Below, one piece after another: positions 1-64,000 of a stretch of DNA of 64,000 bases. The notes beneath the pieces are model-generated. The model made no database searches. It worked only from the letters and a program-made list of their open reading frames with translations, and was not told where the DNA came from. Every line of letters begins with the position of its first letter. Position 1 is the stretch's first letter. Origin of the DNA: Achromobacter aloeverae (GTDB lineage: Bacteria > Pseudomonadota > Gammaproteobacteria > Burkholderiales > Burkholderiaceae_B); the NCBI RefSeq assembly GCF_004121055.1, contig NZ_PYAL01000006.1, positions 310,001 to 374,000 on the forward strand, in the 5' to 3' direction. The position numbers and the translations under genes were made by a program.

Positions 1-433
1 TGAGCCTGAGGATCGCGTTGTGGAACTCGCGGTTCTCTTCGGAGAAGGGGCGTTGCGTATCCTGCTTGCCCGCCGCGATCCTGCGCAGGGTGGCCGCTTC
101 GTCAAGATGAACGTCGGCGCGGAAGTGTTCCGCGGCCAGGCTGGCCGCCAGCCCTTCCAGCGACTGCCGGATACGGAAGACGTTGAGGATTTCGCGCGAG
201 GTGAAGCGCTTCACCAGCGCGCCCCGGTTCGGCACGAAGTCGACCACGCCCTCGGTGGCCAATCGCCTCAGGGCCTCGCGGACGGGGCCGCGGCTGACGC
301 CATATTCGCGCGTGAGATCGGCCTCGATGAGGCGCTGGCCCGGCGCGTAGCGTCCCTCCTGGACCGCCTGGCGCAGCCGGTCGAACAACTGGTCGACGGT
401 GGTGCCGCTGCGGCGCTGGACGGTAACCGTCAT
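1..433 (-). CDS. GntR-family regulator, FCD-type (3' end beyond window)
   Basis: The first 144 codons are present and the C-terminal part lies outside the window. The N-terminal winged helix-turn-helix is clear (about residues 10-75), with the family pattern LIEADLTREYGVSRGPVREAL followed by a GALVKRF wing at about 70-77. The following helices (IRQSLEGLAASLA) look like the start of an FCD ligand-binding domain. Such proteins usually repress catabolic or transport genes and are released by an organic acid. It starts 2 bases after the stop of the upstream permease gene, so the two are probably co-transcribed, with the regulator second. The ligand cannot be told from the sequence. Confidence 0.85.
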   Translation of the reverse strand, partial: MTVTVQRRSGTTVDQLFDRLRQAVQEGRYAPGQRLIEADLTREYGVSRGPVREALRRLATEGVVDFVPNRGALVKRFTSREILNVFRIRQSLEGLAASLAAEHFRADVHLDEAATLRRIAAGKQDTQRPFSEENREFHNAILRL

Positions 434-435
434 CG

Positions 436-1521
436 TCAGAATCCCAACGCGATGGCCAGCCCCGCGGCGGCCAGTGCAATGACCAGCACGCCCGCGACCA
501 GGGTGGCGAGTTCGGCGGCCCGGAAAGAGCGGGCGACCATGGCCAGGGAGGGCAGGCTGACCGGCGGCAGCGTCATGAGCAGCGCGGCGGCGGGGCCGGC
601 GGCGATGCCCAGCGAGAGCATGGCCTGCACGATGGGCACCTCGCCGGCAGTGGGAATGACGAATAGCAGTCCCGCCACCGCCAGGCCGACGATCCACGGC
701 AGCTCGTTGCCGATGCCGGCATCGACGTGGGGAAAGAGCCAGGCGCGGGCCGCGCCCAGCAGCAGGACCAGGACGATGTATTCGGGAATCAAACGCAGCG
801 CCATGCGCACGAACAGGCGCAGCCAGCGCGCGAAGGGATGCATACCGTCTTCGCCGCCGTTGCCGTCAGCGGCGCCCGCCTGCATGGCCCGGGCCTGTGC
901 CTCGTCGAAGCCGCGCGTTTCGCCGCGGCTCATGCGATTGATCAGCCAGCCCAGGCCGAACACCATGACGATGCCCAGCGCCAGGCGCAGTCCGGTCCAT
1001 TTCCAGCCCAGGACGAAGCCCATGAAGACCAGCGTGGCGGGATTGAGCATGGTATTGCCCAGCCAGAAGGCGACAGCGCTGCCGGGCGCGGCCTGGCAGC
1101 GCCGCAAGCCGGCCACCACCGGCGCGGCGCAACAGGTGCACATCATGCCGGGCAGGGACAGCAGGCCGCCGGCGACGACGCTGCCCAGCCCCGTGCCGCC
1201 CAGGGCCCGTACGATCCAGCGGCGCGGCAGCAGCGCCTGCACGGCCGAACCCAGCAAGAGGCCCAGCACCATGGCTTGCCAGATGGCCTTGCCATAGGCC
1301 AGGGCATAGTTCAGGGCGGCCGCCAGCGACGGCGCCGGCGGCGCGGCGTCGGCGCCCATCAGGATGGACGCGCCGATGGAGTGGTTCTCCGCCGCCACGA
1401 AGGCGCGCTGGTAATAGGGCGACCATTTCACATAGAACAGGCCCGCGACGGCGAGCAGGACGAAGACAGCGATACCCAGTCCGGGATGGACGGCACGGCG
1501 TTGGTCGGAGGTAGTGGTCAT
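436..1521 (-). CDS. ArsP/YraQ-type membrane permease (DUF318)
   Basis: A 361-residue inner-membrane protein with about eight hydrophobic segments. It carries the hallmark of the DUF318/ArsP_1 permease family: a Pro-Gly-Met-Met-Cys-Thr-Cys-Cys-Ala-Ala-Pro stretch near residue 125, followed by a Gly/Asn-rich helix (FWLGNTMLNPATLVF). Known relatives export organo-arsenicals or are uncharacterised (YraQ). The doubled cysteine cluster suggests a soft-metal or metalloid ligand, but this is inference. A loop of about 25 hydrophilic residues splits the two membrane halves. It ends 2 bases before the GntR gene, which probably regulates it. Confidence 0.8.
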   Translation of the reverse strand: MTTTSDQRRAVHPGLGIAVFVLLAVAGLFYVKWSPYYQRAFVAAENHSIGASILMGADAAPPAPSLAAALNYALAYGKAIWQAMVLGLLLGSAVQALLPRRWIVRALGGTGLGSVVAGGLLSLPGMMCTCCAAPVVAGLRRCQAAPGSAVAFWLGNTMLNPATLVFMGFVLGWKWTGLRLALGIVMVFGLGWLINRMSRGETRGFDEAQARAMQAGAADGNGGEDGMHPFARWLRLFVRMALRLIPEYIVLVLLLGAARAWLFPHVDAGIGNELPWIVGLAVAGLLFVIPTAGEVPIVQAMLSLGIAAGPAAALLMTLPPVSLPSLAMVARSFRAAELATLVAGVLVIALAAAGLAIALGF

Positions 1522-1727
1522 GGTGGGAAATCGGTGGCCAGGATGGGGCTAATCCGTCCGAAGCATGGACCGGCCGGACGCCCGCTGGCATTGTAAACAT
1601 GTCGCCCGGGCCAGACCGCGCTTGCCGGCGGTATCCAATAATCGTAACCATGTGCATTTGTGCGGGATCTTGCCCCGTGGCGCGGCTACCATTCGCCGTA
1701 CCGTTCAACGTATGGAGGAGCAAGCTC

Positions 1728-2111
1728 ATGGGCATTTTTTCCACGATACTCGCGAAGATCTTCCCGTCGGATCATCCGGCCAATACGGAAGCCCCGGCGG
1801 CAAGCGGCGGCGCGTCGGCGCCCGCGGCCGCGCCGGCCGGCGCCAGCCTGCCTCCCGTCGATGTGGAGGCCATCCTCGCCGCCAAGCAGGCCAGCAGCGG
1901 GCAAACGCTCAATTGGAAGACGTCCATCGTCGACCTGATGAAGCTGCTGGGCCTGGACAGCAGCCTCGCGGCACGCAAGACCCTGGCGGGCGAGCTGGGC
2001 TACACGGGCAACACGGACGATTCGGCGGCCATGAATATCTGGCTGCATAAGGCCGTGATGACCAAGCTGGCCGAAAACGGCGGCAAGGTGCCGGACGACC
2101 TGAAGAACTGA
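1728..2111 (+). CDS. DUF3597-family small protein
   Basis: A 127-residue soluble protein of the DUF3597 family, whose function is unknown. It begins MGIFSTILAKIF and has an Ala/Pro-rich linker at about residues 20-42. The conserved C-terminal domain (about 43-127) contains the family phrase WKTSIVDLMKLLGLDSS and ends KLAENGGKVPDDLKN. I chose the ATG at 1728 because a GGAGGAG ribosome site lies 8 bases upstream and the family always starts at MGIF. The open frame continues upstream but without homology. The 206 bases between it and the divergent permease gene must hold promoters for both. Confidence 0.85.
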   Translation: MGIFSTILAKIFPSDHPANTEAPAASGGASAPAAAPAGASLPPVDVEAILAAKQASSGQTLNWKTSIVDLMKLLGLDSSLAARKTLAGELGYTGNTDDSAAMNIWLHKAVMTKLAENGGKVPDDLKN

Positions 2112-2241
2112 GCGTCCAGGCAGTGCATCCCGCGCCGCATCTTGCGGCGCATCTTCGACGGCGGCCGCATTCCCGTGCGGCTGCCCTCTTGCGACAACCG
2201 CGCTACGCGGACGTCGTGGTCGTTGGACCAGGAGGCCCATC

Positions 2242-2802
2242 ATGGGTTTCGATCTCGGCAACCTGCTTTCCCAGTTCGTCAATGCGGCCAACGGCAATAA
2301 CGCCAACGCCGCGCCCCCGGCCGGCGACGTGTCCGACCATTTCGACCAGGCGGCCCAGAACGCGCCGTCCGATCTCTTGAGCCAGGGCCTGGCCGCGATG
2401 CTGCGGTCCGACCAGACGCCGCCGTTCGCGCAAGCCGCGGCGCAGATGTTCGGCCAGGCCAATCCGAACCAGCAGGCCGGCATGCTCAACCAGCTGTTGA
2501 GCGGCATGGGGCCCGCGGTGCTGGCCTCGCTCATGAGCGGCGCCGCCGGCAGCGGGCTGGCTTCCCTTCTTGGCCAGGCGGCGCCGCGGGACGGTGGCAA
2601 GCCGACCCTCACGCCTGAACAGGCGTCCACCGTCACGCCCGATCAAGTGGCGCAGATCGCCAGCCATGCCGAGCAGCAGAATCCGGACATCATCGAGCAC
2701 ATGAGCGCGTTCTATGCCGAACACGCCAGCCTCATCAAGACGCTGGGCGGCGCCGCGTTGACCGTGGCGCTGGCGAAGATGGCCGAGACCCACCGCGGCT
2801 GA
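2242..2802 (+). CDS. Uncharacterised Ala/Gln-rich protein
   Basis: A 186-residue protein with a good AGGAGG ribosome site. I do not recognise a named family. It has amphipathic helices at the start (MGFDLGNLLSQFVNA), a glycine-rich hydrophobic middle (MGPAVLASLMSGAAGSGL, about 92-109) resembling the DUF937/YidB group, and a helical C-terminus. There is no signal peptide. It follows the DUF3597 gene by 130 bases on the same strand, and proteins of both kinds are often small soluble stress-type proteins. Its last 68 bases overlap, tail to tail, the coding end of the LysR gene on the other strand. Confidence 0.65.
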   Translation: MGFDLGNLLSQFVNAANGNNANAAPPAGDVSDHFDQAAQNAPSDLLSQGLAAMLRSDQTPPFAQAAAQMFGQANPNQQAGMLNQLLSGMGPAVLASLMSGAAGSGLASLLGQAAPRDGGKPTLTPEQASTVTPDQVAQIASHAEQQNPDIIEHMSAFYAEHASLIKTLGGAALTVALAKMAETHRG

Positions 2803-3802
2803 TTTTCTCCCGGCTGGCCTTCTCTTGGTTTTTTTCGCGGCCGCCCCGCGCGGGGCTCGCCGCGGCGACGGCGTCCGGCGTCGTTTCGTGCAACAAGTGC
2901 ACGAAATGGCCCGCCGCGGCGCTGAGCGGCCGATTGCGCGGCACGATGCTGCCGAACGCGGTGAGCGCATTGTCTATCGTGTAGGGCAGGATGGCCAGCA
3001 GGCCGTGTCGCGCATAGCGGCTCGCCACCGATTCCGGAATCACGCCCAGCATGGCGGACTTCATCACCAGGTTGGTGGTGGTCAGGATGGACGCCGATTC
3101 GATCAGCCCCTTGGGCGTCTCGTGGCCGTGGGCGCGGAATTCCTGTTCCATGACATCGCGCATGGGGCTGCCATGCGGCTGCAGGATCCAGGGGTAGGCC
3201 TGCATGGCTTCGAAGGTGGCGCGCTTGCGGCGGACCAGCGGATGGTCGACGGCCGCGATGACGGACAAGGCCTCCTCGCCGATGGGACGGAATACATAGT
3301 CGCGCTGGGATAGCGTCACCATGCGGCCGATCACCACGTCCAGCCGCCCCTCGTCCAACTGCTTGATCAGCAGGTCGCTGGTGCCGGTGGATATCTCCAC
3401 GGCCAGCAGCGGGTAGGTCTGCTTCAGCCGTAGCAGGGCGTCGGTGAGGTGGCCGGGAGACGCGGCCATGATGCTGCCGATGAACAGCTTGCCCGCGCTG
3501 CCCAGGCGCAGCTCCTCCAGTTCGCGTCCGAGCGAGGAGACCGTGCCGCGCATGCCGCGGAAATACCCCATCACGCATTCGCCGGCGGCCGCCAGCACCA
3601 GGCCCCGGCCCACCCGTTCGAACAGCGGCTGGCCGATCGCCAGTTCCAGCTCGTGCAGCATCTTGCTGGCGGCCGATTGGGTCATGTTCAACTGCGCGGC
3701 GGCCGCGCGCAGGGTGCCGCGTTCCTCGATGGTGAGCAGCAGCACGATCTGTCGCATGCGCAGCCGCGTCAGCAATCCGGGCATGTGGGCGAGACGTTCC
3801 AT
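2735..3802 (-). CDS. LysR-family regulator with extended basic tail
   Basis: A 355-residue LysR-type regulator. The winged helix-turn-helix covers about residues 12-70 (AAAAQLNMTQSAASKMLHELE) and the effector-binding domain about 95-300, with the typical IGSIMAASPGHL and LDVVIGRM motifs. It is divergent from the Bug/PdxA2/enolase operon starting at 3936 and probably controls it, with a sugar-acid intermediate as likely effector. Family members are about 300 residues long. Here an extra tail of about 50 Arg/Lys/Ser-rich residues runs into the end of the convergent gene, as if the original stop had been lost. Confidence 0.85.
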   Translation of the reverse strand: MERLAHMPGLLTRLRMRQIVLLLTIEERGTLRAAAAQLNMTQSAASKMLHELELAIGQPLFERVGRGLVLAAAGECVMGYFRGMRGTVSSLGRELEELRLGSAGKLFIGSIMAASPGHLTDALLRLKQTYPLLAVEISTGTSDLLIKQLDEGRLDVVIGRMVTLSQRDYVFRPIGEEALSVIAAVDHPLVRRKRATFEAMQAYPWILQPHGSPMRDVMEQEFRAHGHETPKGLIESASILTTTNLVMKSAMLGVIPESVASRYARHGLLAILPYTIDNALTAFGSIVPRNRPLSAAAGHFVHLLHETTPDAVAAASPARGGREKNQEKASREKISRGGSRPSSPAPRSTRRRPAS

Positions 3803-3836
3803 GATTGATCGCCTGTGGTGAACGGTTGGTTCGAAA

Positions 3837-3854
3837 GTTTCATTTTACGGAAAC
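3837..3854. promoter_or_regulatory. Candidate LysR operator
   Basis: An interrupted palindrome GTTTC-N8-GAAAC lies in the 133-base gap between the LysR gene and the divergent Bug gene. A second small palindrome (GAAGCTTC) follows a few bases later. Inverted repeats of this size between a LysR gene and its divergent target are normally the regulator's binding site. The assignment rests on position and symmetry only. Confidence 0.35.
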
Positions 3855-3935
3855 AGCGAAGCTTCTTAAGATGGGCGCACAAAAACAGGCGTCCGCGTCA
3901 TGGCGCGGACGCCCATCGGAACGAGGAGACCATCC

Positions 3936-4940
3936 ATGAAAACTCGTCTGCTGGCCGCGCTGGGCGCGGTGGCGTTCTGCCTGGCGGCGCAGGCCCAGGT
4001 CCAGGCACAGGGCCAGACCCAGGGGCCGGCCCAGGGCCCGGCCTTGAATTGGCCGACCAAGCCCCTGCGCCTGCTGGTGGGGTCGGCCCCCGGCGGCGGC
4101 ACCGACGCCATGGCGCGTGCCGTGGCCGACAAGCTGGGTCCCTTGCTCAAGCAAAGCGTGGTGGTGGAGAACAAGCCGGGGGCGTCGAACACCCTGGCCG
4201 CCGACCTGACCGCCAAGTCCACGGACGGCCATACCCTGGTGATGGGCGTCTCCACCGCGCACGCCATCGCGCCGCACCTGCTCAAGCTGGGGTACGACAA
4301 CGACCGCGACCTGGTGCCGGTGGCGTTCGTCGGCGCGGTGCCCAATGTGCTGGTGGTCAACAACGACCTGCCGGTCAAGTCCGTGCAGGACCTCATCGCA
4401 TTGCTCAAGCGCAAGCCGGGCGAGTTGAACTACGCGAGCAGCGGGGCGGGCAGTACGCAGCACATCGCCGCCGAGCTGTTCAAGGACGCCACCGGCGTTT
4501 CGATGACCCATGTTCCCTATCGCGGCAGCGGCCCGGCCATCGTCGACCTGATGGGAGGGCAGGTGCAGATGACGTTCGAGACCGCGTCGTCCGTGATCCC
4601 ACACATCAAGAGCGGCAAGCTGCGCGCGCTGGCGGTGTTGAGCGCCCGCCGCAATCCGCAGATCCCCGATGTGCCGACCATGGCCGAGGCCGGCGTGCCG
4701 GGCCTGGAGATGAGCGCCTGGTATGGCATCTACATGCCGGGCACCACGCCCCCGGCCATCCAGCGGCGCCTGCACGACGCCGTCAACGAGGTGCTGGCCA
4801 TGCCTGAAACGCGCAAGCGCCTGGAAGCCATAGGCGCCGATATCACCCCGATGACGCAGGCGCAGTTCATCCAGTTTCAGCAGGCGGAGAACCAGCGCTA
4901 CGCCGCCATCATCAAGAAGAACCATATCTCCGTGGAATGA
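3936..4940 (+). CDS. Bug-type (TctC-like) periplasmic receptor
   Basis: A 334-residue exported solute receptor of the tripartite tricarboxylate transporter type. Residues 1-25 form a signal peptide (LLAALGAVAFCLAAQAQ), followed by a Gln/Gly-rich spacer and the mature fold starting WPTKPLRLLVGSAPGGGTD. Family landmarks present are VVVENKPGA, HVPYRGSGPAIVDLMGGQ and VPTMAEAGVPG. Bug proteins bind small carboxylates between two lobes. I chose the ATG at 3936 because GAGGAG precedes it and it begins the signal peptide. It is the first gene of the sugar-acid operon and ends 3 bases before the PdxA2-like gene. No membrane TctA/TctB partner is in the window. Confidence 0.93.
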   Translation: MKTRLLAALGAVAFCLAAQAQVQAQGQTQGPAQGPALNWPTKPLRLLVGSAPGGGTDAMARAVADKLGPLLKQSVVVENKPGASNTLAADLTAKSTDGHTLVMGVSTAHAIAPHLLKLGYDNDRDLVPVAFVGAVPNVLVVNNDLPVKSVQDLIALLKRKPGELNYASSGAGSTQHIAAELFKDATGVSMTHVPYRGSGPAIVDLMGGQVQMTFETASSVIPHIKSGKLRALAVLSARRNPQIPDVPTMAEAGVPGLEMSAWYGIYMPGTTPPAIQRRLHDAVNEVLAMPETRKRLEAIGADITPMTQAQFIQFQQAENQRYAAIIKKNHISVE

Positions 4941-4943
4941 CCC

Positions 4944-6026
4944 ATGCAGACCCGGCAAGCGCCCATGCAACAAGATCCCATGCAACAAGAAACCCTGCAA
5001 AACAGGCCCGGGCAACGCAAGCCTGTTGTCGCGCTGACGCTGGGCGACCCCGCGGGCGTCGGCCCCGAGCTCATCGCCCGGCTGCTGGCCCTGCCGCAAG
5101 CCTGCGCCCGCGCCAATATCGTCCTGGTCGGCGACCCCTGGCTGTGGCAGGCGGGGCAGCGCGTGGCCGGCGTGACGGTGGCCACCCGCGCCGTGCCAGG
5201 CTTCGGGGCCGTGCGCGACCGCGTCGATACGCACTTGCCCGCCCTGCTGGCCATGGAGACGGTGCGGGAAGATGAAGTGACCGTGGGGCAGGCCGGGGCG
5301 CCGGGAGGCGCTTCCGTGCTGCGCGTGCTGGACGCCTGCATGGACGCCGCGTTGGCGGGGATGGCGGACGCGATCTGCTTCGCGCCCCTGAACAAGCACG
5401 CCATGAAGCTGGGCGGCCTGCGGCATGGCGACGAACTGCATCACTTTGCCCAGTACCTGGGCGTGACCGGCTACTTCTGCGAGTTCAATACGCTGGGAAC
5501 GCTGTGGACTTCGCGGGTATCGTCCCACATCCCGCTCAAGGACGCGGCCGCCGCGCTGAGCGTGGACGGCATCAAGGACGCCGCGCGGCTGATATACCGC
5601 TCCCTGGTGGCCAACGGCGTCGCGCGGCCGCGCGTGGCCGTCGCCGCGTTCAATCCGCATGGCGGCGACGGCGGCACCTGCGGCCGCGAGGAAGTGGACA
5701 TCATCGAGCCGGCGGTGCGCGCGCTCAATGCCGAGGGGCTGCCCGTGCAAGGGCCGTTTCCTGCCGACACCATCTTCCTGAAGGCGCAGGCCGGCGAATT
5801 CGACGCCATCGTCACCCTGTATCACGACCAGGGCCAGATCGCGCTCAAGCTGCTGGGTTTCTCGCGCGGCGTCACGGTGCAGGGCGGCCTGCCCATTCCC
5901 ATCACCACGCCGGCCCATGGCACGGCCTATGACATCGCCGGCCAGGGCAAGGCCAATGTCGACGCCATGGCGCAGGCGCTATGGATCGCTTGCCGCATGG
6001 GCCTGGCCCATCGCGCGGAGGGCTGA
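4944..6026 (+). CDS. pdxA2: PdxA2-type phospho-sugar-acid dehydrogenase
   Basis: A 360-residue NAD-dependent dehydrogenase of the PdxA family. After about 25 Gln-rich residues the family start is clear ([16 protein letters not shown]). The catalytic region includes [30 protein letters not shown] and the closing [14 protein letters not shown]. Classical PdxA oxidises 4-phosphohydroxythreonine in vitamin B6 synthesis, whereas PdxA2 proteins oxidise 4-phospho-D-threonate or erythronate in sugar-acid catabolism. Placement between a Bug receptor and an enolase-type dehydratase favours the catabolic role. No DUF1537 kinase, the usual partner, is seen nearby, so the phosphorylated substrate is unproven. 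Confidence 0.85.
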
Positions 6027-6130
6027 GCGCCGCGCATGTCCCGGCCTTGCCCGTCTCCCCGCGCTTTCCTTTTCGCCCCTTTTTTGCCCCTTTTCTTGTC
6101 CCCCGAGGCCTCCACGCTGGAACTCCGCCC

Positions 6131-7303
6131 ATGAAGATCAAATCCGTCCGCGCCCGCGTTTATGAATGGACCGGCAAGACCGTGCCGCCGCAAGGCAATT
6201 TCTGCTCCAACGCCATGGACCTGCTGTACTCGCCGCAGGAAACCATGAGCACTTTCCGCTTCCATGGCTGGACCGTGGTGGAGGTGGAAACGGACGACGG
6301 CATCGTCGGCCTGGGCAATGTGGCGCTGGCGCCGCGCGTGGCCAAGACCATCATCGACCAGTATCTCGCGCCCCTGGTGACCGGGCAGGATCCCTGGGAC
6401 TACGAATACCTGTGGCAGCGCATGTACCGCGCCACGCTCGCGTGGGGACGCAAGGGCGTGACCATGGCCGCCATTTCCGGCGTCGACCTCGCCATCTGGG
6501 ACATCCTCGGAAAGTCCGTGGGCAAGCCGGTTTTCAAGCTGCTGGGCGGCCGCACCAAGGAGAAGATACCTTGCTACTACTCCAAGCTCTATCGCACGGA
6601 CCTGCGCGCCATGCAGGAGGAGGCGCAGACCTACCTGGACCAGGGCTTCAAGGCCTTCAAGATGCGTTTCGGCTATGGCCCCGCGCATTTGCAGAAGGGC
6701 GTGGTGGAAAACCTGAAGTCGGTGGAAGCGGTGCGGGAAGTCATCGGCTACGACAACGACCTGATGCTGGAGTGCTATATGGGCTGGAACCTGGAGTATG
6801 CCAGGCGCATCCTGCCCAAGCTGGAGAAATTCCAGCCCCGCTGGCTGGAAGAGCCCGTGATCGCCGACGACATCGATGGCTATGCCGAACTGAACCGGCT
6901 GACGTCGATTCCCATCTCCGGCGGCGAACATGAGTTTTCGCTGCACGGCTTCAAGCAATTGCTGGACCGCAGGGCCGTGTCGGTGGTGCAGTACGACACC
7001 AACCGCGTGGGCGGCATTACCGCGGCGCACAAGATCAACGCGCTGTGCGAGGCCTATAGCGTGCCGGTCATTCCCCATGCCGGCCAGATGCACAACTACC
7101 ATCTGACCATGAGCACGCTGGCCTCGCCCATGAGCGAGTATTTCCCCATGTTCGACGTGGAGGTGGGCAACGAGCTGTTCTACTACATCTTCGACGGCGA
7201 ACCGGTGGCAAAGGACGGCTTTCTCGACCTGGACGACAACAAGCCGGGGCTGGGGCTGACGTTGAAGACGGACTATCTGGGCGACTTCAACATCATCGAA
7301 TAA
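6131..7303 (+). CDS. rhmD: L-rhamnonate dehydratase-like enolase-superfamily enzyme
   Basis: A 390-residue mandelate-racemase/enolase-superfamily dehydratase. It has the distinctive residues of the rhamnonate dehydratase subgroup: KMRFGYGP (about 175), LECYMGWNL for metal binding, [17 protein letters not shown], and the catalytic-histidine block [17 protein letters not shown] (about 316-332). Members remove water from a sugar acid to give a 2-keto-3-deoxy acid, which the adjacent DapA-family lyase could then cleave or dehydrate. The start at 6131 follows the family N-terminus [10 protein letters not shown]; the open frame upstream has no homology. The exact sugar acid cannot be read from the sequence. 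Confidence 0.85.
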
Positions 7304-7341
7304 CCCTCGATCGAACATCCAGCAAACAGGGAGCAAGCCCC

Positions 7342-8271
7342 ATGACGACGACGCGAACGCCGCGCTATCGCGGCATTTTTCCGGTCGTGCCCACGACCTT
7401 CACCGAAATCGGCGACCTGGACCTCGCCAGCCAGAAGCGGGCGGTCGACTTCATGATCGACTCGGGGGTGGACGGCCTGTGCATCCTGGCCAATTTCTCG
7501 GAACAATTCGTCCTCGCCGACGACGAGCGGGAGGTGCTGTCGCGCACCATACTCGAACACGTGGCCGGGCGCGTGCCCGTGATCGTGACGACCACGCATT
7601 TCAGCACCCGCGTCTGCGCCGAGCGCAGCCGGCGCGCGCAGGAGATGGGCGCGGCCATGGTGATGATCATGCCGCCGTACCACGGCGCGACCATACGGGC
7701 GCCGGAGGACCAGGTCGTGGGTTTCTACCAGCGCATCTCCGACGCGATCGACATTCCCATCATGATCCAGGACGCGCCGGTCAGCGGCACCCCGCTGTCC
7801 GCGCCGCTGCTGGCGCGCATGGCGCGCGACATCGCCCAGGTGTCGTATTTCAAGATCGAGACCGCGGGCGCGGCCACGAAGCTGCGCGACCTGATCGCCC
7901 TGGGCGGCGAGGCCATCGAGGGACCGTGGGACGGCGAGGAAGCCATTACCTTGCTGCCGGACCTGGATGCCGGCGCCACCGGCGCCATGACAGGCGGCGG
8001 CTACGCCGACGGCATCCGTCCCATCATCGAGGCGCACCGCGCGGGCCGGCGGGACGAGGCCTGCCGGCTGTACGAGCGCTGGCTGCCGCTGATCAACTAC
8101 GAGAACCGGCAGGGCGGCATCCTTACCGCCAAGGCGCTGATGAAGGCCGGCGGCATCATCGCCTGCGAGGCGCCGCGCCATCCTTTCCCGGCCATGCGCC
8201 CGGAGGTGCGCGCCGGCCTGCTGGAGACGGCGCGGCGCCTGGACCCGCTGGTGTTGCGCTGGCTAGGGTAA
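7342..8271 (+). CDS. DapA-family lyase (keto-deoxy-acid aldolase/dehydratase)
   Basis: A 309-residue TIM-barrel class I lyase of the DapA/NanA family. The N-terminus YRGIFPVVPTTFTE and the mid-barrel tyrosine/lysine region are recognisable; the Schiff-base lysine is probably in YFKIETAG near residue 172. The GVDGLCILANFSEQF segment replaces the usual G-x-x-GE-x-x-x-L phosphate/carboxylate loop, so it is not a housekeeping dihydrodipicolinate synthase. Directly downstream of a rhamnonate-dehydratase-like gene (38-base gap), it most plausibly processes the 2-keto-3-deoxy sugar acid. Aldolase and dehydratase activities cannot be separated by sequence alone. Confidence 0.83.
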   Translation: MTTTRTPRYRGIFPVVPTTFTEIGDLDLASQKRAVDFMIDSGVDGLCILANFSEQFVLADDEREVLSRTILEHVAGRVPVIVTTTHFSTRVCAERSRRAQEMGAAMVMIMPPYHGATIRAPEDQVVGFYQRISDAIDIPIMIQDAPVSGTPLSAPLLARMARDIAQVSYFKIETAGAATKLRDLIALGGEAIEGPWDGEEAITLLPDLDAGATGAMTGGGYADGIRPIIEAHRAGRRDEACRLYERWLPLINYENRQGGILTAKALMKAGGIIACEAPRHPFPAMRPEVRAGLLETARRLDPLVLRWLG

Positions 8272-8411
8272 GCCATAGCTGCCCCTTGCCCGATTTGGCG
8301 CTACGTTGTGACAAATATGTTTATCGTACAAAGTCCGGTATGCCGCGAGATGCCGGGTCACGACTTTTGGAGCGCAACGTGTAGCAGGCCAACTAGTGCA
8401 AGGGGAAAGCA

Positions 8412-9410
8412 ATGGAGCGTCGAAGCGCATTGAAAATAATGGCGCTGATAGCCGGGATGGGCCAGGCAGCCAGGACCTGGGGGGAAGGCGGCGCCTATCC
8501 CGCCCGGCCGATAAAAATCATAGTATCGGCGACGCCGGGCAGCGCCACGGACCTGGCGGGACGCCTGGTCGGCGATCTGCTCAACGTCAAGTACGGCCAG
8601 GGCGTCGTGGTGGAGAACCGCGCCGGCGCGGGAGGCGTGATCGGCATGCAGGCCGCCGCGTCCTCCCGGCCCGACGGTTATACGCTGGCGACGGGCGGCC
8701 TGGGTAATAACGTGCTGCCGCCAGTGACCCTGCGCGGCCTGCCGCTGGATATCCCGGCGGCGCTGCGGCCTGTCGCCCAAGTCGCGGAGTTCGTCAATGC
8801 ATTGGTGGTGCGCGTGGACCATCCGGCCAATTCCGTGCCGGAACTGATCGAGTACCTGCGCGCCAGCAAGCGCAAACCCCTGTATGGCAGCAATGGGGTG
8901 GGCAGCTCCTCGCAGATGACCGCTGAACTCTTCGCCTTGCGCGTCGGCATGAAATTCGACCACGTGCCCTATAAAGGGGCGACCGAGGTGCTGGTCGGCA
9001 CGGCCAACAGCGACCTCGATTTCTGTTTCATGAACCTGCCTCCCACGCTGCCCATGGTCGAGGGGCGGCACCTGAAGGCGCTGGCGGTCACCAGTTCCTA
9101 CCGGGCCCGGCAGCTGCCGGGAGTGCCCACGATGCAGGAGCAGGGCGTCAAGGACTTCGACGTGACCAGTTGGCTGGGTATCTACGCCCCGTCCAAGGTC
9201 GAGCCCGCCATCATCGACCAGCTTTCCTCCGCCATTGTCACGGGCCTTGCGACGCCCGAATACCAGAAGCGCATCATCGGCGCCGGTTTCGAACCCAAGC
9301 TGCGCAACGCCGCCGAATTCCAGGCGTTTTCGGCGGCGGAGCTCAAGCGCTGGGGCGACGTGGCGAGGCAGGCCGGGATTGTCGTGGAGTACGGCGGCGC
9401 GAAGGGGTAG
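8412..9410 (+). CDS. Bug-type periplasmic receptor
   Basis: A 332-residue Bug/TctC-like receptor. The start is short and basic (MERRSALKIMALIAGMGQA) with a weak hydrophobic stretch, followed by YPARPIKIIVSATPGSATDLAGRL, VVVENRAGAGG, HVPYKGATEVLVG and VPTMQEQGV. It is similar along its length to the Bug gene at 12193, including the shared phrases VTSWLG and LKALAVTSSYR/LRAIAVTSSYR, so the two probably bind related ligands. It is separated from the preceding lyase gene by 140 bases, so it may have its own promoter. It converges on the 2-hydroxyacid dehydrogenase gene with a 10-base gap. Confidence 0.92.
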   Translation: MERRSALKIMALIAGMGQAARTWGEGGAYPARPIKIIVSATPGSATDLAGRLVGDLLNVKYGQGVVVENRAGAGGVIGMQAAASSRPDGYTLATGGLGNNVLPPVTLRGLPLDIPAALRPVAQVAEFVNALVVRVDHPANSVPELIEYLRASKRKPLYGSNGVGSSSQMTAELFALRVGMKFDHVPYKGATEVLVGTANSDLDFCFMNLPPTLPMVEGRHLKALAVTSSYRARQLPGVPTMQEQGVKDFDVTSWLGIYAPSKVEPAIIDQLSSAIVTGLATPEYQKRIIGAGFEPKLRNAAEFQAFSAAELKRWGDVARQAGIVVEYGGAKG

Positions 9411-9420
9411 CCGGGGGACG

Positions 9421-10398
9421 TCAGGCCGCGGCCTTCCAGGTCTCCGGATTGACCATGGCCGCGGGCTGCCTGCCGCCCAGCGCATCGAGCAGATTGGCCA
9501 CGGCCAGGTCTATCATGGCGCGCCGCGTTTCATGCGTGGCACTGCCGACGTGGGCCTGCAGCACCACGTTGGGCAGTCCGCACAGGGGATGGGTCGCCGG
9601 TAGCGGCTCCTGCTCCATCACGTCCAGGCCGGCGCCGGCGATGGTTCCTGCGCGCAAGGCGTCCACCAGGGCGGCCTCGTCCACCACCGGGCCGCGCGCG
9701 GTGTTGATCAGGTAGGCGGTGGGTTTCATCAACGATAGTTCTCGCTTGCCCACGGAGTGACGGGTCTGCGCCGAGAGCGGAATGTGGATGCTGAGGACGT
9801 CCGCCGACTTGAACAGTTCGTCGCGTTCCACGAACGTTGCCAGGCCCCCGGCTTCCGGATCCTCGCGCCGGTTGTGGTAGATCACCGGCATGTCGAAGGC
9901 CCGTGCGGTGCGCGCCACCACCCGGCCGATGCGGCCCATGCCCAGCAAGCCCAGCGTCTTGCCGCGGATGTCGCGCGTAAGCGGGAACGGGCCCTGGGCC
10001 CAGGCGCCGCTGCGCACGAAGGCATCGCCTGCCACGAGGTTGCGGGCCAGGCACAGCATCAGGCCGATGGTGACGTCGGCCACGGCGCCGTCCAGCACGC
10101 CGGGCGTATTGCAGATCAGCACCCCGCGGGAGGTGGCGGCGGCGACGTCGACGTTGTCGAAGCCGACCGCGAAGTTGGAGCTGACCTTCAGCGCCGGCAG
10201 CGCGTCGAGCAAGGCCTGGTCGATCCTGGTCTTCATGGTGCAGACCATGCCGCTGACCTGGGCCCGCACGTCGGCGGGAACGGCGTCCGCGGGGGACTGG
10301 CCCATCGGGACGTCGACCAGGTCGCAGGCGGCGGCCAGGCGTTCACGCAGGTCGGGCGGCAGCGGCACGGAGACGATGACTTTGGGTTTCTGGCTCAT
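9421..10398 (-). CDS. D-2-hydroxyacid dehydrogenase (glyoxylate/hydroxypyruvate reductase type)
   Basis: A 325-residue NAD(P)-dependent dehydrogenase. The nucleotide-binding motif GLLGMGRIGRVVA lies near residue 150, the signature region NTARGPVVDEAALVDAL near 230, and the catalytic histidine in QAHVGSATHETR near 285, preceded by the expected Glu in DVMEQEP. Family members reduce glyoxylate, hydroxypyruvate or other 2-keto acids. It is the last gene of the dioxygenase operon, 15 bases after the 69-residue gene, and may handle a keto acid released by ring cleavage. The substrate is not determinable here. Confidence 0.88.
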   Translation of the reverse strand: MSQKPKVIVSVPLPPDLRERLAAACDLVDVPMGQSPADAVPADVRAQVSGMVCTMKTRIDQALLDALPALKVSSNFAVGFDNVDVAAATSRGVLICNTPGVLDGAVADVTIGLMLCLARNLVAGDAFVRSGAWAQGPFPLTRDIRGKTLGLLGMGRIGRVVARTARAFDMPVIYHNRREDPEAGGLATFVERDELFKSADVLSIHIPLSAQTRHSVGKRELSLMKPTAYLINTARGPVVDEAALVDALRAGTIAGAGLDVMEQEPLPATHPLCGLPNVVLQAHVGSATHETRRAMIDLAVANLLDALGGRQPAAMVNPETWKAAA

Positions 10399-10413
10399 GG
10401 GGATTCCAAGGGT

Positions 10414-10623
10414 TCAAGTTTCGAGGGTGGCGACGTCGGTGGCGAAGACCTGTTGCTCGCCGGCATCGATGAGGGAAGGGTCGGTCGGGTGGTCGATGTA
10501 GCGCACGATCAGCCAGAAGCCGTCCCGCGGATTCTCGACGATCTCGGCGAGCGCGCCGTCGTTCATGCGCACGCGCATGCCGGCTTGCAGTTCGACGAGA
10601 TTGAGGGTTTTGTTGTCGGCCAT
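10414..10623 (-). CDS. Small uncharacterised protein of the dioxygenase operon
   Basis: A 69-residue acidic protein (MADNKTLNLVELQAGMRVRM...) with alternating beta-strand-like segments (MRVRMNDGALAEIVE, GFWLIVRYI), suggesting a small beta-barrel of KOW/SH3-like size. It has no cysteines, signal peptide or membrane segment. A GGAACAA element precedes the ATG. It sits between the ferredoxin gene and the hydroxyacid dehydrogenase gene on the same strand, so it is very likely translated with them. I do not recognise its family. A subunit or chaperone of the oxygenase is possible but is only a guess. Confidence 0.65.
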   Translation of the reverse strand: MADNKTLNLVELQAGMRVRMNDGALAEIVENPRDGFWLIVRYIDHPTDPSLIDAGEQQVFATDVATLET

Positions 10624-10662
10624 GCGTTGTTCCTTGCTATATCCCTTTCCCGGTCGGCCCGG

Positions 10663-10989
10663 CTACAGTTCCAGCTGGGTAGCCGGGACGCGCACGCGGA
10701 TGCCGTCCAGCCCCTGGGTCATGATGACCTGGCAGGACAGGCGGCTCGTGGGACAGCGTTCCGGCACGACTTCCAGCAAGGCTTCCTCGGCAATTCCCGG
10801 CGCTTCCAGGCGCGCGTACCATTCGGCCCCGACCTGTACGTGGCAGGTGCCGCAGATGGCGCCGCCGCCGCACTCGGCGACGATGCCCTGCAGGCCGTCG
10901 CGGCGGGCGGCTTCCATCAGGGACCAGTCTTCGGGGACATCGAGCGTCTGCTCGGCGCCATCGGGCAATTCGAATACGGCTACAGGCAT
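10663..10989 (-). CDS. [2Fe-2S] ferredoxin (plant/adrenodoxin type)
   Basis: A 108-residue ferredoxin. The four cluster ligands are Cys40, Cys46, Cys49 and Cys86, in the spacing C-x5-C-x2-C-x36-C (CGGGAICGTC ... LSC) typical of the adrenodoxin/putidaredoxin group. The C-terminus RVPATQLEL is also typical. It would pass electrons from the FAD reductase encoded just upstream to the Rieske oxygenase. Many ring-hydroxylating systems use a Rieske ferredoxin instead, so this is the less common electron-chain type. The ATG at 10989 gives the family N-terminus MPVAVFELPDG. Confidence 0.93.
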   Translation of the reverse strand: MPVAVFELPDGAEQTLDVPEDWSLMEAARRDGLQGIVAECGGGAICGTCHVQVGAEWYARLEAPGIAEEALLEVVPERCPTSRLSCQVIMTQGLDGIRVRVPATQLEL

Positions 10990-11006
10990 GATGCTTCCTC
11001 TCGTGC

Positions 11007-12188
11007 TCAGGCGTAGGCTTGCGGCGTGCCGATGCGTGGCACGCCCTTGATGAATTCGACCGGGCTGTCGACCGCCTCCACCGCTGCCAGGCGGTCTTGC
11101 TGGTAGCGTTCGACCAGCCACCCCCTGGCGGTCGTGTGCAGGATGTCGCGGCAAGGCAGGGCGGGGTTGACCAGCCCGGCCATCTGCAGGCGCCGGCCAT
11201 GCTGTTCGGACCAGAATGTCGGTGGCTTGGCAGCGGGTACGGCCGTGCCGGCGATGACGGCGGCCACGATGCGTGCCTGCATCAAGGCGTTCTGCACGCT
11301 TTCGATGCGGGCGTGGCGTTGCAGCTCCTCGCGGTAGGCGCTGGCGCAATCGCCGATGGCATAGACATCCGGAGCCGAGGCGCGGCATTGCGCATCGACC
11401 ACCACGCCGTCGCGGCAAGCCAGCCCGGCAGCCTCCGCCAGCGTGGTCGCCGCGACGGCGCCGATCGATACCAGCACCAGTTCGGCCTCCTCCGTGCCGC
11501 CATCGGCCAGGCTCGCGCGCCAGATGCCCGCTACGTGGCGCCAGGCGGCCACGGTGACGCCATGGCGGATGTCGATGCCGGCGTCGCGATGCAGGGCGCT
11601 CATGCGTTCGGCGGTGGCCGCGGATACCCTGCCTGGCAGGATGCCGTGCTGCTGTTCCAGTACGCGCACTTCGGCGCCCAGCTTGCGCGCCGAGCAGGCG
11701 GCCTCCAGGCCCAGGTAGCCCGCGCCCACCACCAGCAGCCGCCGCCCAGGGCGGATGGCCTCGCGCAGGCGGTGGGCATCGTCAAGGCCGCGCACCGCGT
11801 GGACATGTTCGCCGTCCAGTCCCGCGATGGCGCGCGCGCCCGCGCCGGTGGCCAGCACGCAATGCCGATAGCCCACGCGGCGGCCGGCGCGGGTGTGCAA
11901 GACGCGTTGCGCCGTATCGAGGTGGACGACGGGGTCGCCGCTCGCAAAGTCGATACGCGATTTTTCGTAGGCGTCGCCCGCTCGCAGGGCGATGCGGTCG
12001 GCACTGGTGCCGCCGGTCAGCAAGGACTTGGACAACGGCGGGCGCTCGTACGGCGCATGGGGTTCGGCGCCGAACAGCATGACGCCGTCCTCGATGCCGG
12101 CAGCGCGCAGCGCCCAGGCGCACTCCACGCCCCCGTGCCCGGCGCCGATGATGGCGGTATGTACGTGTTGCGTTGAAACGGTCGGCAT
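11007..12188 (-). CDS. FAD-dependent ferredoxin reductase of the dioxygenase system
   Basis: A 393-residue pyridine-nucleotide-disulfide oxidoreductase of the class that feeds ring-hydroxylating oxygenases. It has an N-terminal FAD motif (AIIGAGHGGVECAWALR), the PPLSK motif near residue 50, an NAD(P)-binding GAGYLGLEAACSARKLGAEV near 150, and the FAD-closing motif DVYAIGDCA near 275. The C-terminal domain (FWSEQHGRRLQMAGL) is also typical. It lies 17 bases upstream of the ferredoxin gene and 4 bases downstream of the Bug gene, so NAD(P)H-to-oxygenase electron flow is encoded in one transcript. Confidence 0.93.
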   Translation of the reverse strand: MPTVSTQHVHTAIIGAGHGGVECAWALRAAGIEDGVMLFGAEPHAPYERPPLSKSLLTGGTSADRIALRAGDAYEKSRIDFASGDPVVHLDTAQRVLHTRAGRRVGYRHCVLATGAGARAIAGLDGEHVHAVRGLDDAHRLREAIRPGRRLLVVGAGYLGLEAACSARKLGAEVRVLEQQHGILPGRVSAATAERMSALHRDAGIDIRHGVTVAAWRHVAGIWRASLADGGTEEAELVLVSIGAVAATTLAEAAGLACRDGVVVDAQCRASAPDVYAIGDCASAYREELQRHARIESVQNALMQARIVAAVIAGTAVPAAKPPTFWSEQHGRRLQMAGLVNPALPCRDILHTTARGWLVERYQQDRLAAVEAVDSPVEFIKGVPRIGTPQAYA

Positions 12189-12192
12189 GGGA

Positions 12193-13194
12193 TCAGGTTC
12201 CGAATTTCAGCGAGATGTCGGCGCGTTGGGCGACCTGCTTCCAGCGCGCCAGCTCGGTGCGATTCAGTTCGGCGAAGGCCGCCGCGGTGGAGCCCTTGGG
12301 CTCGAAGCCCGCCACGCTGAGCGTTTCGCGCGCCCTGGGCGTGGCCATGCCTTCCTGCAAGGCGGCGCTAAGGGTCTGTACCAGTGCGGGCGCCATGCCG
12401 GCAGGGCCGTACAGGCCCAGCCAGCTGGTGACGTTGAAATCGGCCAGCCCCTGTTCCGCCATGGTCGGCACATCGGGCAATTGCTGGCTGCGATAGCTGC
12501 TGGTCACGGCGATGGCGCGCAGGGAGCCCTTGCGCAGCAGTCCCTGCACGGGGGGAAGGTTGCTGAAGCTGAAGTCGAGATTGCCGTTGATCACGTCGAC
12601 CAGCATCTCGTTGCTGCCCTTGTAGGGAACGTGCAGCAGGTGCAGTCCCGTGCGCTGCGCGAAGAAGGCCGTGGTCAGGTGCACCGACGTGCCGATGCCG
12701 TTGGAGCCGTAGCTCAGGCCCTCCTTGCTGCGCAAGCGCGCCAGCGCGATCAGGTCGTCGACCGTGCGCAAGGGCGAGTCGGCCCGTACGATCAGTACGT
12801 TGATGAACTCGGCCATTTCGCCGATGGGGGTGAATGCGCGCGACGTATCCAGCGGCAGGCCCGTGACCGTGGCCATGGGAAGCACCATGCCGCCCAGGCC
12901 GTTGAGCAGGAGCGTGTAGCCATCGGGCGGCGCGGCCGCTACGTGCTGGTTGCCTATCATGCCATTGGCGCCTGGCCGATTCTCCACCACCACGGGCTGG
13001 CCGAAACGCGTGGAGAGAATATCGCTCGCGAGGCGGCCGGCCACATCGGTCACGCCACCCGGCGGATAGGGCACCACCAGGCGTATCGGCTTGGTGGCGT
13101 AGCCGGACTCCGCGGCACGGACGGTCCGCATCCATGTGAACGGGGCCGGGACGGCGCTGGCGGCGAGCAGTTTCAATAAGGAACGTCTTTGCAT
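12193..13194 (-). CDS. Bug-type periplasmic receptor inside the dioxygenase operon
   Basis: A 333-residue Bug/TctC-like receptor starting MQRRSLLKLLAASAV, a signal peptide with two arginines. Landmarks are YATKPIRLVVPYPPGGVTDVAGRL, VVVENRPGANG, HVPYKGSNEMLVD and VPTMAEQGLADF. It sits between the beta-subunit gene and the reductase gene on the same strand, so it probably captures the aromatic acid, or a related carboxylate, that the oxygenase attacks. The ATG at 13194 is preferred to an upstream in-frame codon because it begins the signal peptide. It resembles the Bug protein encoded at 8412 more than the one at 3936. Confidence 0.92.
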   Translation of the reverse strand: MQRRSLLKLLAASAVPAPFTWMRTVRAAESGYATKPIRLVVPYPPGGVTDVAGRLASDILSTRFGQPVVVENRPGANGMIGNQHVAAAPPDGYTLLLNGLGGMVLPMATVTGLPLDTSRAFTPIGEMAEFINVLIVRADSPLRTVDDLIALARLRSKEGLSYGSNGIGTSVHLTTAFFAQRTGLHLLHVPYKGSNEMLVDVINGNLDFSFSNLPPVQGLLRKGSLRAIAVTSSYRSQQLPDVPTMAEQGLADFNVTSWLGLYGPAGMAPALVQTLSAALQEGMATPRARETLSVAGFEPKGSTAAAFAELNRTELARWKQVAQRADISLKFGT

Positions 13195-13302
13195 GCTGGC
13201 GGCTCCAGGTACGGACGAACCAGACCCGCCGCCGGGGCGGGTCGTCGTGAAGGGACAGGGTGGCGTGTGCCGGCACGCGGGCCGGCGCACCGCGGCCTCG
13301 TG

Positions 13303-13893
13303 CTAGAAGAAGATGGTGAGCGCCTTGGAAAGCAGGACGTTCTGGTCCAGGTGGATTTCCCGGGAGAGCAGCGTCCAGCGGCCATCGCGGCGCCGCAGTA
13401 CATCCTCGCGCTTGCCGGCGTAGAGATTGACTTCGGCCTGCAGCCGGTTCTGGTAGATCAGGAAGCGCGAGCGCACGCGTATCCGTTCGCCGCCGCCTGC
13501 CTCCGGTGCGACATCGAGCACGCGTATATTGGTGACCAGGTGCGAAACGCGCGAGGCGGGTTCTTCCGCCCAGTGGATGCCGGTCTTGAGCTGGGCCACC
13601 CGTTGGCGCAGCGTTTCGATGCCTTCGTCGAACCAAGCCACGTCGCGCGGGCCTGAGTACTCCTGGCTGGTGGCGTCGCGACGCACGTTGCGGGTCAGGG
13701 GCATGCGGTAGGCGATATCTTCGTCCAGCAGCTCCAGCCATGCCTCGAATTCGCGGTGGTCCAGCAGGTCGGCTTCGTAGTGCAGGAAGCGTTGCGCCTG
13801 CCACCAGATCTCCATGTCGTCCACGCTTGCATCCGTGGCCGACATGGAGGCCACGACGGGCACGGCATCCTCGGTTGCGGTAGGCGCGTTCAT
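13303..13893 (-). CDS. Ring-hydroxylating dioxygenase beta subunit
   Basis: A 196-residue small subunit of an aromatic-ring-hydroxylating dioxygenase (SnoaL-like fold). Family features are FLHYEADLLDHREFEAWLELLDEDIAYRMPL, then VSHLVTNIRVL and the C-terminal REIHLDQNVLLSKALTIFF. The beta subunit is structural and helps to assemble the alpha3-beta3 hexamer. Its ATG overlaps the stop of the alpha gene as ATGA at 13890-13893, which shows translational coupling and fixes the start. The 108 bases to the next gene contain no obvious terminator. Confidence 0.92.
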   Translation of the reverse strand: MNAPTATEDAVPVVASMSATDASVDDMEIWWQAQRFLHYEADLLDHREFEAWLELLDEDIAYRMPLTRNVRRDATSQEYSGPRDVAWFDEGIETLRQRVAQLKTGIHWAEEPASRVSHLVTNIRVLDVAPEAGGGERIRVRSRFLIYQNRLQAEVNLYAGKREDVLRRRDGRWTLLSREIHLDQNVLLSKALTIFF

Positions 13894-15251
13894 GCGGCTT
13901 GCTCCTCGATGCGCACGGCGCGCGCCATCAACTGCGTCCAGTCCCTGCCGTTCATGAATTGACCCCATCGGCGGTAGAAGGCGCGGGCGTTTTCCTCGGT
14001 GTACTCGCCGTTGACGGCGCAGCCGGGGATCTCGGGCACCGGCTGGGCATGGCCGACGCCCATCTGGTAATTGAAGTACAACTCGCGCGACATCGTGCCC
14101 ATGCTGGCCTCGGTGGCGCCGGTCCAGTTCTCCATGTCGTCGGACTCGGTCATGCCGCCGGGCCCGGAGTAGCGCAGGAAGTAGTGGCGCGCCGCCTCCT
14201 TGACCGCGTCCGGCGCGTCCTTGTCCACCAGGTACATGCGCCACATCTCCATTTCGGTCGGGCTGATGGGATGGAATACGGCCAGTGTGCGCGGCTGGCG
14301 TCCGTGGAAGGACATATTGGGGAAGATGGTTCCGACGCTGGTCTGCACGCGCATGGCCGAACCCAGCGTTCTCGTCCGCTTTTCGTGGATCTCGCGGTAG
14401 TAAGCCTCGACCTCCGGGTAACGGGCGTACTGCGGCGCATAAGGGCCTTCTTCATGATAGGGCAGGCGGCCCAGCAGGCCATGGCCAAGATCGGGGAAGC
14501 AGATCGCGGAGCGGCTGACAGACGGATCGCGCCGTCCCTTGCCGCCGCCGGGCCCGATGCCGACGATGTCGACAGAGCGGTGGCTGATGTCGTGATAAAG
14601 ATCGCCGATGAAATTCTCGGGCGCGAATTTCCAGTTGCACTTGACGCGCCACTTCTGCACGCCGCCGATGACCTCGGAGCCGCCGGGGCTACCGTCGCGG
14701 TGATCCAGGGCGGCATCCAGGTACAGGCGCATATTGCCCAGGTAGTCGAGAAAGGGCGGCGCGCCGGGATCCCAGGTTGCCCAGATGGCGCCCTTGTAGT
14801 TCACGACCTTGGCGACGGTCTTCAGGCCCCACTGCTTCTTGTCCAGCTCTCCCTTGTAGTGGGTGGCATGGCCGGGCACGCCCACCAGTTCACCCGGACG
14901 CTCCACCAGCTTGCCGTCAGTGGAAAAACTCCAGCCGTGATACGGACAGGTGAAGGTACGGTTGTTGCCGTGGTCGTAGCGGCATAGCTTCATGCCGCGG
15001 TGCGTACAGCTGTTGAGCATGACCTGGATCTGGCCCTGGCGATCGCGCGTCAGGATGACGGATTCCGTGCCCATGCGCGACACGAAATAGTCATCCGGCT
15101 TGGGCACCAGGCTTTCATGCCCGACGAACAGCCAGGCGCGGGAGAAGATCTGCCGTAGCTCCTGCTGGAAAATCTCGTCGTCGACGAAAATGGATCGGCT
15201 GACCAATCCTTCGTCAGCCCGCACCAGTTCATCTATCGATTTTTGCCCCAT
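13890..15251 (-). CDS. Rieske ring-hydroxylating dioxygenase alpha subunit
   Basis: A 453-residue catalytic subunit. The Rieske [2Fe-2S] ligands are Cys82 and His84 (CTHRG) and Cys102 and His105 (CPYHGW). The mononuclear iron site is predicted at Asp217, His220 and His224 (ENFIGDLYHDISH) with the distal Asp in ESDDMENW. The His-x3-His spacing is shorter than the His-x4/5-His of naphthalene and biphenyl dioxygenases, suggesting a separate subgroup. The enzyme should insert O2 into an aromatic or heterocyclic substrate, probably an aromatic acid given the neighbouring Bug receptor. It begins 33 bases after the GntR gene. Confidence 0.93.
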   Translation of the reverse strand: MGQKSIDELVRADEGLVSRSIFVDDEIFQQELRQIFSRAWLFVGHESLVPKPDDYFVSRMGTESVILTRDRQGQIQVMLNSCTHRGMKLCRYDHGNNRTFTCPYHGWSFSTDGKLVERPGELVGVPGHATHYKGELDKKQWGLKTVAKVVNYKGAIWATWDPGAPPFLDYLGNMRLYLDAALDHRDGSPGGSEVIGGVQKWRVKCNWKFAPENFIGDLYHDISHRSVDIVGIGPGGGKGRRDPSVSRSAICFPDLGHGLLGRLPYHEEGPYAPQYARYPEVEAYYREIHEKRTRTLGSAMRVQTSVGTIFPNMSFHGRQPRTLAVFHPISPTEMEMWRMYLVDKDAPDAVKEAARHYFLRYSGPGGMTESDDMENWTGATEASMGTMSRELYFNYQMGVGHAQPVPEIPGCAVNGEYTEENARAFYRRWGQFMNGRDWTQLMARAVRIEEQAA

Positions 15252-15284
15252 CGTCCATTCCCCTTGGAATCGCGGCCGGCCGCT

Positions 15285-16088
15285 TTATGCCTTGTCGGTC
15301 GTGGCAGCCGCCGTGCGCAATCTGGATTCGGTGTTGTCAACGTGCGTGCGAGCCTCTTGGCGGGCCAGCTCCGCATCGCCTTTATTTATGGCGGTGAAAA
15401 GCGCTTCATGTTCCTTTTGCGCCTGGCTGCCCCGGCCGGCGATCTTGGCCGAGCGGGAGCGCGAGACGCGCAGGTTCTTCTTGAGCAGTACCGCCAGGAA
15501 GTCGAAGAAGTTCAGGTAGTGCTCGTTGCGAGTCGCGCGAGCGACGCAGCGGTGGAATTCCATGTCGGCGTCCACGCCGATGGCGACGTCGCCGGAGGCA
15601 ATGGCGTCGCTCATCTTGCGCAAGGCCTGGCGCATGGCGGCCAGGTCGTTGTCATCGCGCCGTTGCGCGGCCAGGGCGGCCGCCTCGATCTCGAAACCGC
15701 GGCGCAACTCCACGATACGCAGCACCTGGTCGGCATCGCCGACGTCGGCGGCCTGCATGCGCAGCACCGACGGCCGCGTCGTCTGCATGACGGTGAGTCC
15801 GCGTCCTTGCTTGCTCTGGACGACGCCGTGCACCTTCAGGCGGGAAACCGCTTCGCGCAGCACGGTGCGCGAGACGCCGAGGCGGGTGGCGATGGCTTGT
15901 TCCGGCGGCAGGACTTCGCCGACCAGATAGTCGCCGCTGGTGATTTCGTCCAGCAGCATTTCCGCGATGCGGTCCGTCAGGTTGGGCTCCGACTGGGCGG
16001 GCGCGGCGGCATTCTTCTTCAGCAGCGGGAGGGAAGGCGATGTCGGCATGAGCAGGTTCGTTTTCGAAAAACGTCCGTGAGCGTCCAT
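15285..16088 (-). CDS. FadR-subfamily GntR regulator of the dioxygenase operon
   Basis: A 267-residue GntR regulator. The winged helix-turn-helix is at about residues 38-100 (LPPEQAIATRLGVSRTVLREAVSRLKVHGVV) and the FCD domain at about 115-250, with the metal/ligand residues in DADMEFHRCVARATRN and AQKEHEALFTAI. It lies immediately upstream of, and on the same strand as, the dioxygenase alpha gene, so it is probably the first gene of the operon it represses. The palindrome at 16151-16163 in its promoter is the likely operator. An alternative start at Met14 (16049) would remove a weakly conserved leader. Confidence 0.9.
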   Translation of the reverse strand: MDAHGRFSKTNLLMPTSPSLPLLKKNAAAPAQSEPNLTDRIAEMLLDEITSGDYLVGEVLPPEQAIATRLGVSRTVLREAVSRLKVHGVVQSKQGRGLTVMQTTRPSVLRMQAADVGDADQVLRIVELRRGFEIEAAALAAQRRDDNDLAAMRQALRKMSDAIASGDVAIGVDADMEFHRCVARATRNEHYLNFFDFLAVLLKKNLRVSRSRSAKIAGRGSQAQKEHEALFTAINKGDAELARQEARTHVDNTESRLRTAAATTDKA

Positions 16089-16150
16089 AACTGCCTGTGG
16101 CCGCGGACTGCGGGGCGCCTTGCGGGCCGGCCGTCCGTCGCCGTTGAAAA

Positions 16151-16163
16151 TACGATAATCGTA
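16151..16163. promoter_or_regulatory. Candidate GntR operator palindrome
   Basis: The 13-base sequence TACGATAATCGTA is a perfect palindrome around a central base pair and lies 62 bases upstream of the GntR gene. FCD-type GntR proteins usually bind short palindromes of this kind, often with ATCGTA/TACGAT half-sites. The half-site ATCGTACA recurs at 8323-8330, upstream of the Bug gene at 8412, which may therefore belong to the same regulon. The surrounding gap (16089-16394) contains no gene; besides this site it holds the direct repeat at 16225. Confidence 0.5.
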
Positions 16164-16224
16164 CAGCTGCCGATGCGCCTACTAGGGAAAGCCCGCGCCA
16201 CAGCGTGGCCGGTCGCGGCGTTTT

Positions 16225-16239
16225 TGTATCGCACTGTAT
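16225..16239 (+). promoter_or_regulatory. RstA-box-like direct repeat upstream of the exported hydrolase gene
   Basis: TGTATCGCACTGTAT contains two TGTA elements exactly 10 bases apart. The same layout occurs at 19926 and 20413. It matches the reverse of the known RstA consensus TACATNTNGTTACA in spacing and in most bases. It lies 156 bases upstream of the alpha/beta hydrolase start, which suggests that the nearby OmpR-type regulator controls that gene. Confidence 0.45.
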
Positions 16240-16394
16240 GTCTCCCCGGGCCAGACACAAGGAAAAACCAAACGCTGGTCACGGTTCGCTAAAAAGTCTC
16301 CAACGCCGGAGCGCCCGTCGGCGCGATCGGTTCCAGACGGGCTCGGGCGCAGCGATCACGCGCACCTTACCCACCTCTATTTGGAGCATGCATC

Positions 16395-17489
16395 ATGTCG
16401 AACCTTCCGAATTCCCAACGCCGTCGCCTATTGGGCTCGACCTCGGCCCTGGCCGCCCTTGGACTGCTGGACCTGGGCCTGGGCCGGACCGGTGCCGCCC
16501 GTGCGCAAGGCGCGCCGCGGACGGATGCCGGAGCGGGGCGGGCAGGGGGGGCCAGCGCATTCGGCGCGATCCGCCAGGTGGAAGCGGGTACGTTGGATAT
16601 CGGCTATGCGGAGGTGGGCCCGGGTAATGTGCTACAGAGGGAGCCACGGAAGGAACCGGACACGGCGCCCGTTGCCATCCTGCTGCACGGCTGGCCCTAT
16701 GATATCCACAGCTTCGCCGACGTCGCGCCCATGCTGGCGGCTGCCGGCTATCGCGTGATCGTGCCCTACCTGCGGGGTTATGGCTCGACGCGTTTCCTCT
16801 CGGCGGATACCCCGCGCAATGGGCAGCAAGCCGCGGTGGCCCTGGACATCATCGCCCTGATGGATGCCTTGAAGATCGAGAAGGCGGTGATCGCCGGCTT
16901 CGACTGGGGCGCGCGCACCGCCGATATCCTGGCCGCGTTGTGGCCGGAGCGTTGCCGCGGCCTCGTGTCGGTCAGCGGTTATCTGATCGGCAGCCAGCAA
17001 GCCAATGCCAAGCCCTTGCCGCCGGCCGCCGAACTGCAATGGTGGTACCAGTTCTATTTCGCCACGGAGCGGGGCGCGCAGGGCTATGCGGCCAATGTGC
17101 ACGACTTCAACAAGCTGATCTGGCGACAGGCTTCGCCGAAATGGGCGTTCGACGATGCGACGTACGAACGGTCCGCGCGGTCCTTCGACAATCCCGATCA
17201 TGTGGCGGTGGTGATCCACAACTACCGCTGGCGCCTGGGCCTGGCGCAGGGCGAATCCAGGTACGACGATTACGAGCGCCGCCTGGCCGCGGCGCCGAAG
17301 ATCACGGTTCCCGCCATCACGATGGAGGGCGATGCCAACGGCGCGGCCCATCCGGCGCCGGCGGCCTACGCCCGGCAGTTCACCGGCAAATACCAGCACC
17401 GCGATCTCCGGGGCGGCATCGGCCACAACCTGCCGCAGGAGGCGCCGAGGGAGTTCGCGGACGCGGTGCTGCAAGTCGTGAAGTTGTAA
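16395..17489 (+). CDS. Exported alpha/beta hydrolase (epoxide hydrolase/dehalogenase type)
   Basis: A 364-residue alpha/beta hydrolase with a probable Tat signal (SQRRRLLGSTSALAALG, residues 7-23) and a low-complexity spacer to about residue 55. The oxyanion motif HGWP is at 98-101 and the nucleophile is Asp170 in the elbow GFDWGAR, not the Ser of esterases. The C-terminal histidine is in GGIGHNLPQEAP. An Asp nucleophile points to epoxide hydrolase or haloalkane dehalogenase-like chemistry in the periplasm. The substrate is unknown. The RstA-like box at 16225 suggests control by the two-component system encoded at 17678-19790. Confidence 0.85.
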   Translation: MSNLPNSQRRRLLGSTSALAALGLLDLGLGRTGAARAQGAPRTDAGAGRAGGASAFGAIRQVEAGTLDIGYAEVGPGNVLQREPRKEPDTAPVAILLHGWPYDIHSFADVAPMLAAAGYRVIVPYLRGYGSTRFLSADTPRNGQQAAVALDIIALMDALKIEKAVIAGFDWGARTADILAALWPERCRGLVSVSGYLIGSQQANAKPLPPAAELQWWYQFYFATERGAQGYAANVHDFNKLIWRQASPKWAFDDATYERSARSFDNPDHVAVVIHNYRWRLGLAQGESRYDDYERRLAAAPKITVPAITMEGDANGAAHPAPAAYARQFTGKYQHRDLRGGIGHNLPQEAPREFADAVLQVVKL

Positions 17490-17529
17490 GGCAGTCGCGG
17501 CCGCGGCGCCGTGCGGCGTCGCGGTGATC

Positions 17530-17721
17530 ATGACCTCGAATACGCTCTCCTTCACGGTCGTGGACGAGGCCAGGTTCAACAAGCTGCCCGACGAGACCTT
17601 CCTGCGCTGGCGCGCGAACGGCTGGCTGCCGCTGGTTTACTGCCATCTGCTGTCGATCAACACCTGGCCGGCCCAGATCAACCAGGTCCAGCCTGTCGCG
17701 GAGACTGGGACGGCAACCTGA
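17530..17721 (+). pseudogene. Fragment resembling the C-terminus of a SapC-family protein
   Basis: A short frame (about 63 codons) reads TVVDEARFNKLPDETFLRW and LPLVYCHLLSINTW. This matches the closing segment of SapC-family proteins, where a VVDE-x-x-x-x-L-x-D-x-x-F element is followed by a LIYAHLLS helix. SapC proteins are normally over 200 residues, and the N-terminal two thirds are absent: only 40 bases separate this fragment from the hydrolase gene. Its last 44 bases overlap the end of the convergent kinase gene. It has no good ribosome site. It is best read as a gene remnant, but a real micro-protein cannot be excluded. Confidence 0.45.
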
Positions 17722-19048
17722 GTTCCGCGGACAAGCCGCCGCCGGGACGGTTGCTCAGGACCAATTCCGCGCCTAGCGCCGCGGCCAGTTGCCTGGCGAT
17801 GGCCAGCCCCAGGCCCGTGCCGCCGGTTGCGCGGTTGCGCGAGGATTCCACCCGATAGAACGGCTCGCAGACCGCGTCCAGTTCGCCGGGCGGAATGCCG
17901 GGGCCACGGTCCAGCACGAAAATCGAGACGGCGCCGTCGCCATGGCGGCGCATTGCCACTTCGGCGGCGCCCGAGAACTTGAGGGCGTTGTCGATCAGGT
18001 TGCTCAGCACCCGTCGCAAGGCCTGGGGACGGGTGGACCAGGGCAGGCTCTCCTGCCCCGCCAGGGTGACCCTCCGCCCCGTGTCCTCGTAGTCGTACAC
18101 CAGGCTTTCGACGAAGGCGCCCAGGTCCGTGCGGGCTTCCTTTTCCTGGCTGCCATGCGCGCTGCGCGCATAGTCGATGCCTTCGCGGACCAGTCGCCCC
18201 ACCTCGTCGAGATCGCGCTCCAGCTTGTCGCGGTCGGCGCTCTCGTCCATGCTTTCCACGCGCAGCTTCATGCGGGTGATGGGGGTCTGCAGATCATGGG
18301 AAATCGCCCCCAGCATCTGCATGCGTTCGGCCATGTGCGACGCGATGCGGCGTTGCATGGCGTTGAACGCCGTCGCGGCGCGCGCGACCTCGCGCGGGCC
18401 GTCTTCCGGAACGGGAGGCGGCTTGCGGTTCGGGTCCATGGCATCGGCGGCCTGGGCCAGGCGCGTCAACGGCCTGACGGCCAGCCGCACGGCCAGCCAC
18501 GCGCATCCCACCAGCAGCAGCAACTGCAGGCACAGCACGACGGGCAGCCACCGCGCCAGGGCAGGCATTTGCAGGTGGATGTCCAGCACCGCGGTGCTGC
18601 CGTCGCCCAGCGTGACCTGCGCCTGGATGTGGCGGGGATCGTCCGCGTCGGCCAGGATGGCCAGCGGTCGCCGGCCTCCCAGCGCATCTTCGATGGCCGC
18701 GGCGGCGGTGCGCTGCGCGGCCGACTCAAGCGGCTGGCGCACCGTCGCCGGGCCGGGCAGGTATTGCTTGTTGCCGTTCGTCAGGCGGGGATACCAGGCG
18801 GCGCGTTCCTGCGGGGGCAGCCGGTCCAGGATGTCCATGGCGATGCCGACATCGCGCTCCAGGTCGCCCAGCATCATCATTCTGGTGGTGGTGTAGCGCT
18901 CGTAGAACAGCAGCGAGAACGACAAGGCATGGGCCACCACCAGCCCCAGGACGAAAATCAGGAAGAGGCGCGCGACCAGGGTGCGAGGCCAGAGCCGCGA
19001 GAGCGGCGGGCGGGGGGATGGCTGTGATACGGGGGCGGTGGGGGACAT
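17678..19048 (-). CDS. Two-component sensor histidine kinase
   Basis: A 456-residue inner-membrane kinase. Two membrane segments (about 20-40 and 150-172) flank a periplasmic sensor of about 110 residues. A HAMP domain follows (about 170-225), then the phospho-accepting His in GAISHDLQTPITRMK, the N box LSNLIDNALKFSG, and glycine boxes DRGPGIP and GGTGLGLAIAR. It starts 7 bases after the stop of the response regulator gene, so the pair is one transcript. The periplasmic domain is compact and lacks a recognisable fold name. The signal is unknown. Confidence 0.92.
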   Translation of the reverse strand: MSPTAPVSQPSPRPPLSRLWPRTLVARLFLIFVLGLVVAHALSFSLLFYERYTTTRMMMLGDLERDVGIAMDILDRLPPQERAAWYPRLTNGNKQYLPGPATVRQPLESAAQRTAAAAIEDALGGRRPLAILADADDPRHIQAQVTLGDGSTAVLDIHLQMPALARWLPVVLCLQLLLLVGCAWLAVRLAVRPLTRLAQAADAMDPNRKPPPVPEDGPREVARAATAFNAMQRRIASHMAERMQMLGAISHDLQTPITRMKLRVESMDESADRDKLERDLDEVGRLVREGIDYARSAHGSQEKEARTDLGAFVESLVYDYEDTGRRVTLAGQESLPWSTRPQALRRVLSNLIDNALKFSGAAEVAMRRHGDGAVSIFVLDRGPGIPPGELDAVCEPFYRVESSRNRATGGTGLGLAIARQLAAALGAELVLSNRPGGGLSAELRLPSQSPRQAGPG

Positions 19049-19055
19049 GCCGGCG

Positions 19056-19790
<735 letters not shown>

Positions 19791-19925
19791 GCGCGGGGTC
19801 CTTTCGTGTATGCCTTGGCGTTGGTCTTTTCTTGACTGCTTGCGGGGTCCGGCCGGCCGAGCCATGCGCCGACCGCCTGTCCGACGCAAATGTACGGCAG
19901 GCGGTGGGCAGGGGAAAGCGGCTTT

Positions 19926-19940
19926 TGTACGCCTATGTAT
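19926..19940 (+). promoter_or_regulatory. RstA-box-like direct repeat upstream of the two-component operon
   Basis: TGTACGCCTATGTAT has two TGTA elements 10 bases apart, the same geometry as the copies at 16225 and 20413. It lies 136 bases upstream of the response regulator start and just downstream of the 45-residue gene. It is a plausible autoregulatory site for the OmpR-type protein. The assignment is by repeat geometry only. Confidence 0.45.
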
Positions 19941-19986
19941 CCGGAGCGGGCCGCGATATGCGGAGCGGGAGGATGGGGACGCCGCC

Positions 19987-20124
19987 TTATGGTCCGGACC
20001 GCCTGCCGGGCGCCTCGCGCCGCCGCGCCTGCGTACTGGGGACCAGGTCGCACTGCAGCGGCCTGGCCGCCTCGGTCGCCAGGCCGCCGAGCAGCAGGGC
20101 GAGCACCGCGAGCAGGCGCCTCAT
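19987..20124 (-). CDS. 45-residue putative exported peptide
   Basis: A 45-codon gene beginning MRRLLAVLALLLGGLATEA, a convincing signal peptide, followed by a short basic tail of about 25 residues (RPLQCDLVPSTQARRRE...) with one cysteine. A strong AGGAGGT ribosome site lies 8 bases upstream. Its ATG overlaps the stop of the preceding 70-codon gene as ATGA (20121-20124), a sign of translational coupling. It lies upstream of the response regulator gene on the same strand. I do not recognise a family. A small envelope peptide acting on the sensor kinase would fit the context but is speculation. Confidence 0.55.
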   Translation of the reverse strand: MRRLLAVLALLLGGLATEAARPLQCDLVPSTQARRREAPGRRSGP

Positions 20125-20333
20125 GACCACACCTCCTGGGTGTCATCGCGGAGTATTCGCGGCGGCGGGGCTCCCGTCCCGGACGCCAGGTCGAAAGGCA
20201 GCGTCCAGGCGTCCACGTCGCTCGGGCCGGCGCGTCGCCGCGCCGGCTCCCCGGCGGAGAGCGGCGCGGCGGGCGCCGCATGGGCGAGCCGGGTGTCGTG
20301 GCGGCGGAAAGCGGGGAGAGTCTGGGCAGCCAT
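20121..20333 (-). CDS. 70-residue uncharacterised protein upstream of the two-component system
   Basis: A 70-codon gene (MAAQTLPAFRRHDTRLAHAAP...) with an AAGGAG ribosome site 9 bases upstream. The sequence is Ala/Arg/Pro-rich with a Trp-containing middle (DVDAWTLPFDL) and ends ILRDDTQEVWS. It has no signal peptide, cysteine or membrane segment. It overlaps the following 45-codon gene by ATGA. It is divergent from the thioredoxin gene, and the region between them contains the direct repeat at 20413. Family unknown; coding status rests on the ribosome site and the coupling. Confidence 0.5.
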   Translation of the reverse strand: MAAQTLPAFRRHDTRLAHAAPAAPLSAGEPARRRAGPSDVDAWTLPFDLASGTGAPPPRILRDDTQEVWS

Positions 20334-20412
20334 GGGTGAGCTCCTTGCGGGTCTTGTGTCGGGGAGAGAAAGCAATCCGTAGCCGCTTTATAGCCACCGC
20401 CCGCAAGGCTTG

Positions 20413-20427
20413 TGTACCGCAATGTAT
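20413..20427 (+). promoter_or_regulatory. RstA-box-like direct repeat in the thioredoxin/small-gene divergent promoter
   Basis: TGTACCGCAATGTAT has two TGTA elements 10 bases apart and is the copy closest to the reversed RstA consensus TGTAACNANATGTA. It overlaps an inverted repeat, TGTATCGG ... CCGATACA (20423-20448). It lies between the 70-codon gene (minus) and the thioredoxin gene (plus), so it could control both. Confidence 0.5.
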
Positions 20428-20588
20428 CGGCCCCGGCGCCCGATACACAAACTCGAAAAAAAGGCCCATTTCGGGCACAGGCCGGATACCTGGCCCCGTT
20501 GAAATGGCGTCATCCGGCACCGCGCCGGCCCCCCGGGGCGGCGCGCCGGGATCACCGACCCTTTACAGCGATCGCACAGGAGCCCACC

Positions 20589-21098
20589 ATGCTCAAGACC
20601 TTGAAGAAACTGGCGCTGGCCACCGTTTTCCTCACATCTGTCGGCCACGCCGCCGCCATGCCCAACGACCCGGCGCCCGAGTTCACCGGCATCGAGAAAT
20701 GGCTGAACAGCGCACCCTTGACGATGGCGCAATTGCGCGGCAAGGTCGTGCTGGTCGATTTCTGGACCTACACCTGCATCAACTGCATCCACACCATTCC
20801 CTACGTCAAGCGCTGGCACGAGAAATACAAGGACCAGGGCTTGACCGTGGTCGGGGTGCACACGCCGGAGTTCCCCTTCGAACGCCTGGAGACCAACGTG
20901 AAACAGGCCATCGAACGCTTCGGCATCACCTATCCCGTCGCCCAGGACAATCGCTACGCCACATGGAAGGCCTACAGCAACCTCTACTGGCCCGCCTTCT
21001 ATCTCATCGACAAGCAGGGCCGTATCGCCTACACCCATTTCGGCGAGGGACGCTACGAAGAGACCGAAGCGGCGATCCAGCGCCTGCTTGCGCAGTGA
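20589..21098 (+). CDS. Exported thioredoxin-fold protein (TlpA/DipZ C-terminal type)
   Basis: A 169-residue periplasmic thioredoxin-fold protein. The signal peptide covers residues 1-23 (LALATVFLTSVGHAAA). The redox motif is Cys63-Ile-Asn-Cys66 in DFWTYTCINCIHTIPYVK, a phrase typical of the thioredoxin domain of DipZ-like proteins. The cis-proline loop is in NLYWPAFYLIDKQG. It should reduce or oxidise thiols of envelope proteins. No CcdA-type membrane electron donor is adjacent. A ribosome site AGGAG precedes the ATG at 20589. The direct repeat at 20413 suggests control by the neighbouring response regulator. Confidence 0.9.
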   Translation: MLKTLKKLALATVFLTSVGHAAAMPNDPAPEFTGIEKWLNSAPLTMAQLRGKVVLVDFWTYTCINCIHTIPYVKRWHEKYKDQGLTVVGVHTPEFPFERLETNVKQAIERFGITYPVAQDNRYATWKAYSNLYWPAFYLIDKQGRIAYTHFGEGRYEETEAAIQRLLAQ

Positions 21099-21136
21099 CC
21101 GGTCGCCGCCCGCTCCGCGCGGTGCGCAAGAGGGCC

Positions 21137-21156
21137 CCGGCAGTCCTGACTGCCGG
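21137..21156. terminator. Hairpin between thioredoxin and autotransporter genes
   Basis: An 8-base perfect inverted repeat, CCGGCAGT-CCTG-ACTGCCGG, sits in the 68-base gap between two converging genes. It could end transcription from both sides. No clear T run follows on either strand, so rho-independent action is uncertain. Confidence 0.5.
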
Positions 21157-21166
21157 TCGACAAGCC

Positions 21167-24100
21167 TCAGAAGCGATAGCTGACGTTGACCAGGCCCGTG
21201 TTCTGGTAATTGCCGCTGCCGTACTGGCCGGCGTAGGTCAGGCTGACCTTGGTGCTGCGCGTGACCGCGACTTCCGCGCCCAGTTCCAGTGCCATCGCGT
21301 TGCGCGCGATGGGGGCGCCCGCCACGGAATACGACGTGTCGCTGCCCTGCAGGGCCAGCGTCGTGCGCGGCTGCACGTCGCCGAAGGCATGGCGCCAGCC
21401 CACCGTGGCGCGCAGCGTGCCCGCCATTTCGCCGGCGTTGAAGTCGGTGCTGGCGTGCAGGCCCAGGGTGGTGGTGGTGGTCTGGTTGCGCTCGCTCTCG
21501 CCGTCCAGCGCCGCGCTGCCGCCCGACTCCGAGAAGCCGCGCAGGCGCATGTCGCTCCAGACCGCGCCGACGAAAGGCTCGACGCTGGCGCGGTCGGCGA
21601 TGGGCAGCTTGTAGCCCAGTTCGGCGAAGAGCTGGGAGGTGCTGCCGCTGTAGTCGGCCGTCAGCGTCTGGTTGATCGTGCCGGCGTTCACGCCGCGCTT
21701 GGTGCTCAAGTCATGCCAGGTGTAGGCCGCGCCGCCGCTCAGGCGGATCTGGCCGGGACCGGCGGCATAGGCCTTGCCGCCGTACAGGGTGGCGGTGTAG
21801 CTGTCGACGTCGGCCTTGGAATCGACATCGCGCGTGCTGAGGTGGCTGCCGGTGTAGCCCAGCGCTCCGCCCAGGCGCAGGCCGCCGCCGACATCGCGGT
21901 CCGCCCCGATATAGACCCCGCCGTCGGTGCCGGACGTCTTGGCGATCCCATCGCTGCCGCCTACCTTGTTCCAGTTGCCGAAGACCTGCACCCAGACCGG
22001 ATAGGCGCCCGAGGTCGGCAGGGAAGACGCATCGCCCTTGCCCAGGTCCGCGGTCGGCCGCCCGGGCAGCATGCCGGCGTCCATGTTGGCGCGCAAGTGC
22101 GACAGCGGCAGGCTGACGGCCGTGGTGGAGACCGTCTGCAGGGCCGTGACGTTGCTGGCATGGGCTTCGCCCGACAGCAGGTTGAAGGCCTTGGCCGCGT
22201 CGCCGCCGGACAGCGTGACGACTTGCTGGTACAGCGAGTTCGATAGCGGCAGGCCGTCCAGCGAGCGGGCCACGGCGCGCTGGTTGCGCGTCATGCCCAG
22301 GGCTTCGAAGGACGTGTCGTTGCGCTCTAGCGTCATGTCGACGTTGTTGGCCGTATAGGCCAACGTCGGCGTGAGGAAGGCGTAGTTGGACTGCACTGAA
22401 CCGAAGGTGCCGCTCAGGCCGCCGTCCGAGGTCAGGATGGTGTAGCTGCGGAAGGGCGCATAGCTGCCGTCGGTGCCGATGTGGACCACCGACCCGGCCA
22501 GCGTGGTCAGGCCGGTGACGTGGACCAGGTCGCTGGCGGTGCTGGCGGGATCGGCCTGCACGGCGTAGGTCGATCCCTGCGCGAACGTCAGGTCGCCATT
22601 GACGGTCAACGTGCCGATGCTGCTCACGCCGGCTGCGCTCATGGCGCCCGGCGACAGCGTCGACCCGCTGGCCAGCGTGGTGCTGCCTACCGTCCCTGTG
22701 CCGGCCAGCGTGGCGCCGCTGCCGACGTTGACCGCGCTGGCGACCGAGCCGTTCACCACCAGGGCGCCGCCCGTGTCGACGCTGGTGGGGCCAGTGTAGG
22801 TGCTGGCGCCGGTCAGCGTAGTGGTGCCGGCGCCGATTTCCACGCTGGCAAGGTTGCGCAACGCGTAGTCATAGGTGAATGCGTTGCCGGCGCCCGGGGC
22901 GATGGCGACGGTGCTGGTACCCGTGCCGCCGTCGATATCGCCGATGATTCGCGCACTGCCGCCCAGGATACGCAGGCTGCTGTTGCTGCTGCCGAAGTTG
23001 ATGGCCAGGCCGCTGCTGTCGGCCTTGATGGTGCCGTAGTTGACGATGCTGGTGTTGGTCACCCCGGTGTCGATGGCCGCCGCCGTCGCGCCGCCGCCTT
23101 CGATCAGGCCGCCGGCCAGGTTGTTGATGGTGACCGTGTGGGTGGTGGCGCCGCCGGTGATGACGATGGCCGAGTCCGTCTGGCCGCGGATGGTGCCGCT
23201 GTTGGTGATCACGCTGTCCGCGTAGATGCCCTGGGCGGGAAAGGTCGTCGTGGTGCCGTCGTCGTTGTCGATGTGGTCGATGCCGGCCAGCGTGATGCCG
23301 CGGCCGAGGCCGCCGCCGACGTTGTCGCCCTCGATCAGTCCGCTGTTGATGATGGTTCCTCCGCCGACCGTCACGCCTTCGCTGACGTCGTTGTAGGACT
23401 GCTTGCCGATGATGGTGCCGGTATTGACGATATGGACGATGCCGTCCACGTCCACCCCATCGCCGTCGCCCGTGCTGTTGTTGCCGATGATCGTGCCGTA
23501 GTTGGTAATCGTGGCGACGGAGGTGACGCCGTCGATGTTGATGCCGGAACCCGCCTGGCCTTCGATGGTGCCGCCCAGGTTGTTGGTCACGGTGATGACG
23601 AAGGGCGTGCTGTCGTCGGCCGCGCCGCCGGTGATGCCGTGGCGTGAGCCGATGATGCGGCCGGTGCCCGCCGTCGTGGCGCCGCCATTGCTGGCGTTGA
23701 CGATGGTCACGCCGGTATTGTTCTGGGCATCCACGCCATCGTTGGCGTCCGCGGTGTATATGGATTGGATCAGGCCGTCGTTATAGACCGCGCCGTTGAC
23801 CCCCGGCCGCACGGCGTCGGCGTCATAGGCCTGGATGACGCCGGTGGACAGGTTGCGCAGCACGTTCGCGCCGGTAGTGATGGCGTTCCAGTCGATGGCC
23901 TGGCCGCCCTTGGTCGTGCTGTTGCCGGAGATGATGGTGCCCGCGTTGGTCAGCGTGACGTTGCTGTTGCCGACGTTCATCTGGAAGGCGTCGTCGGTCG
24001 TGGCCTGGATGAGGGCGCCCGCGGCGTTGGTGACCGTCAGCGTCAGGCTGCCGGTGTTGTCCCGTATGGCCCGCTTGCCGGTGGACACGATGGTGCCGTA

Positions 24101-24334
24101 GTTGCTGACCGTGGCGTTACCGTTGATCGAGACGGAAATGCCGGAGGTTTTCAGCGTACCGCCCTGTTCCACGGTGCCGGTGTCGCCGGTGGCCAGTGTC
24201 TGGGCCGTGGTGCTGGTCGTGCCCGTCGCGATGTCGAAGCTGCCCCCGGCGGCGAAAACGACGGTGGACGGAGCAAGGGCGGGAAGTGCGGCGGCGATGG
24301 CCAGGGCCAGTGGCGAAAAGGCGAGACGTTTCAT
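21167..24334 (-). CDS. Large autotransporter (type Va secretion) adhesin-like protein
   Basis: A 1055-residue self-secreted outer-membrane protein. The signal peptide covers residues 1-29 (LALAIAAALPALAPSTVVFA). The passenger (about 30-690) is a Gly/Thr/Asn-rich beta-helix built from repeated motifs such as TNYGTIIGNNS, VNTGTIIG and INSGLIEG. A STLSPG-type junction (about 560) is followed by the PL-x-x-SLYQQ and SGEAHAS elements that precede the barrel. The C-terminal autotransporter beta-barrel (about 770-1055) ends in Tyr-Arg-Phe, the usual assembly signal. No catalytic triad, RGD or heparin-binding motif stands out. Its role is likely adhesion or surface structure, but this is family inference. 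Confidence 0.92.
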   Translation of the reverse strand: MKRLAFSPLALAIAAALPALAPSTVVFAAGGSFDIATGTTSTTAQTLATGDTGTVEQGGTLKTSGISVSINGNATVSNYGTIVSTGKRAIRDNTGSLTLTVTNAAGALIQATTDDAFQMNVGNSNVTLTNAGTIISGNSTTKGGQAIDWNAITTGANVLRNLSTGVIQAYDADAVRPGVNGAVYNDGLIQSIYTADANDGVDAQNNTGVTIVNASNGGATTAGTGRIIGSRHGITGGAADDSTPFVITVTNNLGGTIEGQAGSGINIDGVTSVATITNYGTIIGNNSTGDGDGVDVDGIVHIVNTGTIIGKQSYNDVSEGVTVGGGTIINSGLIEGDNVGGGLGRGITLAGIDHIDNDDGTTTTFPAQGIYADSVITNSGTIRGQTDSAIVITGGATTHTVTINNLAGGLIEGGGATAAAIDTGVTNTSIVNYGTIKADSSGLAINFGSSNSSLRILGGSARIIGDIDGGTGTSTVAIAPGAGNAFTYDYALRNLASVEIGAGTTTLTGASTYTGPTSVDTGGALVVNGSVASAVNVGSGATLAGTGTVGSTTLASGSTLSPGAMSAAGVSSIGTLTVNGDLTFAQGSTYAVQADPASTASDLVHVTGLTTLAGSVVHIGTDGSYAPFRSYTILTSDGGLSGTFGSVQSNYAFLTPTLAYTANNVDMTLERNDTSFEALGMTRNQRAVARSLDGLPLSNSLYQQVVTLSGGDAAKAFNLLSGEAHASNVTALQTVSTTAVSLPLSHLRANMDAGMLPGRPTADLGKGDASSLPTSGAYPVWVQVFGNWNKVGGSDGIAKTSGTDGGVYIGADRDVGGGLRLGGALGYTGSHLSTRDVDSKADVDSYTATLYGGKAYAAGPGQIRLSGGAAYTWHDLSTKRGVNAGTINQTLTADYSGSTSQLFAELGYKLPIADRASVEPFVGAVWSDMRLRGFSESGGSAALDGESERNQTTTTTLGLHASTDFNAGEMAGTLRATVGWRHAFGDVQPRTTLALQGSDTSYSVAGAPIARNAMALELGAEVAVTRSTKVSLTYAGQYGSGNYQNTGLVNVSYRF

Positions 24335-24430
24335 GCGCTTCGTTGTTCTGTATCGGTTGGTTATAAGTGGCCGTGAATTGTCGGGATACCGTGTGACACT
24401 TCCATGACGAAGAAAAAAAGATGAAAAAAA

Positions 24431-24458
24431 GGGCCCGCGAGTCGAGATTCGCGGGCCC
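24431..24458 (-). terminator. Strong rho-independent terminator of the decayed locus
   Basis: A perfect 10-base stem, GGGCCCGCGA ... TCGCGGGCCC, with an 8-base loop is followed, on the minus strand, by a run of seven T. It lies just after the Bug remnant and before the autotransporter promoter, so it ended the old homogentisate operon. It has been preserved although the genes upstream are ruined. Confidence 0.85.
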
Positions 24459-24479
24459 CGCCGGTTGGAAAGCGACAGG

Positions 24480-24702
24480 ATTCAGTCGGCGGGCAAGCGC
24501 CGCCTGGCGACACTATTAGGTCCCGCAGCGTCCGGGCGGGATGGCGGTCGCGCACCGCGATCACGAAAGGGAACGTGGAGACGGTGGACAGGAAGGGTGA
24601 AGTCCTTGACCGGGTCGTAGGGCGCGCGGGCGCGGGCGCCAGGCCGGTCGCCGCCGCCAGGGCGAACCCGGCGCGTAGCAGGTGTCGGCGATGGATGTCC
24701 AT
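24480..24702 (-). pseudogene. Remnant of a Bug-type receptor gene
   Basis: A good ribosome site (AGGAGGAG) and a signal-peptide start (MDIHRRHLLRAGFALAAATGLAPA) are intact. The sequence then jumps to a point about 100 residues into a Bug protein: YDPVKDFT is read in one frame, and STFPFVIAVRDRHPARTLRDLI continues in the next. So at least one internal deletion and one frameshift are present, and the last 150 or more residues are missing. Intact Bug proteins are about 325 residues. It ends just before the terminator at 24431-24458. Confidence 0.75.
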
Positions 24703-24767
24703 GTGTTCTCTCCTCCTGGTGCTTGCCATCTGGGTTTTTGCTTTTTTCTTGTCCCGGTATTCGCGGA

Positions 24768-25112
24768 TTATGCGGACGGTGGCGTACCGCCATCGAAATG
24801 CGCGGTGAAACCGTTCCAGACCGCGTCGGTGAAGGGCGCGGTCTGCCAGGCGCCGGCGGAGATTTCGTCGAAGCGCCGGTGCATGGCGGAAGGACGGATG
24901 CGATACATCCACGTGCGCAGGTTGTGGTCGCGCGGCGTGGTGAATGCCGACCCGGACAGCAGTTCCGTGTACAGGCCGTGCGGTGCGCGCTGCGGGGAAT
25001 TGCGGCCCACGGGTAGCGCGCCGGCAATCGCTTCCGTTTCGAAGCGATTGCCGAAGCCGCTGAGGTAAGTGAGCGCAGGGTGGGTAAGCGCAGGCGTGGC
25101 GGTGCCGGCCAT
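24768..25112 (-). pseudogene. hmgA: Remnant of homogentisate 1,2-dioxygenase gene (internal deletion)
   Basis: A 114-codon open frame starts with an intact ribosome site (AAGGAG) and the unmistakable N-terminus of homogentisate dioxygenase: [19 protein letters not shown], then [20 protein letters not shown] and [12 protein letters not shown]. After about residue 95 it ends [17 protein letters not shown], which looks like the extreme C-terminus of the same enzyme (a W-x-G-L-x-x-H-F-D element). Intact enzymes are about 430 residues, so some 320 central residues, including all iron ligands, are gone. It cannot be active. Confidence 0.8.
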
Positions 25113-25128
25113 GGTTGTCTCCTTGTCG

Positions 25129-25386
25129 TCAGCGTCCGCTGGGCGGCGCCTTTTCTTCGGGGGCGGCGTTGGCGGCGGAGATGCGGCCCCGGCACTCGCC
25201 GAAGCCGATGCGCACGCGTCCGGCCGCGCTGCAATAGCCGGTCAGCGTGATCTCGTCGCCGTCGGGCGAGAACCGGGTGTAGGGCAGGTTCTGGATGGGG
25301 AAGTCGCAGCCCGGCGCGTTGGCGGATGCCACCCAGCTGCGCAGGTCGGGGTCATGGGTGGCGTCGATCGAGGCGTGGATCGTGGC
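25129..25386 (-). pseudogene. fahA: Remnant of fumarylacetoacetase gene (internal deletion)
   Basis: The frame contains the start of fumarylacetoacetase (HASIDATHDPDLRSWVASAN, then APGCDFPIQNLP). It joins directly to the C-terminal strand region of the same family ([20 protein letters not shown], then FGECRG). About 350 residues between the two ends are missing, including the active site. The original start codon is lost: the first recognisable residues run in from an unrelated segment. It lies 16 bases upstream of the hmgA remnant, as expected for a former homogentisate operon. Confidence 0.78.
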
Positions 25387-25388
25387 AC

Positions 25389-25475
25389 ATTCCGCTGGGC
25401 CGCGTGACGTCGCCGCAAGACGTGGCCGACAGCATCCTCGCCGCCGCCGCCTTGCTGAAGACCGCCACGGGCACC
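25389..25475 (+). pseudogene. Inverted fragment of an SDR gene C-terminus
   Basis: On the plus strand, opposite to its neighbours, about 29 codons read IPLGRVTSPQDVADSILAAA and ALLKTATGT. This is the P-L-G-R-x-x-x-P-x-D-V-A element, followed by a helix and T-G, that closes classical short-chain dehydrogenases. It abuts the N-terminal SDR remnant (minus strand) at about 25475. The simplest reading is that a piece of the same SDR gene was inverted during decay of the locus. Confidence 0.6.
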
Positions 25476-25738
25476 CGGCCGTAGGTGGATTGCAGGACCT
25501 GGGCGGCGCTCGCATGGGCGTCATCGTCGGCGAGCGGCAGGCGCAGCGCCAGGTGGCCGGCGCCGGGCAGTTCCGCCAGCAAGGCTTGCGCGCGGTCGGC
25601 GCCCTGGTGGTAGCCGATCGCGACCGTCGCGCCCTGGGCGGCGAATGTTTTCGCCGTGGCGGCGCCGATGCCGCTGCTGCCGCCCGTGACCAGGGCGATC
25701 TTGCCCGCCAGGAGGGCGGCGCTGGAATTTGTCGTCAT
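25476..25738 (-). pseudogene. N-terminal remnant of a short-chain dehydrogenase gene
   Basis: About 88 codons match an SDR N-terminus: start MTTNSSAALLAGK, the cofactor motif VTGGSSGIGAATAKTFAAQG, and a strand-helix unit ending QSTYGRV. Homology stops at about 25475, where the expected NNAG, Ser-Tyr-Lys and C-terminal parts are missing. The frame runs on through unrelated sequence into the fahA remnant. It is the first gene of the decayed operon, divergent from the intact IclR gene. Confidence 0.72.
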
Positions 25739-25898
25739 GAATCTGTCCGTATAGTGAACGTCACTGCCCGGCGGGCTGGACCGCCTGTTGTGCTGCCTGT
25801 CGTGCCCGGTAGGCCGGACTACAAGCCGCTCCCAGCCTGGACGCCTGGCTGCGATTGTTTTCTAATCGGCCGGATCCGAACAGGGGGAATTCCGATAA

Positions 25899-26672
25899 AT
25901 GGACATGACTGTGGAGGGAGGCTCCCTCAAGCGCGGGGTCTTGCTGCTCAAGATCCTGGCCAGCGCGGGAATGCGGGGGCTGGCGTTGACCGAGATCGCC
26001 GCGCGGGCCGCCTTGCCGCATCCATCGGCGCACCGCGTGCTGCGACAACTGGTGCAGGAGAGGCTGGCGGACCATGACGGCGAGACGCGCCGCTACCGGC
26101 TGGGTCCGCTGGCGTTCGAGCTGGGCGTGGCCAGTTCGATGATGTACGACATACGGGACCTTTGCGAGCCGGCCATGGCGGCCCTGGCGAAGCAGACCGA
26201 GGACACGATCTACCTGGTCGTGCGCAGCGGCTTCGATGCGGTGTGCATGCACTGCCACGAGGGCAGCTTCCCGATCAAGACGCTGGTGCTGGACGTGGGC
26301 AGCCGCAGGCCGCTGGGAATAGGCGCGGGCGGCCTGGCGATCCTGTCGGCCGTGCCGCTGGAGGAGCAGGCCCACATCATCGAGCGCATCGCGCCTTCGC
26401 TGGACCGCTATCGCAACCTGACCGTGGAGGATCTCGCCGCGGCTTGCGCCCAGGCGCGCGAGGCGCGGATGGCGGTGATACGGAACCGCCTGAACCTGGG
26501 GGTGAGCGCCGTAGGCCTGCCCTTGCGCAATGCCGCCGGCCAGCCGGTCGCGGCCCTGAGCGTGGCGGCCATGAGCCAGCGCGTGACGACGCGGCGCATC
26601 CCCATGCTGGCGGATCAATTGCGCGCCGCGGTGGCGCAGGCCGAGACGGCCCTGCGCTGGGCCGGCGTTTGA
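25899..26672 (+). CDS. IclR-family regulator
   Basis: A 257-residue IclR regulator, intact in length. The N-terminal winged helix is at about residues 8-70 (LTEIAARAALPHPSAHRVLRQLVQ) and the effector-binding domain at about 85-250, with GSRRPLGIGAGGLAILS and LGVSAVGLPLRNAAG. It is divergent from the ruined SDR-fahA-hmgA-Bug operon and was probably its homogentisate-responsive regulator. It therefore seems to be an orphan whose targets have decayed, unless it also acts elsewhere. It converges on the TonB-receptor gene with a 12-base gap. Confidence 0.9.
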   Translation: MDMTVEGGSLKRGVLLLKILASAGMRGLALTEIAARAALPHPSAHRVLRQLVQERLADHDGETRRYRLGPLAFELGVASSMMYDIRDLCEPAMAALAKQTEDTIYLVVRSGFDAVCMHCHEGSFPIKTLVLDVGSRRPLGIGAGGLAILSAVPLEEQAHIIERIAPSLDRYRNLTVEDLAAACAQAREARMAVIRNRLNLGVSAVGLPLRNAAGQPVAALSVAAMSQRVTTRRIPMLADQLRAAVAQAETALRWAGV

Positions 26673-26684
26673 ACGCCCGCTGCC

Positions 26685-29165
26685 TTACATGTGATACCGC
26701 AGCGTCAGCATCGCGTTGCGGCCGTCGCCATACACGCTGTAGAAGCGGCCGGGTGGCCGAATGTAGTAGTCGCGGTCGAATATGTTGTTCAAGGCAATCG
26801 ACACGTCCACGTTCTTGTTGACCTGATATCCCAGCGTCGCGTTGAAGATGGCGTACCCGCCTTGCGTCACCCCGCGCGTGATGGCGGTCTGCGCCAGCAT
26901 GCCGCCGCCCACGCTGACGTCTTGCAGCGGGCCGTCGGTGAACTTGTACTTGGTCCACAGCTTGAAGAGGTGCTTGGGGTCGGTGCCGTCGGTCAGGTTG
27001 GCCTGGTCGTTGTCGAACTTGACGTTCAGGTAGGTATACCCTGCGTAGACGTTCCAGTTCGGCGTCGGCTGGCCGTTGAGCTCCAGCTCCACGCCCTGGT
27101 TGCGCGCCTTGCCGCCCGGGATGCTGCCGGTGGCATGGTCGGGGTCGGCGACCGCGCGGTTATTGTCGTTGATGCGGAACAGGGCCACGGTGGTGTTCAG
27201 GCGGTCGTCCAGGAATGAATTCTTCACGCCGACTTCATATTGTTCGCCGGTGCGCGGCGGCAACAGGGCGCCGGTGTAGGTCGTGTCCGTCTGCGCCGTC
27301 ATGAAGCGCGAGAAGTTCGCGTAAGCGGTGGTCGACGGCGCGATGTCCCAGACGATGCCCGCCGATGGCAGGAAACGGTGGTTCACGTCGGCGATGGTGT
27401 CCCAGCTGGGCTGGTCCGCCATCATGTTCTTGGTGCGTTCCTTCAGGAAGGCCTCGCGCGCGCCCAGCACCAGGGTGAGGGGATCGGCGACCTTGACGCG
27501 GCCTTGCGCGTAGAAGCTGTACTGTTCGAGGCGGTCCTTGGCGTCATTCTTGAAGGGGACGCTGACTTCGGGGACCTGGTTGGGGTCGTAGAGGCTGAAC
27601 AAGCCGCCCGGGTATGGCCCGGGCACGGAGACGTAGCCGGATTTATTGCGGTCGTTCGCCTGGGCGTAGTTGGCGCCCACGGTGAGGATATGCGTCTGGC
27701 CGAAGGCCTGGACCGGTCCGGAGGCGTGCGTGTCGAAGCCGGCCCAGTCCAGGGCGGAGAGCTGGCGCTGGTCGCCGAAATACGCGAGCCCGTCGGCCGT
27801 CGCGGCGGGGCCGGAGTAGGCGTACTTGGAGCTGAGGTCGGCTTCGCGGTAGAACGCGGTCGAATCCCAGGTCCAGCCGTTGTCGAAGCGATGCGTCAGG
27901 TTGGCGTTGGCCTCCTTGATCGCTTCGTAGGAGTGGTTCCAGTCGGGACTGTAGTTGTCGTGGTAGGACCCGGGCACCCGGCCGACCAGCGCCGTGCGGG
28001 CATCGTTGATGACGCCGCCCGCGCCGTAGTCCTGGCCGGTGATCTTCGTGACCTGGTAGCCGGCCGAGAAGGACAGGATCGTGCGCGGCGAGAAGTCGTA
28101 GTCCAGCGCGACATAACCCATGCCGTTCCTGTTGCGCGTGGTGTCGATCGACTGCCCCCAGTTGTTGCCCGCCAGCACCACGCGGCCGCGCAGCGTGCCT
28201 TCCTGGTTCAGCGGGCCGCCCACATCGAATACCTGGCGCGCGCCGCCGAAGGTGGTGGTCTGCGTTTCGCTGGAGAAATGGAATTCATCCTGCGGGCGCT
28301 TGCGCACCAGGTTGACCGTGCCGCCGGGTTGCCCCAGCGCGTCGTCGGTGACCCCGGCCGGGCCGCGCAGCACTTCGACGCGGTCGTACATGGCCATGTC
28401 GAACTGCTGCTGGTACTGCAGGCCGTTCATGACGGATACGCCATCGAATTCGATGCCCATCTGGTTGCCGCGCGCGCGGAAGTACCCCGTGCCGTCGCCG
28501 TAGTCCACGGAGCCGACGCCGGTCACGTAGCGCAAGCCTTGCTGGATGGTGGCAATGTTCTGGTCGTCCATGCGCTCGCGCGTCAGGACCGATACCGACG
28601 CGGGGATTTCCTTGATCGGCACGGGTATCTTGCCCACGGTCGCGGTGGTGGCAGCGTAGGAACCGGTGCCCTCCGTCGTCCCGTCGGAGATGGCCTTGCC
28701 CGTGACGCTCACGTCGGGCAGCGTGGCGGCGGCGATGCGCGCCGGACGCAGCAGGTAGCCGCCGTTGTCCTGGCGCACGGCCTCCAGGCCGGTGCCGGCC
28801 AGCAGGGACGCCAGCGCGGCGTCCGGCGTATAGCGGCCCTCGATGCCGGGGGTGCGTTTGCCGCTGGTCTGGTCTTCCGTGAAGGTCAGCAGCACGTTGG
28901 CCGAGCTGGCGAGCTTGCGCAGTGCCGGCGCCAGCGAACCGGCGGGAATGTCGTAGACCTGGGCGGCCGCCTGCGCCGTTGTCACGCCCGCCTGGGCCTG
29001 GGCTGGCGCGGGCAGGCCCGCATATAAGGCCAGGCCGCAGGCGGCCGCGGTGACGCAAGCGACGGCGCGGGGCTGGGACGCAGCCAGGCGCGGCGGGACG
29101 GGATGGGAGTGCTGGCTACGGTTCTGGTTGGTGAAACGCGCGCGGCGACGGCCGACGATAGGCAT
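26685..29165 (-). CDS. TonB-dependent siderophore receptor with signalling domain
   Basis: An 826-residue outer-membrane transporter. After a signal region ending near residue 58 (LPAPAQAQA), a secretin/TonB short N-terminal (STN) signalling domain spans about 66-140 (YDIPAGSLAPALRKLASSANV). The plug domain follows at about 165-290 (PASVSVLTRERMDDQN, RVEVLRGPAGV). The 22-strand barrel ends with the usual TLRYHM. An STN domain together with the upstream FecR and sigma genes marks a FecA-type transducer: ligand binding activates the sigma factor, which induces this gene. The ligand, probably a ferric siderophore, cannot be named. Confidence 0.93.
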   Translation of the reverse strand: MPIVGRRRARFTNQNRSQHSHPVPPRLAASQPRAVACVTAAACGLALYAGLPAPAQAQAGVTTAQAAAQVYDIPAGSLAPALRKLASSANVLLTFTEDQTSGKRTPGIEGRYTPDAALASLLAGTGLEAVRQDNGGYLLRPARIAAATLPDVSVTGKAISDGTTEGTGSYAATTATVGKIPVPIKEIPASVSVLTRERMDDQNIATIQQGLRYVTGVGSVDYGDGTGYFRARGNQMGIEFDGVSVMNGLQYQQQFDMAMYDRVEVLRGPAGVTDDALGQPGGTVNLVRKRPQDEFHFSSETQTTTFGGARQVFDVGGPLNQEGTLRGRVVLAGNNWGQSIDTTRNRNGMGYVALDYDFSPRTILSFSAGYQVTKITGQDYGAGGVINDARTALVGRVPGSYHDNYSPDWNHSYEAIKEANANLTHRFDNGWTWDSTAFYREADLSSKYAYSGPAATADGLAYFGDQRQLSALDWAGFDTHASGPVQAFGQTHILTVGANYAQANDRNKSGYVSVPGPYPGGLFSLYDPNQVPEVSVPFKNDAKDRLEQYSFYAQGRVKVADPLTLVLGAREAFLKERTKNMMADQPSWDTIADVNHRFLPSAGIVWDIAPSTTAYANFSRFMTAQTDTTYTGALLPPRTGEQYEVGVKNSFLDDRLNTTVALFRINDNNRAVADPDHATGSIPGGKARNQGVELELNGQPTPNWNVYAGYTYLNVKFDNDQANLTDGTDPKHLFKLWTKYKFTDGPLQDVSVGGGMLAQTAITRGVTQGGYAIFNATLGYQVNKNVDVSIALNNIFDRDYYIRPPGRFYSVYGDGRNAMLTLRYHM

Positions 29166-29339
29166 GGATACCCCACAGGATGGCGGTTGAAACGAAGTCC
29201 TTATGGGAGAGGTGCCGCCAGAAGGCGGATCGGGCAGTCGCCGGGGCTGTTTTTCGAAAGAAAGTTGTAACGGCGGTGGGTTGCCATGTCGGCTTTCTCC
29301 GCCACCCTTGCCGCGGCCTTTCGTGCTGCCCCGCCGCGA

Positions 29340-30467
29340 TCAGGCGGCAAGTTCGAGCGTGACCCAGTAGCGCGTGAGTCGCCGGATGCGCACCGGCAGC
29401 ACCCTGGTCACCATATCGAGGATGCGGTCGGTGTCCGCCAGCGGGAAAACGCCGGATACGCGCAGGTCGGCCGCAGCGGGGTCGCAGCGCAGGAACCCGG
29501 TCCGGTAGCGGGCCAGCTCGGCGAGGAAGTCGGCCAGCCTTTGATCCTCGGCGACGATCTGACCGCGCGGCCAGGCCAGGTCGCGGTCGGATAAGGCCGC
29601 GGCGCCCTCGACGGCGTAGCGGGTAAAAGTGGCGCGCTCGCCGGCGCGCAGCAGGCGGAGCCCGGCGGCATCCTCGACGGGCACGATCTCGACCGCGCTT
29701 TCCAGCACGGCCACCGCGCTGTAGCCGTCGTCCTGGCGCACCATGAAGCGCGTGCCCAAGGCCCGGATACGGCCTTCCTCCGTTTGCACGATGAAAGGCC
29801 GCGGATCCGGCTGGCCGTCGACCAGCGCGTGGCCGGTGATGATCATGGCTTCACCCGCGACCAGCCGCAGCAGGCGGCGCTGCCCATCGAATTTCACGTC
29901 GATGGCGCTGCCGGTATTGAGCAGGATGCGGGTGCCGTCGCTCAGCGCCACCGCGTGCTGCTGGCCGACGCCGGTGCTGTAGTCGGCCGCCGCCTGCCGC
30001 CAGGCTTGCGTGCGCGAGGCCAGCAGGGCGGACGTGCCGAACGCGGTCCCCCACAGCAGCAGGCGCACGGCTTTGCGGCGTCCCCGAGCGGCAGGCCCCG
30101 CATAGGGAGACAGCGTCCGGTAGGCCGCGCGCGGCTGCATGGCCGACAGCCTTTGGGTCACCGCTTCGATGTGGCGCCAGGCGAGTTCGTGCTCGGGGTC
30201 GGCGGCGCGCCATTCCTGCCAGCGCTGCCGGTCGCCGTCGGTGGCCGCGCCCGACATCATGAGCGTCAGCCATTCGGCCGCGGCGTCGGCGGTGGCCTCG
30301 CTGATGGGCTGCCCGCAGGCCATGGGCGGCGCGCCGGCGGCCGTGCCCGTCGTGCTTCCTCGCGTCGACATGCGGTGGTCGGCGGACGCGGGCGGCGACG
30401 GGGGCTGCGCGGCGGGGCTGGGTATCGGCATGGGGCAGGGCTGATCTCTGGGCGGACGGCTGTGCAT
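29340..30467 (-). CDS. FecR-type anti-sigma/sigma regulator
   Basis: An inner-membrane regulator of about 375 residues. The cytoplasmic N-terminal DUF4880 part is recognisable (EATADAAAEWLTLMMSG ... RWQEWRAADPEHELAWRHIE). A short hydrophobic segment near residues 125-140 is followed by the periplasmic FecR domain (GQQHAVALSDGTRILLNTGS, IRALGTRFMVRQDDG). It relays receptor occupancy to the sigma factor. Several in-frame starts exist; 30467 sits 5 bases after the sigma stop, while 30497 would overlap the sigma gene and 30431 would be shorter. Confidence 0.88.
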   Translation of the reverse strand: MHSRPPRDQPCPMPIPSPAAQPPSPPASADHRMSTRGSTTGTAAGAPPMACGQPISEATADAAAEWLTLMMSGAATDGDRQRWQEWRAADPEHELAWRHIEAVTQRLSAMQPRAAYRTLSPYAGPAARGRRKAVRLLLWGTAFGTSALLASRTQAWRQAAADYSTGVGQQHAVALSDGTRILLNTGSAIDVKFDGQRRLLRLVAGEAMIITGHALVDGQPDPRPFIVQTEEGRIRALGTRFMVRQDDGYSAVAVLESAVEIVPVEDAAGLRLLRAGERATFTRYAVEGAAALSDRDLAWPRGQIVAEDQRLADFLAELARYRTGFLRCDPAAADLRVSGVFPLADTDRILDMVTRVLPVRIRRLTRYWVTLELAA

Positions 30468-30472
30468 CGGCA

Positions 30473-30982
30473 CTAGAACGCCAGGGCGAACAGGCATTGC
30501 CGATTGGCTCGAGTCAGGTACTGCTTGACGGAGCTGGCGGACACGCCCAGGCGCGCCGCGATGTCGGCGTAGCTGAGGTCTTCGAGGTGAGCCAGCAGGA
30601 AGGCTTCCTTCACCTTGGGCGGCAGGCCGTCGAGCACCTGGTCCACCTGTTGCAGGGCCTCCAGCGCCAGCAGCCTGTTTTCCGGCGAGGGCGCCAGCGC
30701 TTCCGGCAATGTCGCCAGCATTTCCAGGTAGCTGGATTCGAGCAGGTGGCGGCGGTGGCGGTGCGCCACCAGGCGGCGCGCCACGGTCGCGAGAAAAGGA
30801 CGGGGCTCTCGAATGGCCGGTGCCGCCTTCGCCGTCATGACGCTTACGAAGGTGTCCTGCGCCACATCGGCGGCGTCGAAGCTATTGCCGAGTTTCTTGC
30901 GCAGCCAGCCGAGTAGCCAACCGTGATGGTTGCTGTACAGCGTATGCAGATCCTGCTGCGCCGGGAGGTTGGCGGTCGGCAT
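30473..30982 (-). CDS. FecI-type ECF sigma factor
   Basis: A 169-residue extracytoplasmic-function sigma factor. Region 2 covers about residues 12-75 (LLGWLRKKLGNSFDAADVAQDTFVSV) and region 4 about 110-165 (LEALQQVDQVLDGLPPKVKEAFLLAHLEDLSYADIAARLGVSASSVKQYLTRA). It would direct RNA polymerase to the TonB-receptor promoter when released by the FecR protein. It is the first gene of the sigma-FecR-receptor set. A possible Fur box lies 38 bases upstream, in line with iron control. Confidence 0.92.
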   Translation of the reverse strand: MPTANLPAQQDLHTLYSNHHGWLLGWLRKKLGNSFDAADVAQDTFVSVMTAKAAPAIREPRPFLATVARRLVAHRHRRHLLESSYLEMLATLPEALAPSPENRLLALEALQQVDQVLDGLPPKVKEAFLLAHLEDLSYADIAARLGVSASSVKQYLTRANRQCLFALAF

Positions 30983-31019
30983 CGGTCAACCGCTGGTCAC
31001 GCGGTCCTCGGAATTGAAT

Positions 31020-31038
31020 AGGAATAGTTATCATTTAT
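31020..31038 (-). promoter_or_regulatory. Possible Fur box upstream of the sigma factor gene
   Basis: Read on the minus strand, the AT-rich stretch contains ATGATAA and CTATT and agrees with the 19-base Fur consensus at about 11 positions. It lies 38-56 bases upstream of the sigma start, where Fur normally sits in FecI-type systems. The match is moderate, so it is a candidate only. Confidence 0.4.
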
Positions 31039-31172
31039 AACCTGATCGGTACAGGTTGGGCAATGAGTTATGACTTTTATCAACACCCTTCACCTAACAT
31101 TGCGTATTCTTGTTCGCTGGTTCACAGGTCTGTTGGTTCGCGGTCGAATGCTTACTTTCCCGGAGGTATGCC

Positions 31173-32225
31173 ATGCCTAGCACCATGATTGCAGCGGTTG
31201 TCGAGAAGTTGGGCCAACCGCTGGTTCTACGCGAATTGCCGATTCCCGCCCCACGCCGTGGCGAGATCCTGGTGAAAACCGAAGCCTGCGGCGTCTGCCA
31301 TACGGACCTGCACGCCGCCAAGGGCGACTGGCCCGTCAAGCCTCACGCACCCTTCGTCCCCGGCCATGAAGGCATCGGCCGCGTTATCGCGGTGGGCGAG
31401 GGCGTGACGACAGTCAAGGAAGGCGACCGGGTCGGCGTCCCCTGGCTGTATTCCGCCTGCGGCCATTGCGAGTTCTGCCGCAAGGGGTGGGAAACGCAAT
31501 GCGACAGCGCCGAATACGGCGGCTATACGCGCAACGGGGGGTTTGCCGAATACATACTCGCCGCCGCCGACTATGTCGCGCGGATCCCGGACCGCATCGA
31601 TCCGCTCCAGGCCGCGCCCATCGTGTGCGCGGGCATCACCACCTACAAGGGCGTCAAGGAAACGGAAGCGCGGCCGGGCGAGTGGATCGCCATTTCGGGC
31701 ATCGGCGGGTTGGGCCACCTGGCCGTGCAATACGCCAAGGCCATGGGCCTGCACGTGGCGGCCATCGACGTCGACGACGGCAAGCTCGAACACGCGAAGA
31801 AATTGGGCGCCGACCTGGTCTTCAATGCGAAGAACGGCGATCCCGCGGCCGCGTTGAAAAAGGAAATCGGCGGCGGCGCGCATGGCGTGCTGATCACCGC
31901 GCCGTCCATCCCGGCCTTCCACCAGGGCATCGCCATGACCCGCAAGCTGGGCACCTGCGTCCTGGTCGGCCTGCCGCCCGGAGACTTCCCCACGCCCTTG
32001 TTCGACGTCGTGCTCAACCGCATCACCATCCGTGGCTCGCTGGTCGGCACCCGGCAGGACATGGTGGAAGCGCTGTCCTTCGCCGACGAGGGTTCGGTCA
32101 AGGCCGACATCGAACTGGCTCCCCTATCCGACATCAACTCGGTGCTGGACCGCCTGGAACACGGCAAGGTCCCGTCGCGCGTGGTGCTGGACCTGCGCAA
32201 CGGCGTCCAGGCCGCCGGCGCCTAG
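31173..32225 (+). CDS. Zinc-dependent alcohol dehydrogenase (AdhP type)
   Basis: A 350-residue medium-chain dehydrogenase. Catalytic zinc ligands lie in EACGVCHTDLHAA and PGHEG. The structural zinc cysteines are in CGHCEFCRKGWETQC. The nucleotide fold GIGGLGHLAVQYAKAMG is followed by an aspartate in AIDVDD, favouring NAD. The length and the GDWPVKPHAPFVPGHEG phrase place it with bacterial AdhP/AdhA ethanol-propanol dehydrogenases. A CGGAGG ribosome site precedes the ATG at 31173. It is a single gene, divergent from the sigma factor and convergent with the SDR gene. Confidence 0.92.
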   Translation: MPSTMIAAVVEKLGQPLVLRELPIPAPRRGEILVKTEACGVCHTDLHAAKGDWPVKPHAPFVPGHEGIGRVIAVGEGVTTVKEGDRVGVPWLYSACGHCEFCRKGWETQCDSAEYGGYTRNGGFAEYILAAADYVARIPDRIDPLQAAPIVCAGITTYKGVKETEARPGEWIAISGIGGLGHLAVQYAKAMGLHVAAIDVDDGKLEHAKKLGADLVFNAKNGDPAAALKKEIGGGAHGVLITAPSIPAFHQGIAMTRKLGTCVLVGLPPGDFPTPLFDVVLNRITIRGSLVGTRQDMVEALSFADEGSVKADIELAPLSDINSVLDRLEHGKVPSRVVLDLRNGVQAAGA

Positions 32226-32272
32226 CCGCGACGTGCCGGTCGGGCGTCCAACCGCCCGGCCGTCCGACCGCT

Positions 32273-33031
32273 TCAGACCGGAATCGGATCCGCGACCACG
32301 GCCGCGTTGAACTGGTTGACCAGCGCGTGCTCGTCGGGGCCGGGGTTGGCGCGGAAGGGCTTGACCGCGTCGACGATGATTTCCTCGGCGTCGCTGCCCA
32401 GCCTGGCCAGGGTCTGTTCGATGAAGGCGTCCAGCGGCATGGCGCGCGGGTCGCCGCTTTTCCGGATCAGGTCGGTATCGACCCAGGGCGGCGCGATCTC
32501 CTGGACGCGCACGCTGGTGTCGCGCAGCATGAAACGCTGCGACATGGCATAGGAGTGCAGCGCGGCCTTGGACGCCGAGTACACGGCGGTGGCGGCCAGC
32601 GGTACGTAGGCCAGCATCGAGGTATTGTGGATGATCGTCGCGCGCGGCTGCCGCTTGAGATGCTCCACCAGCGCCGACGTCAGGCGGATGGGCCCCAGCA
32701 GGTTCGTGTCCAGGATCCGGCGCGAGACGGCGTCGTCGATTTTCCCGCCGGCGTCGTCGAAAGGCATGATGCCGGCATTGTTGACCAGCACATTCAGCGA
32801 CGGATAGCGCTCCATCAGCGTGGCGGCCGCGGCGTCGATGCTGGCAAGGTCCGACACATCCATTTCGACGGCGCCGATGCCGGGATGGGCCGCGGTGATT
32901 TCATCCAGCAAGGCCTTGCGGCGCCCGCCGATGATGACGGTGTTGCCCAGCGTGTGCAGGGCCTCGGCCAGGGCGCGCCCGATGCCGGACGTGCCGCCGG
33001 TGATGAATATTGTGTTACCGGTCATGTTCAT
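32273..33031 (-). CDS. DltE-like short-chain dehydrogenase
   Basis: A 252-residue SDR. It has the cofactor motif ITGGTSGIGRALAEAL, the NNAG motif (VLVNNAGIMPFDD), the Ser in IIHNTSMLAY, and the catalytic Tyr and Lys in VYSASKAALHSY. This oxidoreductase group resembles DltE/YciK-type proteins of unknown substrate. I chose the ATG at 33031 because AAGGA lies 8 bases upstream and the fold begins at MTGNTIFITGG. It is divergent from the GlxA-type AraC gene starting at 33136, a common arrangement in which the AraC protein controls the SDR. Confidence 0.88.
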   Translation of the reverse strand: MNMTGNTIFITGGTSGIGRALAEALHTLGNTVIIGGRRKALLDEITAAHPGIGAVEMDVSDLASIDAAAATLMERYPSLNVLVNNAGIMPFDDAGGKIDDAVSRRILDTNLLGPIRLTSALVEHLKRQPRATIIHNTSMLAYVPLAATAVYSASKAALHSYAMSQRFMLRDTSVRVQEIAPPWVDTDLIRKSGDPRAMPLDAFIEQTLARLGSDAEEIIVDAVKPFRANPGPDEHALVNQFNAAVVADPIPV

Positions 33032-33135
33032 GATGCATCCTTGAGTGGGGAACGAAGCCATCTTAGGCAGGCTTGCTCATTTCTCAAATGACGTATATGG
33101 TCGTGTTTTAGGACGCGAGCGGAATCGATACGGAC

Positions 33136-34089
33136 ATGCACAGGATCGGCTATCTGCTGAAGGACGGTTTCCAGTTGATGTCGCTGGCGACCCTATCGGT
33201 CTTCGAATTCGCGAACCTGGCCGCCGGCGACGATTTCTACGAAATCGCCCATTACTCCCTGCCGGGCGGCAGCGTGCGCGCCTCGTCCGGGGTGCCGGTG
33301 ATGACCGTCAAGGTGACGCCTTCCACGTATGCGGACACCTGGATACTGGGCGGGGTGCTCAACCCGATCGAGCAGCCGTCCCTGCCCCGGGAACGGGCAT
33401 TCGTGCGGCAGGCCGCGCAGGCGTCGCGCCGGATGGCCGCCATATGCACGGGCGCCTATACCCTGGCGGAAGCGGGCCTGCTGGCGGGCCGCCGGGCCAC
33501 CACCCATTGGCTCTACGCGGACGCGCTGCAGGCCCGTCACCCGGACATCCAGGTGGAAGGCGACCGCATCTACATCGTCGATGGCTCGCTATGGACGTCG
33601 GCGGGCATGACGGCGGGCCTGGACCTGGCGCTGGCCATGGTGGAAAAAGACCTGGGGCCGGACATCGCGCGCCGCGTGGCGCACAAGCTGGTCATGCACC
33701 AGCATCGCTCGGGCGGCCAGTCGCAACATTCCGAGATGCTGGACCTCGCGCCGAAGTCGGACCGCATCCAGACCGCGTTGAACTATGCGCGCAAGAACCT
33801 GGCCCAACCCCTGACCGTGGAGGTGCTGGCGGAGCAGGTCCACCTGAGTCCGCGGCAGTTCAGCCGCATCTTCACCGAGGAAATCGGGCTGTCGCCGGCC
33901 AAGGCGATCGAGGGGTTGAGGCTGGAAGCGGCGCGCCTGATGATAGAGCGCAGCCGCCATCCGATGGAGGTCATCGCGCGCGAGACCGGATTCCGCGACC
34001 GCCGCCACATGCGGGAGGTATTCCTGCGCGGCTTCGGCGTGCCGCCGCAATCCCTGCGCAGGGATGCGCCGCCGACGCTCAGCGCCTGA
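33136..34089 (+). CDS. GlxA-type AraC-family regulator
   Basis: A 317-residue regulator. The N-terminal DJ-1/PfpI-like domain (about 5-180) carries the nucleophile-elbow-like Cys in MAAICTGAYTLAEAGLLAGR and the HWLYAD element. The C-terminal AraC DNA-binding domain (about 215-310) has two helix-turn-helix units (VEVLAEQVHLSPRQFSRIF, MEVIARETGFRDRRHMREVF). Such proteins usually activate a neighbouring enzyme gene, here the divergent SDR. Its last 11 bases overlap, tail to tail, the end of the VWA gene. Confidence 0.92.
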   Translation: MHRIGYLLKDGFQLMSLATLSVFEFANLAAGDDFYEIAHYSLPGGSVRASSGVPVMTVKVTPSTYADTWILGGVLNPIEQPSLPRERAFVRQAAQASRRMAAICTGAYTLAEAGLLAGRRATTHWLYADALQARHPDIQVEGDRIYIVDGSLWTSAGMTAGLDLALAMVEKDLGPDIARRVAHKLVMHQHRSGGQSQHSEMLDLAPKSDRIQTALNYARKNLAQPLTVEVLAEQVHLSPRQFSRIFTEEIGLSPAKAIEGLRLEAARLMIERSRHPMEVIARETGFRDRRHMREVFLRGFGVPPQSLRRDAPPTLSA

Positions 34090-35143
34090 ACCAGCGGATC
34101 GACAGCAGGCAGGCAAGCAATAGCAGGAAGGCCGCCGTGGCGGCGAGCAGCGCGCTGATTTCGGTATCACGGCGTTCCAGCGAGAAACGGGTCGTTAGAT
34201 TGCTGTAGACCTTGCTCAGGTCGCCCGACGATCCCGCCAGGAAATATTCGCCGCCCGTCAGCTTGGCGATCGTTCGCAGCGTGGGTTCGTCCAGCTGCAT
34301 GAAATACGACCAGCCGTCGCCGCCCACCATCCCGCCTTGCGGCGTGCCAAAGCCGACGGTATAGACGCGCACGCCCCGACGGGCGGCCATGCGCGCGATG
34401 CCTATGGGATCGGGGCCAGTCGTGCGGCGGCCGTCCGTAAGCAGGATGATGGCGCCGTTCCGGTACGACCCGGGTTCGACGGGAGGCCTTTCCTCTTCCC
34501 GCTTTCGCGCCGCTTCCACTTCGCTGTTCTTGCCCAGCGGCGCCGGTATCCCCCCGAAGCTGGAGAACTGGTCGTTAAGCAGCAGGGCTTCGAGATTCGC
34601 CCGCTCATCGGGGAGCAGGGTCGACAGCGCGACGATGAGTCCGCTGCCCGTGGCGGTGCCCGTCTGCAGTTCGAACCGGTCGATGGCTTCGATCATGTCC
34701 TGGTGATCTTCCGTCGGCGGCTGCACCACGGTGGCCGACGCCGCGAAGGAAACGATGCCCAGGCGCACGCTGGACGGCAAACCCTCGACGAAATGGCGCG
34801 CCGCTTCCTGCGCCGCGCTGAGGCGCGTGGGCGCCACGTCGCCGGCCTCCATGCTGCGTGAAACGTCCATCGCCAGCACGAGCGTCAAGGTATCGGCGGG
34901 CAGCGTGACGGTCGCGCTGGGCCGCGCCAATGCCAGCAAGGCCATGGCCAGCGCCAGCCAGCAAAGCAGCGGGGGGATATGCCGGCGCAGTTTTTGCGCA
35001 GGCCCCATCGCGGTGCGCGCAAGCGTCAGGTTGGGGTAAACCACGACCGCGCGCTTGCGCCGCGTCATGACATAAAGATATGCCGCTGCCAGCAGGGGAA
35101 GTGCGAGCAGCAGCCAGAGTAACTCCGGCCAGAGAAACCGCAT
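34079..35143 (-). CDS. BatA/BatB-like membrane VWA-domain protein
   Basis: A 354-residue membrane protein. Two N-terminal membrane segments (about 7-25 and 57-73) precede a von Willebrand A domain (about 88-320), which has a complete metal-site motif DVSRS, a Thr in the following region, and LLTDGRRT. A C-terminal membrane helix (SALLAATAAFLLLLACLL) follows. It is divergent from a protease/MoxR/DUF58/VWA operon and is closely similar in design to the VWA protein at 38258, so the two may pair. VWA proteins of MoxR clusters act as metal-dependent protein-binding platforms. Confidence 0.88.
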   Translation of the reverse strand: MRFLWPELLWLLLALPLLAAAYLYVMTRRKRAVVVYPNLTLARTAMGPAQKLRRHIPPLLCWLALAMALLALARPSATVTLPADTLTLVLAMDVSRSMEAGDVAPTRLSAAQEAARHFVEGLPSSVRLGIVSFAASATVVQPPTEDHQDMIEAIDRFELQTGTATGSGLIVALSTLLPDERANLEALLLNDQFSSFGGIPAPLGKNSEVEAARKREEERPPVEPGSYRNGAIILLTDGRRTTGPDPIGIARMAARRGVRVYTVGFGTPQGGMVGGDGWSYFMQLDEPTLRTIAKLTGGEYFLAGSSGDLSKVYSNLTTRFSLERRDTEISALLAATAAFLLLLACLLSIRWFRR

Positions 35144-35216
35144 GTCGTTCTCCTTGGCGGGTCGGTAGGACGATGGTACTTTAGATCCACGACGGGACGG
35201 AACTCCGGTGGCAACC

Positions 35217-36287
35217 ATGAAACGAGTTGCGCGTTACGGATGGTCGGCGGCGGCAATCGCGCTGGTTTTCGTTGCAGGCCTGGGAACTGCCTGGCTGATG
35301 CAGCCGCGCTTGCGCACGCTGACGCAGGACGATATCGATTCCGCCGTGCTCCACACTCTGCAGACCAAGCGCCTGCCTTCGCGGCCGGCACGCGCCGCCG
35401 AGGCCGTGCGCGCATCCGTTGTCGAAATCATCGGTTACCCGAAGCCCGCCGAGAAGCCGGCCGGAAATTCCGCCGAGAAGCCGGGCGAGAGGCCCGGCGA
35501 AAAGCCGACCGCTCCGCCCGGCAGCGGCAAGCCGCCGGGGCCGGACGGGCAGGGCAAGGCAAGCCCCGGCAAGCCGGATGCCGGCACGCCGCCGCCAGGC
35601 AGCGCCGACCCGCCCAAGGCCGATCCGCGACGGGCGGACCAGGATAAGGCCAAGGATCAGGCCAAAGACCCGGCCAAAGACCCGGCCAAGGACCCGGCCA
35701 GGGAACAGCCCAAGGATCAGGCCAAAAAGGGAAACGATGAGGACGACGAGCGCGTCAACATAGGTTCGGGTGTCGTTATCACCGAACAAGGGGTCATCCT
35801 TACCAATTATCACGTCATCGCCGGCGCCGCCCGGCTCAAGGTCCGGTTCTATGATGGACAGGAATCCGACGCCACGGTGATAGGCGCGCAACCTGAAAAG
35901 GATCTCGCCGTCATCAAGGCGGCGTCGCTGCCGGACGACCTGCCGGCGGCGACGCTGGGGTCCAGCCGCGACCTGGCGCCGGGCGACGAGGTGGTGGCGG
36001 TCGGTTTTCCCTTCGGCATCGGCCCTTCGGTATCGGCCGGCGTGGTGTCCGGCCTGGACCGCGAATTCGTGTCGGAGGAAAACCACCAGGACCTCGATCA
36101 CCTGATCCAGTTCGACGCGGCGGCCAATCCCGGCAATTCGGGCGGCCCCCTGGTGAACATGAATGGCGAAGTGGTGGGCATCGTGACCGCGATACTCAAC
36201 CCCACCAACGCCAAGACTTTTGTCGGCATCGGCTTTGCCACGACCATAGAAAGCGCGGGCAGCGCCGTGGGAATTTCACCTTTCTGA
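35217..36287 (+). CDS. HtrA-like serine protease without PDZ domain, with long low-complexity insert
   Basis: A 356-residue membrane-anchored, periplasm-facing trypsin-like protease. The membrane anchor covers about residues 10-28. The catalytic triad is His199 (TNYHVIAG), Asp229 (EKDLAVIK) and Ser308 (NPGNSGGPL). The protein stops about 40 residues after the Ser region, with no PDZ domain. Between the first strand (SVVEIIG, about 67-73) and the GSGVVIT strand (183) lie about 105 Pro/Lys/Asp-rich residues, partly made of a 12-base tandem repeat. This is where HtrA proteases carry their regulatory LA loop. It starts a MoxR-type operon. Confidence 0.87.
   Translation: MKRVARYGWSAAAIALVFVAGLGTAWLMQPRLRTLTQDDIDSAVLHTLQTKRLPSRPARAAEAVRASVVEIIGYPKPAEKPAGNSAEKPGERPGEKPTAPPGSGKPPGPDGQGKASPGKPDAGTPPPGSADPPKADPRRADQDKAKDQAKDPAKDPAKDPAREQPKDQAKKGNDEDDERVNIGSGVVITEQGVILTNYHVIAGAARLKVRFYDGQESDATVIGAQPEKDLAVIKAASLPDDLPAATLGSSRDLAPGDEVVAVGFPFGIGPSVSAGVVSGLDREFVSEENHQDLDHLIQFDAAANPGNSGGPLVNMNGEVVGIVTAILNPTNAKTFVGIGFATTIESAGSAVGISPF
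35649..35720 (+). repeat. 12-base tandem repeat coding for an AKDP-type linker
   Basis: Six consecutive 12-base units, variants of GCCAAAGACCCG, encode a four-residue Ala-Lys-Asp-Pro/Gln pattern inside the protease gene. Two adjacent units (35661-35684) are identical and others differ by a few bases. Because the unit length is a multiple of three, copy-number change would lengthen or shorten the linker without breaking the frame. Confidence 0.85.
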
Positions 36288-36299
36288 GGGCGGAGGACT

Positions 36300-37313
36300 A
36301 TGAACCAACCAGTCATGGGCGCCGTGGACAGCGCCAACCTGATGGAACGCCTGCTGTACGAGGTGAAGCGCATCGTCGTCGGGCAGGATCATTTCCTGGA
36401 GCGGGTGCTGGTCGCCATCCTGGCGCGCGGCCACCTGCTGGTGGAAGGCGTGCCCGGCCTGGCCAAGACCTTGACGGTGAACACGCTGGCCAGGACCATG
36501 CGCGGATCGTTCAAGCGCATCCAGTTCACGCCGGACCTGTTGCCGGCGGACCTGGTGGGCACCCGCATGTACAACCAGCGCACGGGCGAATTCTCCACGG
36601 TGCTGGGGCCGGTCTTCGCCAATCTGCTGCTGGCCGACGAAATCAACCGCGCGCCGGCCAAGGTGCAGAGCGCCTTGCTGGAGGTCATGCAGGAGCGCCA
36701 GGTGACGATCGCCGGGGAAACCCATGCCGTGCCCACGCCCTTCCTGGTGATGGCCACGCAGAACCCCATCGAGACCGAGGGCACCTATCCCTTGCCCGAG
36801 GCGCAGATCGACCGCTTCATGATGAAGGTGCTGGTCGGCTATCCCAGCGAAGAGGAGGAAGTGGTCATCGTCAATCGCGTGACGGGACCACGCATCGACG
36901 TGAGTCCTGTCGCCATACCGGAACAGCTGGTCTTGCTGCAGGACGAATGCCGGCGCGTGTACGTGGATCCCCAGCTCATCCAGTACGCCGTCCGCGTGGT
37001 GGCCGCCACGCGGGCGCCCGCCAGTTGCGGGCTGGCGGACATGCAGCGCTACGTCACCTTCGGCGCGAGCCCGCGCGCCAGCATCGCGTTGATCGAGGGC
37101 GCGCGAGCCCTGGCGTACTTGCGCGGCCGCGATTACGCCTTGCCGGAGGATGTGGTCGACCTGGTGCCCGACGTGCTGCGGCATCGGCTGGTGCTGTCGT
37201 ACGAGGCCTTGTCCGACGGCGCCAGCCCGGACCAGCTTATCGGCCGCATCCTGCAGGCCTTGCCGGCGCCCGAGCGCCCATTGGAAAGCCATGTTCGGGT
37301 GGCGGCGGGCTGA
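36300..37313 (+). CDS. MoxR-family AAA+ ATPase
   Basis: A 337-residue AAA+ ATPase of the MoxR group. Walker A is at about residues 49-57 (EGVPGLAKT), Walker B at about 108-115 (LLLADEINR), sensor 1 in VMATQNPIE, and the MoxR lid domain at the C-terminus. MoxR ATPases work as chaperones with VWA proteins to activate or assemble metal or membrane complexes. It starts 12 bases after the protease gene behind a GGAGG ribosome site, and its end overlaps the DUF58 gene by 23 bases. Confidence 0.93.
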   Translation: MNQPVMGAVDSANLMERLLYEVKRIVVGQDHFLERVLVAILARGHLLVEGVPGLAKTLTVNTLARTMRGSFKRIQFTPDLLPADLVGTRMYNQRTGEFSTVLGPVFANLLLADEINRAPAKVQSALLEVMQERQVTIAGETHAVPTPFLVMATQNPIETEGTYPLPEAQIDRFMMKVLVGYPSEEEEVVIVNRVTGPRIDVSPVAIPEQLVLLQDECRRVYVDPQLIQYAVRVVAATRAPASCGLADMQRYVTFGASPRASIALIEGARALAYLRGRDYALPEDVVDLVPDVLRHRLVLSYEALSDGASPDQLIGRILQALPAPERPLESHVRVAAG

Positions 37314-38241
37314 GCGGCGCGGGGCGCCCGCGGGCGCCGGGGGCCCCGTCGCGCCGGCGGCGGGGCCGGCGGACGCCTTGCTGCGCAAGCTGGAATGGAC
37401 CGTCGTCCGCCGTCTGGACGGCCTGCTGCAAGGCGACTATCGCACCCTGTTCCGTGGCGCGGGCCTGGACTTCGCCGACCTGCGCGAATACCTTCCGGGC
37501 GACGACGTGCGCTACATGGACTGGAACGTCACCGCGCGCTTGCAGGCGCCGCACGTGCGCGAATTCCAGGAAGACCGGGAGATCGCCGCCTGGTTCCTGC
37601 TGGACCTCAGCGGTTCCGTGGACTTCGGGTCCGGCGACGTGCGCAAGCGCGCCCTGTCCACCGATTTCACGGGCGTCATGGGGCGGCTGCTGACCGGCCA
37701 TGGCAACCGCGTGGGCGCCATGCTGTACAGCGGCGGCGCGGGCACGCGGCCTGCCGTGCTGCCTGCGCGATCCGGCCGGCGGCACCTGTTGCACGTGCTG
37801 GACCGCTTGCGCGCGACGGCGGCCGCGCCACGCGGCGAGACGCGCCTGCGGGAGCTGCTGGACCACGCGCGCGGCGTGCTCAAGCGCCGGTCCCTGCTGT
37901 TCGTGGTGTCGGACTTCATCAGCGAACCGGGCTGGGAGGCGCCGCTGGGCATGTTGAGCCGCCATCACGAGGTGATCGCGGTGCGGCTGACGGACCCGCT
38001 GGAAACGGCATGGCCGGATGTCGGCCTGGTGATGCTGGAGGACGCGGAGACCGGCGACCAGCTGCTTGTCGATACGCACGATGCCGGCTTCCGCGCCCGC
38101 TTCAGCGCCGCCGCCGACGCGCGCGAGACCGCGCTGAAAGAGGCTTTTTCGCGTTGCGGCGTCGACTGCCTGTCGTTGACCACGGCGCAGCGGCTGGACC
38201 AGGCCTTGCTGGAATTCGCCCGCCGCCGCAAACGGAGATGA
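37291..38241 (+). CDS. DUF58 protein of the MoxR cluster
   Basis: A 316-residue protein. The DUF58 core is obvious: DYRTLFRGAGLDFADLREYLPGDDVRYMDWNVTAR, followed by a VWA-like half with LLDLSGSVDFG and FVVSDFISEPGWE. DUF58 proteins normally act with a MoxR ATPase. I chose the ATG at 37291, which overlaps the MoxR end by 23 bases; the first 30 residues are low-complexity and the frame further upstream is only the antisense-like shadow of moxR. No membrane segment is visible. Confidence 0.88.
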   Translation: MFGWRRAERRGAPAGAGGPVAPAAGPADALLRKLEWTVVRRLDGLLQGDYRTLFRGAGLDFADLREYLPGDDVRYMDWNVTARLQAPHVREFQEDREIAAWFLLDLSGSVDFGSGDVRKRALSTDFTGVMGRLLTGHGNRVGAMLYSGGAGTRPAVLPARSGRRHLLHVLDRLRATAAAPRGETRLRELLDHARGVLKRRSLLFVVSDFISEPGWEAPLGMLSRHHEVIAVRLTDPLETAWPDVGLVMLEDAETGDQLLVDTHDAGFRARFSAAADARETALKEAFSRCGVDCLSLTTAQRLDQALLEFARRRKRR

Positions 38242-38257
38242 AACCAACGGTGCCGTC

Positions 38258-39439
38258 ATGCAGGCTATGCTCAACCACCTCCCTACGATCAATTTCCTGT
38301 GGCCCAGGATGTTGTGGCTGCTGGCGCTCGTTCCCCTCGCGGCCTTGCTGTTCGTGCTGCACGAGCGCCGCAGGCGGCGGCGCGCGGCCGCGCGCCAATC
38401 GGCGCTGAACGTCGCGGGGCTGGTCTTGCAGGGCGCGTCGGGTTGGCGCCGCCATGCGCCGCCGGTGCTGATGCTGCTGGCGTTGACGGCTTTCCTCTTC
38501 GCGGTCGCGCGTCCGCAGGCCACGATGACGCTGCCGTCGCGCATCCAGACCGTCATCCTTGCCATGGACACGTCGGGCAGCATGCGAGCGCAGGATATCA
38601 AGCCCGACCGCATGCATGCCGCGCGCGAGGCCGCCAAGCAGTTCCTGGCTGAACAGCCGGTGGGCGTGAGCGTGGGCCTGGTTTCCGTGGCGGGCACCGC
38701 GTCCGTCGCGCAACGTCCCACGCGCAGGAAGGACGATGTGATCGCCGCGCTGGATCGCCTGCAACCGCAGCGCGGGACGGCGCTGGGAAATGGCCTCATC
38801 ATTGCCTTGGCCACCTTGCTGCCCAAGGGGGAAATCGACGTCGACGCCTTCATGCAGGCATCGGCCGACAATGCCGCCAAGTCTCGCGGCGCGAAGCCGC
38901 AGGCCGGCCCCCGCATGGACGGAGGCGCGCCGGGCCGGCGCGGCGGCGGCAACGCGGCGGTCGGCAGCGAGCGCGGCGGTTTCGCCAGCGATGCCGCGCG
39001 GGCCGGCGGCGGCACGAGCGACAAATCGGCCGGACCGGGATCGAATCGCTCCGTGGCCATCGTGCTGCTTACGGACGGCGACAACAACACCGGCCCCGAA
39101 ACCGTGGATGCCGCGCGGGTCGCCGCCGACCACGGCGTGCGGGTCTATACCGTCGGCATCGGCAGCCCCGAAGGCGTGGTGATTTCCGTCGAGGGCTGGT
39201 CGGCGCGCGTGCGGCTGGAAGAGCAGGCGCTGAAACAGGTGGCGGACATGACCGGCGCCGAGTACTTCCGCGCGCAGGATGCCGAGGGCCTGAAGCGCGT
39301 CTACCAGTCGCTCAGCGCGCGGCTGGCTTTCGACAGGACGGAACTGGTGGAAATCTCCAGCCTGTTCGCCGCCCTTGGGGCCTTGCTGGCGGCGTGCGCG
39401 GCGCTGTTGTCGCTATGGTGGTACGGGCGGGTCCTTTAG
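38258..39439 (+). CDS. BatB-like membrane VWA-domain protein
   Basis: A 393-residue membrane protein. Two N-terminal membrane segments (about 16-34 and 68-84) precede a VWA domain (about 98-345) with the metal-site motif DTSGSM and VLLTDGDNNTGPE. A final membrane helix follows (FAALGALLAACAALLSLWWYG). A Gly/Ala/Arg-rich insert of about 75 residues (about 205-265) interrupts the VWA fold before the LLTDG strand. It is 17 bases after the DUF58 gene and ends the operon. It resembles the divergent VWA protein at 34079, which lacks the glycine-rich insert. Confidence 0.88.
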   Translation: MQAMLNHLPTINFLWPRMLWLLALVPLAALLFVLHERRRRRRAAARQSALNVAGLVLQGASGWRRHAPPVLMLLALTAFLFAVARPQATMTLPSRIQTVILAMDTSGSMRAQDIKPDRMHAAREAAKQFLAEQPVGVSVGLVSVAGTASVAQRPTRRKDDVIAALDRLQPQRGTALGNGLIIALATLLPKGEIDVDAFMQASADNAAKSRGAKPQAGPRMDGGAPGRRGGGNAAVGSERGGFASDAARAGGGTSDKSAGPGSNRSVAIVLLTDGDNNTGPETVDAARVAADHGVRVYTVGIGSPEGVVISVEGWSARVRLEEQALKQVADMTGAEYFRAQDAEGLKRVYQSLSARLAFDRTELVEISSLFAALGALLAACAALLSLWWYGRVL

Positions 39440-39444
39440 ACGCC

Positions 39445-39473
39445 GCGGGGCCTGCGGGCGCCGCAGGTCCCGC
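39445..39473. terminator. Strong hairpin between the MoxR operon and the glycan operon
   Basis: A 13-base stem (GCGGGGCCTGCGG paired with CCGCAGGTCCCGC, one G-T pair) with a 3-base loop lies in the 93-base gap between two converging operons. The stem is very GC-rich. No T run follows, so it may act as a bidirectional stop with help from Rho. Confidence 0.6.
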
Positions 39474-39532
39474 GAGTCGTGCAAGCCCGCGGTACGCCTG
39501 TACCATCTCGCGCTTCCAGCCGATGGCGCGCA

Positions 39533-40516
39533 TCATCCCGTCACTTCGTCCAGCACCCGGTTCCAGTCGTCGATGAAACGCGGCATGCCGAAGCGTTCCA
39601 GGGCGGTCCTGCGCCCGGCCTCGCCCCATTGCCGCGCCAGGGCCGGCTCTTCGAGCAACTGGCGCATGCAGTCGACCAGCAACCGGCGGTCGGTGTGGAC
39701 AAAGCCGTTCACGCCGTTGACGATGACGGTGGGCAGTTCCGTGGCCGCCACGCCCACCACCGGCACGCCTATCAACATCGCTTCGACCAGCGCCAGGCCC
39801 AGGCTGGTGTAGCGGATGGGCGTGTAGAAGAAGCGATAGCTCGCCACCCGGCGCGCGACTTCCAGGTTGGGCAGCTCGCCCAGCCCGCCCAGCGCCTCCG
39901 ATTGCATGCCGATCAGGTCCAGCGGAACCTGCTCGCGCGTCCACTGGAAGAGATCCGCGCCCATGCGCCGCCCGCGTTGCGCGAGGCCGTTGATCACCGT
40001 AATGCCGCGCGCCTGCTCTCCGGTGTGGACCAGTCCCGCTTGCACCGGCACGCCGTGCTCGATGACGCGGGTGGGCATACCCGCGGCATCCCAGGCCAGG
40101 TCGTTGTAGTGCGTGACGTGGACCAGTACGCCCCGCTCATGCCGGAAACCGTGCGTGGTATTGGTCGGATGCGGCTGCGGCGGATCGTGTTCCAGGTAGA
40201 TGCTGGGAAGCGCGCGCTGCAGCGGGGACAACAGGGTCAGGCGATCTTCTTCATACACCTGCCGCGATTGGTAGATGACGCAGTCGACGTCCTGCCCGGC
40301 AATCTCTTCGGCGGGGCATGCGGTGATGTTGGAGCCCCAGGGGATGCGGGGGCCCAGCGGCGAGTAGCCCGGAACCGTGCCGGGCTTGTACGGAATGACG
40401 AAGTCGTGCGGGATCCGCGTCAGGGAGTAAAGGTAGTTTCCGTGCACGTGCCAGGTGAGTATGCGCAGGCGGCGGCGCGGCGAACGCAGGTGCGTGGTCG
40501 GGGCTTGCAGTGTCAT
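39533..40516 (-). CDS. GT4-type glycosyltransferase
   Basis: A 327-residue glycosyltransferase with a GT-B-like C-terminal half. The donor-binding region reads YTPIRYTSLGLALVEAMLIGVPVVGVAATELPTVIVNGVNGFV, the E-x7-E type segment of GT4 enzymes. The N-terminal half has WHVHGNYLYSL and HVTHYND. It is the last gene of the glycan operon and starts with an ATGA overlap on galE. The sugar and acceptor are unknown. Similar small GT4 proteins add single residues to short glycans. Confidence 0.82.
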   Translation of the reverse strand: MTLQAPTTHLRSPRRRLRILTWHVHGNYLYSLTRIPHDFVIPYKPGTVPGYSPLGPRIPWGSNITACPAEEIAGQDVDCVIYQSRQVYEEDRLTLLSPLQRALPSIYLEHDPPQPHPTNTTHGFRHERGVLVHVTHYNDLAWDAAGMPTRVIEHGVPVQAGLVHTGEQARGITVINGLAQRGRRMGADLFQWTREQVPLDLIGMQSEALGGLGELPNLEVARRVASYRFFYTPIRYTSLGLALVEAMLIGVPVVGVAATELPTVIVNGVNGFVHTDRRLLVDCMRQLLEEPALARQWGEAGRRTALERFGMPRFIDDWNRVLDEVTG

Positions 40517-41556
40517 CGGCGAGGCTCCTTGTATCCATCCGGGTGGCTGGCCTGCCAGCGCCAGCCATCGCGGCACATCTGGTCCAGGCTCCGGGTGGCG
40601 CGCCAGCCCAGCTCCTGTTCCGCCAGGGCGACGTCCGCCCAGAGTTCGGCGACGTCGCCCGGGCGGCGTTGCGCCGTGACGTAGGGGATATGGGCATGGG
40701 CTTGCCGCTCGAAGGCGTCCAGCAATTCCATGACGGTGCTGCCCTGGCCCGTACCCAGGTTCAGCGCGCGCCAGCCGCCGCCGGGCCGGTCCCCGCACAG
40801 CGCCTTCACGTGGCCCAGTGCAAGGTCCGATACGTGCAGGTAGTCGCGCACCGCCGTGCCATCGCGGGTCGGATAGTCGCGGCCGAAGACGACGAGATGC
40901 GGGCGCAGGCCCGTCGCGACCTGCGCGATGCAGGGAAAGAGATTCGACGAGGGGGCGGCGGGCGCTTCGCCTATCCGTCCCGACGGATGCGCGCCCACGG
41001 GGTTGAAATAGCGCAGCACCGTGGCGCGGAAATCCGCGCGCGCGTTGCAGACGTCGGCCAGCATTTGCTCGACGGCGCGCTTGCTGTGTCCGTAGGGCGT
41101 GCAGGGGGACAGCGCCGCCGTCTCGCGGATGGGCAAGCGGGCAGGCGCGCCATAGACGGTGGCGGACGAACTGAAGACCAGGTGTCGTGCGTCGTAGGCC
41201 AGCATCGCCCGCACCAGGTTCGTGCTGCCATGCAGGTTGACGTCGTAATACTGGAGCGGCGCCGCCATGGATTCCGGCACGGATTTCATGCCGGCCAGGT
41301 GTATGACCTGGCGGATGGGGTCGCCGGCCCGCCGCCAGGTCTCGAATATCCGGCGCAAGGTGGCGGCCGAGCGTACGTCGCCACGCCAGAGCGGGATCTC
41401 CATGCCCGCGAGCAGGCCGGCTTGCGCCACGGCGGCGGCATTTCCCGTGGCGAGGTTGTCGAGGACGACGGGACGGTGCCCGGCCTTCGCCAGTTCGACC
41501 AGGATGTGGCTGCCGATATAGCCCGCGCCGCCCGTCACCAGTATGCGTTCGCTCAT
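40513..41556 (-). CDS. galE: UDP-glucose 4-epimerase
   Basis: A 347-residue extended-SDR epimerase. It has NAD motif TGGAGYIGSH, the family phrase VIHLAGMKSVPES, catalytic Ser in FSSSATVYG and Tyr/Lys in YGHSKRAVEQ. It also has the GalE block GRDYPTRDGTAVRDYLHVSDLA, and it closes with RRPGDVAELWAD. It should interconvert UDP-glucose and UDP-galactose (or the N-acetyl forms) to supply the glycan operon. It overlaps both neighbours by ATGA (41553-41556 and 40513-40516). Confidence 0.93.
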   Translation of the reverse strand: MSERILVTGGAGYIGSHILVELAKAGHRPVVLDNLATGNAAAVAQAGLLAGMEIPLWRGDVRSAATLRRIFETWRRAGDPIRQVIHLAGMKSVPESMAAPLQYYDVNLHGSTNLVRAMLAYDARHLVFSSSATVYGAPARLPIRETAALSPCTPYGHSKRAVEQMLADVCNARADFRATVLRYFNPVGAHPSGRIGEAPAAPSSNLFPCIAQVATGLRPHLVVFGRDYPTRDGTAVRDYLHVSDLALGHVKALCGDRPGGGWRALNLGTGQGSTVMELLDAFERQAHAHIPYVTAQRRPGDVAELWADVALAEQELGWRATRSLDQMCRDGWRWQASHPDGYKEPRR

Positions 41557-42563
41557 CGTCCATCTCCGTGCAGGCTGGGGCCGGCGGGCAGGCTGGTGCT
41601 TGCATTCGGGGCCGGTCCGTGGAGCCGGCGCCACATGGCCGCGACCGCGTCCGGCACGACGCGCCTCCGCGGCAACACCCAGGGCATGCCCAGCAGGGTC
41701 TCCCATACGGTGCGCACTCCTAGGCGCAGGCCGGTTTGGCCCGACAACCGCAGTTGCTGGACGGTTTCGCGCCAGGCGCAGGCGACCGGCAGGCGCAACC
41801 AGGCCACCCAGATGGCATTGCGGGCAAGCAGCCAGCCGCGCCGGCGTGCGTCGCGCGCGGCCGAGGGATAGTGATGGGTCGCCACTTCGTCGGCATACGC
41901 GATCCGCCATCCGACCGCGACGAGGTCCAGGCACAGCAGCGTTTCTTCCGCGCCCAGGAAGAAGCGGGGTTCGTAGCCGCCGGCATCCAGGAAGGCCGAC
42001 CGGCGCGCCACGCAGGCGCCGGCCATGAACCCGAGCAGGACCGGCCAGCGGTCGGCCACGCGGCCCAGCGGACTGCGCGCCATTTCCTCGCAAGTCGGAT
42101 CGACCCGCTGCGCCGCGCCGACGAGTACCTTGCCGCTGACGATGGCGAGGCCAGGATGGGCGTCCAGGATGTCCGCGGCGCGCGCCAGCGCACCGGGCGC
42201 CCAGCAGGTATCGTCGTCGCAGAAGGCGACATAGGGCGTCGCGCAAGCCTGCACGCCGACGTTGCGGGCCGCCGCGCCCATGTTGTGGTCCGTGCGCAGG
42301 ACCTGGATGCCGGGAAAGTGCCGCGCCAGCGCCGCGGCCGTGCCATCGGTGGAATGGTTGTCGACCACCACGATGGGGATATCCGCCTGCGTGCGCGCCA
42401 TGACGCGCAGGTTGGCGATGAGTTCTTCCCGACGGTTGTAGGTGAGGACGACGATCGCCACGCGCGGCCGAGGCGGGTCGGCCGAAGCCGTGGCCCCCGG
42501 CAGGGCTTGCGTCGTGGGCTGCCCGGTGGGGGCTGTCATGACCTCTGTCATCGCGTCTGTCAT
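41553..42563 (-). CDS. GT2-family glycosyltransferase
   Basis: A 336-residue GT-A fold enzyme. It has the start VAIVVLTYNRREELIANL (about 35-52), the nucleotide-sugar pocket VVVDNHSTDGT, and the DXD-like metal site in FCDDDTCWAPG. ARNVGVQA is also present. A 35-residue Ala/Thr-rich leader precedes the domain. The C-terminal half (about 230-300) has amphipathic helices suggesting membrane contact. It resembles rhamnosyl- or heptosyl-type GT2 enzymes, but the sugar cannot be assigned. It is coupled to its neighbours by ATGA overlaps at both ends. Confidence 0.88.
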   Translation of the reverse strand: MTDAMTEVMTAPTGQPTTQALPGATASADPPRPRVAIVVLTYNRREELIANLRVMARTQADIPIVVVDNHSTDGTAAALARHFPGIQVLRTDHNMGAAARNVGVQACATPYVAFCDDDTCWAPGALARAADILDAHPGLAIVSGKVLVGAAQRVDPTCEEMARSPLGRVADRWPVLLGFMAGACVARRSAFLDAGGYEPRFFLGAEETLLCLDLVAVGWRIAYADEVATHHYPSAARDARRRGWLLARNAIWVAWLRLPVACAWRETVQQLRLSGQTGLRLGVRTVWETLLGMPWVLPRRRVVPDAVAAMWRRLHGPAPNASTSLPAGPSLHGDGR

Positions 42564-43273
42564 GGGTTCCCTCCTGCCCGCTCCTCGTCGAGCTGCCAGT
42601 AGCGCTCGGCCGGCAGCGCCGCGCCATTGGCGTCGGCGCCGGCCAGGCCCATTTCGCCGAGCTGGCTTCGATAGTGGCGCAGGGCGCGTTCCTTTTCCGC
42701 CAGGTCTTCGCGGGTGGGGGCGTCCACTGCCAGCGGCGTCAACCGGCGCCCCAACGCATGCAGGCCGGCAAGCCGCTCCTGCAGCAGCCCCCGCTTGCGT
42801 GCATAGGGAAGGTCTTCATAGCAAAGCCAACGCCGCTGTGCGCCCCGATCGCGTGTCCGGGCGCGCAACGCCGCTTCGTGCGCCTGGAAATGATCCGAGT
42901 GATAGAGGCCCAGAGGAAGCAGCACCGTGTCCGGTCCGATTTCCATCAGCAACGCCAGGATGGCGGCAGCCAGGTCCTTCTCCGTGTGGGTGGGCCCGTA
43001 TTGCGCATCCAGGAAATCCAGCTGTCGCGCCACGGCGCCCAGCTGGCCCACCGCCGCCCGGTCTTCACGGCGCCGCGCCTGCATGGCCTGCCGGGCGGAT
43101 GCGAAGCCGCAGCGCCGGTCCCAGGGCGTCAGCGGCGGATCGCCCTCCGGTTCGCCGGCCAGCAAGGTGGCCGCGACCGCTTCGCCGCTGTGCCCCATCG
43201 CCCAGGCGCAACTGAGCACGGCATCGTCAAGATGCGGCGAAATCACGAGCAGGCGTCGGCTGAACGGGAGCAT
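42560..43273 (-). CDS. PIG-L family sugar N-deacetylase
   Basis: A 237-residue PIG-L (LmbE-like) enzyme. The zinc motif PHLDDAV is at about residues 14-20 and the third histidine lies in [16 protein letters not shown]. Family members remove acetyl groups from GlcNAc-linked inositol, lipids or antibiotics. In this operon it probably exposes an amine on an amino-sugar of the glycan. The ATG at 43273 follows a TGGAG site; a TTG at 43291 is an alternative. The start overlaps the UDP-glucuronate decarboxylase gene by 47 bases, and the end is an ATGA overlap. Confidence 0.87.
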
Positions 43274-44276
43274 CGATACGCTCCAGGCCAAGTTGACGGA
43301 AATAGGCGACGGTGCGACGCAAGCCGGTTTCCAGGTCGATACGCGGCTGCCAGCCCAGCGTGGACCGCGCCAGCGCGATATCGGGACAGCGTTGCGTCGG
43401 ATCGTCGACAGGCAGTTCCCGGAACTGGATGGGCGGAGCCTCGTCTTTTCCCACTTCGCGGAGCACGTGGCGGGCCAGCGTCAGCATGCTGATCTCTTGC
43501 GGGTTGCCCAGGTTGACGGGCCCCGTCACGGGCGCGGGACTGTTCATGAGCCGGACCAGGCCTTCGACCAGGTCGTCCACATAGCAGAAGGCGCGGGTCT
43601 GCCGTCCGTCGCCGTACAGCGTCAGCGGCTGGCCGCCCAGGGCCTGGACGATCAGGTTGGAGACCACGCGGCCGTCGCCGACCGCCATGTGCGGCCCATA
43701 GGTGTTGAAGATGCGGGCGATCTTGATGGACAGGCCATTCTGGCGTCCGTAGTCGAGGAACAGGGTTTCGGCGCAGCGCTTGCCTTCGTCATAGCAGGAC
43801 CGTGGCCCGACAGGGTTGACGTTGCCCCAGTAGTCCTCCCGTTGCGGATGCACGTGGGGATCCCCATAGACCTCGCTGGTCGATGCCTGCAGGATGCGGG
43901 CGCCTGTCCGCTGGGCGAGGTCCAGCAGCCGTATCGCGCCCTCGACGCAGCTGCGCAGGGTGTGCACGGGATCGATCTGGTAGTGCACGGGCGACGCGGG
44001 GCAGGCCAGGTTGTAGATCTGGTCGATGTCCCGCGCTTCATACGGCACGATCACGTCATGGCGCACCAGCGTGAAGCCCGGATGATTGCTCAATGCCGCG
44101 ATATTGCGCAAGGAGCCGGTGCGCAGGCTGTCCAGGCAGATCACCTCGTGGCCTTCGCGCAGAAGGCGGGCGCATAGATGCGACCCGATGAAACCGGCGC
44201 CGCCGGCGACCAGGATACGTTTCCCGCCATGTTTTCCGCCTTGCATCGGCGCAGGGGCGCGCATGTCCATCATCAT
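43227..44276 (-). CDS. UDP-glucuronate decarboxylase (UDP-xylose synthase) type
   Basis: A 349-residue extended SDR. It matches the UXS subgroup almost phrase by phrase: [20 protein letters not shown], then [34 protein letters not shown], and [20 protein letters not shown]. These phrases are shared with plant, animal and bacterial UDP-xylose synthases. It would convert UDP-glucuronate to UDP-xylose, implying a xylose (or derived pentose) in the product. Of three consecutive ATG codons the first (44276) forms an ATGA overlap with the upstream gene, so I chose it. Confidence 0.88.
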
Positions 44277-45397
44277 GATGTACTCCAGGTAACGGGTTGG
44301 GGCTTGGGGGCGTCGCAGATGCCCAGCTTGGCCTGGACCGCGGCCAGCACGTCCTCGACGCCGACGGCGGTGGCGCAGGGATGTCCGATCGGACATACCC
44401 GATGGGCGCAGGGCCGGCAAGGCAGGTCGTGGAAGAGCACCTTGTGGCGGGTGCGGTCGAGCGGCGCCCAGCGGGCGGCATCGCTGCCGCAGGCGATCAC
44501 CACGCTGGGCGCGCCCACGCCGGCGGCGATGTGCGACACGCCGGTGTCATTGCAGACCAGCAGGGCGCAGTCGCGCATCAGGGCCGCCAGCGCGCCCAGC
44601 TGCGTGCGTCCCGACAAGTCGACCGCGTCGGAACCCAAGGCGGCGCGGAGCGTGGCGGCAAGGGCCGCTTCGTCGGACGATCCTGTGATCGCCACGCGCC
44701 AGCCTTGCGCTTGCAGCGCGCGGCCCACGGCGGCGTATCGTTCGACCGGCCAGCGGCGCGACGGCAGGCGGGCGCCAGGGTGCATCAGGATGGTCTGCGC
44801 GGGCCGCAATCCCGCTTGTCGGGCCAGGGCCTGGCCGGCGATGCGATCCGCGGCGGTCAGCGGAAATTCGAGGTCGTGCGAGTCCACGCGCACGCCCAGG
44901 TGGTGCATGAGCGCGGTATAGCGCAGCGGCTCCGGCAGTCCGTCGGGCCACAACATGCGACAGCCCGCGCGCGCCTGGCAGGCGTCAGGCACGAAGCCGG
45001 CCCATCGCGTCGAGCCCAGTCCCTCGACGATGGCATTGGATTGCCGGCCGCTGCCGTGCAGCTGTATGGCGAGATCGAAATGGCGGGCGCGGGCGCGGGC
45101 ATAAAAGGCCGGGAGTTCATCCTCCCGCGCCGCCTGCTCGGGGAACGCGGCGATGCCGGGGAACACCATCAGTTCGTCCACATAGTCGCCGAAGCGCTCG
45201 ACGAAGGGCGCTGCATTGGGCAGCCCGACCAGCGTGACATGGGCGTCCGGATAGGCCTGCCGCAGCGCCCGCAGCGCCGGGACGCTGCACAGCAGGTCGC
45301 CCAGTTGCAGCGCGCGGAAGACGGCGATGGCGTGCGGCGACGCGGAGGCGCCGGCGATCGGGTCGGCCGGCGTGGCGGTGTCGATGACCGTGCTCAT
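44273..45397 (-). CDS. GT9 heptosyltransferase-like enzyme
   Basis: A 374-residue GT-B enzyme of family 9. Landmarks are [65 protein letters not shown] and FGP-like [14 protein letters not shown]-terminal cysteine motif ([16 protein letters not shown]) also occurs in the other GT9 of this operon and in LPS heptosyltransferases. It probably adds a heptose or related sugar. It is coupled to both neighbours by ATGA overlaps. Confidence 0.9.
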
Positions 45398-46386
45398 GGA
45401 AACCCCGCGCGGTAGGCGAGCGACCCGACGATGCGCCAATAGATGGACAGCGGCGGAATGGCGATGGACGTGATCAGGGTCTCGACCAGGTGCGGCAGGT
45501 CCTTGCGCGTGGGGCGTATGCGGCGCAGGAAAAAGCGCGCGGTCAGGACCAGCCAGCCAAGCCCGGCGGCGACGGCGAGGCCCCGCTGGCCGGCGGCCAG
45601 CGCCAGCACGACGACGGCCAGCAGGGCGCAGATCGACAGATAGTGCCAGGGCGGCCCGCGGCGTATGCGCTCCCGGTACAGGCGAGGGTATTTCTTGTAC
45701 AGGAGCGTGTCGTAGCGGACCTTGCGCTGCGCCCGCAGCGCGACCGCGTAGGGCGCGGGCCGCAACGGGTGCTCCACGATCGCGGCGGGCGCGCGCTCGA
45801 TGTCGTAGCCGCCTTCCAGCAGGGCGAACTGCAGGTCGGAGTCCTCCCGCCAGGCCATGCCATAGCGCGTATCGAAGCCGCCCACCGCATCCAGCGCGGC
45901 GCGGCGGACCAGGCAATTGGCGGTCGCGAACTCGGCCTCCTGCAGGTGGCTGGCGTCGAGCTCGTAGTCGCTGGGATTGGGCGGGATGGGCATGACGATG
46001 GCGCCGGCCACCGCGTCTACGCCCGGCCGCATCGCGGCGAGGCCCGCGGCCAGCCAGTCCGGCCGCGGCACGGTGTCGTCGTCGGTGAAGGCGATGATGG
46101 GCGCCTGCGTGGCGCGCCAGCCGGCGTTGCGCGCGCCGGCGGGGCCCTGCGTGGCGGTCACCGGCAGGTAGGCCAGCGCGGGCGCGCCCGGGCGCCGGGC
46201 GTGGCGCAGGACGGTTTCCCGCATCACTTCGTCCGGCCCATCGTCGCAGACGATGATTTCGTATTGGGACGAGGGCAGGGTTTGCGCGCACAAGGCGCCC
46301 AGGCAGCGGTCGAGCAGGTCGGCGCGCCGGTAGGTGGGCACGACCACCGCGACGACGGGGGAGGACGGAGGGGTCGCTTGCCTCAT
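45394..46386 (-). CDS. Membrane-bound GT2-family glycosyltransferase
   Basis: A 330-residue GT-A enzyme. It has VAVVVPTYRRADLLDRCLGAL, IIVCDDGPDE, ARNAGW, and the metal site FTDDDTVPRPDW. An acceptor region reads GMAWREDSDLQFALLEGG. Two hydrophobic helices near the C-terminus (about 247-283, LSICALLAVVVLALAAG) should hold it in the membrane. It acts in the glycan operon and overlaps the carbamoyltransferase gene by ATGA. The donor sugar is unknown. Confidence 0.9.
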   Translation of the reverse strand: MRQATPPSSPVVAVVVPTYRRADLLDRCLGALCAQTLPSSQYEIIVCDDGPDEVMRETVLRHARRPGAPALAYLPVTATQGPAGARNAGWRATQAPIIAFTDDDTVPRPDWLAAGLAAMRPGVDAVAGAIVMPIPPNPSDYELDASHLQEAEFATANCLVRRAALDAVGGFDTRYGMAWREDSDLQFALLEGGYDIERAPAAIVEHPLRPAPYAVALRAQRKVRYDTLLYKKYPRLYRERIRRGPPWHYLSICALLAVVVLALAAGQRGLAVAAGLGWLVLTARFFLRRIRPTRKDLPHLVETLITSIAIPPLSIYWRIVGSLAYRAGFP

Positions 46387-48128
46387 TCCACGCCCTCCTT
46401 GTAAAGGAAGAAGGACCCGATGGACAGGGCGTCCAGCGGCGACGTCCAGAAGCATTCGATCGCGTCGCGCGGGGTGCAGACGATGGGCTCGCCACGGGTA
46501 TTGAAGGACGTGTTGACCAGGACCGGTATGCCGGTCAGGTCCTCGAATGCGACGAGCAGGTCGTGGTAGCGCGGGTTCTGGTCGCGGCGTACGGTTTGCA
46601 CGCGTGCGGTGCCGTCGACATGGCGCACCGCGGGTATGCGTTCGGCCGCGTGGGGCAGTACGTCGTAGACGAACAGCATGAACGGCGCGCGCAGCGGAAC
46701 GTGGCCGCGGGCGTCGAACCATTCGTGCGCCTTGCTCTCCAGCACCACCGGCGCCACCGGCCGGAAATCCTCGCGGTCCTTCAGTTCGTTCAGGCGTTCC
46801 TGCATCTGGGCGTGGATGGGCGAGGCAAGGATGGAGCGCGCGCCCAGCGCGCGGGGCCCAAACTCCATGCCGCCCTGGAACCAGCCTATGATCCTGTCGC
46901 CGGCCAGCAGGCGGGCGGCCTCCCGGGCCACGTCGTCCACGCGCCGGTAGGGCAGGCGGGCGCGGCGCAGGAAAGCCTCGATTTCGTCGTCGCAATAGGC
47001 GGGCCCCAGGTAGGCATGCGTCATCTCCCAGCGCCGATCGCGATTCCCCCGTTCCGCGTAGTCCAGCCACAACGCCGCGCCCAGCGCCGTGCCGGCGTCG
47101 CCGGCGGCGGGCTGCACCCATATATCGTCGTAGATGCCCAGCGCATCCAGCCTGGCGTTCATCACGCAGTTCAGCGCCACGCCGCCGGCCAGAACCAGGT
47201 TGGGCGCCCCGCTGGCCTTGCGCAGCCAGCGCGCCATGCCGCAGACGGTCTCTTCCAGCGTTTCCTGTAACGAACGCGCGATATCGTAATGGCGCTGTTC
47301 GAGCGGCCCGCCGCGCTCGCGGGCGGGACCGAATTTTTCCACGAGGTCGACCGGCTCGATACGATAGCCGCCGTCGTTGTCGGTACGGACGATGTCTCGC
47401 AGCGCGTCGCGGAAAGTGGGCTGGCCATACGATGCCAGCGCCATGACCTTGTACTCGTCCGACGAGCGCAGGAAGCCCAGGTACTGCGTGAAGTCCTCGT
47501 ACAGCAGGCCCAGCGAATGGGGCATCTCGACCTGCTTCAGCCGCTGGAAGATGCCGTCACGGAAGACGCCATGGCTGGTGGTGACACGTTCGCCGCGTCC
47601 GTCCAGCGACAGCACCGCCGTCTCCTGGAAGGGGGATGCCAGGTAGGCGCTGGCCTCGTGCGCGGCATGGTGCTCGACGAAGCGCCAGCCCGCGCGGACC
47701 TGCGCGTGGGTGGCATCGCGCCAGCGCGCCCGCAGGTGGTGCGGCACGCCGTCGACCAGTTGCCGCGGCGCGTTGGCGATATAGGACAGGAACAGCGCCT
47801 CCCAAGGCGAGTGGCCCGGGTCGACGCGCGGCGCCGCGGAGGGTTCCAGCGGCAGGGTCATGCTGTCGGGCAGGCGGCCTCCCGGCACGAGCAGGCGCGG
47901 ATCGAAGGCATAGGCGTAGCGGTCGACCTGGGCCAGCGTGATGCCGGCGCGCGCCAGGCAGTCATCGATCGCGTGATAAGGCAGCTGCCACGTCGAGAAC
48001 GGTACAGGCCGCTTGCCGTGCTTGACGTGCGTGTAGCGTTCCTCCTCGGAGGCCGCCAACAGGATGCCGTCCTGTACCAGGGCGGCGGAACAATCGTGGA
48101 ATGCGGCGTTGATGCCTAGCGTATACAT
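46383..48128 (-). CDS. NodU/CmcH-type O-carbamoyltransferase
   Basis: A 581-residue carbamoyltransferase. The N-terminal Kae1-like domain has LGINAAFHDCSAALVQDG, SEEERYTHVKHGK, and the metal-binding HHAAHEASAYLASPF. Further landmarks are SLDGRGERVT, LAGGVALNCVMNA, and the YrdC-like C-terminal domain with GWFQGGMEFGPRALGARSILA and VNTSFNTRGEPIV. Relatives carbamoylate Nod factors (NodU), cephamycin and other sugars or natural products, using carbamoyl phosphate and ATP. It marks the operon product as carbamoylated. It is 15 bases downstream of the upstream GT9 gene. Confidence 0.93.
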   Translation of the reverse strand: MYTLGINAAFHDCSAALVQDGILLAASEEERYTHVKHGKRPVPFSTWQLPYHAIDDCLARAGITLAQVDRYAYAFDPRLLVPGGRLPDSMTLPLEPSAAPRVDPGHSPWEALFLSYIANAPRQLVDGVPHHLRARWRDATHAQVRAGWRFVEHHAAHEASAYLASPFQETAVLSLDGRGERVTTSHGVFRDGIFQRLKQVEMPHSLGLLYEDFTQYLGFLRSSDEYKVMALASYGQPTFRDALRDIVRTDNDGGYRIEPVDLVEKFGPARERGGPLEQRHYDIARSLQETLEETVCGMARWLRKASGAPNLVLAGGVALNCVMNARLDALGIYDDIWVQPAAGDAGTALGAALWLDYAERGNRDRRWEMTHAYLGPAYCDDEIEAFLRRARLPYRRVDDVAREAARLLAGDRIIGWFQGGMEFGPRALGARSILASPIHAQMQERLNELKDREDFRPVAPVVLESKAHEWFDARGHVPLRAPFMLFVYDVLPHAAERIPAVRHVDGTARVQTVRRDQNPRYHDLLVAFEDLTGIPVLVNTSFNTRGEPIVCTPRDAIECFWTSPLDALSIGSFFLYKEGVE

Positions 48129-48143
48129 GGTGACCTCGACGAT

Positions 48144-49340
48144 TCACGGCAGGAGGAAACGGGGCGACGGGCCGGCGACGGCGCCGTGCGCCACCGGAAC
48201 GACAGGAATGGCGGGAATGGCCGGCGACAGTCGGGCGGGCGGGGCCCCCGGGCTGGCCGGCCGCGCGGTATCCAGCAGCGCCTCGGCTGCCGCGATGACT
48301 TCGGCCGGCGTCACGGAGGCCAGGCAGGCGTGGTGCCCCTCCGGGCAGATGCTGCGGTAGCAGTACTTGCACGGCACATCGTGATAGAGGACGCGGTGCG
48401 GCACCTCCCACGGCGTGTGCTGGGGATTGGTGAGTGCGTACAGGACAGCCACGGGCGTACCCAGCGCGGCCGCCATGTGGACGGGGCCGCTGTTGTTGGA
48501 GATCAGCAGGGCCGCGTCGTCGATCAATGCCGCCATCTCCCCCAGGCTCAGTGCGCCGGCCAGGTCGACGGCGGCCTTGCCGGCCTCCCGCGCAATGCCG
48601 GCCACCAGCGCCTTTTCCTCGGAGGATCCCGTGAGCAGGACGGGCCCGTGCCGGTGCCCGAGATGCGCGATGACCTCCGCGTACTGCGCCGCGGGGTAGC
48701 GGCGCGATGGCGCGGTGGCACCGCAGTGCACGACGATACGGCGACTGGCGGCCGGGACGCCGAGAGCGTCCAGCTTGCGGCGCAGGCGCCGGCGGTCACC
48801 CGGCGGCACCGACAGGGAAAGGCGGGCATGGCCCGGCCGGCAGCCGACGTGGGCGACCAGGTCCAGCTGCCGTTGCGCCTCGTGGCGCAGCCGCGAGTCG
48901 GGTTCGGTTTCCGGAACCCAGTCGCTCAGCAGGTGATAGGGATTTTCCCGGCAGTGCGCCAGCACCCGGGGTATTCCGGCCAGATGGCAGGCCAACGCGG
49001 CCGGCAGCGAGCTTTGGCTGTAGACCGTGAAGATCACGGCGGCATCGTAGGCGCCGTCGCGCAGGGCCTCGACCATGGACAGCGTGTCGTCCGGCCTTGC
49101 GCAGGGGACCTTCATCCATGGCACGCGGGCGACCACCGTATGGTCGATCTCCGGCACCATGCGGGAGATGGCCGCGCCGGAAGGCGAGCACCAGAGCCCG
49201 ATGCGCCGCTCCGGCGCGGCGTCGCGCAGCGCGCGGATGGCGGGCGTGGTCATCAGCACGTCGCCCATATTGTCCAGGCGCACGCAAAGCACGCGGCGGG
49301 CATCGCGCCAGGCGTCGTCGGATAGTCGGCTGTCCTTCAT
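48144..49340 (-). CDS. GT9 heptosyltransferase-like enzyme
   Basis: A 398-residue GT9 enzyme. It has LCVRLDNMGDVLMTTPAIRALRD, VVHCGATAPSRRYPAAQYAEV, LISNNSGPVHMAAALGTPVAVLY, and the Cys motif PCKYCYRSICPEGHHAC near residue 330. The last 35 residues are a Pro/Ala-rich tail. Together with the adjacent GmhB-like phosphatase it suggests transfer of a heptose. It overlaps the phosphatase gene by ATGA (49337-49340). Confidence 0.9.
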   Translation of the reverse strand: MKDSRLSDDAWRDARRVLCVRLDNMGDVLMTTPAIRALRDAAPERRIGLWCSPSGAAISRMVPEIDHTVVARVPWMKVPCARPDDTLSMVEALRDGAYDAAVIFTVYSQSSLPAALACHLAGIPRVLAHCRENPYHLLSDWVPETEPDSRLRHEAQRQLDLVAHVGCRPGHARLSLSVPPGDRRRLRRKLDALGVPAASRRIVVHCGATAPSRRYPAAQYAEVIAHLGHRHGPVLLTGSSEEKALVAGIAREAGKAAVDLAGALSLGEMAALIDDAALLISNNSGPVHMAAALGTPVAVLYALTNPQHTPWEVPHRVLYHDVPCKYCYRSICPEGHHACLASVTPAEVIAAAEALLDTARPASPGAPPARLSPAIPAIPVVPVAHGAVAGPSPRFLLP

Positions 49341-49948
49341 GCGGCCTCCGGCATGCCGGGCGCGGCGCGCTCGGCCGCATTGTCGTCGAGCCGCGCGCGC
49401 TGCTCGATGGCGCGGGCAGCGGCATCGAAATCGGTAACGCACAGCGTAGGCCGGCGCAAGGGGCCATCCAGCCATTCCGTCTCGTTGCCATTGTGGACCA
49501 GCACGGTGCGGCAATCCGCGCGGGCGCCCGCCTCGACGTCGTCGAGGATATCGCCCACCATCCACGAACGTGCCAGGTCGATGCCGTGCTCGGCCGCGGC
49601 CCGCAACAGCAGGCCAGGCGCGGGCTTGCGGCAGGTGCAGGGCTCGAACCCGGGGTAGCCGGCAGGGCGGTGCGGACAGCAGTACATCGCCGTCAGCGTC
49701 GCCCCGGCATCCCTGAACATGACGGCCAGCCGGCGACGCACCGCTTCCAGCGCGTCGATATCGAACAGCCCGAAGGCGACGCCGGGCTGGTTGCTGACGA
49801 CGACCAGGGGCCAGCCCAGCCGGGCCAGCCGGCGCAACCCTTCCTCGACCCCATGCTCGAAGCGCATGCGGTCCGGGTTGACGTTGTAGGGCACGTCGCA
49901 AAGCAGCGTGCCGTCCTTGTCCAGGAAAATGCCGGGCGTCAGGGCCAT
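49337..49948 (-). CDS. gmhB: HAD-IIIA phosphatase, D,D-heptose bisphosphatase (GmhB) type
   Basis: A 203-residue HAD phosphatase. The catalytic aspartates are in FLDKDGTLL; motif II is VVSNQPGVA. The zinc loop has CPHRPAGYPGFEPCTCRKP (C-x-H ... C-x-C), and motif III/IV is MVGDILDDVEAG. GmhB removes the 7-phosphate (or anomeric equivalent) in the ADP- or GDP-heptose pathway, consistent with the two GT9 enzymes. Kinase and isomerase partners (HldE, GmhA) are not in the window and may be encoded elsewhere. Start 49948 overlaps the SDR gene by 10 bases. Confidence 0.87.
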   Translation of the reverse strand: MALTPGIFLDKDGTLLCDVPYNVNPDRMRFEHGVEEGLRRLARLGWPLVVVSNQPGVAFGLFDIDALEAVRRRLAVMFRDAGATLTAMYCCPHRPAGYPGFEPCTCRKPAPGLLLRAAAEHGIDLARSWMVGDILDDVEAGARADCRTVLVHNGNETEWLDGPLRRPTLCVTDFDAAARAIEQRARLDDNAAERAAPGMPEAA

Positions 49949-50667
49949 GACGTCTCCTTCATCGGCAGCACCATGATCTCCGGGATCACCGTGGCCTCGG
50001 GCTGGGTCAGTAGGAAGCGCACGGCATGGGCGACGTTGGCGGGCTCCTGCAGCGTCTCGGGGTCGATGTCGGGGAAGCGGTCCAGCAGGAAAGGCGTGCG
50101 CATGCCGCCCGCGATCAGCGCGGATACCTTGATGCCGCGCGGTCGCAACTCCGCATGCAAGGCATGCGACAGTCCCAGCAGTCCCCATTTGCTCGCATGG
50201 TAGGCCGACGCATTGGGCCATGCCCGGCGCGCCGCCGTCGAGGCGATGTTGACGATGTGGCCGCCGCTCTTCAGATGCGGGCAGGCCGCGCGCGACAGCA
50301 GGAACGGGCCGGTAAGGTTGGTGCGCAGCACCCGGTCCCAGTCGGCGACCTGCAGTTCCTGCACCGGCAGGGTGACGTCCACGCCCGCGTTGTTGATGAC
50401 GGCGTCGAGCTGGCCGTAGCGATCGACGGCCTGCGCGACGCAGCGCGCCACGCTGTCCGGATCGCCGACGTCGAGCTGCACCGCAAGCGCCTGTTCGGAG
50501 GACAGCGACCGGGCGCAGGCGCGGGCGCCTTCCAGGTCCAGGTCCGCCAGCACGATGCGGACGCCTTCCTCGGCGAGCATTTCGCAGATGGCCTTACCCA
50601 GGCCGCGGGCGCCGCCAGTAACCAGGATGACTCGGTCGCGCAAGGTGGAAGTGGTAGTGAGGGTCAT
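49939..50667 (-). CDS. Short-chain dehydrogenase of the glycan operon
   Basis: A 242-residue classical SDR. It has ILVTGGARGLGKAICEML, NNAG (VINNAGVDVTLP), Ser in IVNIASTAARRA, and Tyr/Lys in SAYHASKWGLLG. An aspartate at the end of strand two (VLADLDLEGARA) favours NAD. It could oxidise or reduce a sugar nucleotide or glycan hydroxyl. TTAAGGAGCC upstream gives a strong ribosome site. The tandem repeat 50691-50807 lies immediately before it. Confidence 0.9.
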   Translation of the reverse strand: MTLTTTSTLRDRVILVTGGARGLGKAICEMLAEEGVRIVLADLDLEGARACARSLSSEQALAVQLDVGDPDSVARCVAQAVDRYGQLDAVINNAGVDVTLPVQELQVADWDRVLRTNLTGPFLLSRAACPHLKSGGHIVNIASTAARRAWPNASAYHASKWGLLGLSHALHAELRPRGIKVSALIAGGMRTPFLLDRFPDIDPETLQEPANVAHAVRFLLTQPEATVIPEIMVLPMKETSWP

Positions 50668-50690
50668 GCAGGCTCCTTAATCATGCAAAA

Positions 50691-50807
50691 ACGTTGAGCA
50701 GGGACGTTAGGCAAGGACGTTAGGCAAGGACGTTAAGCAGCGCCGTTAATCAGCGCCGTTGAGCAGCAACATTAAGCGGCGACATTAGGCAGAGCCGCTA
50801 GGCAGGT
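50691..50807. repeat. 13-base tandem repeat, nine copies, inside the glycan operon
   Basis: Nine consecutive 13-base units with no spacer, variants of ACGTTAGGCAAGG. The second and third units are identical and others differ by two to six bases, always keeping a GTTA/ATTA and a GGCA/AGCA core. The array starts 23 bases upstream of the SDR start and its last unit covers the stop codon of the GT4 gene. Read on the transcribed (minus) strand, each unit carries TAA or a near-stop in a different frame, because 13 is not a multiple of three. Confidence 0.9.
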
Positions 50808-52111
50808 ACGCGCTCGCGGCGCGCGGCAGGGGCACGCTCGCGAGCTGTGGACAAAGTGGCGTTGGTCGCGGAGGAGGGCACGAGGTCGGCATACACGGCC
50901 AGCAGTTGCTCGGCGACGTGGCGCCAGGTGAAACGGCGGCGGGCGCGGCGCAGGCCGGCCTCGCCCATGCGCCGCGCCAGCCCGCTGTCGCGCGCCAGTA
51001 CGGCAAGCTGGTCCGCCACTGCCGCCGGATTGCGGGTAGGAACCAGGAAGCCCGTTTCGCCATGCACCACCGAGTAGCGGATGCCTCCCGTATCGCTGCC
51101 TATCACCGGGCGGCCGCAAGCCATGGCTTCCAGCGGCGTAATTCCGAAGGGCTCGTACCAGGGCGTCGTCACGAAGACGTCGGCGGCCGAGTAGTAGGTG
51201 CGGAGCTTCGAGCGGTCGCGACGGCCGATGAACTCGACCTGGTCGGCCACGCCAGCCTCATGCGCAAGCTTGCGCAAGCGGCCGATCTCCGGCGTGAGCA
51301 CTTCGCAAGGGGTATCGCTGTTGCCGCCCACTACGCACAGGCGTGCGTGCACCCCGTGACGCTCGCGCAACCGGGCCACCGCCAGCACGACGTCCTCCAC
51401 GCCCTTGCGAGGAACCATGCGGCCCAGTTGCAGGATGGTGAACGCCTCGGCGGGCCAGCCCAGTTGCGCGCGTGCCGCCAGCCGGTCCTGGGGCGTCATT
51501 TCCTTGGGCTCGTAGCCGCAGGGGACGGTGGCCAGGCGCCGCGGATCGGCATGGTAAAGGTCGAGCAGGTCGCGCCTGTCCTGCGGGCACTCCGCGATGA
51601 TGCGGTCGGCGTGGCGCACGATATCCTCTTCGATATCGAAGCGGCTGTCGGGGAAGCGGTCGGCGTCGCCCTGGTATAGCCGCCGTACGCGTCCGAGCGC
51701 ATGGAAGGTCACCACCAACGGAATACCCAGCGACTGGGCGACCGGCTGCGCGGCCATGGCCGACATGAAGAAGTTGGCGTGCACCACGTCATAACCGTGC
51801 CCATGCAGCAGTTGACCGTGGAACCACTGGCGCAGGTAGCGGCTGAACTCTCCCATGTACGGCAGCAGCTCTTCCTTCGGCACCACGCGGGGGGGGCCGG
51901 CGGGGACGTGGACGATGCGCACGCCGGGGCGCCATTGCACGATGCGCGGCGCGAGCACGTCTTCCTGGCGCGTGAAGACATCGACATGGTGTCCGGCGCG
52001 CGCGCAGTATTCCGCGACTTTTCCGACATAGATGTTCTGGCCGCCGCTGTCCACGCCGCCCGCCATGGCCAGTGGGGAAGCGTGCTCGCTGATGAGGGCG
52101 ATCTTCAGCAT
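50798..52111 (-). CDS. GT4 glycosyltransferase of the MshA/sucrose-phosphate-synthase type
   Basis: A 437-residue GT-B enzyme. The N-terminus SEHASPLAMAGGVDSGGQNIYV is the family hallmark of MshA/SPS-like GT4 proteins, and the C-terminal site reads WYEPFGITPLEAMACGRPVIGSDTGGI with the E-x7-E pair. GRMVPRKGVEDVVLA is also typical. MshA transfers GlcNAc to inositol phosphate; here it is paired in the same operon with a PIG-L deacetylase, as MshA is with MshB. It is the first gene of the operon. The ATG at 52111 follows TGGAGA; longer in-frame starts lack homology. Confidence 0.9.
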   Translation of the reverse strand: MLKIALISEHASPLAMAGGVDSGGQNIYVGKVAEYCARAGHHVDVFTRQEDVLAPRIVQWRPGVRIVHVPAGPPRVVPKEELLPYMGEFSRYLRQWFHGQLLHGHGYDVVHANFFMSAMAAQPVAQSLGIPLVVTFHALGRVRRLYQGDADRFPDSRFDIEEDIVRHADRIIAECPQDRRDLLDLYHADPRRLATVPCGYEPKEMTPQDRLAARAQLGWPAEAFTILQLGRMVPRKGVEDVVLAVARLRERHGVHARLCVVGGNSDTPCEVLTPEIGRLRKLAHEAGVADQVEFIGRRDRSKLRTYYSAADVFVTTPWYEPFGITPLEAMACGRPVIGSDTGGIRYSVVHGETGFLVPTRNPAAVADQLAVLARDSGLARRMGEAGLRRARRRFTWRHVAEQLLAVYADLVPSSATNATLSTARERAPAARRERVPA

Positions 52112-52345
52112 GAGGGTCTCCAGGTGCGCGGCCATATCGACCGCTCGTTGCGCGCCGGACTTTGTGCGCGGACCTCCCTCACGGCAACGGGCGTGCCACC
52201 ACCCTTCTCGTAAAGCGCAAACGCGCTGCACACACCACGGTTCTCCTATGGAGAAGGCATGGATATTTTTCTTTGGTGTCCGTCCGCGCCGCCGCGGTCG
52301 GCGGCATTAGGGCCGGTATATTGATTTTCACGTCCCCATGAAAGC

Positions 52346-52361
52346 GAGTAGTTCGCTACTC
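52346..52361 (-). terminator. Hairpin after the ABC fusion gene
   Basis: A perfect 6-base stem (GAGTAG/CTACTC) with a 4-base loop lies 15 bases after the stop of the ABC fusion gene. On the minus strand it is followed by GCTTTC, a weak T tract. It probably separates the ABC gene from the glycan operon, whose promoter must lie in 52112-52345. Confidence 0.5.
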
Positions 52362-52375
52362 TGCCTTTGGACGCT

Positions 52376-55126
52376 TTACTCAGCGTTGGCGCGAACCGGC
52401 TGTAAACGATGCGCGGTGGCGGCCAGCACCTGGGCCTGATGCACCAGATCATCGCCGACGGCGCCGCGTGGCACATGGGCCTGGTAGCCCGCGAGCAAGG
52501 CGCGCAGGCGGCCTTCGCGCGCGGCGGGGCTGGACACGGCAATCGCCGGCAGCCGGCCGGACAGCGGGATGCCGCGCTCGGTCTCGATGACGCGCAGCGC
52601 GCCGATCAAGGCATAGCCGTCCATATCCTCAAGCACCACGTCGGCCACCAGCACACTGGGCCACTCGGCGGGAACGTGCGTTCTGAACCAGTCGAGCAAG
52701 GCGTGACCGGATCCATACACGTCCACGCGCGCGCCGGCAGCGGAAAGGCGGTCCTTCAAATCCTCGCGTTCCGCCGCATTGCGCGCCGTCAAGGCGATAT
52801 GCAGCCCCTGCAACAGCCTGGGGCCGGCCAGCATGGGCGTGGAGGGAATGGCAGCCGTGTCCGGCGCCGTGCGTTGAGGTAGCTCCAGCCAATACGTGGC
52901 GCCGTAGCCGCCGGCCGGGCGTTGCACGCCGAAGGCGCCCCCCGCCTGGCGCACCTGCGCGGCCAGGCGGCCCGGATCGGGCGGCGCATGATCAGGCGCC
53001 AGCGGATGGCGGCGTTCATCGGGCGATTGCGCGGCCGCGTCGGCGGGCGCCAGCCGCCCGTCGGTGATGGCGATGCGCACCTTGCCGTCGGCAGGTTGCA
53101 GCCGGATCTCGATGCGGCCGTCCGGCGGCGTCACCGCCACGGCATTGGTCAGCAGTTCCCACAGGACGTGATGAACCAGGCTGGGATCGCCGGTCACGCG
53201 GCTGCCGTCTCCGCCCAGCTCGGTATAGAGGCGTATGCCTTTCTCTTCCATGGGACCGCGCACGATGTCGAGCAGGTTGGCCACCAGCGCGCCGAGATGG
53301 ATGGGTTGAGGCGGCAGGCGTGATTCGGCGGTGATCAATGCGGCCTCCTGGCGTTGCAGGTTCCACATCTGGTTGTAGATGCCGCCGGCCGCAAGCAGTT
53401 CGTCATGGGTACCGCGCTCCACCACGCGGCCCTGTTCGAGGACCAGGATGGTGTCGGCCCCGACGACGGTGGACAGGCGGTGGGCGATGACCAGCGTGGT
53501 GCGTCCGCGCGCGACGCGTTCCAGTTCGGCCTGGATCGCCCGCTCGGTGCGGGTATCCAGCGCGGACGTGGCCTCGTCGAAAACCAGGACCGACGGATTC
53601 TTCAGCAAGGCGCGGGCGATGGCGATGCGCTGCCGTTCGCCGCCGGACAGCTTGACGCCGCGTTCGCCCACCACGGTTTCGTACTGGGCCGGCAGGCTCT
53701 TGATGAAGTCGTGCACGCGCGCGCCGGCCGCGGCCTCGATGATTTCGGCCATCGATGCGCCGGGCCGGCCATAGCCGATGTTGTAGGCGATGGTCTCGTT
53801 GAAGAGTATGGTTTCCTGCGGCACGATGCCCAGCGCGGCGCGCAGGCTGGCATGTTCCACTTCACGCAGGTCCTGGCCGCCCAGCGTGATATGGCCGCTA
53901 TCGGGATCGTAGAAGCGGAACAACAGGCGGGCGAGGGTGGATTTTCCCGAACCACTGCCGCCCACCACCGCCACCGTGCTGCCGGCCGGAACCGCGAAGC
54001 TGACGCCGTGCAGGATTTGCCTGCCGGGCTCGTAGCTGAAGTCGACCTGTTCGAAGCGCAAGGGCCCACGCGGATCCCGCAGGACCCGCGCGGCGGAGGG
54101 CCCGCCGCCGGCGGGGGAGGAAACCTCGGAGGACTCGGTGGGCAAGGTCAATAGCTCGCAGGCGCGTTCGGCATTGACGGTGGCTTCGCGGGTCTGGCGA
54201 AAGACCATGCCCAGCGTATTGAGCGGCAGGCAGATCTGGATGATGTAGGCGTTGACCAGCACCAGGTCGCCCACGGTCAACTGTCCGCCCAGTACGTCCT
54301 GGCCGGCAAGCAGCATGACGGCGCCCACGCCCAGGGCGATGACGGCGCTCTGGCAAATATGCAGCGTGGACAGCGCTCGTTGGTTTTCCTCGCCGACGAG
54401 CGTCCACTCGTTCAGCGTTTCGCGCAGCCGGCGATCTTCGAGCGCCTCGTTGTTGAAATATTTGACGGTGTCGTGATTGAGCAAGCCGTCGATGAGGCGG
54501 CCGCCCGCGCGCGAGTCCAGCTCGTTCAACTGGCGCTGGTAGCGCGTGCGTCGCGCGGTCAGCAGGGACGTGATGGTGGCGTAGATGACGAATGTCGCCC
54601 CGATGATCCACGTGAAGCCGACGTTGTAGCCCAGGGCAAGGATGAGTACGACTGACACGATTTCAACGAGCGTGGGCAGTACCGTGAAGAGCGCGGTGCC
54701 CAGCAGGAAGTTCAAGCCGACCGTTCCCCGCTCGACATCGCGGGCCAGCGCGCCTGTCTGCCGTCCGGCATGGAAGCGCGCCCCCAGCTGGTGTAGATGG
54801 GCCGCCAGGCGCGCGTTGAAGTGCGCGACCGTGGTAAGCGCCACGCGGGCAAACACAAGGTCGCGCAGTTCCGTGACCAGCCCGCCCGAGAAGCGCAAGA
54901 CGGCATAGCCCAGCAAGAGGAAAACGGGCAGCACCGCGACGGCCGGCGCGCTGAGGTGATCGACGATGCGCTTGAGCACCCAGGGCACGGCCACCGTCAG
55001 CAGCTTGGCGACGACCAGGAGCGCCAATGCGGCGCCGACGCGGCGATGGTAGCGGTGCAGGGCTTCCCACAACAGTCGCAGGATTTCGCGGCGGGCGGCG
55101 CGCGATGCGATTGATCTTCTGGCCAT
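52376..55126 (-). CDS. ABC exporter fused to a kinase-type ATPase domain and a receiver-like domain
   Basis: A 916-residue protein of unusual design. Residues 30-320 form an ATM1/HMT1-type six-helix exporter domain (VKYFNNEALED, LTVGDLVLVNAYI). Residues 355-590 are the ABC ATPase: Walker A GGSGSGKS (389-396), signature LSGGE (493-497), Walker B VLVFDE, H-loop His549. Residues about 608-750 resemble a histidine-kinase ATPase domain: N box HHVLWELLTNAVAVTPPDGR, a weak ITDGR box, and GGYGATYWLELP. No H-box precedes it. Residues about 772-905 look like a receiver with Asp829 (VADVVLEDMDGY), but the acidic pair is missing and the Lys is replaced by Arg887. ABC exporters of this type are normally about 600 residues. 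It starts with GGAGGACCAAGG before ATG. Confidence 0.88.
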   Translation of the reverse strand: MARRSIASRAARREILRLLWEALHRYHRRVGAALALLVVAKLLTVAVPWVLKRIVDHLSAPAVAVLPVFLLLGYAVLRFSGGLVTELRDLVFARVALTTVAHFNARLAAHLHQLGARFHAGRQTGALARDVERGTVGLNFLLGTALFTVLPTLVEIVSVVLILALGYNVGFTWIIGATFVIYATITSLLTARRTRYQRQLNELDSRAGGRLIDGLLNHDTVKYFNNEALEDRRLRETLNEWTLVGEENQRALSTLHICQSAVIALGVGAVMLLAGQDVLGGQLTVGDLVLVNAYIIQICLPLNTLGMVFRQTREATVNAERACELLTLPTESSEVSSPAGGGPSAARVLRDPRGPLRFEQVDFSYEPGRQILHGVSFAVPAGSTVAVVGGSGSGKSTLARLLFRFYDPDSGHITLGGQDLREVEHASLRAALGIVPQETILFNETIAYNIGYGRPGASMAEIIEAAAGARVHDFIKSLPAQYETVVGERGVKLSGGERQRIAIARALLKNPSVLVFDEATSALDTRTERAIQAELERVARGRTTLVIAHRLSTVVGADTILVLEQGRVVERGTHDELLAAGGIYNQMWNLQRQEAALITAESRLPPQPIHLGALVANLLDIVRGPMEEKGIRLYTELGGDGSRVTGDPSLVHHVLWELLTNAVAVTPPDGRIEIRLQPADGKVRIAITDGRLAPADAAAQSPDERRHPLAPDHAPPDPGRLAAQVRQAGGAFGVQRPAGGYGATYWLELPQRTAPDTAAIPSTPMLAGPRLLQGLHIALTARNAAEREDLKDRLSAAGARVDVYGSGHALLDWFRTHVPAEWPSVLVADVVLEDMDGYALIGALRVIETERGIPLSGRLPAIAVSSPAAREGRLRALLAGYQAHVPRGAVGDDLVHQAQVLAATAHRLQPVRANAE

Positions 55127-55297
55127 CCTTGGTCCTCCGTGCGCGGCGCATCCGAATGGGACGCAGCGGGGACGCAGCGGCAGCAAGAGCGGTTCCCGCT
55201 CATGCGGGGTATGGGGCTTGCGCGCGAGCCGTCCCGCGAACCGCGCTTGCCTCGGTGCCCGCATTCCGCGGCCCATGCCTATAGAGGAGTAGCCACC

Positions 55298-56506
55298 ATG
55301 AAAGCTGTTGTATTCCACGGCATCGGCGATATACGCCTGGACGACGTCGCCGAGCCCACGATCGCGGAGGACACCGACGCGATCGTGCGCCTGACCACGA
55401 GCGCCATCTGCGGCACCGACTTGCACTTCATCCGCGGCACCGCGGAAAGCGTCGAGCCCGGAACCATCCTGGGACACGAAGGCGTGGGCATCGTCGAGCA
55501 GCTGGGCCCTCAGGTGCGCAATCTGAACGTGGGCGACCGCGTGGTCATCCCGTCGACCATCGCGTGCGGATATTGTTCCTATTGCCGCGCGGGCTATTAC
55601 GCGCAATGCGACAACGCCAATCCCAACGGCAAGGCAGCCGGCACGTCTTTCTACGGAGGGCCGAAGCAGACGGGGCCTTTCCACGGCTTGCAGGCCGAGA
55701 AGGCGCGTATACCCTACGCCGCCGTGAACCTCGTCAAGCTGCCGGACGAGGTGGATGACGAACAGGCGATCATGTTGTCGGATATTTTTCCGACGGGCTA
55801 TTTTGGCGCCGACATGGCGGGTATCAAGCCCGGGCACACGGTGGTGGTGCTGGGCTGCGGCCCGGTGGGACAGTTCGCCATCGCCTCGGCCAGGTTGATG
55901 CACGCCGGCCGCATCTTCGCCGTGGACGCGCTGCCGGATCGATTGGGCATGGCGCGGGCGCAAGGGGCGGAGGCCATCGACTTCGAGAAGGAGGACCCGG
56001 TCCAGGCTGTCAAGAAACTGACCGGGGACATCGGCGCGGATTGCGTCATCGACGCCGTCGGCGTGGACGCGCAGCATGCCCACCATGGTCCCGCGCACGA
56101 TCCCGAGGCCGCGCAGGAACAGGAAAAGCAGTCCCGGCAGATCGCCCCGCATGCCCATCCCCATGACGGCAACTGGGTGCCCGGCGATGCGCCGTCGCAG
56201 TCGCTGGAATGGGCTGTGGAGATGGTCGCCAAGGCGGGCACCATTTCCATCATCGGGGTCTATCCGCCTACCGCGAAGACCTTCCCCATCGGCATGGCCA
56301 TGAACAAGAACCTGACCCTGCGCATGGGCAACTGCAACCACCGTAAATACGTGCCGATGCTGGTGGACCTGGTGCGGACCGGCAAGGTGGACCCTGTCGC
56401 GATCCTGACCCAGCGCGAGCCGTTGAGCTCGGCGATCGAGGCCTACGAGGCCTTCGACAAGCGCGAGCCCGGGTGGATCAAGGTTGCGCTGGAACCGGCG
56501 GAATAA
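55298..56506 (+). CDS. Zinc alcohol dehydrogenase, glutathione-independent formaldehyde dehydrogenase type
   Basis: A 402-residue medium-chain dehydrogenase. Catalytic zinc ligands are in AICGTDLHFIRG and GHEGVG; structural zinc cysteines are in CGYCSYCRAGYYAQCDN. The NAD fold is VVVLGCGPVGQFAIASARLM. A His-rich insert of about 40 residues (about 260-300, AHHGPAHDPEA ... GDAPSQ) and the ending MGNCNHRKYVPML are typical of the formaldehyde-dehydrogenase-like subgroup. The ATG at 55298 follows GAGGAG. It is divergent from the ABC fusion gene, with 171 bases between them. Confidence 0.9.
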   Translation: MKAVVFHGIGDIRLDDVAEPTIAEDTDAIVRLTTSAICGTDLHFIRGTAESVEPGTILGHEGVGIVEQLGPQVRNLNVGDRVVIPSTIACGYCSYCRAGYYAQCDNANPNGKAAGTSFYGGPKQTGPFHGLQAEKARIPYAAVNLVKLPDEVDDEQAIMLSDIFPTGYFGADMAGIKPGHTVVVLGCGPVGQFAIASARLMHAGRIFAVDALPDRLGMARAQGAEAIDFEKEDPVQAVKKLTGDIGADCVIDAVGVDAQHAHHGPAHDPEAAQEQEKQSRQIAPHAHPHDGNWVPGDAPSQSLEWAVEMVAKAGTISIIGVYPPTAKTFPIGMAMNKNLTLRMGNCNHRKYVPMLVDLVRTGKVDPVAILTQREPLSSAIEAYEAFDKREPGWIKVALEPAE

Positions 56507-56681
56507 CGCCGACGCCGTGGAGCAAGGCCGGCGCCATAAGGCAAGATGGCTGAGAAGGTGGCCGACCAGGCGGCTGGCAAGATGCTGGCAGGGGCGCCGG
56601 CGAGGGACGTGCACGGCGCTTGCCTGCTGGTTCCATGGCGCCGCGCCGCTGCGGCGCGTACTTCCATGCAAGGAGATAGCC

Positions 56682-57089
56682 ATGGCAACGCGATCCGGAT
56701 CGAAGGGCATCATGCGGCCAGCCTTGCTGGCGCTGCTGGCCGCCACATTGGGAATGGCAAGCGGCGATGGGCGGGCGGGGGCGCCCGCCCAGTCAGGCGC
56801 GCCGGTGCGGGTGGCCCAGCTGCCAGAGGGCGGCCAAGGCGGACAATGGAAACATCCGGAGTCCGGCGCTACCAGTCCATCGGGATCGGGCGCGGTCGGA
56901 CCGGGCGAGCACCAGGGCGATCGACGGGATGCGACGCCTCCGACGCCACCGGCGCCACCTGTACCGGAGACGCGCCGGCCATCCGACCCACCGCCTCGAA
57001 ATCCCGGTCGGACGCAGCCCCCGCCGCCCTCGCCGGCGCCCCAGATTCCGGCGCCCCAGGTTCCGCACAAGACGAATATGCAGCAATAA
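56682..57089 (+). CDS. Proline-rich exported protein of unknown function
   Basis: A 135-residue protein with a signal peptide (about residues 1-33, MRPALLALLAATLGMASG) behind an AGGAGA ribosome site. The mature part is low-complexity: Gly/Ser/Gln-rich to about residue 80, then Pro-rich (TPPTPPAPPVPE, PPPPSPAPQIPAPQVP). No cysteine or lipobox is present. It probably lies in the periplasm as an extended chain. It follows the alcohol dehydrogenase gene by 175 bases and converges on the cytochrome gene. I cannot assign a family. Confidence 0.65.
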   Translation: MATRSGSKGIMRPALLALLAATLGMASGDGRAGAPAQSGAPVRVAQLPEGGQGGQWKHPESGATSPSGSGAVGPGEHQGDRRDATPPTPPAPPVPETRRPSDPPPRNPGRTQPPPPSPAPQIPAPQVPHKTNMQQ

Positions 57090-57177
57090 CCCGGGTCGCG
57101 TTGAAGCGCCGCCGTGCCGCCCCGCCGCTGCTGCGGACGGGGCGCAGTCATGGGCATGGGCGCGGTCCTCGCCGCCG

Positions 57178-58092
57178 TCAATGCCCTCCGGCGTAGTACT
57201 GCGCCAATGCCGCCGTGTCCGCCGGCGTGAGGCGCTGCGCGATGGCCCGCATCGTTCCGACGTCATCGTTGGCGCGGCTGCCGTTGCGGAACGCTTCCAT
57301 CTGGCTGGTGAAGTACGCCGGGGGCTGGCCGGCCAGGCGCGGCAGCAGGGGGGATTCGCCGGACCCGCGCGCGCCGTGGCAATTGGCGCAAGCGGCGAGG
57401 GCAAGGCCGTTATCGCCGAAGTCATGCAACTGCTGGCCACGCCCGCCAGACACCGCCGCCGGCAAGGCGGGCGGGGGCAGGTCGCCGTAGTAGCGTGCGA
57501 GCGCCCCTATCTCGCCCTCGTCCAGCCCTTTCGCGATGCTGGCCATGATCACGTTCTGGCGCGCGCCGCTGCGGTAGTCCATGAGTTGCTTGGCCAGATA
57601 CTCCGGCGACGACCCCGCCAGCGCGGGGAAGTTCGTGCCCGCGGCCGGTATGCCCTGCGCGCCGTGGCAGGATGAACAGCCGGCCAGTCCGGCCGAAGAC
57701 TTGCCGCCGTTGGCGATCGCCAGCGCCGTGGCCTTGTCCGTGCTGGCATCCAGGGCGTGGCGCCAGGGTTCGTCGACGGCTGAAAAGTCCGTGCTCTTGC
57801 GCGGCGGCGGGGCGGCGACCTGGGCGGCCCGTGGCGCGGCGGACCCAGCCCCGGACCCAGCCCCAGCCTGGCCCGCGCCAGGCGCGGCGGGCGTGTTGCC
57901 CTGGCCTCCCGGCGCCGGCGCGTTGGCGCCTACCTTGCCCGCGGGCGCGCCGGTGGGCGTGCCGCCGCGACCTGCCCGTGGCCCTGCGTCGGGCGACCGG
58001 TCCATCAGCGTCGCGATGATAGCGATCGCCACGCCCACCACCACGATTACGGACAGTGCGCCTTTGGACAGCGCGGCCATGTTGGCGTTCAT
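57178..58092 (-). CDS. Di-heme c-type cytochrome of a gluconate-2-dehydrogenase-like complex
   Basis: A 304-residue periplasmic cytochrome. A membrane anchor lies at about residues 12-30, followed by a Gly/Ala/Pro-rich linker to about 100. Two heme sites are Cys139-Ser-Ser-Cys142-His143 and Cys235-Ala-Asn-Cys238-His239; the distal Met ligands probably lie in IMASI and TMRAI. It takes electrons from the flavoprotein subunit and passes them to the quinone/oxidase chain. Cytochrome subunits of classical gluconate dehydrogenases carry three hemes; this has two. It starts 1 base after the flavoprotein stop. Confidence 0.88.
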   Translation of the reverse strand: MNANMAALSKGALSVIVVVGVAIAIIATLMDRSPDAGPRAGRGGTPTGAPAGKVGANAPAPGGQGNTPAAPGAGQAGAGSGAGSAAPRAAQVAAPPPRKSTDFSAVDEPWRHALDASTDKATALAIANGGKSSAGLAGCSSCHGAQGIPAAGTNFPALAGSSPEYLAKQLMDYRSGARQNVIMASIAKGLDEGEIGALARYYGDLPPPALPAAVSGGRGQQLHDFGDNGLALAACANCHGARGSGESPLLPRLAGQPPAYFTSQMEAFRNGSRANDDVGTMRAIAQRLTPADTAALAQYYAGGH

Positions 58093-58093
58093 G

Positions 58094-59866
58094 TCAGACT
58101 CGCACCAGGGGGCCCGGCGCCTTCAGGTATTCACGCTTGATCGCGTCGACGATCCAGTACGCCGTCGCGCCCACGGTGCCGGTGGGGTTGTAGCAGGAGT
58201 TCTGCGGGAACAGGGACGCGCCCGTGACGAAGACGTTGGGCACGTCCCAGCATTGGCCATAGCGGTTGACCACGCTGGTGCGCGGGTCCGCGCCCATGGC
58301 GGCGCCGCCGGTCAGGTGCGTCGACTGGTAGGTGGCGGCCGAATACGGCCGCGTGCGCGGCGCGGGCTCGGTCTTGACGACGCCGCGCATGGCCTTGCCG
58401 ATTTCATCGCCCTTTTCCGTGACGAATTTCGACATGCGGATATCGTTGTCGGGGAAATCGTAGGTGATGCGCAGCAGCGGCTGGCCCCAGGCGTCCTTGT
58501 AGGTGGGGTCCAGGTCCAGGTAGCTGCCGCGCGTGGGCAGGGCCGATCCGGTAATGGTGATGGGAATGGAATGGTTGTAGTAGCGGCGCACCGCCTGCTT
58601 CCATTGCGTGCCCCAGCTGGGCGTGCCGGCCGGCACTGGATGGTTGCCGATGGGCGCGCCGCTCACCACCTGGATTTGTATATATGCACCGCCGACGAAA
58701 CCGTGCGGCCCATGGTCGAAGTTGTCGCTGCAGAAATCGTCCATGGTCACGGCCACCGCGCCCGCGCCCATGAAGGGGTTGATGGGCGTGTTCTCGTCGA
58801 AGAACAGGCCGACGCCGGACGTCGTCTGGTGCGTGTAGTTGCGGCCGACCACGCCTTCGCCCTTGGCGGGGTCGTAGGGCTTGCCGATGCCCGACAACAG
58901 CAGCAGGCGGACATTGTTGATGCTGAACGCGCACAGGAACACCAGCTCGGCGGGCTGGAATACCTCCTGGCCCGACTCGTCGATATAGGTCACGCCGGTG
59001 GCGCGCTTCCTGTCCTTGTCCAACTCCACGCGCAGCACGTGGGTGCGCGTGCGGATCTCGAAGTTGGGCAGCTTCATGGCCACCGGCAGGATGCACACCT
59101 GCGGCGATGCCTTGGCGAAGTGCTCGCAGCCATAGTTGGAACAGAAGCCGCAGTAGACGCAGGCGTTCATGTGCAGGCCTTCCGGATTGACGTAGGGCCG
59201 CGTACAGAGCGCGGACGGCTGTACGTAGGGGTGGTAGCCCAGCTTGCGCGCCGCCTCGCCGAACAGCGCCGGGGCATAAGGCACTTTCATGGGCGGATTG
59301 GGATAGGGCTGGGACCGCCACGGCTCGAAGGGATTGCCGCCGTCCTGCTTCTGCCCTTTCAGGTTGCCGGCGTAGCCGGATGCCCCGATGAGCTTGTCGA
59401 AGCGGTCGTAGTAGGGCTCCAGCTCCTCGTAGCGCACGGGCCAGTCCTGCGCGGTGATGTCGTCCTCGAAAATCCCGGCGCCGTATTTCTGCGTGTAGTG
59501 GGAGCGCAGCTGGAACTCGACCTCGTCGAAGCGGTAGTAGGCGCCTGACCAGTGATTGCCCGCGCCGCCCAGGTGCGTGCCCGGATAGGCGAAAGTCCAG
59601 CGCCGCATGGGCAGGGCGGTCTGCCCGGTGTTGTTGCGGAAGGTGTAGGTTTCCTGGGCCGCGTTCTGGTGCAGGGCATGGCGGCGGGTGTACTTCAATT
59701 CGTCGTGCACCATCGGTCCCTGGAAGTCGGGCGACGGCCAGCGTGGTTCGCCCCGTTCCAGCACCACGACCTTCTGGCCGTTCGCGGCCAGCTCCTTGCC
59801 GATGATGGAGCCGGTCCAGCCGCCCCCTATGATGGCGACGTCCACGGCGGGCAGCGTGCGGGTCAT
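58094..59866 (-). CDS. GMC-family flavoprotein dehydrogenase subunit
   Basis: A 590-residue GMC oxidoreductase of the gluconate/2-keto-gluconate dehydrogenase type. The FAD motif is AIIGGGWTGSIIGKELAANG (about 11-30). The substrate and cofactor regions include AYPGTHLGGAGNHWSG and CGFCSNYGCEHFAKASP. The catalytic His is in STHLTGGAAMG, with the closing NVFVTGASLFPQNSCYNPTGTVGA. It oxidises a sugar or sugar acid in the periplasm, carried across by its Tat-bearing partner. It overlaps the small-subunit gene by ATGA (59863-59866). Confidence 0.92.
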   Translation of the reverse strand: MTRTLPAVDVAIIGGGWTGSIIGKELAANGQKVVVLERGEPRWPSPDFQGPMVHDELKYTRRHALHQNAAQETYTFRNNTGQTALPMRRWTFAYPGTHLGGAGNHWSGAYYRFDEVEFQLRSHYTQKYGAGIFEDDITAQDWPVRYEELEPYYDRFDKLIGASGYAGNLKGQKQDGGNPFEPWRSQPYPNPPMKVPYAPALFGEAARKLGYHPYVQPSALCTRPYVNPEGLHMNACVYCGFCSNYGCEHFAKASPQVCILPVAMKLPNFEIRTRTHVLRVELDKDRKRATGVTYIDESGQEVFQPAELVFLCAFSINNVRLLLLSGIGKPYDPAKGEGVVGRNYTHQTTSGVGLFFDENTPINPFMGAGAVAVTMDDFCSDNFDHGPHGFVGGAYIQIQVVSGAPIGNHPVPAGTPSWGTQWKQAVRRYYNHSIPITITGSALPTRGSYLDLDPTYKDAWGQPLLRITYDFPDNDIRMSKFVTEKGDEIGKAMRGVVKTEPAPRTRPYSAATYQSTHLTGGAAMGADPRTSVVNRYGQCWDVPNVFVTGASLFPQNSCYNPTGTVGATAYWIVDAIKREYLKAPGPLVRV

Positions 59867-60723
59867 CGCGGCTCCTTGGTCTGGGGGCGGGTGGCGGGGG
59901 AGGGCGCGGCGCCCCGGGGCGCCGGCGCGCCGGTGCCGTGTGCGCCCGACGCACCCGACGCACCATGCATGTCCTGCATGTCCATGCCGTGCCGCGGACC
60001 GTCGGCGATCGAGACGGGCGCGCGCACCAGCGCCACGCCATGGCGTTCGATGTCATTGGAATAGCTGGCGTAGGCGCCCGGGAACTGGACCAGCTTCCAG
60101 CCCACCATGTCGCGGTTGCCGCCATGGATGGGATCGGAAAAGAAGCCTTCGATGGTGGCGTCCAGCAGGGCGGCGAAGAATATGGCCGCGGGCAGCGGCG
60201 AAAAATCCAGCTGGCCGGCCTGCATGCGGGTGAGCAGCGCGTCCTGGGCGGCCGCGTCCAGGGCCGCGAAGTCCTGGCCCCCGTGGGCGCGGCCGACGGC
60301 ATCGCGGAAACGCGCCAGCCCGGTACGGAACATTTCCGCCGGCGTATAGGACAGCTGGTAGCCTTGCTGCGGCGTGCCTGGCGCGTAAGGACCGTTGCGG
60401 TAGAACTGGTCGCCCGTGCCCCAGGCGCCGGCCAGCTGTCCGTCGATGAAGGCGGTGACGCCCGCCTCCTTGGCCCCCGGGCCGAGGTCGTCCGCGGGTA
60501 TCAGGCGCGCCGCGATGGCGTCCATCAAGGCGGCCTCTTCGGCGTTGAAGAATTTCCAGGTGGGAGCGGCGGCGGGCGGCGCGGCGGCCGTCGTGGCGGA
60601 GGGATCGGCGGCGGGGGCCTGGGCCCGCGCCTCGGGCGCCAAGGCCAGCAGCGTGGCGCCTGGCAGGCCCGCCCCCAACGTCTTGAGCATTTGGCGCCGG
60701 GTGACCGGATGATCAGGCTTCAT
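59863..60723 (-). CDS. Gluconate-2-dehydrogenase subunit 3-like protein
   Basis: A 286-residue small subunit. The Tat signal is clear (TRRQMLKTLGAGLPGATLLALAPEARA, residues 8-34). The subunit-3 domain runs from about 55 to 225 (NAEEAALMDAIAARLIPADDLGPGAKEAGVTAFIDGQL, GGNRDMVGWKLVQFPGAYASYSNDIE). A His/Met/Gly-rich C-terminal tail (GMDMQDMHGASGASGAHGTG) could bind metal. The subunit escorts and stabilises the flavoprotein during export. It is the first gene of the three-gene operon. Confidence 0.9.
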   Translation of the reverse strand: MKPDHPVTRRQMLKTLGAGLPGATLLALAPEARAQAPAADPSATTAAAPPAAAPTWKFFNAEEAALMDAIAARLIPADDLGPGAKEAGVTAFIDGQLAGAWGTGDQFYRNGPYAPGTPQQGYQLSYTPAEMFRTGLARFRDAVGRAHGGQDFAALDAAAQDALLTRMQAGQLDFSPLPAAIFFAALLDATIEGFFSDPIHGGNRDMVGWKLVQFPGAYASYSNDIERHGVALVRAPVSIADGPRHGMDMQDMHGASGASGAHGTGAPAPRGAAPSPATRPQTKEPR

Positions 60724-60772
60724 CGTCGCTCCTTCGCGGTGGAAGCCGCGCGGTCAGCAAATCATATACCCG

Positions 60773-60790
60773 GGCACCCCGTCGGGTGCC
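60773..60790 (-). terminator. Hairpin after the hybrid kinase gene
   Basis: A perfect 7-base stem (GGCACCC/GGGTGCC) with a 4-base loop starts 5 bases after the stop of the hybrid kinase frame on the minus strand. There is no strong T run. It probably ends that transcript before the gluconate-dehydrogenase-like operon. Confidence 0.5.
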
Positions 60791-60794
60791 ATCG

Positions 60795-63700
60795 CTACGG
60801 CTTCGGTTCGCCGTCCTTTGCCGGGTCGCGGCTCTCCGACGCTTCGGCTTGCATCACTTCATTTCCACGCAGGATGTTCTGGATAATGGAGATCATCTGG
60901 TCCAGCGGCGCCGGCTTGCCTACATGCGCGGCAAAGCCGGCGGACTTAGCCTGGTCGATGTCCTTCTTCGCGCCGAAGCCCGTCAGCGCGATCGCCGGCA
61001 TCGAATGCCCCACGGCCCGCATTGCCGCGATGAAGGCATAGCCGTCCATTTCAGGCATGCCGATGTCGGAAATCACGATGTCGAAAATACCCTCGGCCAA
61101 GGCTTCCAGCCCCAGCTCGCCGCTACTCGCGGTCTGCACCCTTGCGCCTTCCATGCTGAGCAATTCGCCGAAGGCGTCCAGCAGTTCGGGCGAGTCGTCC
61201 ACCAGCAGGATGCGGATGCCTTCCAGCTGGCCGCCTGTCTCCTCGTCCGCGTCTTGCGACGCCGGGCCGTAGACATGCGCCGCCAGGGGCAGCCAGACGG
61301 TGAAGGACGCCCCTTTCCCTTTCCCTTCGGACGTCACGTGGACGTGGCCTCCGTGCGCCTGGATCAACTGGTTCACCACCGCCAGGCCGATGCCCAGGCC
61401 CATCCGTTTCTGCGGCCCGTCCTGGGTCTTGCCCTGGCTATACATTTCAAACAGGCGTGGCAGGAAATCGGGCTCTATGCCTTCACCCGTGTCCGTCACC
61501 ACCAGCCGCGCCATGCGTTCGTCCTGCGCAAGGCCTATCGTCACAGATCCGCCCGGGGGCGTGAACTTGATTCCGTTATTGATCAGGTTCCACGCAATCT
61601 GTTCGACACGCACGGGATCGGCGTCGATATACAGCGTGTCGTTGAGTTCGTAATCCTTCAACAGCGTGATGCCGCTGTCGATCAGGGTCGGTTGCAATGT
61701 GTTGACGATGCTGTCCACCGTGGCGGTCAGGCTGACGATGGATTTGTTCAGTTTCAGCTTGCCTGTCTGGGCGCGGGCGATGTCCAGCAGGTCCTCGATG
61801 ATGCGCGCCTGGCTGCGCACGGCGCGCCTGGCTGCGCACGGCGCGCCGGATGGCGTCGGCGGCGCGCGCGGCCGCGGGACCCCCACGCACCTCGGGCATG
61901 CGGGACAGCAGCTCCGCGTTCAACTGGATCAGGTTCAGCGGATGCTTCAATTCGTGCGACATGACGGCGAAGAACTCGTCCTTCAGCGTACTGTCGGCGC
62001 GGCTGCTCTCCAGGCGGTTGACCTGGTCCATTTCCAGCTGCTTCTGCGATGTGATGTCGCGGGCGATCTTGGCGTAGCCTGGTGCAACGGGGTCGTCGAT
62101 GGGATTGACGCCGCCGACGCAGAAAATGCGGGTGCCGTCCTTGCGGCGGTGCCAGCGCTCGTCGGTGGCATAGCCATGCTCGCTGGCCCGTCGAAGTTCG
62201 CGCGCGGGAACGCCGGCATCGATGTCCGCCTGCGTGAAGATGATGGACAGGTCCTTGCCCAGCGCCTCTCTTTCGGTATAGCCGAACATCAGCTGCGCGC
62301 CGGCGTTCCAACTGACGATGCGGCCGTCTTCCGACATCGTGATGATGGCGAAATCCTTGGTGCTCTGGGCCATCGCATTGATGCGCGCTTCCGCATTGCG
62401 GCGATCGGTCACGTCGATGAAGGTCAGCACGGCGCCTTCGATGCGATGCTCGGCGCTGCGATAGGGCAGCAGGCGGGCCAGGTGCCAGCGGTTGTCGGCG
62501 CTGCGGACTTCGCGCTCTATGGTTTGCAGCGACTCGAAGACCGCGGCGGCGTCGCGCGCCAGGTCCGGATATTCCAGGCGATGGGTGATGTCCAGCAGCG
62601 AACGTCCCGCGTCGTTGGCGATGACGCTGAAGATGTCCGTGGCGCGCGGCGTGAACCACTTGATGCGCATGGACCGGTCGACGAAGACCGTCGCGATGTC
62701 GGAGGATGCGATCAGGTTCTGCAGGTCGTCGTTGATCTTGGCCGTTTCCTCGACCTTGCTCTTCAACTCGGAGTTTACCGTGATGAGCTCTTCATTGACC
62801 GACTGCAGTTCTTCCTTCCCGGTTTCCAGCTCTTCGGTGGTGGAGCGCAGCTCCTCATTGATGGCCTGCAGTTCCTCGTTCGACGCCTTTAACTCCTCCG
62901 TCGACGTTTCGGATTGCTCCATCGTCAACTGCAATTGCTCCTTGGTGCGCTGGAGCTCCGCTTCCAGCTGGGACAGCACGCTGGACGGCACCTTCGCTTC
63001 GCCATCGCCTTCGTTGATGCTCATGACCGCATCGACTTCATCGAAGATCACGAGCATGAAGTCGCCGCTGGTATCTTCATGGCGGAAGGGCCGCACCACC
63101 ATATTGATGTAGACGCTGCGTTCGCCAAGCTTCATCGCGACGCGGCGGGCCTCCACGCTCTTGCGCGAGTGCAGCGCCTGGAACAAGGCCGTGCGCAGTT
63201 CCATGCGCAAGTCGGGATAGACCAGCGCCGTCAGGTTGCGGGAGGGTTCGCCGCCCACATGGCGCAGGAACCTGCCCGCGCGCTCCGACATGTGGACGAT
63301 GTTGGAGTCATGGTCGACGATGACGCTGGGGGGCGCGTACTGCTCCAGCGCCTGCTGGTGGATGTCGGCGAAGGAAACGCGGCGTCCGCGTACGGCCAAG
63401 GCGGGCGCGGTGGTCAGCGGCACGCGGTCGGAAGCGGGCAGGGGCAGCAAGGGAACTGGCCGGTGCTGCGAGGCCGTGTTCTTCGCCTGGTAGATGCGAT
63501 AGCGCTTGTCGACGACCGAAAACAGGTTCTCGCAGGCGTCGGCGGATTCGGAGCTGCCGAGGAACAGGTAGCCGCCCGGCTTCAGCGCGAAATGGAACAT
63601 CCTCAGCACATCGGCCTGCACCTCGCGGTCCAGGTAGATGAGCAGGTTGCGGCAGCTGACCAGGTCCAGCTTCGAGAAGGGCGGATCGCGCAGCACATTG

Positions 63701-64000
63701 TGCGGCGCGAAGAGCACGCGTTCGCGCAGTTGCTTCTTGACCCGGTAGTTCACCCCCTCGCGGGTAAAGAACTCCTGCAGCCTGGCCGGCGAGACATCGG
63801 TCTCGATGGCGCTGGGATAGACGCCGGCTCTTCCCATGGCCAGCGAAGTTTCGTCGATGTCCGTGGCGAACACCTGGATCTTCGGCGGCGTCTCCATCGC
63901 TTCGGCATGCGCGCAGAGCAGCATCGCCACGGAATAGGCTTCTTCTCCGCTGGAGCATCCGGCGACCCAGGTACGCAGGGGCGCGGGCGATTCCCCCTTG
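60795..64000 (-). pseudogene. CheB/CheR-type PAS hybrid histidine kinase, frameshifted; 5' end beyond window
   Basis: The visible part begins inside a CheR methyltransferase domain (WVAGCSSGEEAYSVAMLL, SCRNLLIYLDREVQ). A long coiled coil follows, of the SNEELQAINEELRSTTEELE type. Two PAS domains come next, then the H-box MSHELKHPLNLIQLNAELL. At 61803-61840 an exact 19-base tandem duplication shifts the frame, so the upstream frame runs about 100 codons into nonsense. In the shifted frame the kinase resumes at once (ARIIEDLLDIARAQTGK) with the ATPase domain (NLINNGIKFTPPGG, GLGIGLAVV) and a good receiver (ISDIGMPEMDGY). As read, kinase and receiver are cut off from the sensor. Confidence 0.85.
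61803..61840. repeat. Exact 19-base tandem duplication in the hybrid kinase gene
   Basis: Two identical copies of GCGCGCCTGGCTGCGCACG (61803-61821 and 61822-61840) are followed by a further 7 matching bases. Removing one copy restores one continuous reading frame through the H-box-to-ATPase junction (RAVRSQARIIEDLL). The duplication is therefore the cause of the frameshift. Confidence 0.93.

Follow-up and report, generated by a model that had tools for sequence, protein, structure and literature searches.

The Fused Gene and Its Layout

What does a tail resembling a hybrid histidine kinase do on an ABC half-exporter? The question is raised by a fully open frame of 916 codons on the minus strand of the window (the whole 64,000-nucleotide stretch of DNA that was analysed), which runs from an ATG at 55126 to a stop at 52376. 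The answer preferred here, with a probability of about 0.5, is that the gene belongs to a conserved group of Burkholderiales ABC half-exporters with a built-in response-regulator switch, which serve the glycan of a gene cassette or its precursor, the receiver being a pseudo-receiver in the present protein. The parts of the gene are as follows.

52376..55126, minus strand: whole gene, ATM1-like ABC half-exporter, pseudo-GHKL domain and receiver, 916 aa
54230..55033, minus strand: ABC transmembrane domain (Pfam part, residues 32-299), Arg193 kept, Gln197 and His256 at two glutathione-contact positions
53351..54061, minus strand: ABC nucleotide-binding domain (NBD), about residues 356-592
53318..53380, minus strand: helix 583-603, leading from the NBD end to the GHKL-like domain (structure model)
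52874..53308, minus strand: pseudo-GHKL domain, about residues 607-751, without G1 or G2 box
52412..52807, minus strand: receiver (CheY-like), about residues 774-905, Asp829 codon at 52640-52642, a pseudo-receiver here

An earlier note, made from the letters alone, had read this frame as a complete ABC half-exporter followed by kinase-like ATPase and receiver-like parts, and the open reading frame, Pfam and AlphaFold2 all confirm this layout. The domain search that it proposed matched ABC_membrane (residues 32-299, E 3.4e-32), ABC_tran (372-521, E 2.8e-33), HATPase_c (646-695, E 3e-6, 28.1 bits, just over the cut-off of 26.4) and, below the cut-off of 30.2, Response_reg (787-886, E 5e-4, 20.6 bits). 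On the same protein, the 25 NCBIfam matches listed out of 207 all end by residue 601, none of these 25 at its curated cut-off. Structure prediction of residues 592-916 (mean pLDDT 86.5) returned both a GHKL-like and a CheY-like fold rather than neither, the former an alpha/beta sandwich with the GHKL order of strands and helices and a missing ATP-lid region, the latter a full (beta/alpha)5 receiver in which Asp829 ends the third strand; the placement of the domains relative to each other in the monomer model is unreliable (pTM 0.59).

Distribution and Origin of the Fusion

The same three-part fusion was found by homologue search in at least 35 of the 200 genomes searched in the family, namely 32 by tail profile, G021 (where the fused gene is cut by a contig end), G529 and G548; the last two are true members that the profile missed at E 1e-75, so that absences are approximate. 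Among 77 loci fetched by tail scan, 34 carry the fusion. In the tree of the ABC parts, a single branch (100/100) sets the 46 fused rows, of which some are identical, off from 18 tail-less ATM1 proteins, and in the tail tree 33 fused rows are separated from 41 kinases with the same support (100/100). A read-through or assembly artefact can thus be ruled out, with virtually no chance left to it: dozens of different assemblies contain the same in-frame fusion, and the ABC parts of the fused proteins cluster together.

The searches beyond the family scored only a small number of candidates in each genome, so that absences there are likewise approximate: in a sample of 150 genomes of the order only G000 and G005 match the tail beyond E 1e-100, and among 299 drawn from the phylum a match at E 1e-70 occurs only in the gene's own genome. 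Nine others of the 150 order genomes match the tail at E 1e-45 to 1e-66; these were judged to be kinase tails, because the top ATM1-like match stops at or before residue 613 in eight genomes and the ninth, G177, has no ATM1-like match at E 1e-100. A plasmid collection queried with a Ralstonia tail gave no match at E 1e-30.

Within the genome, the best non-self match of the tail is a neighbouring hybrid kinase (E 4e-13; next 6e-6). Local copying of the tail from this gene was rejected as its origin because 33 tails group apart from it and from 40 other kinases. No cognate kinase was found; a kinase gene near the fused gene is frame-broken and groups outside the tails.

The Exporter Part and Its Substrate Pocket

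The NBD has all of its motifs (Walker A, Q-loop Gln437, LSGGE, DEATSALD and His549), and the motif positions are nearly all invariant in 33 aligned rows. Among solved structures, Atm1 proteins are nearest in sequence, along the entire half-transporter. In PexA of Rhodobacter, the conserved glutathione contacts are Arg212, Arg216, Asn275 and Arg329 (PMC6424863). At the corresponding positions, mapped by spacing and an AtAtm3 alignment without aligning PexA itself, the window's protein keeps Arg193 and Arg310 and has Gln197 in place of Arg and His256 in place of Asn. This is a property of the group: the second pocket Arg is replaced in all 46 fused proteins (Gln in 42, Glu in 3, Leu in 1) and the Asn has become His in 43 of 46, whereas both residues are intact in 28/28 tail-less ATM1 proteins. 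The contrast is the same when the tail-less proteins are the 10 whose genomes carry the fused gene as well, the remaining 18 being from genomes without it. Judged by its sequence, the exporter is ATM1-like by descent, and glutathione export by it is putative at most.

The Glycan Cassette

The following genes of the window constitute the cassette and its surroundings.

50798..52231, minus strand: glycosyltransferase family 4 (cassette), mechanical start
49939..50667, minus strand: short-chain dehydrogenase (cassette)
49337..50221, minus strand: HAD phosphatase, which we take to be GmhB-like, mechanical start
48144..49901, minus strand: heptosyltransferase-type glycosyltransferase family 9, mechanical start
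46383..48128, minus strand: carbamoyltransferase, marker cassette gene for whole-genome searches
44273..46495, minus strand: second family 9 glycosyltransferase, mechanical start
43227..44420, minus strand: NAD-dependent sugar epimerase/dehydratase
42560..43291, minus strand: PIG-L type deacetylase
41553..42563, minus strand: glycosyltransferase family 2
39533..41605, minus strand: glycosyltransferase group 1, mechanical start

The tie between the fused gene and this cassette, which the earlier note had drawn from position in one genome, is borne out by both position and co-occurrence. At least two cassette genes lie in the flanks of 24 of the 34 fused loci and none in those of seven, a count for which 9 of 12 queries were in frame and those for the HAD phosphatase, the first family 9 glycosyltransferase and the epimerase, being out of frame, were unreliable. 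Among the control loci, 40/43 are without any cassette gene; the three that have them (L074, L086 and L111; tail identity 45-50%) seem to be loci of this same type that are truncated at a contig end or broken in frame. One cassette gene, the carbamoyltransferase, was searched for across whole genomes, and it is present (at least 62% identity) in 35/35 fused genomes and in five others of the 200, although these genomes are related and the counts therefore not independent. In G007 and G022 its distance from the fused gene exceeds 1.4 Mb. The cassette is not strictly dependent on the fused exporter, since in 5 of the 40 genomes with the carbamoyltransferase no fusion was found, two of these five being 86% and 70% complete.

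An undescribed protein of about 170 aa accompanies the fusion in 32 of the 35 fused genomes, and Pfam gave nothing convincing for it (best E 0.022 for QslA and 0.046 for HbpS-like). In L123, genes for sigma-54 and an NtrC-type regulator adjoin the cassette, and the same gene clusters occur in L124 and L125. Genes for PRC-barrel, BON, DUF883, topoisomerase IB and hemerythrin proteins recur in some neighbourhoods.

The association with the cassette points to a glycan or a precursor as the cargo, which is most likely the cassette product or its precursor and not glutathione; to our knowledge, no ATM1-like pump is known as a glycan exporter. The pump could instead be a general exporter for stress or thiol conjugates, with a cargo unrelated to the glycan; the association would then stem from common regulation of the genes within a stress island. 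The recurrent PRC-barrel to hemerythrin genes would fit such an island, and two pocket Arg residues as well as the Gln are kept in 46/46 fused proteins, but nearly every fused member departs at two of the four glutathione-contact positions, which are intact in every tail-less ATM1 protein, and the carbamoyltransferase accompanies the fusion in all 35 genomes even when distant, which makes this reading rather unlikely. It would be compatible with a receiver switch.

A Kinase-Like Domain Without ATP-Binding Boxes

Residues were counted in 39 distinct fused tails, with 39 hybrid kinases as controls. The G1 pattern DxGxG occurs anywhere in the tail in 1/39 fused proteins, compared with 39/39 hybrid kinases, the G2 pattern in 0/39 compared with 35/39, and the N-box Asn in 15/39 compared with 39/39. 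The H-box pattern, kept by 38/39 control kinases, is found in none of 34 named fused proteins. The window's protein has no G1 or G2 ATP-binding box at the expected place, and the details given previously for its kinase-like part (no H-box, N-box Asn661, a weak G1 and the ending GGYGATYWLELP) hold. The residue counts and the folds support a two-component-derived module with a degenerate kinase half that is fused to an exporter, while nucleotide sensing by the pseudo-GHKL domain, also put forward by the earlier note, is unlikely because G1 is missing in 38/39 tails and G2 in 39/39.

A Foldseek search with the tail model returned ShkA first (6qrj, E 7e-16, 309 columns), followed by CusS, ThkA, DivL and RetS, and the tail sequence also matches solved kinase cores, DivL and RetS among them. 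DivL and RetS bind or titrate another sensor kinase. The tail could correspondingly be a docking platform of this kind and not a phospho-switch of the pump, so that the state of the pump or its load is sensed and transport informs signalling, not the other way round. Besides these solved relatives, the GHKL part, kept although essentially all members have lost the ATP boxes, and the sigma-54/NtrC-type regulator genes beside the cassette in L123 (with the same clusters in L124 and L125) speak for it; against it, the H-box pattern is kept in 0/34 named fused proteins, and most members retain receiver catalytic residues that a pure platform would not need. We consider it unlikely.

The Receiver in the Family and in the Window

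The receiver Asp is present in all 39 fused tails, as in all 39 hybrid kinases; both residues of the acidic pair are acidic in 37/39 fused tails, and the Lys is kept in 37/39, compared with 39/39 hybrid kinases. With these two features so widely kept, the module of the family seems to be a functional receiver, with predicted phosphorylation. In the window's protein, the acidic pair is replaced by Ala781 and Arg782 and the Lys by Arg887, and Ser865 occupies the conserved Ser/Thr position (Ser or Thr in 39/39 fused tails). The degenerate receiver described earlier thus stands for this protein, where Asp829 is present and the acidic pair and Lys are lost, but not as a trait of the family, and the joint loss is peculiar to the window's protein among those compared. 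Given these losses, the switch in the window's species probably either works independently of phosphorylation, through a partner protein that recognises the pseudo-receiver, or is locked in a single state.

A third possibility is that the tail is a decaying remnant in the window's species, where the exporter works alone and selection on the receiver has relaxed. Such decay would account for the loss of the acidic pair and Lys, for the Lys being lost also in the same-genus relative L009, and for the receiver being a stronger outlier than that of any of 32 relatives (mean residual -3.08 SD, next -1.13) when the GHKL part is no outlier (-0.86). However, no stop interrupts the frame, the protein retains Asp829 and Ser865, AlphaFold2 models the tail with good confidence, and pseudo-receivers are reported to be common (PMC12632262); we regard decay as improbable. 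It would be compatible with a switch in the rest of the family.

Proposed Mechanism and Significance

For the receiver switch, the conserved three-part pump and its one sugar-polymer gene set suggest a pump switched directly by cell signalling, and we infer that the two-component-derived module gates transport. The pseudo-GHKL domain would be attached to the last NBD helix, much as a GHKL domain in a kinase is attached to the phospho-acceptor helices, and would act as a spacer and a scaffold for the dimer. The receiver Asp would take its phosphate from acetyl phosphate or from a separate histidine kinase, the phosphorylated receiver would switch its partner or dimer state, and this change would open or block ATP-driven cycling of the NBD pair; export would in this way track the signal without new gene expression. 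In its full form, the proposal is tentative: a two-component system with transport as its output, in which the phosphorylated receiver may gate export of a heptose/carbamoyl-type glycan or its precursor, with the protein of about 170 aa as partner and a rewired pseudo-receiver in the window's species.

Receivers normally work via DNA-binding or enzyme domains. If a receiver does act inside an ABC exporter, a sensor kinase could switch export directly, and NBD gating could be tested with a phospho-mimic. The family also connects a defined set of glycan genes and a small undescribed protein with an ATM1-like pump whose substrate pocket is altered, and cargo and partner are testable by simple deletions. 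In the window's species a receiver would have become a pseudo-receiver naturally, allowing a before-and-after comparison. Searches of an open-access library listed no paper recognisable as an account of an ABC exporter that carries a kinase-like or receiver domain in the same protein.

Comparison With Known Systems

With ATM1/ABCB7-type exporters the fused protein shares the half-exporter layout and the ABC motifs, and AtAtm3 (7n58) aligns with residues 13-604 (E 7e-151) and NaAtm1 (4mrn) with residues 14-599 (E 2e-147). Tail-less ATM1 relatives stop near residue 600, whereas the fused protein continues to 916, and fused proteins differ further in two of the four glutathione-contact positions and in forming a separate tree group. 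EpsW of Myxococcus is a single-domain response regulator that acts post-translationally on a phosphoglycosyl transferase, hence a receiver acting directly on a membrane protein of polysaccharide production, as proposed for the fused pump; in contrast to the latter, it is a separate protein that is not joined to an exporter (PMC12802240). BceAB-BceS, whose structure 8g3a is among the Foldseek matches of the tail, likewise pairs an ABC transporter with kinase machinery. Unlike in the fused pump, its kinase is separate and active and the transporter is the sensor. Hybrid histidine kinases such as ShkA, the best structural match, have the same order of GHKL domain and receiver as the fused tail, but the fused proteins lack the H-box pattern and the ATP-binding boxes, and the ABC exporter occupies the place of the sensor and H-box helices. 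The kinase cores of DivL and RetS resemble the fused tail in both sequence and fold; the fused tail differs from them in being joined to a pump and in that even the ATP-lid region is gone.

Domain organization of the fused exporter

The gene under study and the glycan cassette that adjoins it are arranged in the window as follows:

55126 to 52376, minus strand: fused exporter gene, 916 residues
3' of it, same strand, in order: family 4 glycosyltransferase, short-chain dehydrogenase, HAD phosphatase, family 9 glycosyltransferase, carbamoyltransferase
continuing, same strand, in order: second family 9 enzyme, epimerase, PIG-L deacetylase, two more glycosyltransferases

The exporter part is ATM1-like, with strong Pfam scores for ABC_membrane (32-299) and ABC_tran (372-521), and it aligns with the solved ATM1-type exporters AtAtm3 (residues 13-604, E 7e-151) and NaAtm1 (residues 14-599, E 2e-147). 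The tail alone resembles solved kinase cores, namely 7zp0 (named CusS; E 3e-6), DivL (E 2e-5) and RetS (E 0.007). Of the two tail domains proposed in an earlier note, Pfam recovered the kinase-like ATPase narrowly (HATPase_c, 646-695, 28.1 bits against a cut-off of 26.4) but left the receiver under its threshold (Response_reg, 787-886, 20.6 against 30.2 bits).

Structure prediction, in turn, produced both folds. An AlphaFold2 model of residues 592-916, built from 33 family sequences (mean pLDDT 86.5, pTM 0.63), has the predicted strand and helix order of a GHKL domain without its ATP-lid region, followed by a complete five-strand receiver in which Asp829 would end the third strand. In a monomer model of the whole protein (mean pLDDT 80.5, pTM 0.59), whose relative domain positions are not trustworthy, a predicted helix (583-603) links the end of the nucleotide-binding domain to the GHKL part. 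ShkA was the best structural likeness of the tail model in the PDB (Foldseek, E 7e-16, 309 columns), but the rmsd of 14.6 implies a different relative placement of the domains; kinase cores make up most of the other 49 matches listed.

A degenerate kinase domain and a conserved receiver

When 39 distinct fused tails were compared with 39 hybrid kinases, the G1 pattern DxGxG was present in 1 tail versus all 39 kinases, the G2 pattern in none versus 35, and the N-box Asn in 15 versus 39, while the H-box pattern, found in 38 of the 39 kinases, was absent from all 34 named fused proteins in which it was sought. Given these losses, ATP binding or kinase activity by the fused tail cannot be expected from its sequence.

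The receiver Asp and the Ser or Thr are kept in 39/39 tails, and both acidic residues and the Lys in 37/39 each, hence the family's receiver as a whole looks functional, although that of the window's protein is degenerate. The earlier note had described the latter correctly, as the acidic pair (Ala781, Arg782) and the Lys (Arg887) are lost, but degeneracy is not a family trait: the whole pair is gone only in this protein, the second acidic residue is missing in one further receiver (L012), and the Lys is otherwise absent only from L009, of the same genus. Judged by eye, two further members (L130, L131) retain the acidic pair as well as the Asp, a Thr and the Lys. When receiver identity was regressed on ABC identity over 33 rows, the window's receiver was the strongest outlier (mean residual -3.08 SD; next -1.13), with its GHKL part at -0.86. 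A passage of PMC12632262 describes pseudo-receivers as lacking key phosphotransfer residues and calls their activation a mystery, a description that the receiver of this species fits.

A large hybrid kinase at 60795-64000 (minus; CheR-like, PAS, H-box, HATPase and receiver by eye) is broken into two frames at 61803-61847, where a 19-bp unit occurs in 2.4 copies. The half with the kinase's ATPase and receiver domains, in the other frame, is the tail's best non-self match in the genome.

Distribution and descent of the fusion

The three-part layout recurs in homologues. It was found in 12 of 61 related genomes, this one included (one copy is cut at a contig end), and in at least 35 of 200 genomes of the family (32 by tail profile, plus G021, G529 and G548; a lower bound). 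A tail-alignment scan of a named genome collection gave 77 loci, of which 34 carry tail and ABC exporter in one frame and 43, mostly hybrid kinases, served as controls. The fused loci come from Alcaligenaceae (Bordetella, Pusillimonas, Pollutimonas, Castellaniella, Candidimonas, Parapusillimonas, Eoetvoesiella, Pigmentiphaga), other Burkholderiales (Ralstonia, Cupriavidus, Paraburkholderia, Roseateles, Pelomonas, Mitsuaria, Rubrivivax) and metagenome-assembled genomes without a genus name.

In a tree of the ABC part, a single branch (100/100) separated 46 fused rows, a few of them identical, from 18 tail-less ATM1 proteins that other genomes encode. The split persisted in a quicker tree to which ten tail-less paralogues from fused-gene genomes were added (SH-aLRT 90, long branches present), and 33 fused tails formed one group set apart from 41 kinases (100/100). 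A single fusion event would be the simplest reading of these trees.

Three control loci stand out: L074; L111 (Ralstonia TCR112), where no ABC part shares the open frame of the tail, possibly through a frame break; and L086, labelled a Wolfebacteria metagenome-assembled genome and perhaps misbinned, which has cassette genes and a tail with 50% identity to the query. Tail-less ATM1 paralogues (E 1e-140 or better) accompany the fusion in 10 of the 12 genomes; the window's genome has no second ATM1-grade exporter (next best match E 3e-88, 38% identity).

Association with the glycan cassette and with a ~170-residue protein

The ten same-strand cassette genes downstream would form a putative operon with the exporter at its head, as the earlier note proposed. 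With cassette genes counted at ≥45% identity in up to 10 kb of flanking sequence, 24 of the 34 fused loci have two or more, 3 one and 7 none; among the 43 controls, 3 carry such genes and appear to be fragments of this type of locus. An undescribed protein family without a convincing Pfam match is marked by a WDADY motif, which is invariant, and by a conserved stretch VSGA..DEA:

G000:C5:101567-102052 (about 9568-10053 in locus L118 of this genome): ~170-aa protein, alignment A4

The carbamoyltransferase (≥64% identity; other matches ≤47%) and the ~170-aa protein each occur in exactly the 12 fused genomes of the 61, counts that, like those below, come from related genomes and are not independent trials. 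Within the family of 200, the carbamoyltransferase is present in 40 genomes (every one of the 35 fused genomes plus 5 in which no fusion was found, 2 of these 5 being incomplete) and the ~170-aa protein in 34 (32 of the 35, being absent from G495, G529 and G548, plus G484 and G502 without the fusion). In G007 and G022 the carbamoyltransferase lies >1.4 Mb from the fused gene on the same contig, within an intact cassette. The ~170-aa gene is inside the flanks of 23/34 fused loci and on another contig in the window's genome; its family occurs almost only in fused-exporter genomes, even when unlinked. Within the genus, 3 of 6 genomes (G002, G003, G004) lack fusion, carbamoyltransferase and ~170-aa protein at the thresholds used.

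The cassette is separate from the exporter in three relatives (L123, L124, L125); a Pfam scan of L123 placed genes for a sigma-54 factor, NtrC-type regulators and a starch-synthase-like glycosyltransferase on the flanks of its cassette, and the other two show the same gene clusters. Elsewhere in the window, on the minus strand, lie a HAMP histidine kinase (17678-19138), an autotransporter (21167-24334) and a TonB receptor with an adjoining FecR-type regulator (26685-30497).

Substrate pocket, proposed working and comparison with known systems

A passage of PMC6424863 names four glutathione-contacting residues for PexA, a Rhodobacter ATM1 relative, which were placed on the fused proteins by spacing and the AtAtm3 alignment. 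All four are kept in 28/28 tail-less ATM1 proteins, including 10 from genomes that also carry the fused gene, whereas the 46 fused rows keep only the first and last Arg throughout: the second Arg is always replaced (by Gln in 42, Glu in 3 and Leu in 1), and His takes the place of the Asn in 43, with 3 retaining it. At the sequence level, these changes suggest a different or modified cargo.

ATM1-type half-exporters function as dimers powered by their nucleotide-binding domains, and phosphorylation of the Asp switches the state of a receiver. The pseudo-GHKL domain would be a scaffold hung on the last helix of the nucleotide-binding domain, and the receiver a switch through which a sensor kinase controls the pump. 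Searches of an open-access library listed no account of an ABC exporter with kinase-like and receiver domains fused to it, and we regard the protein as an ATM1-like exporter that has gained a new regulatory module, its phospho-gating being putative. There is a precedent in Myxococcus, where the receiver EpsW acts directly on EpsZ, a membrane protein of polysaccharide production (PMC12802240, abstract).
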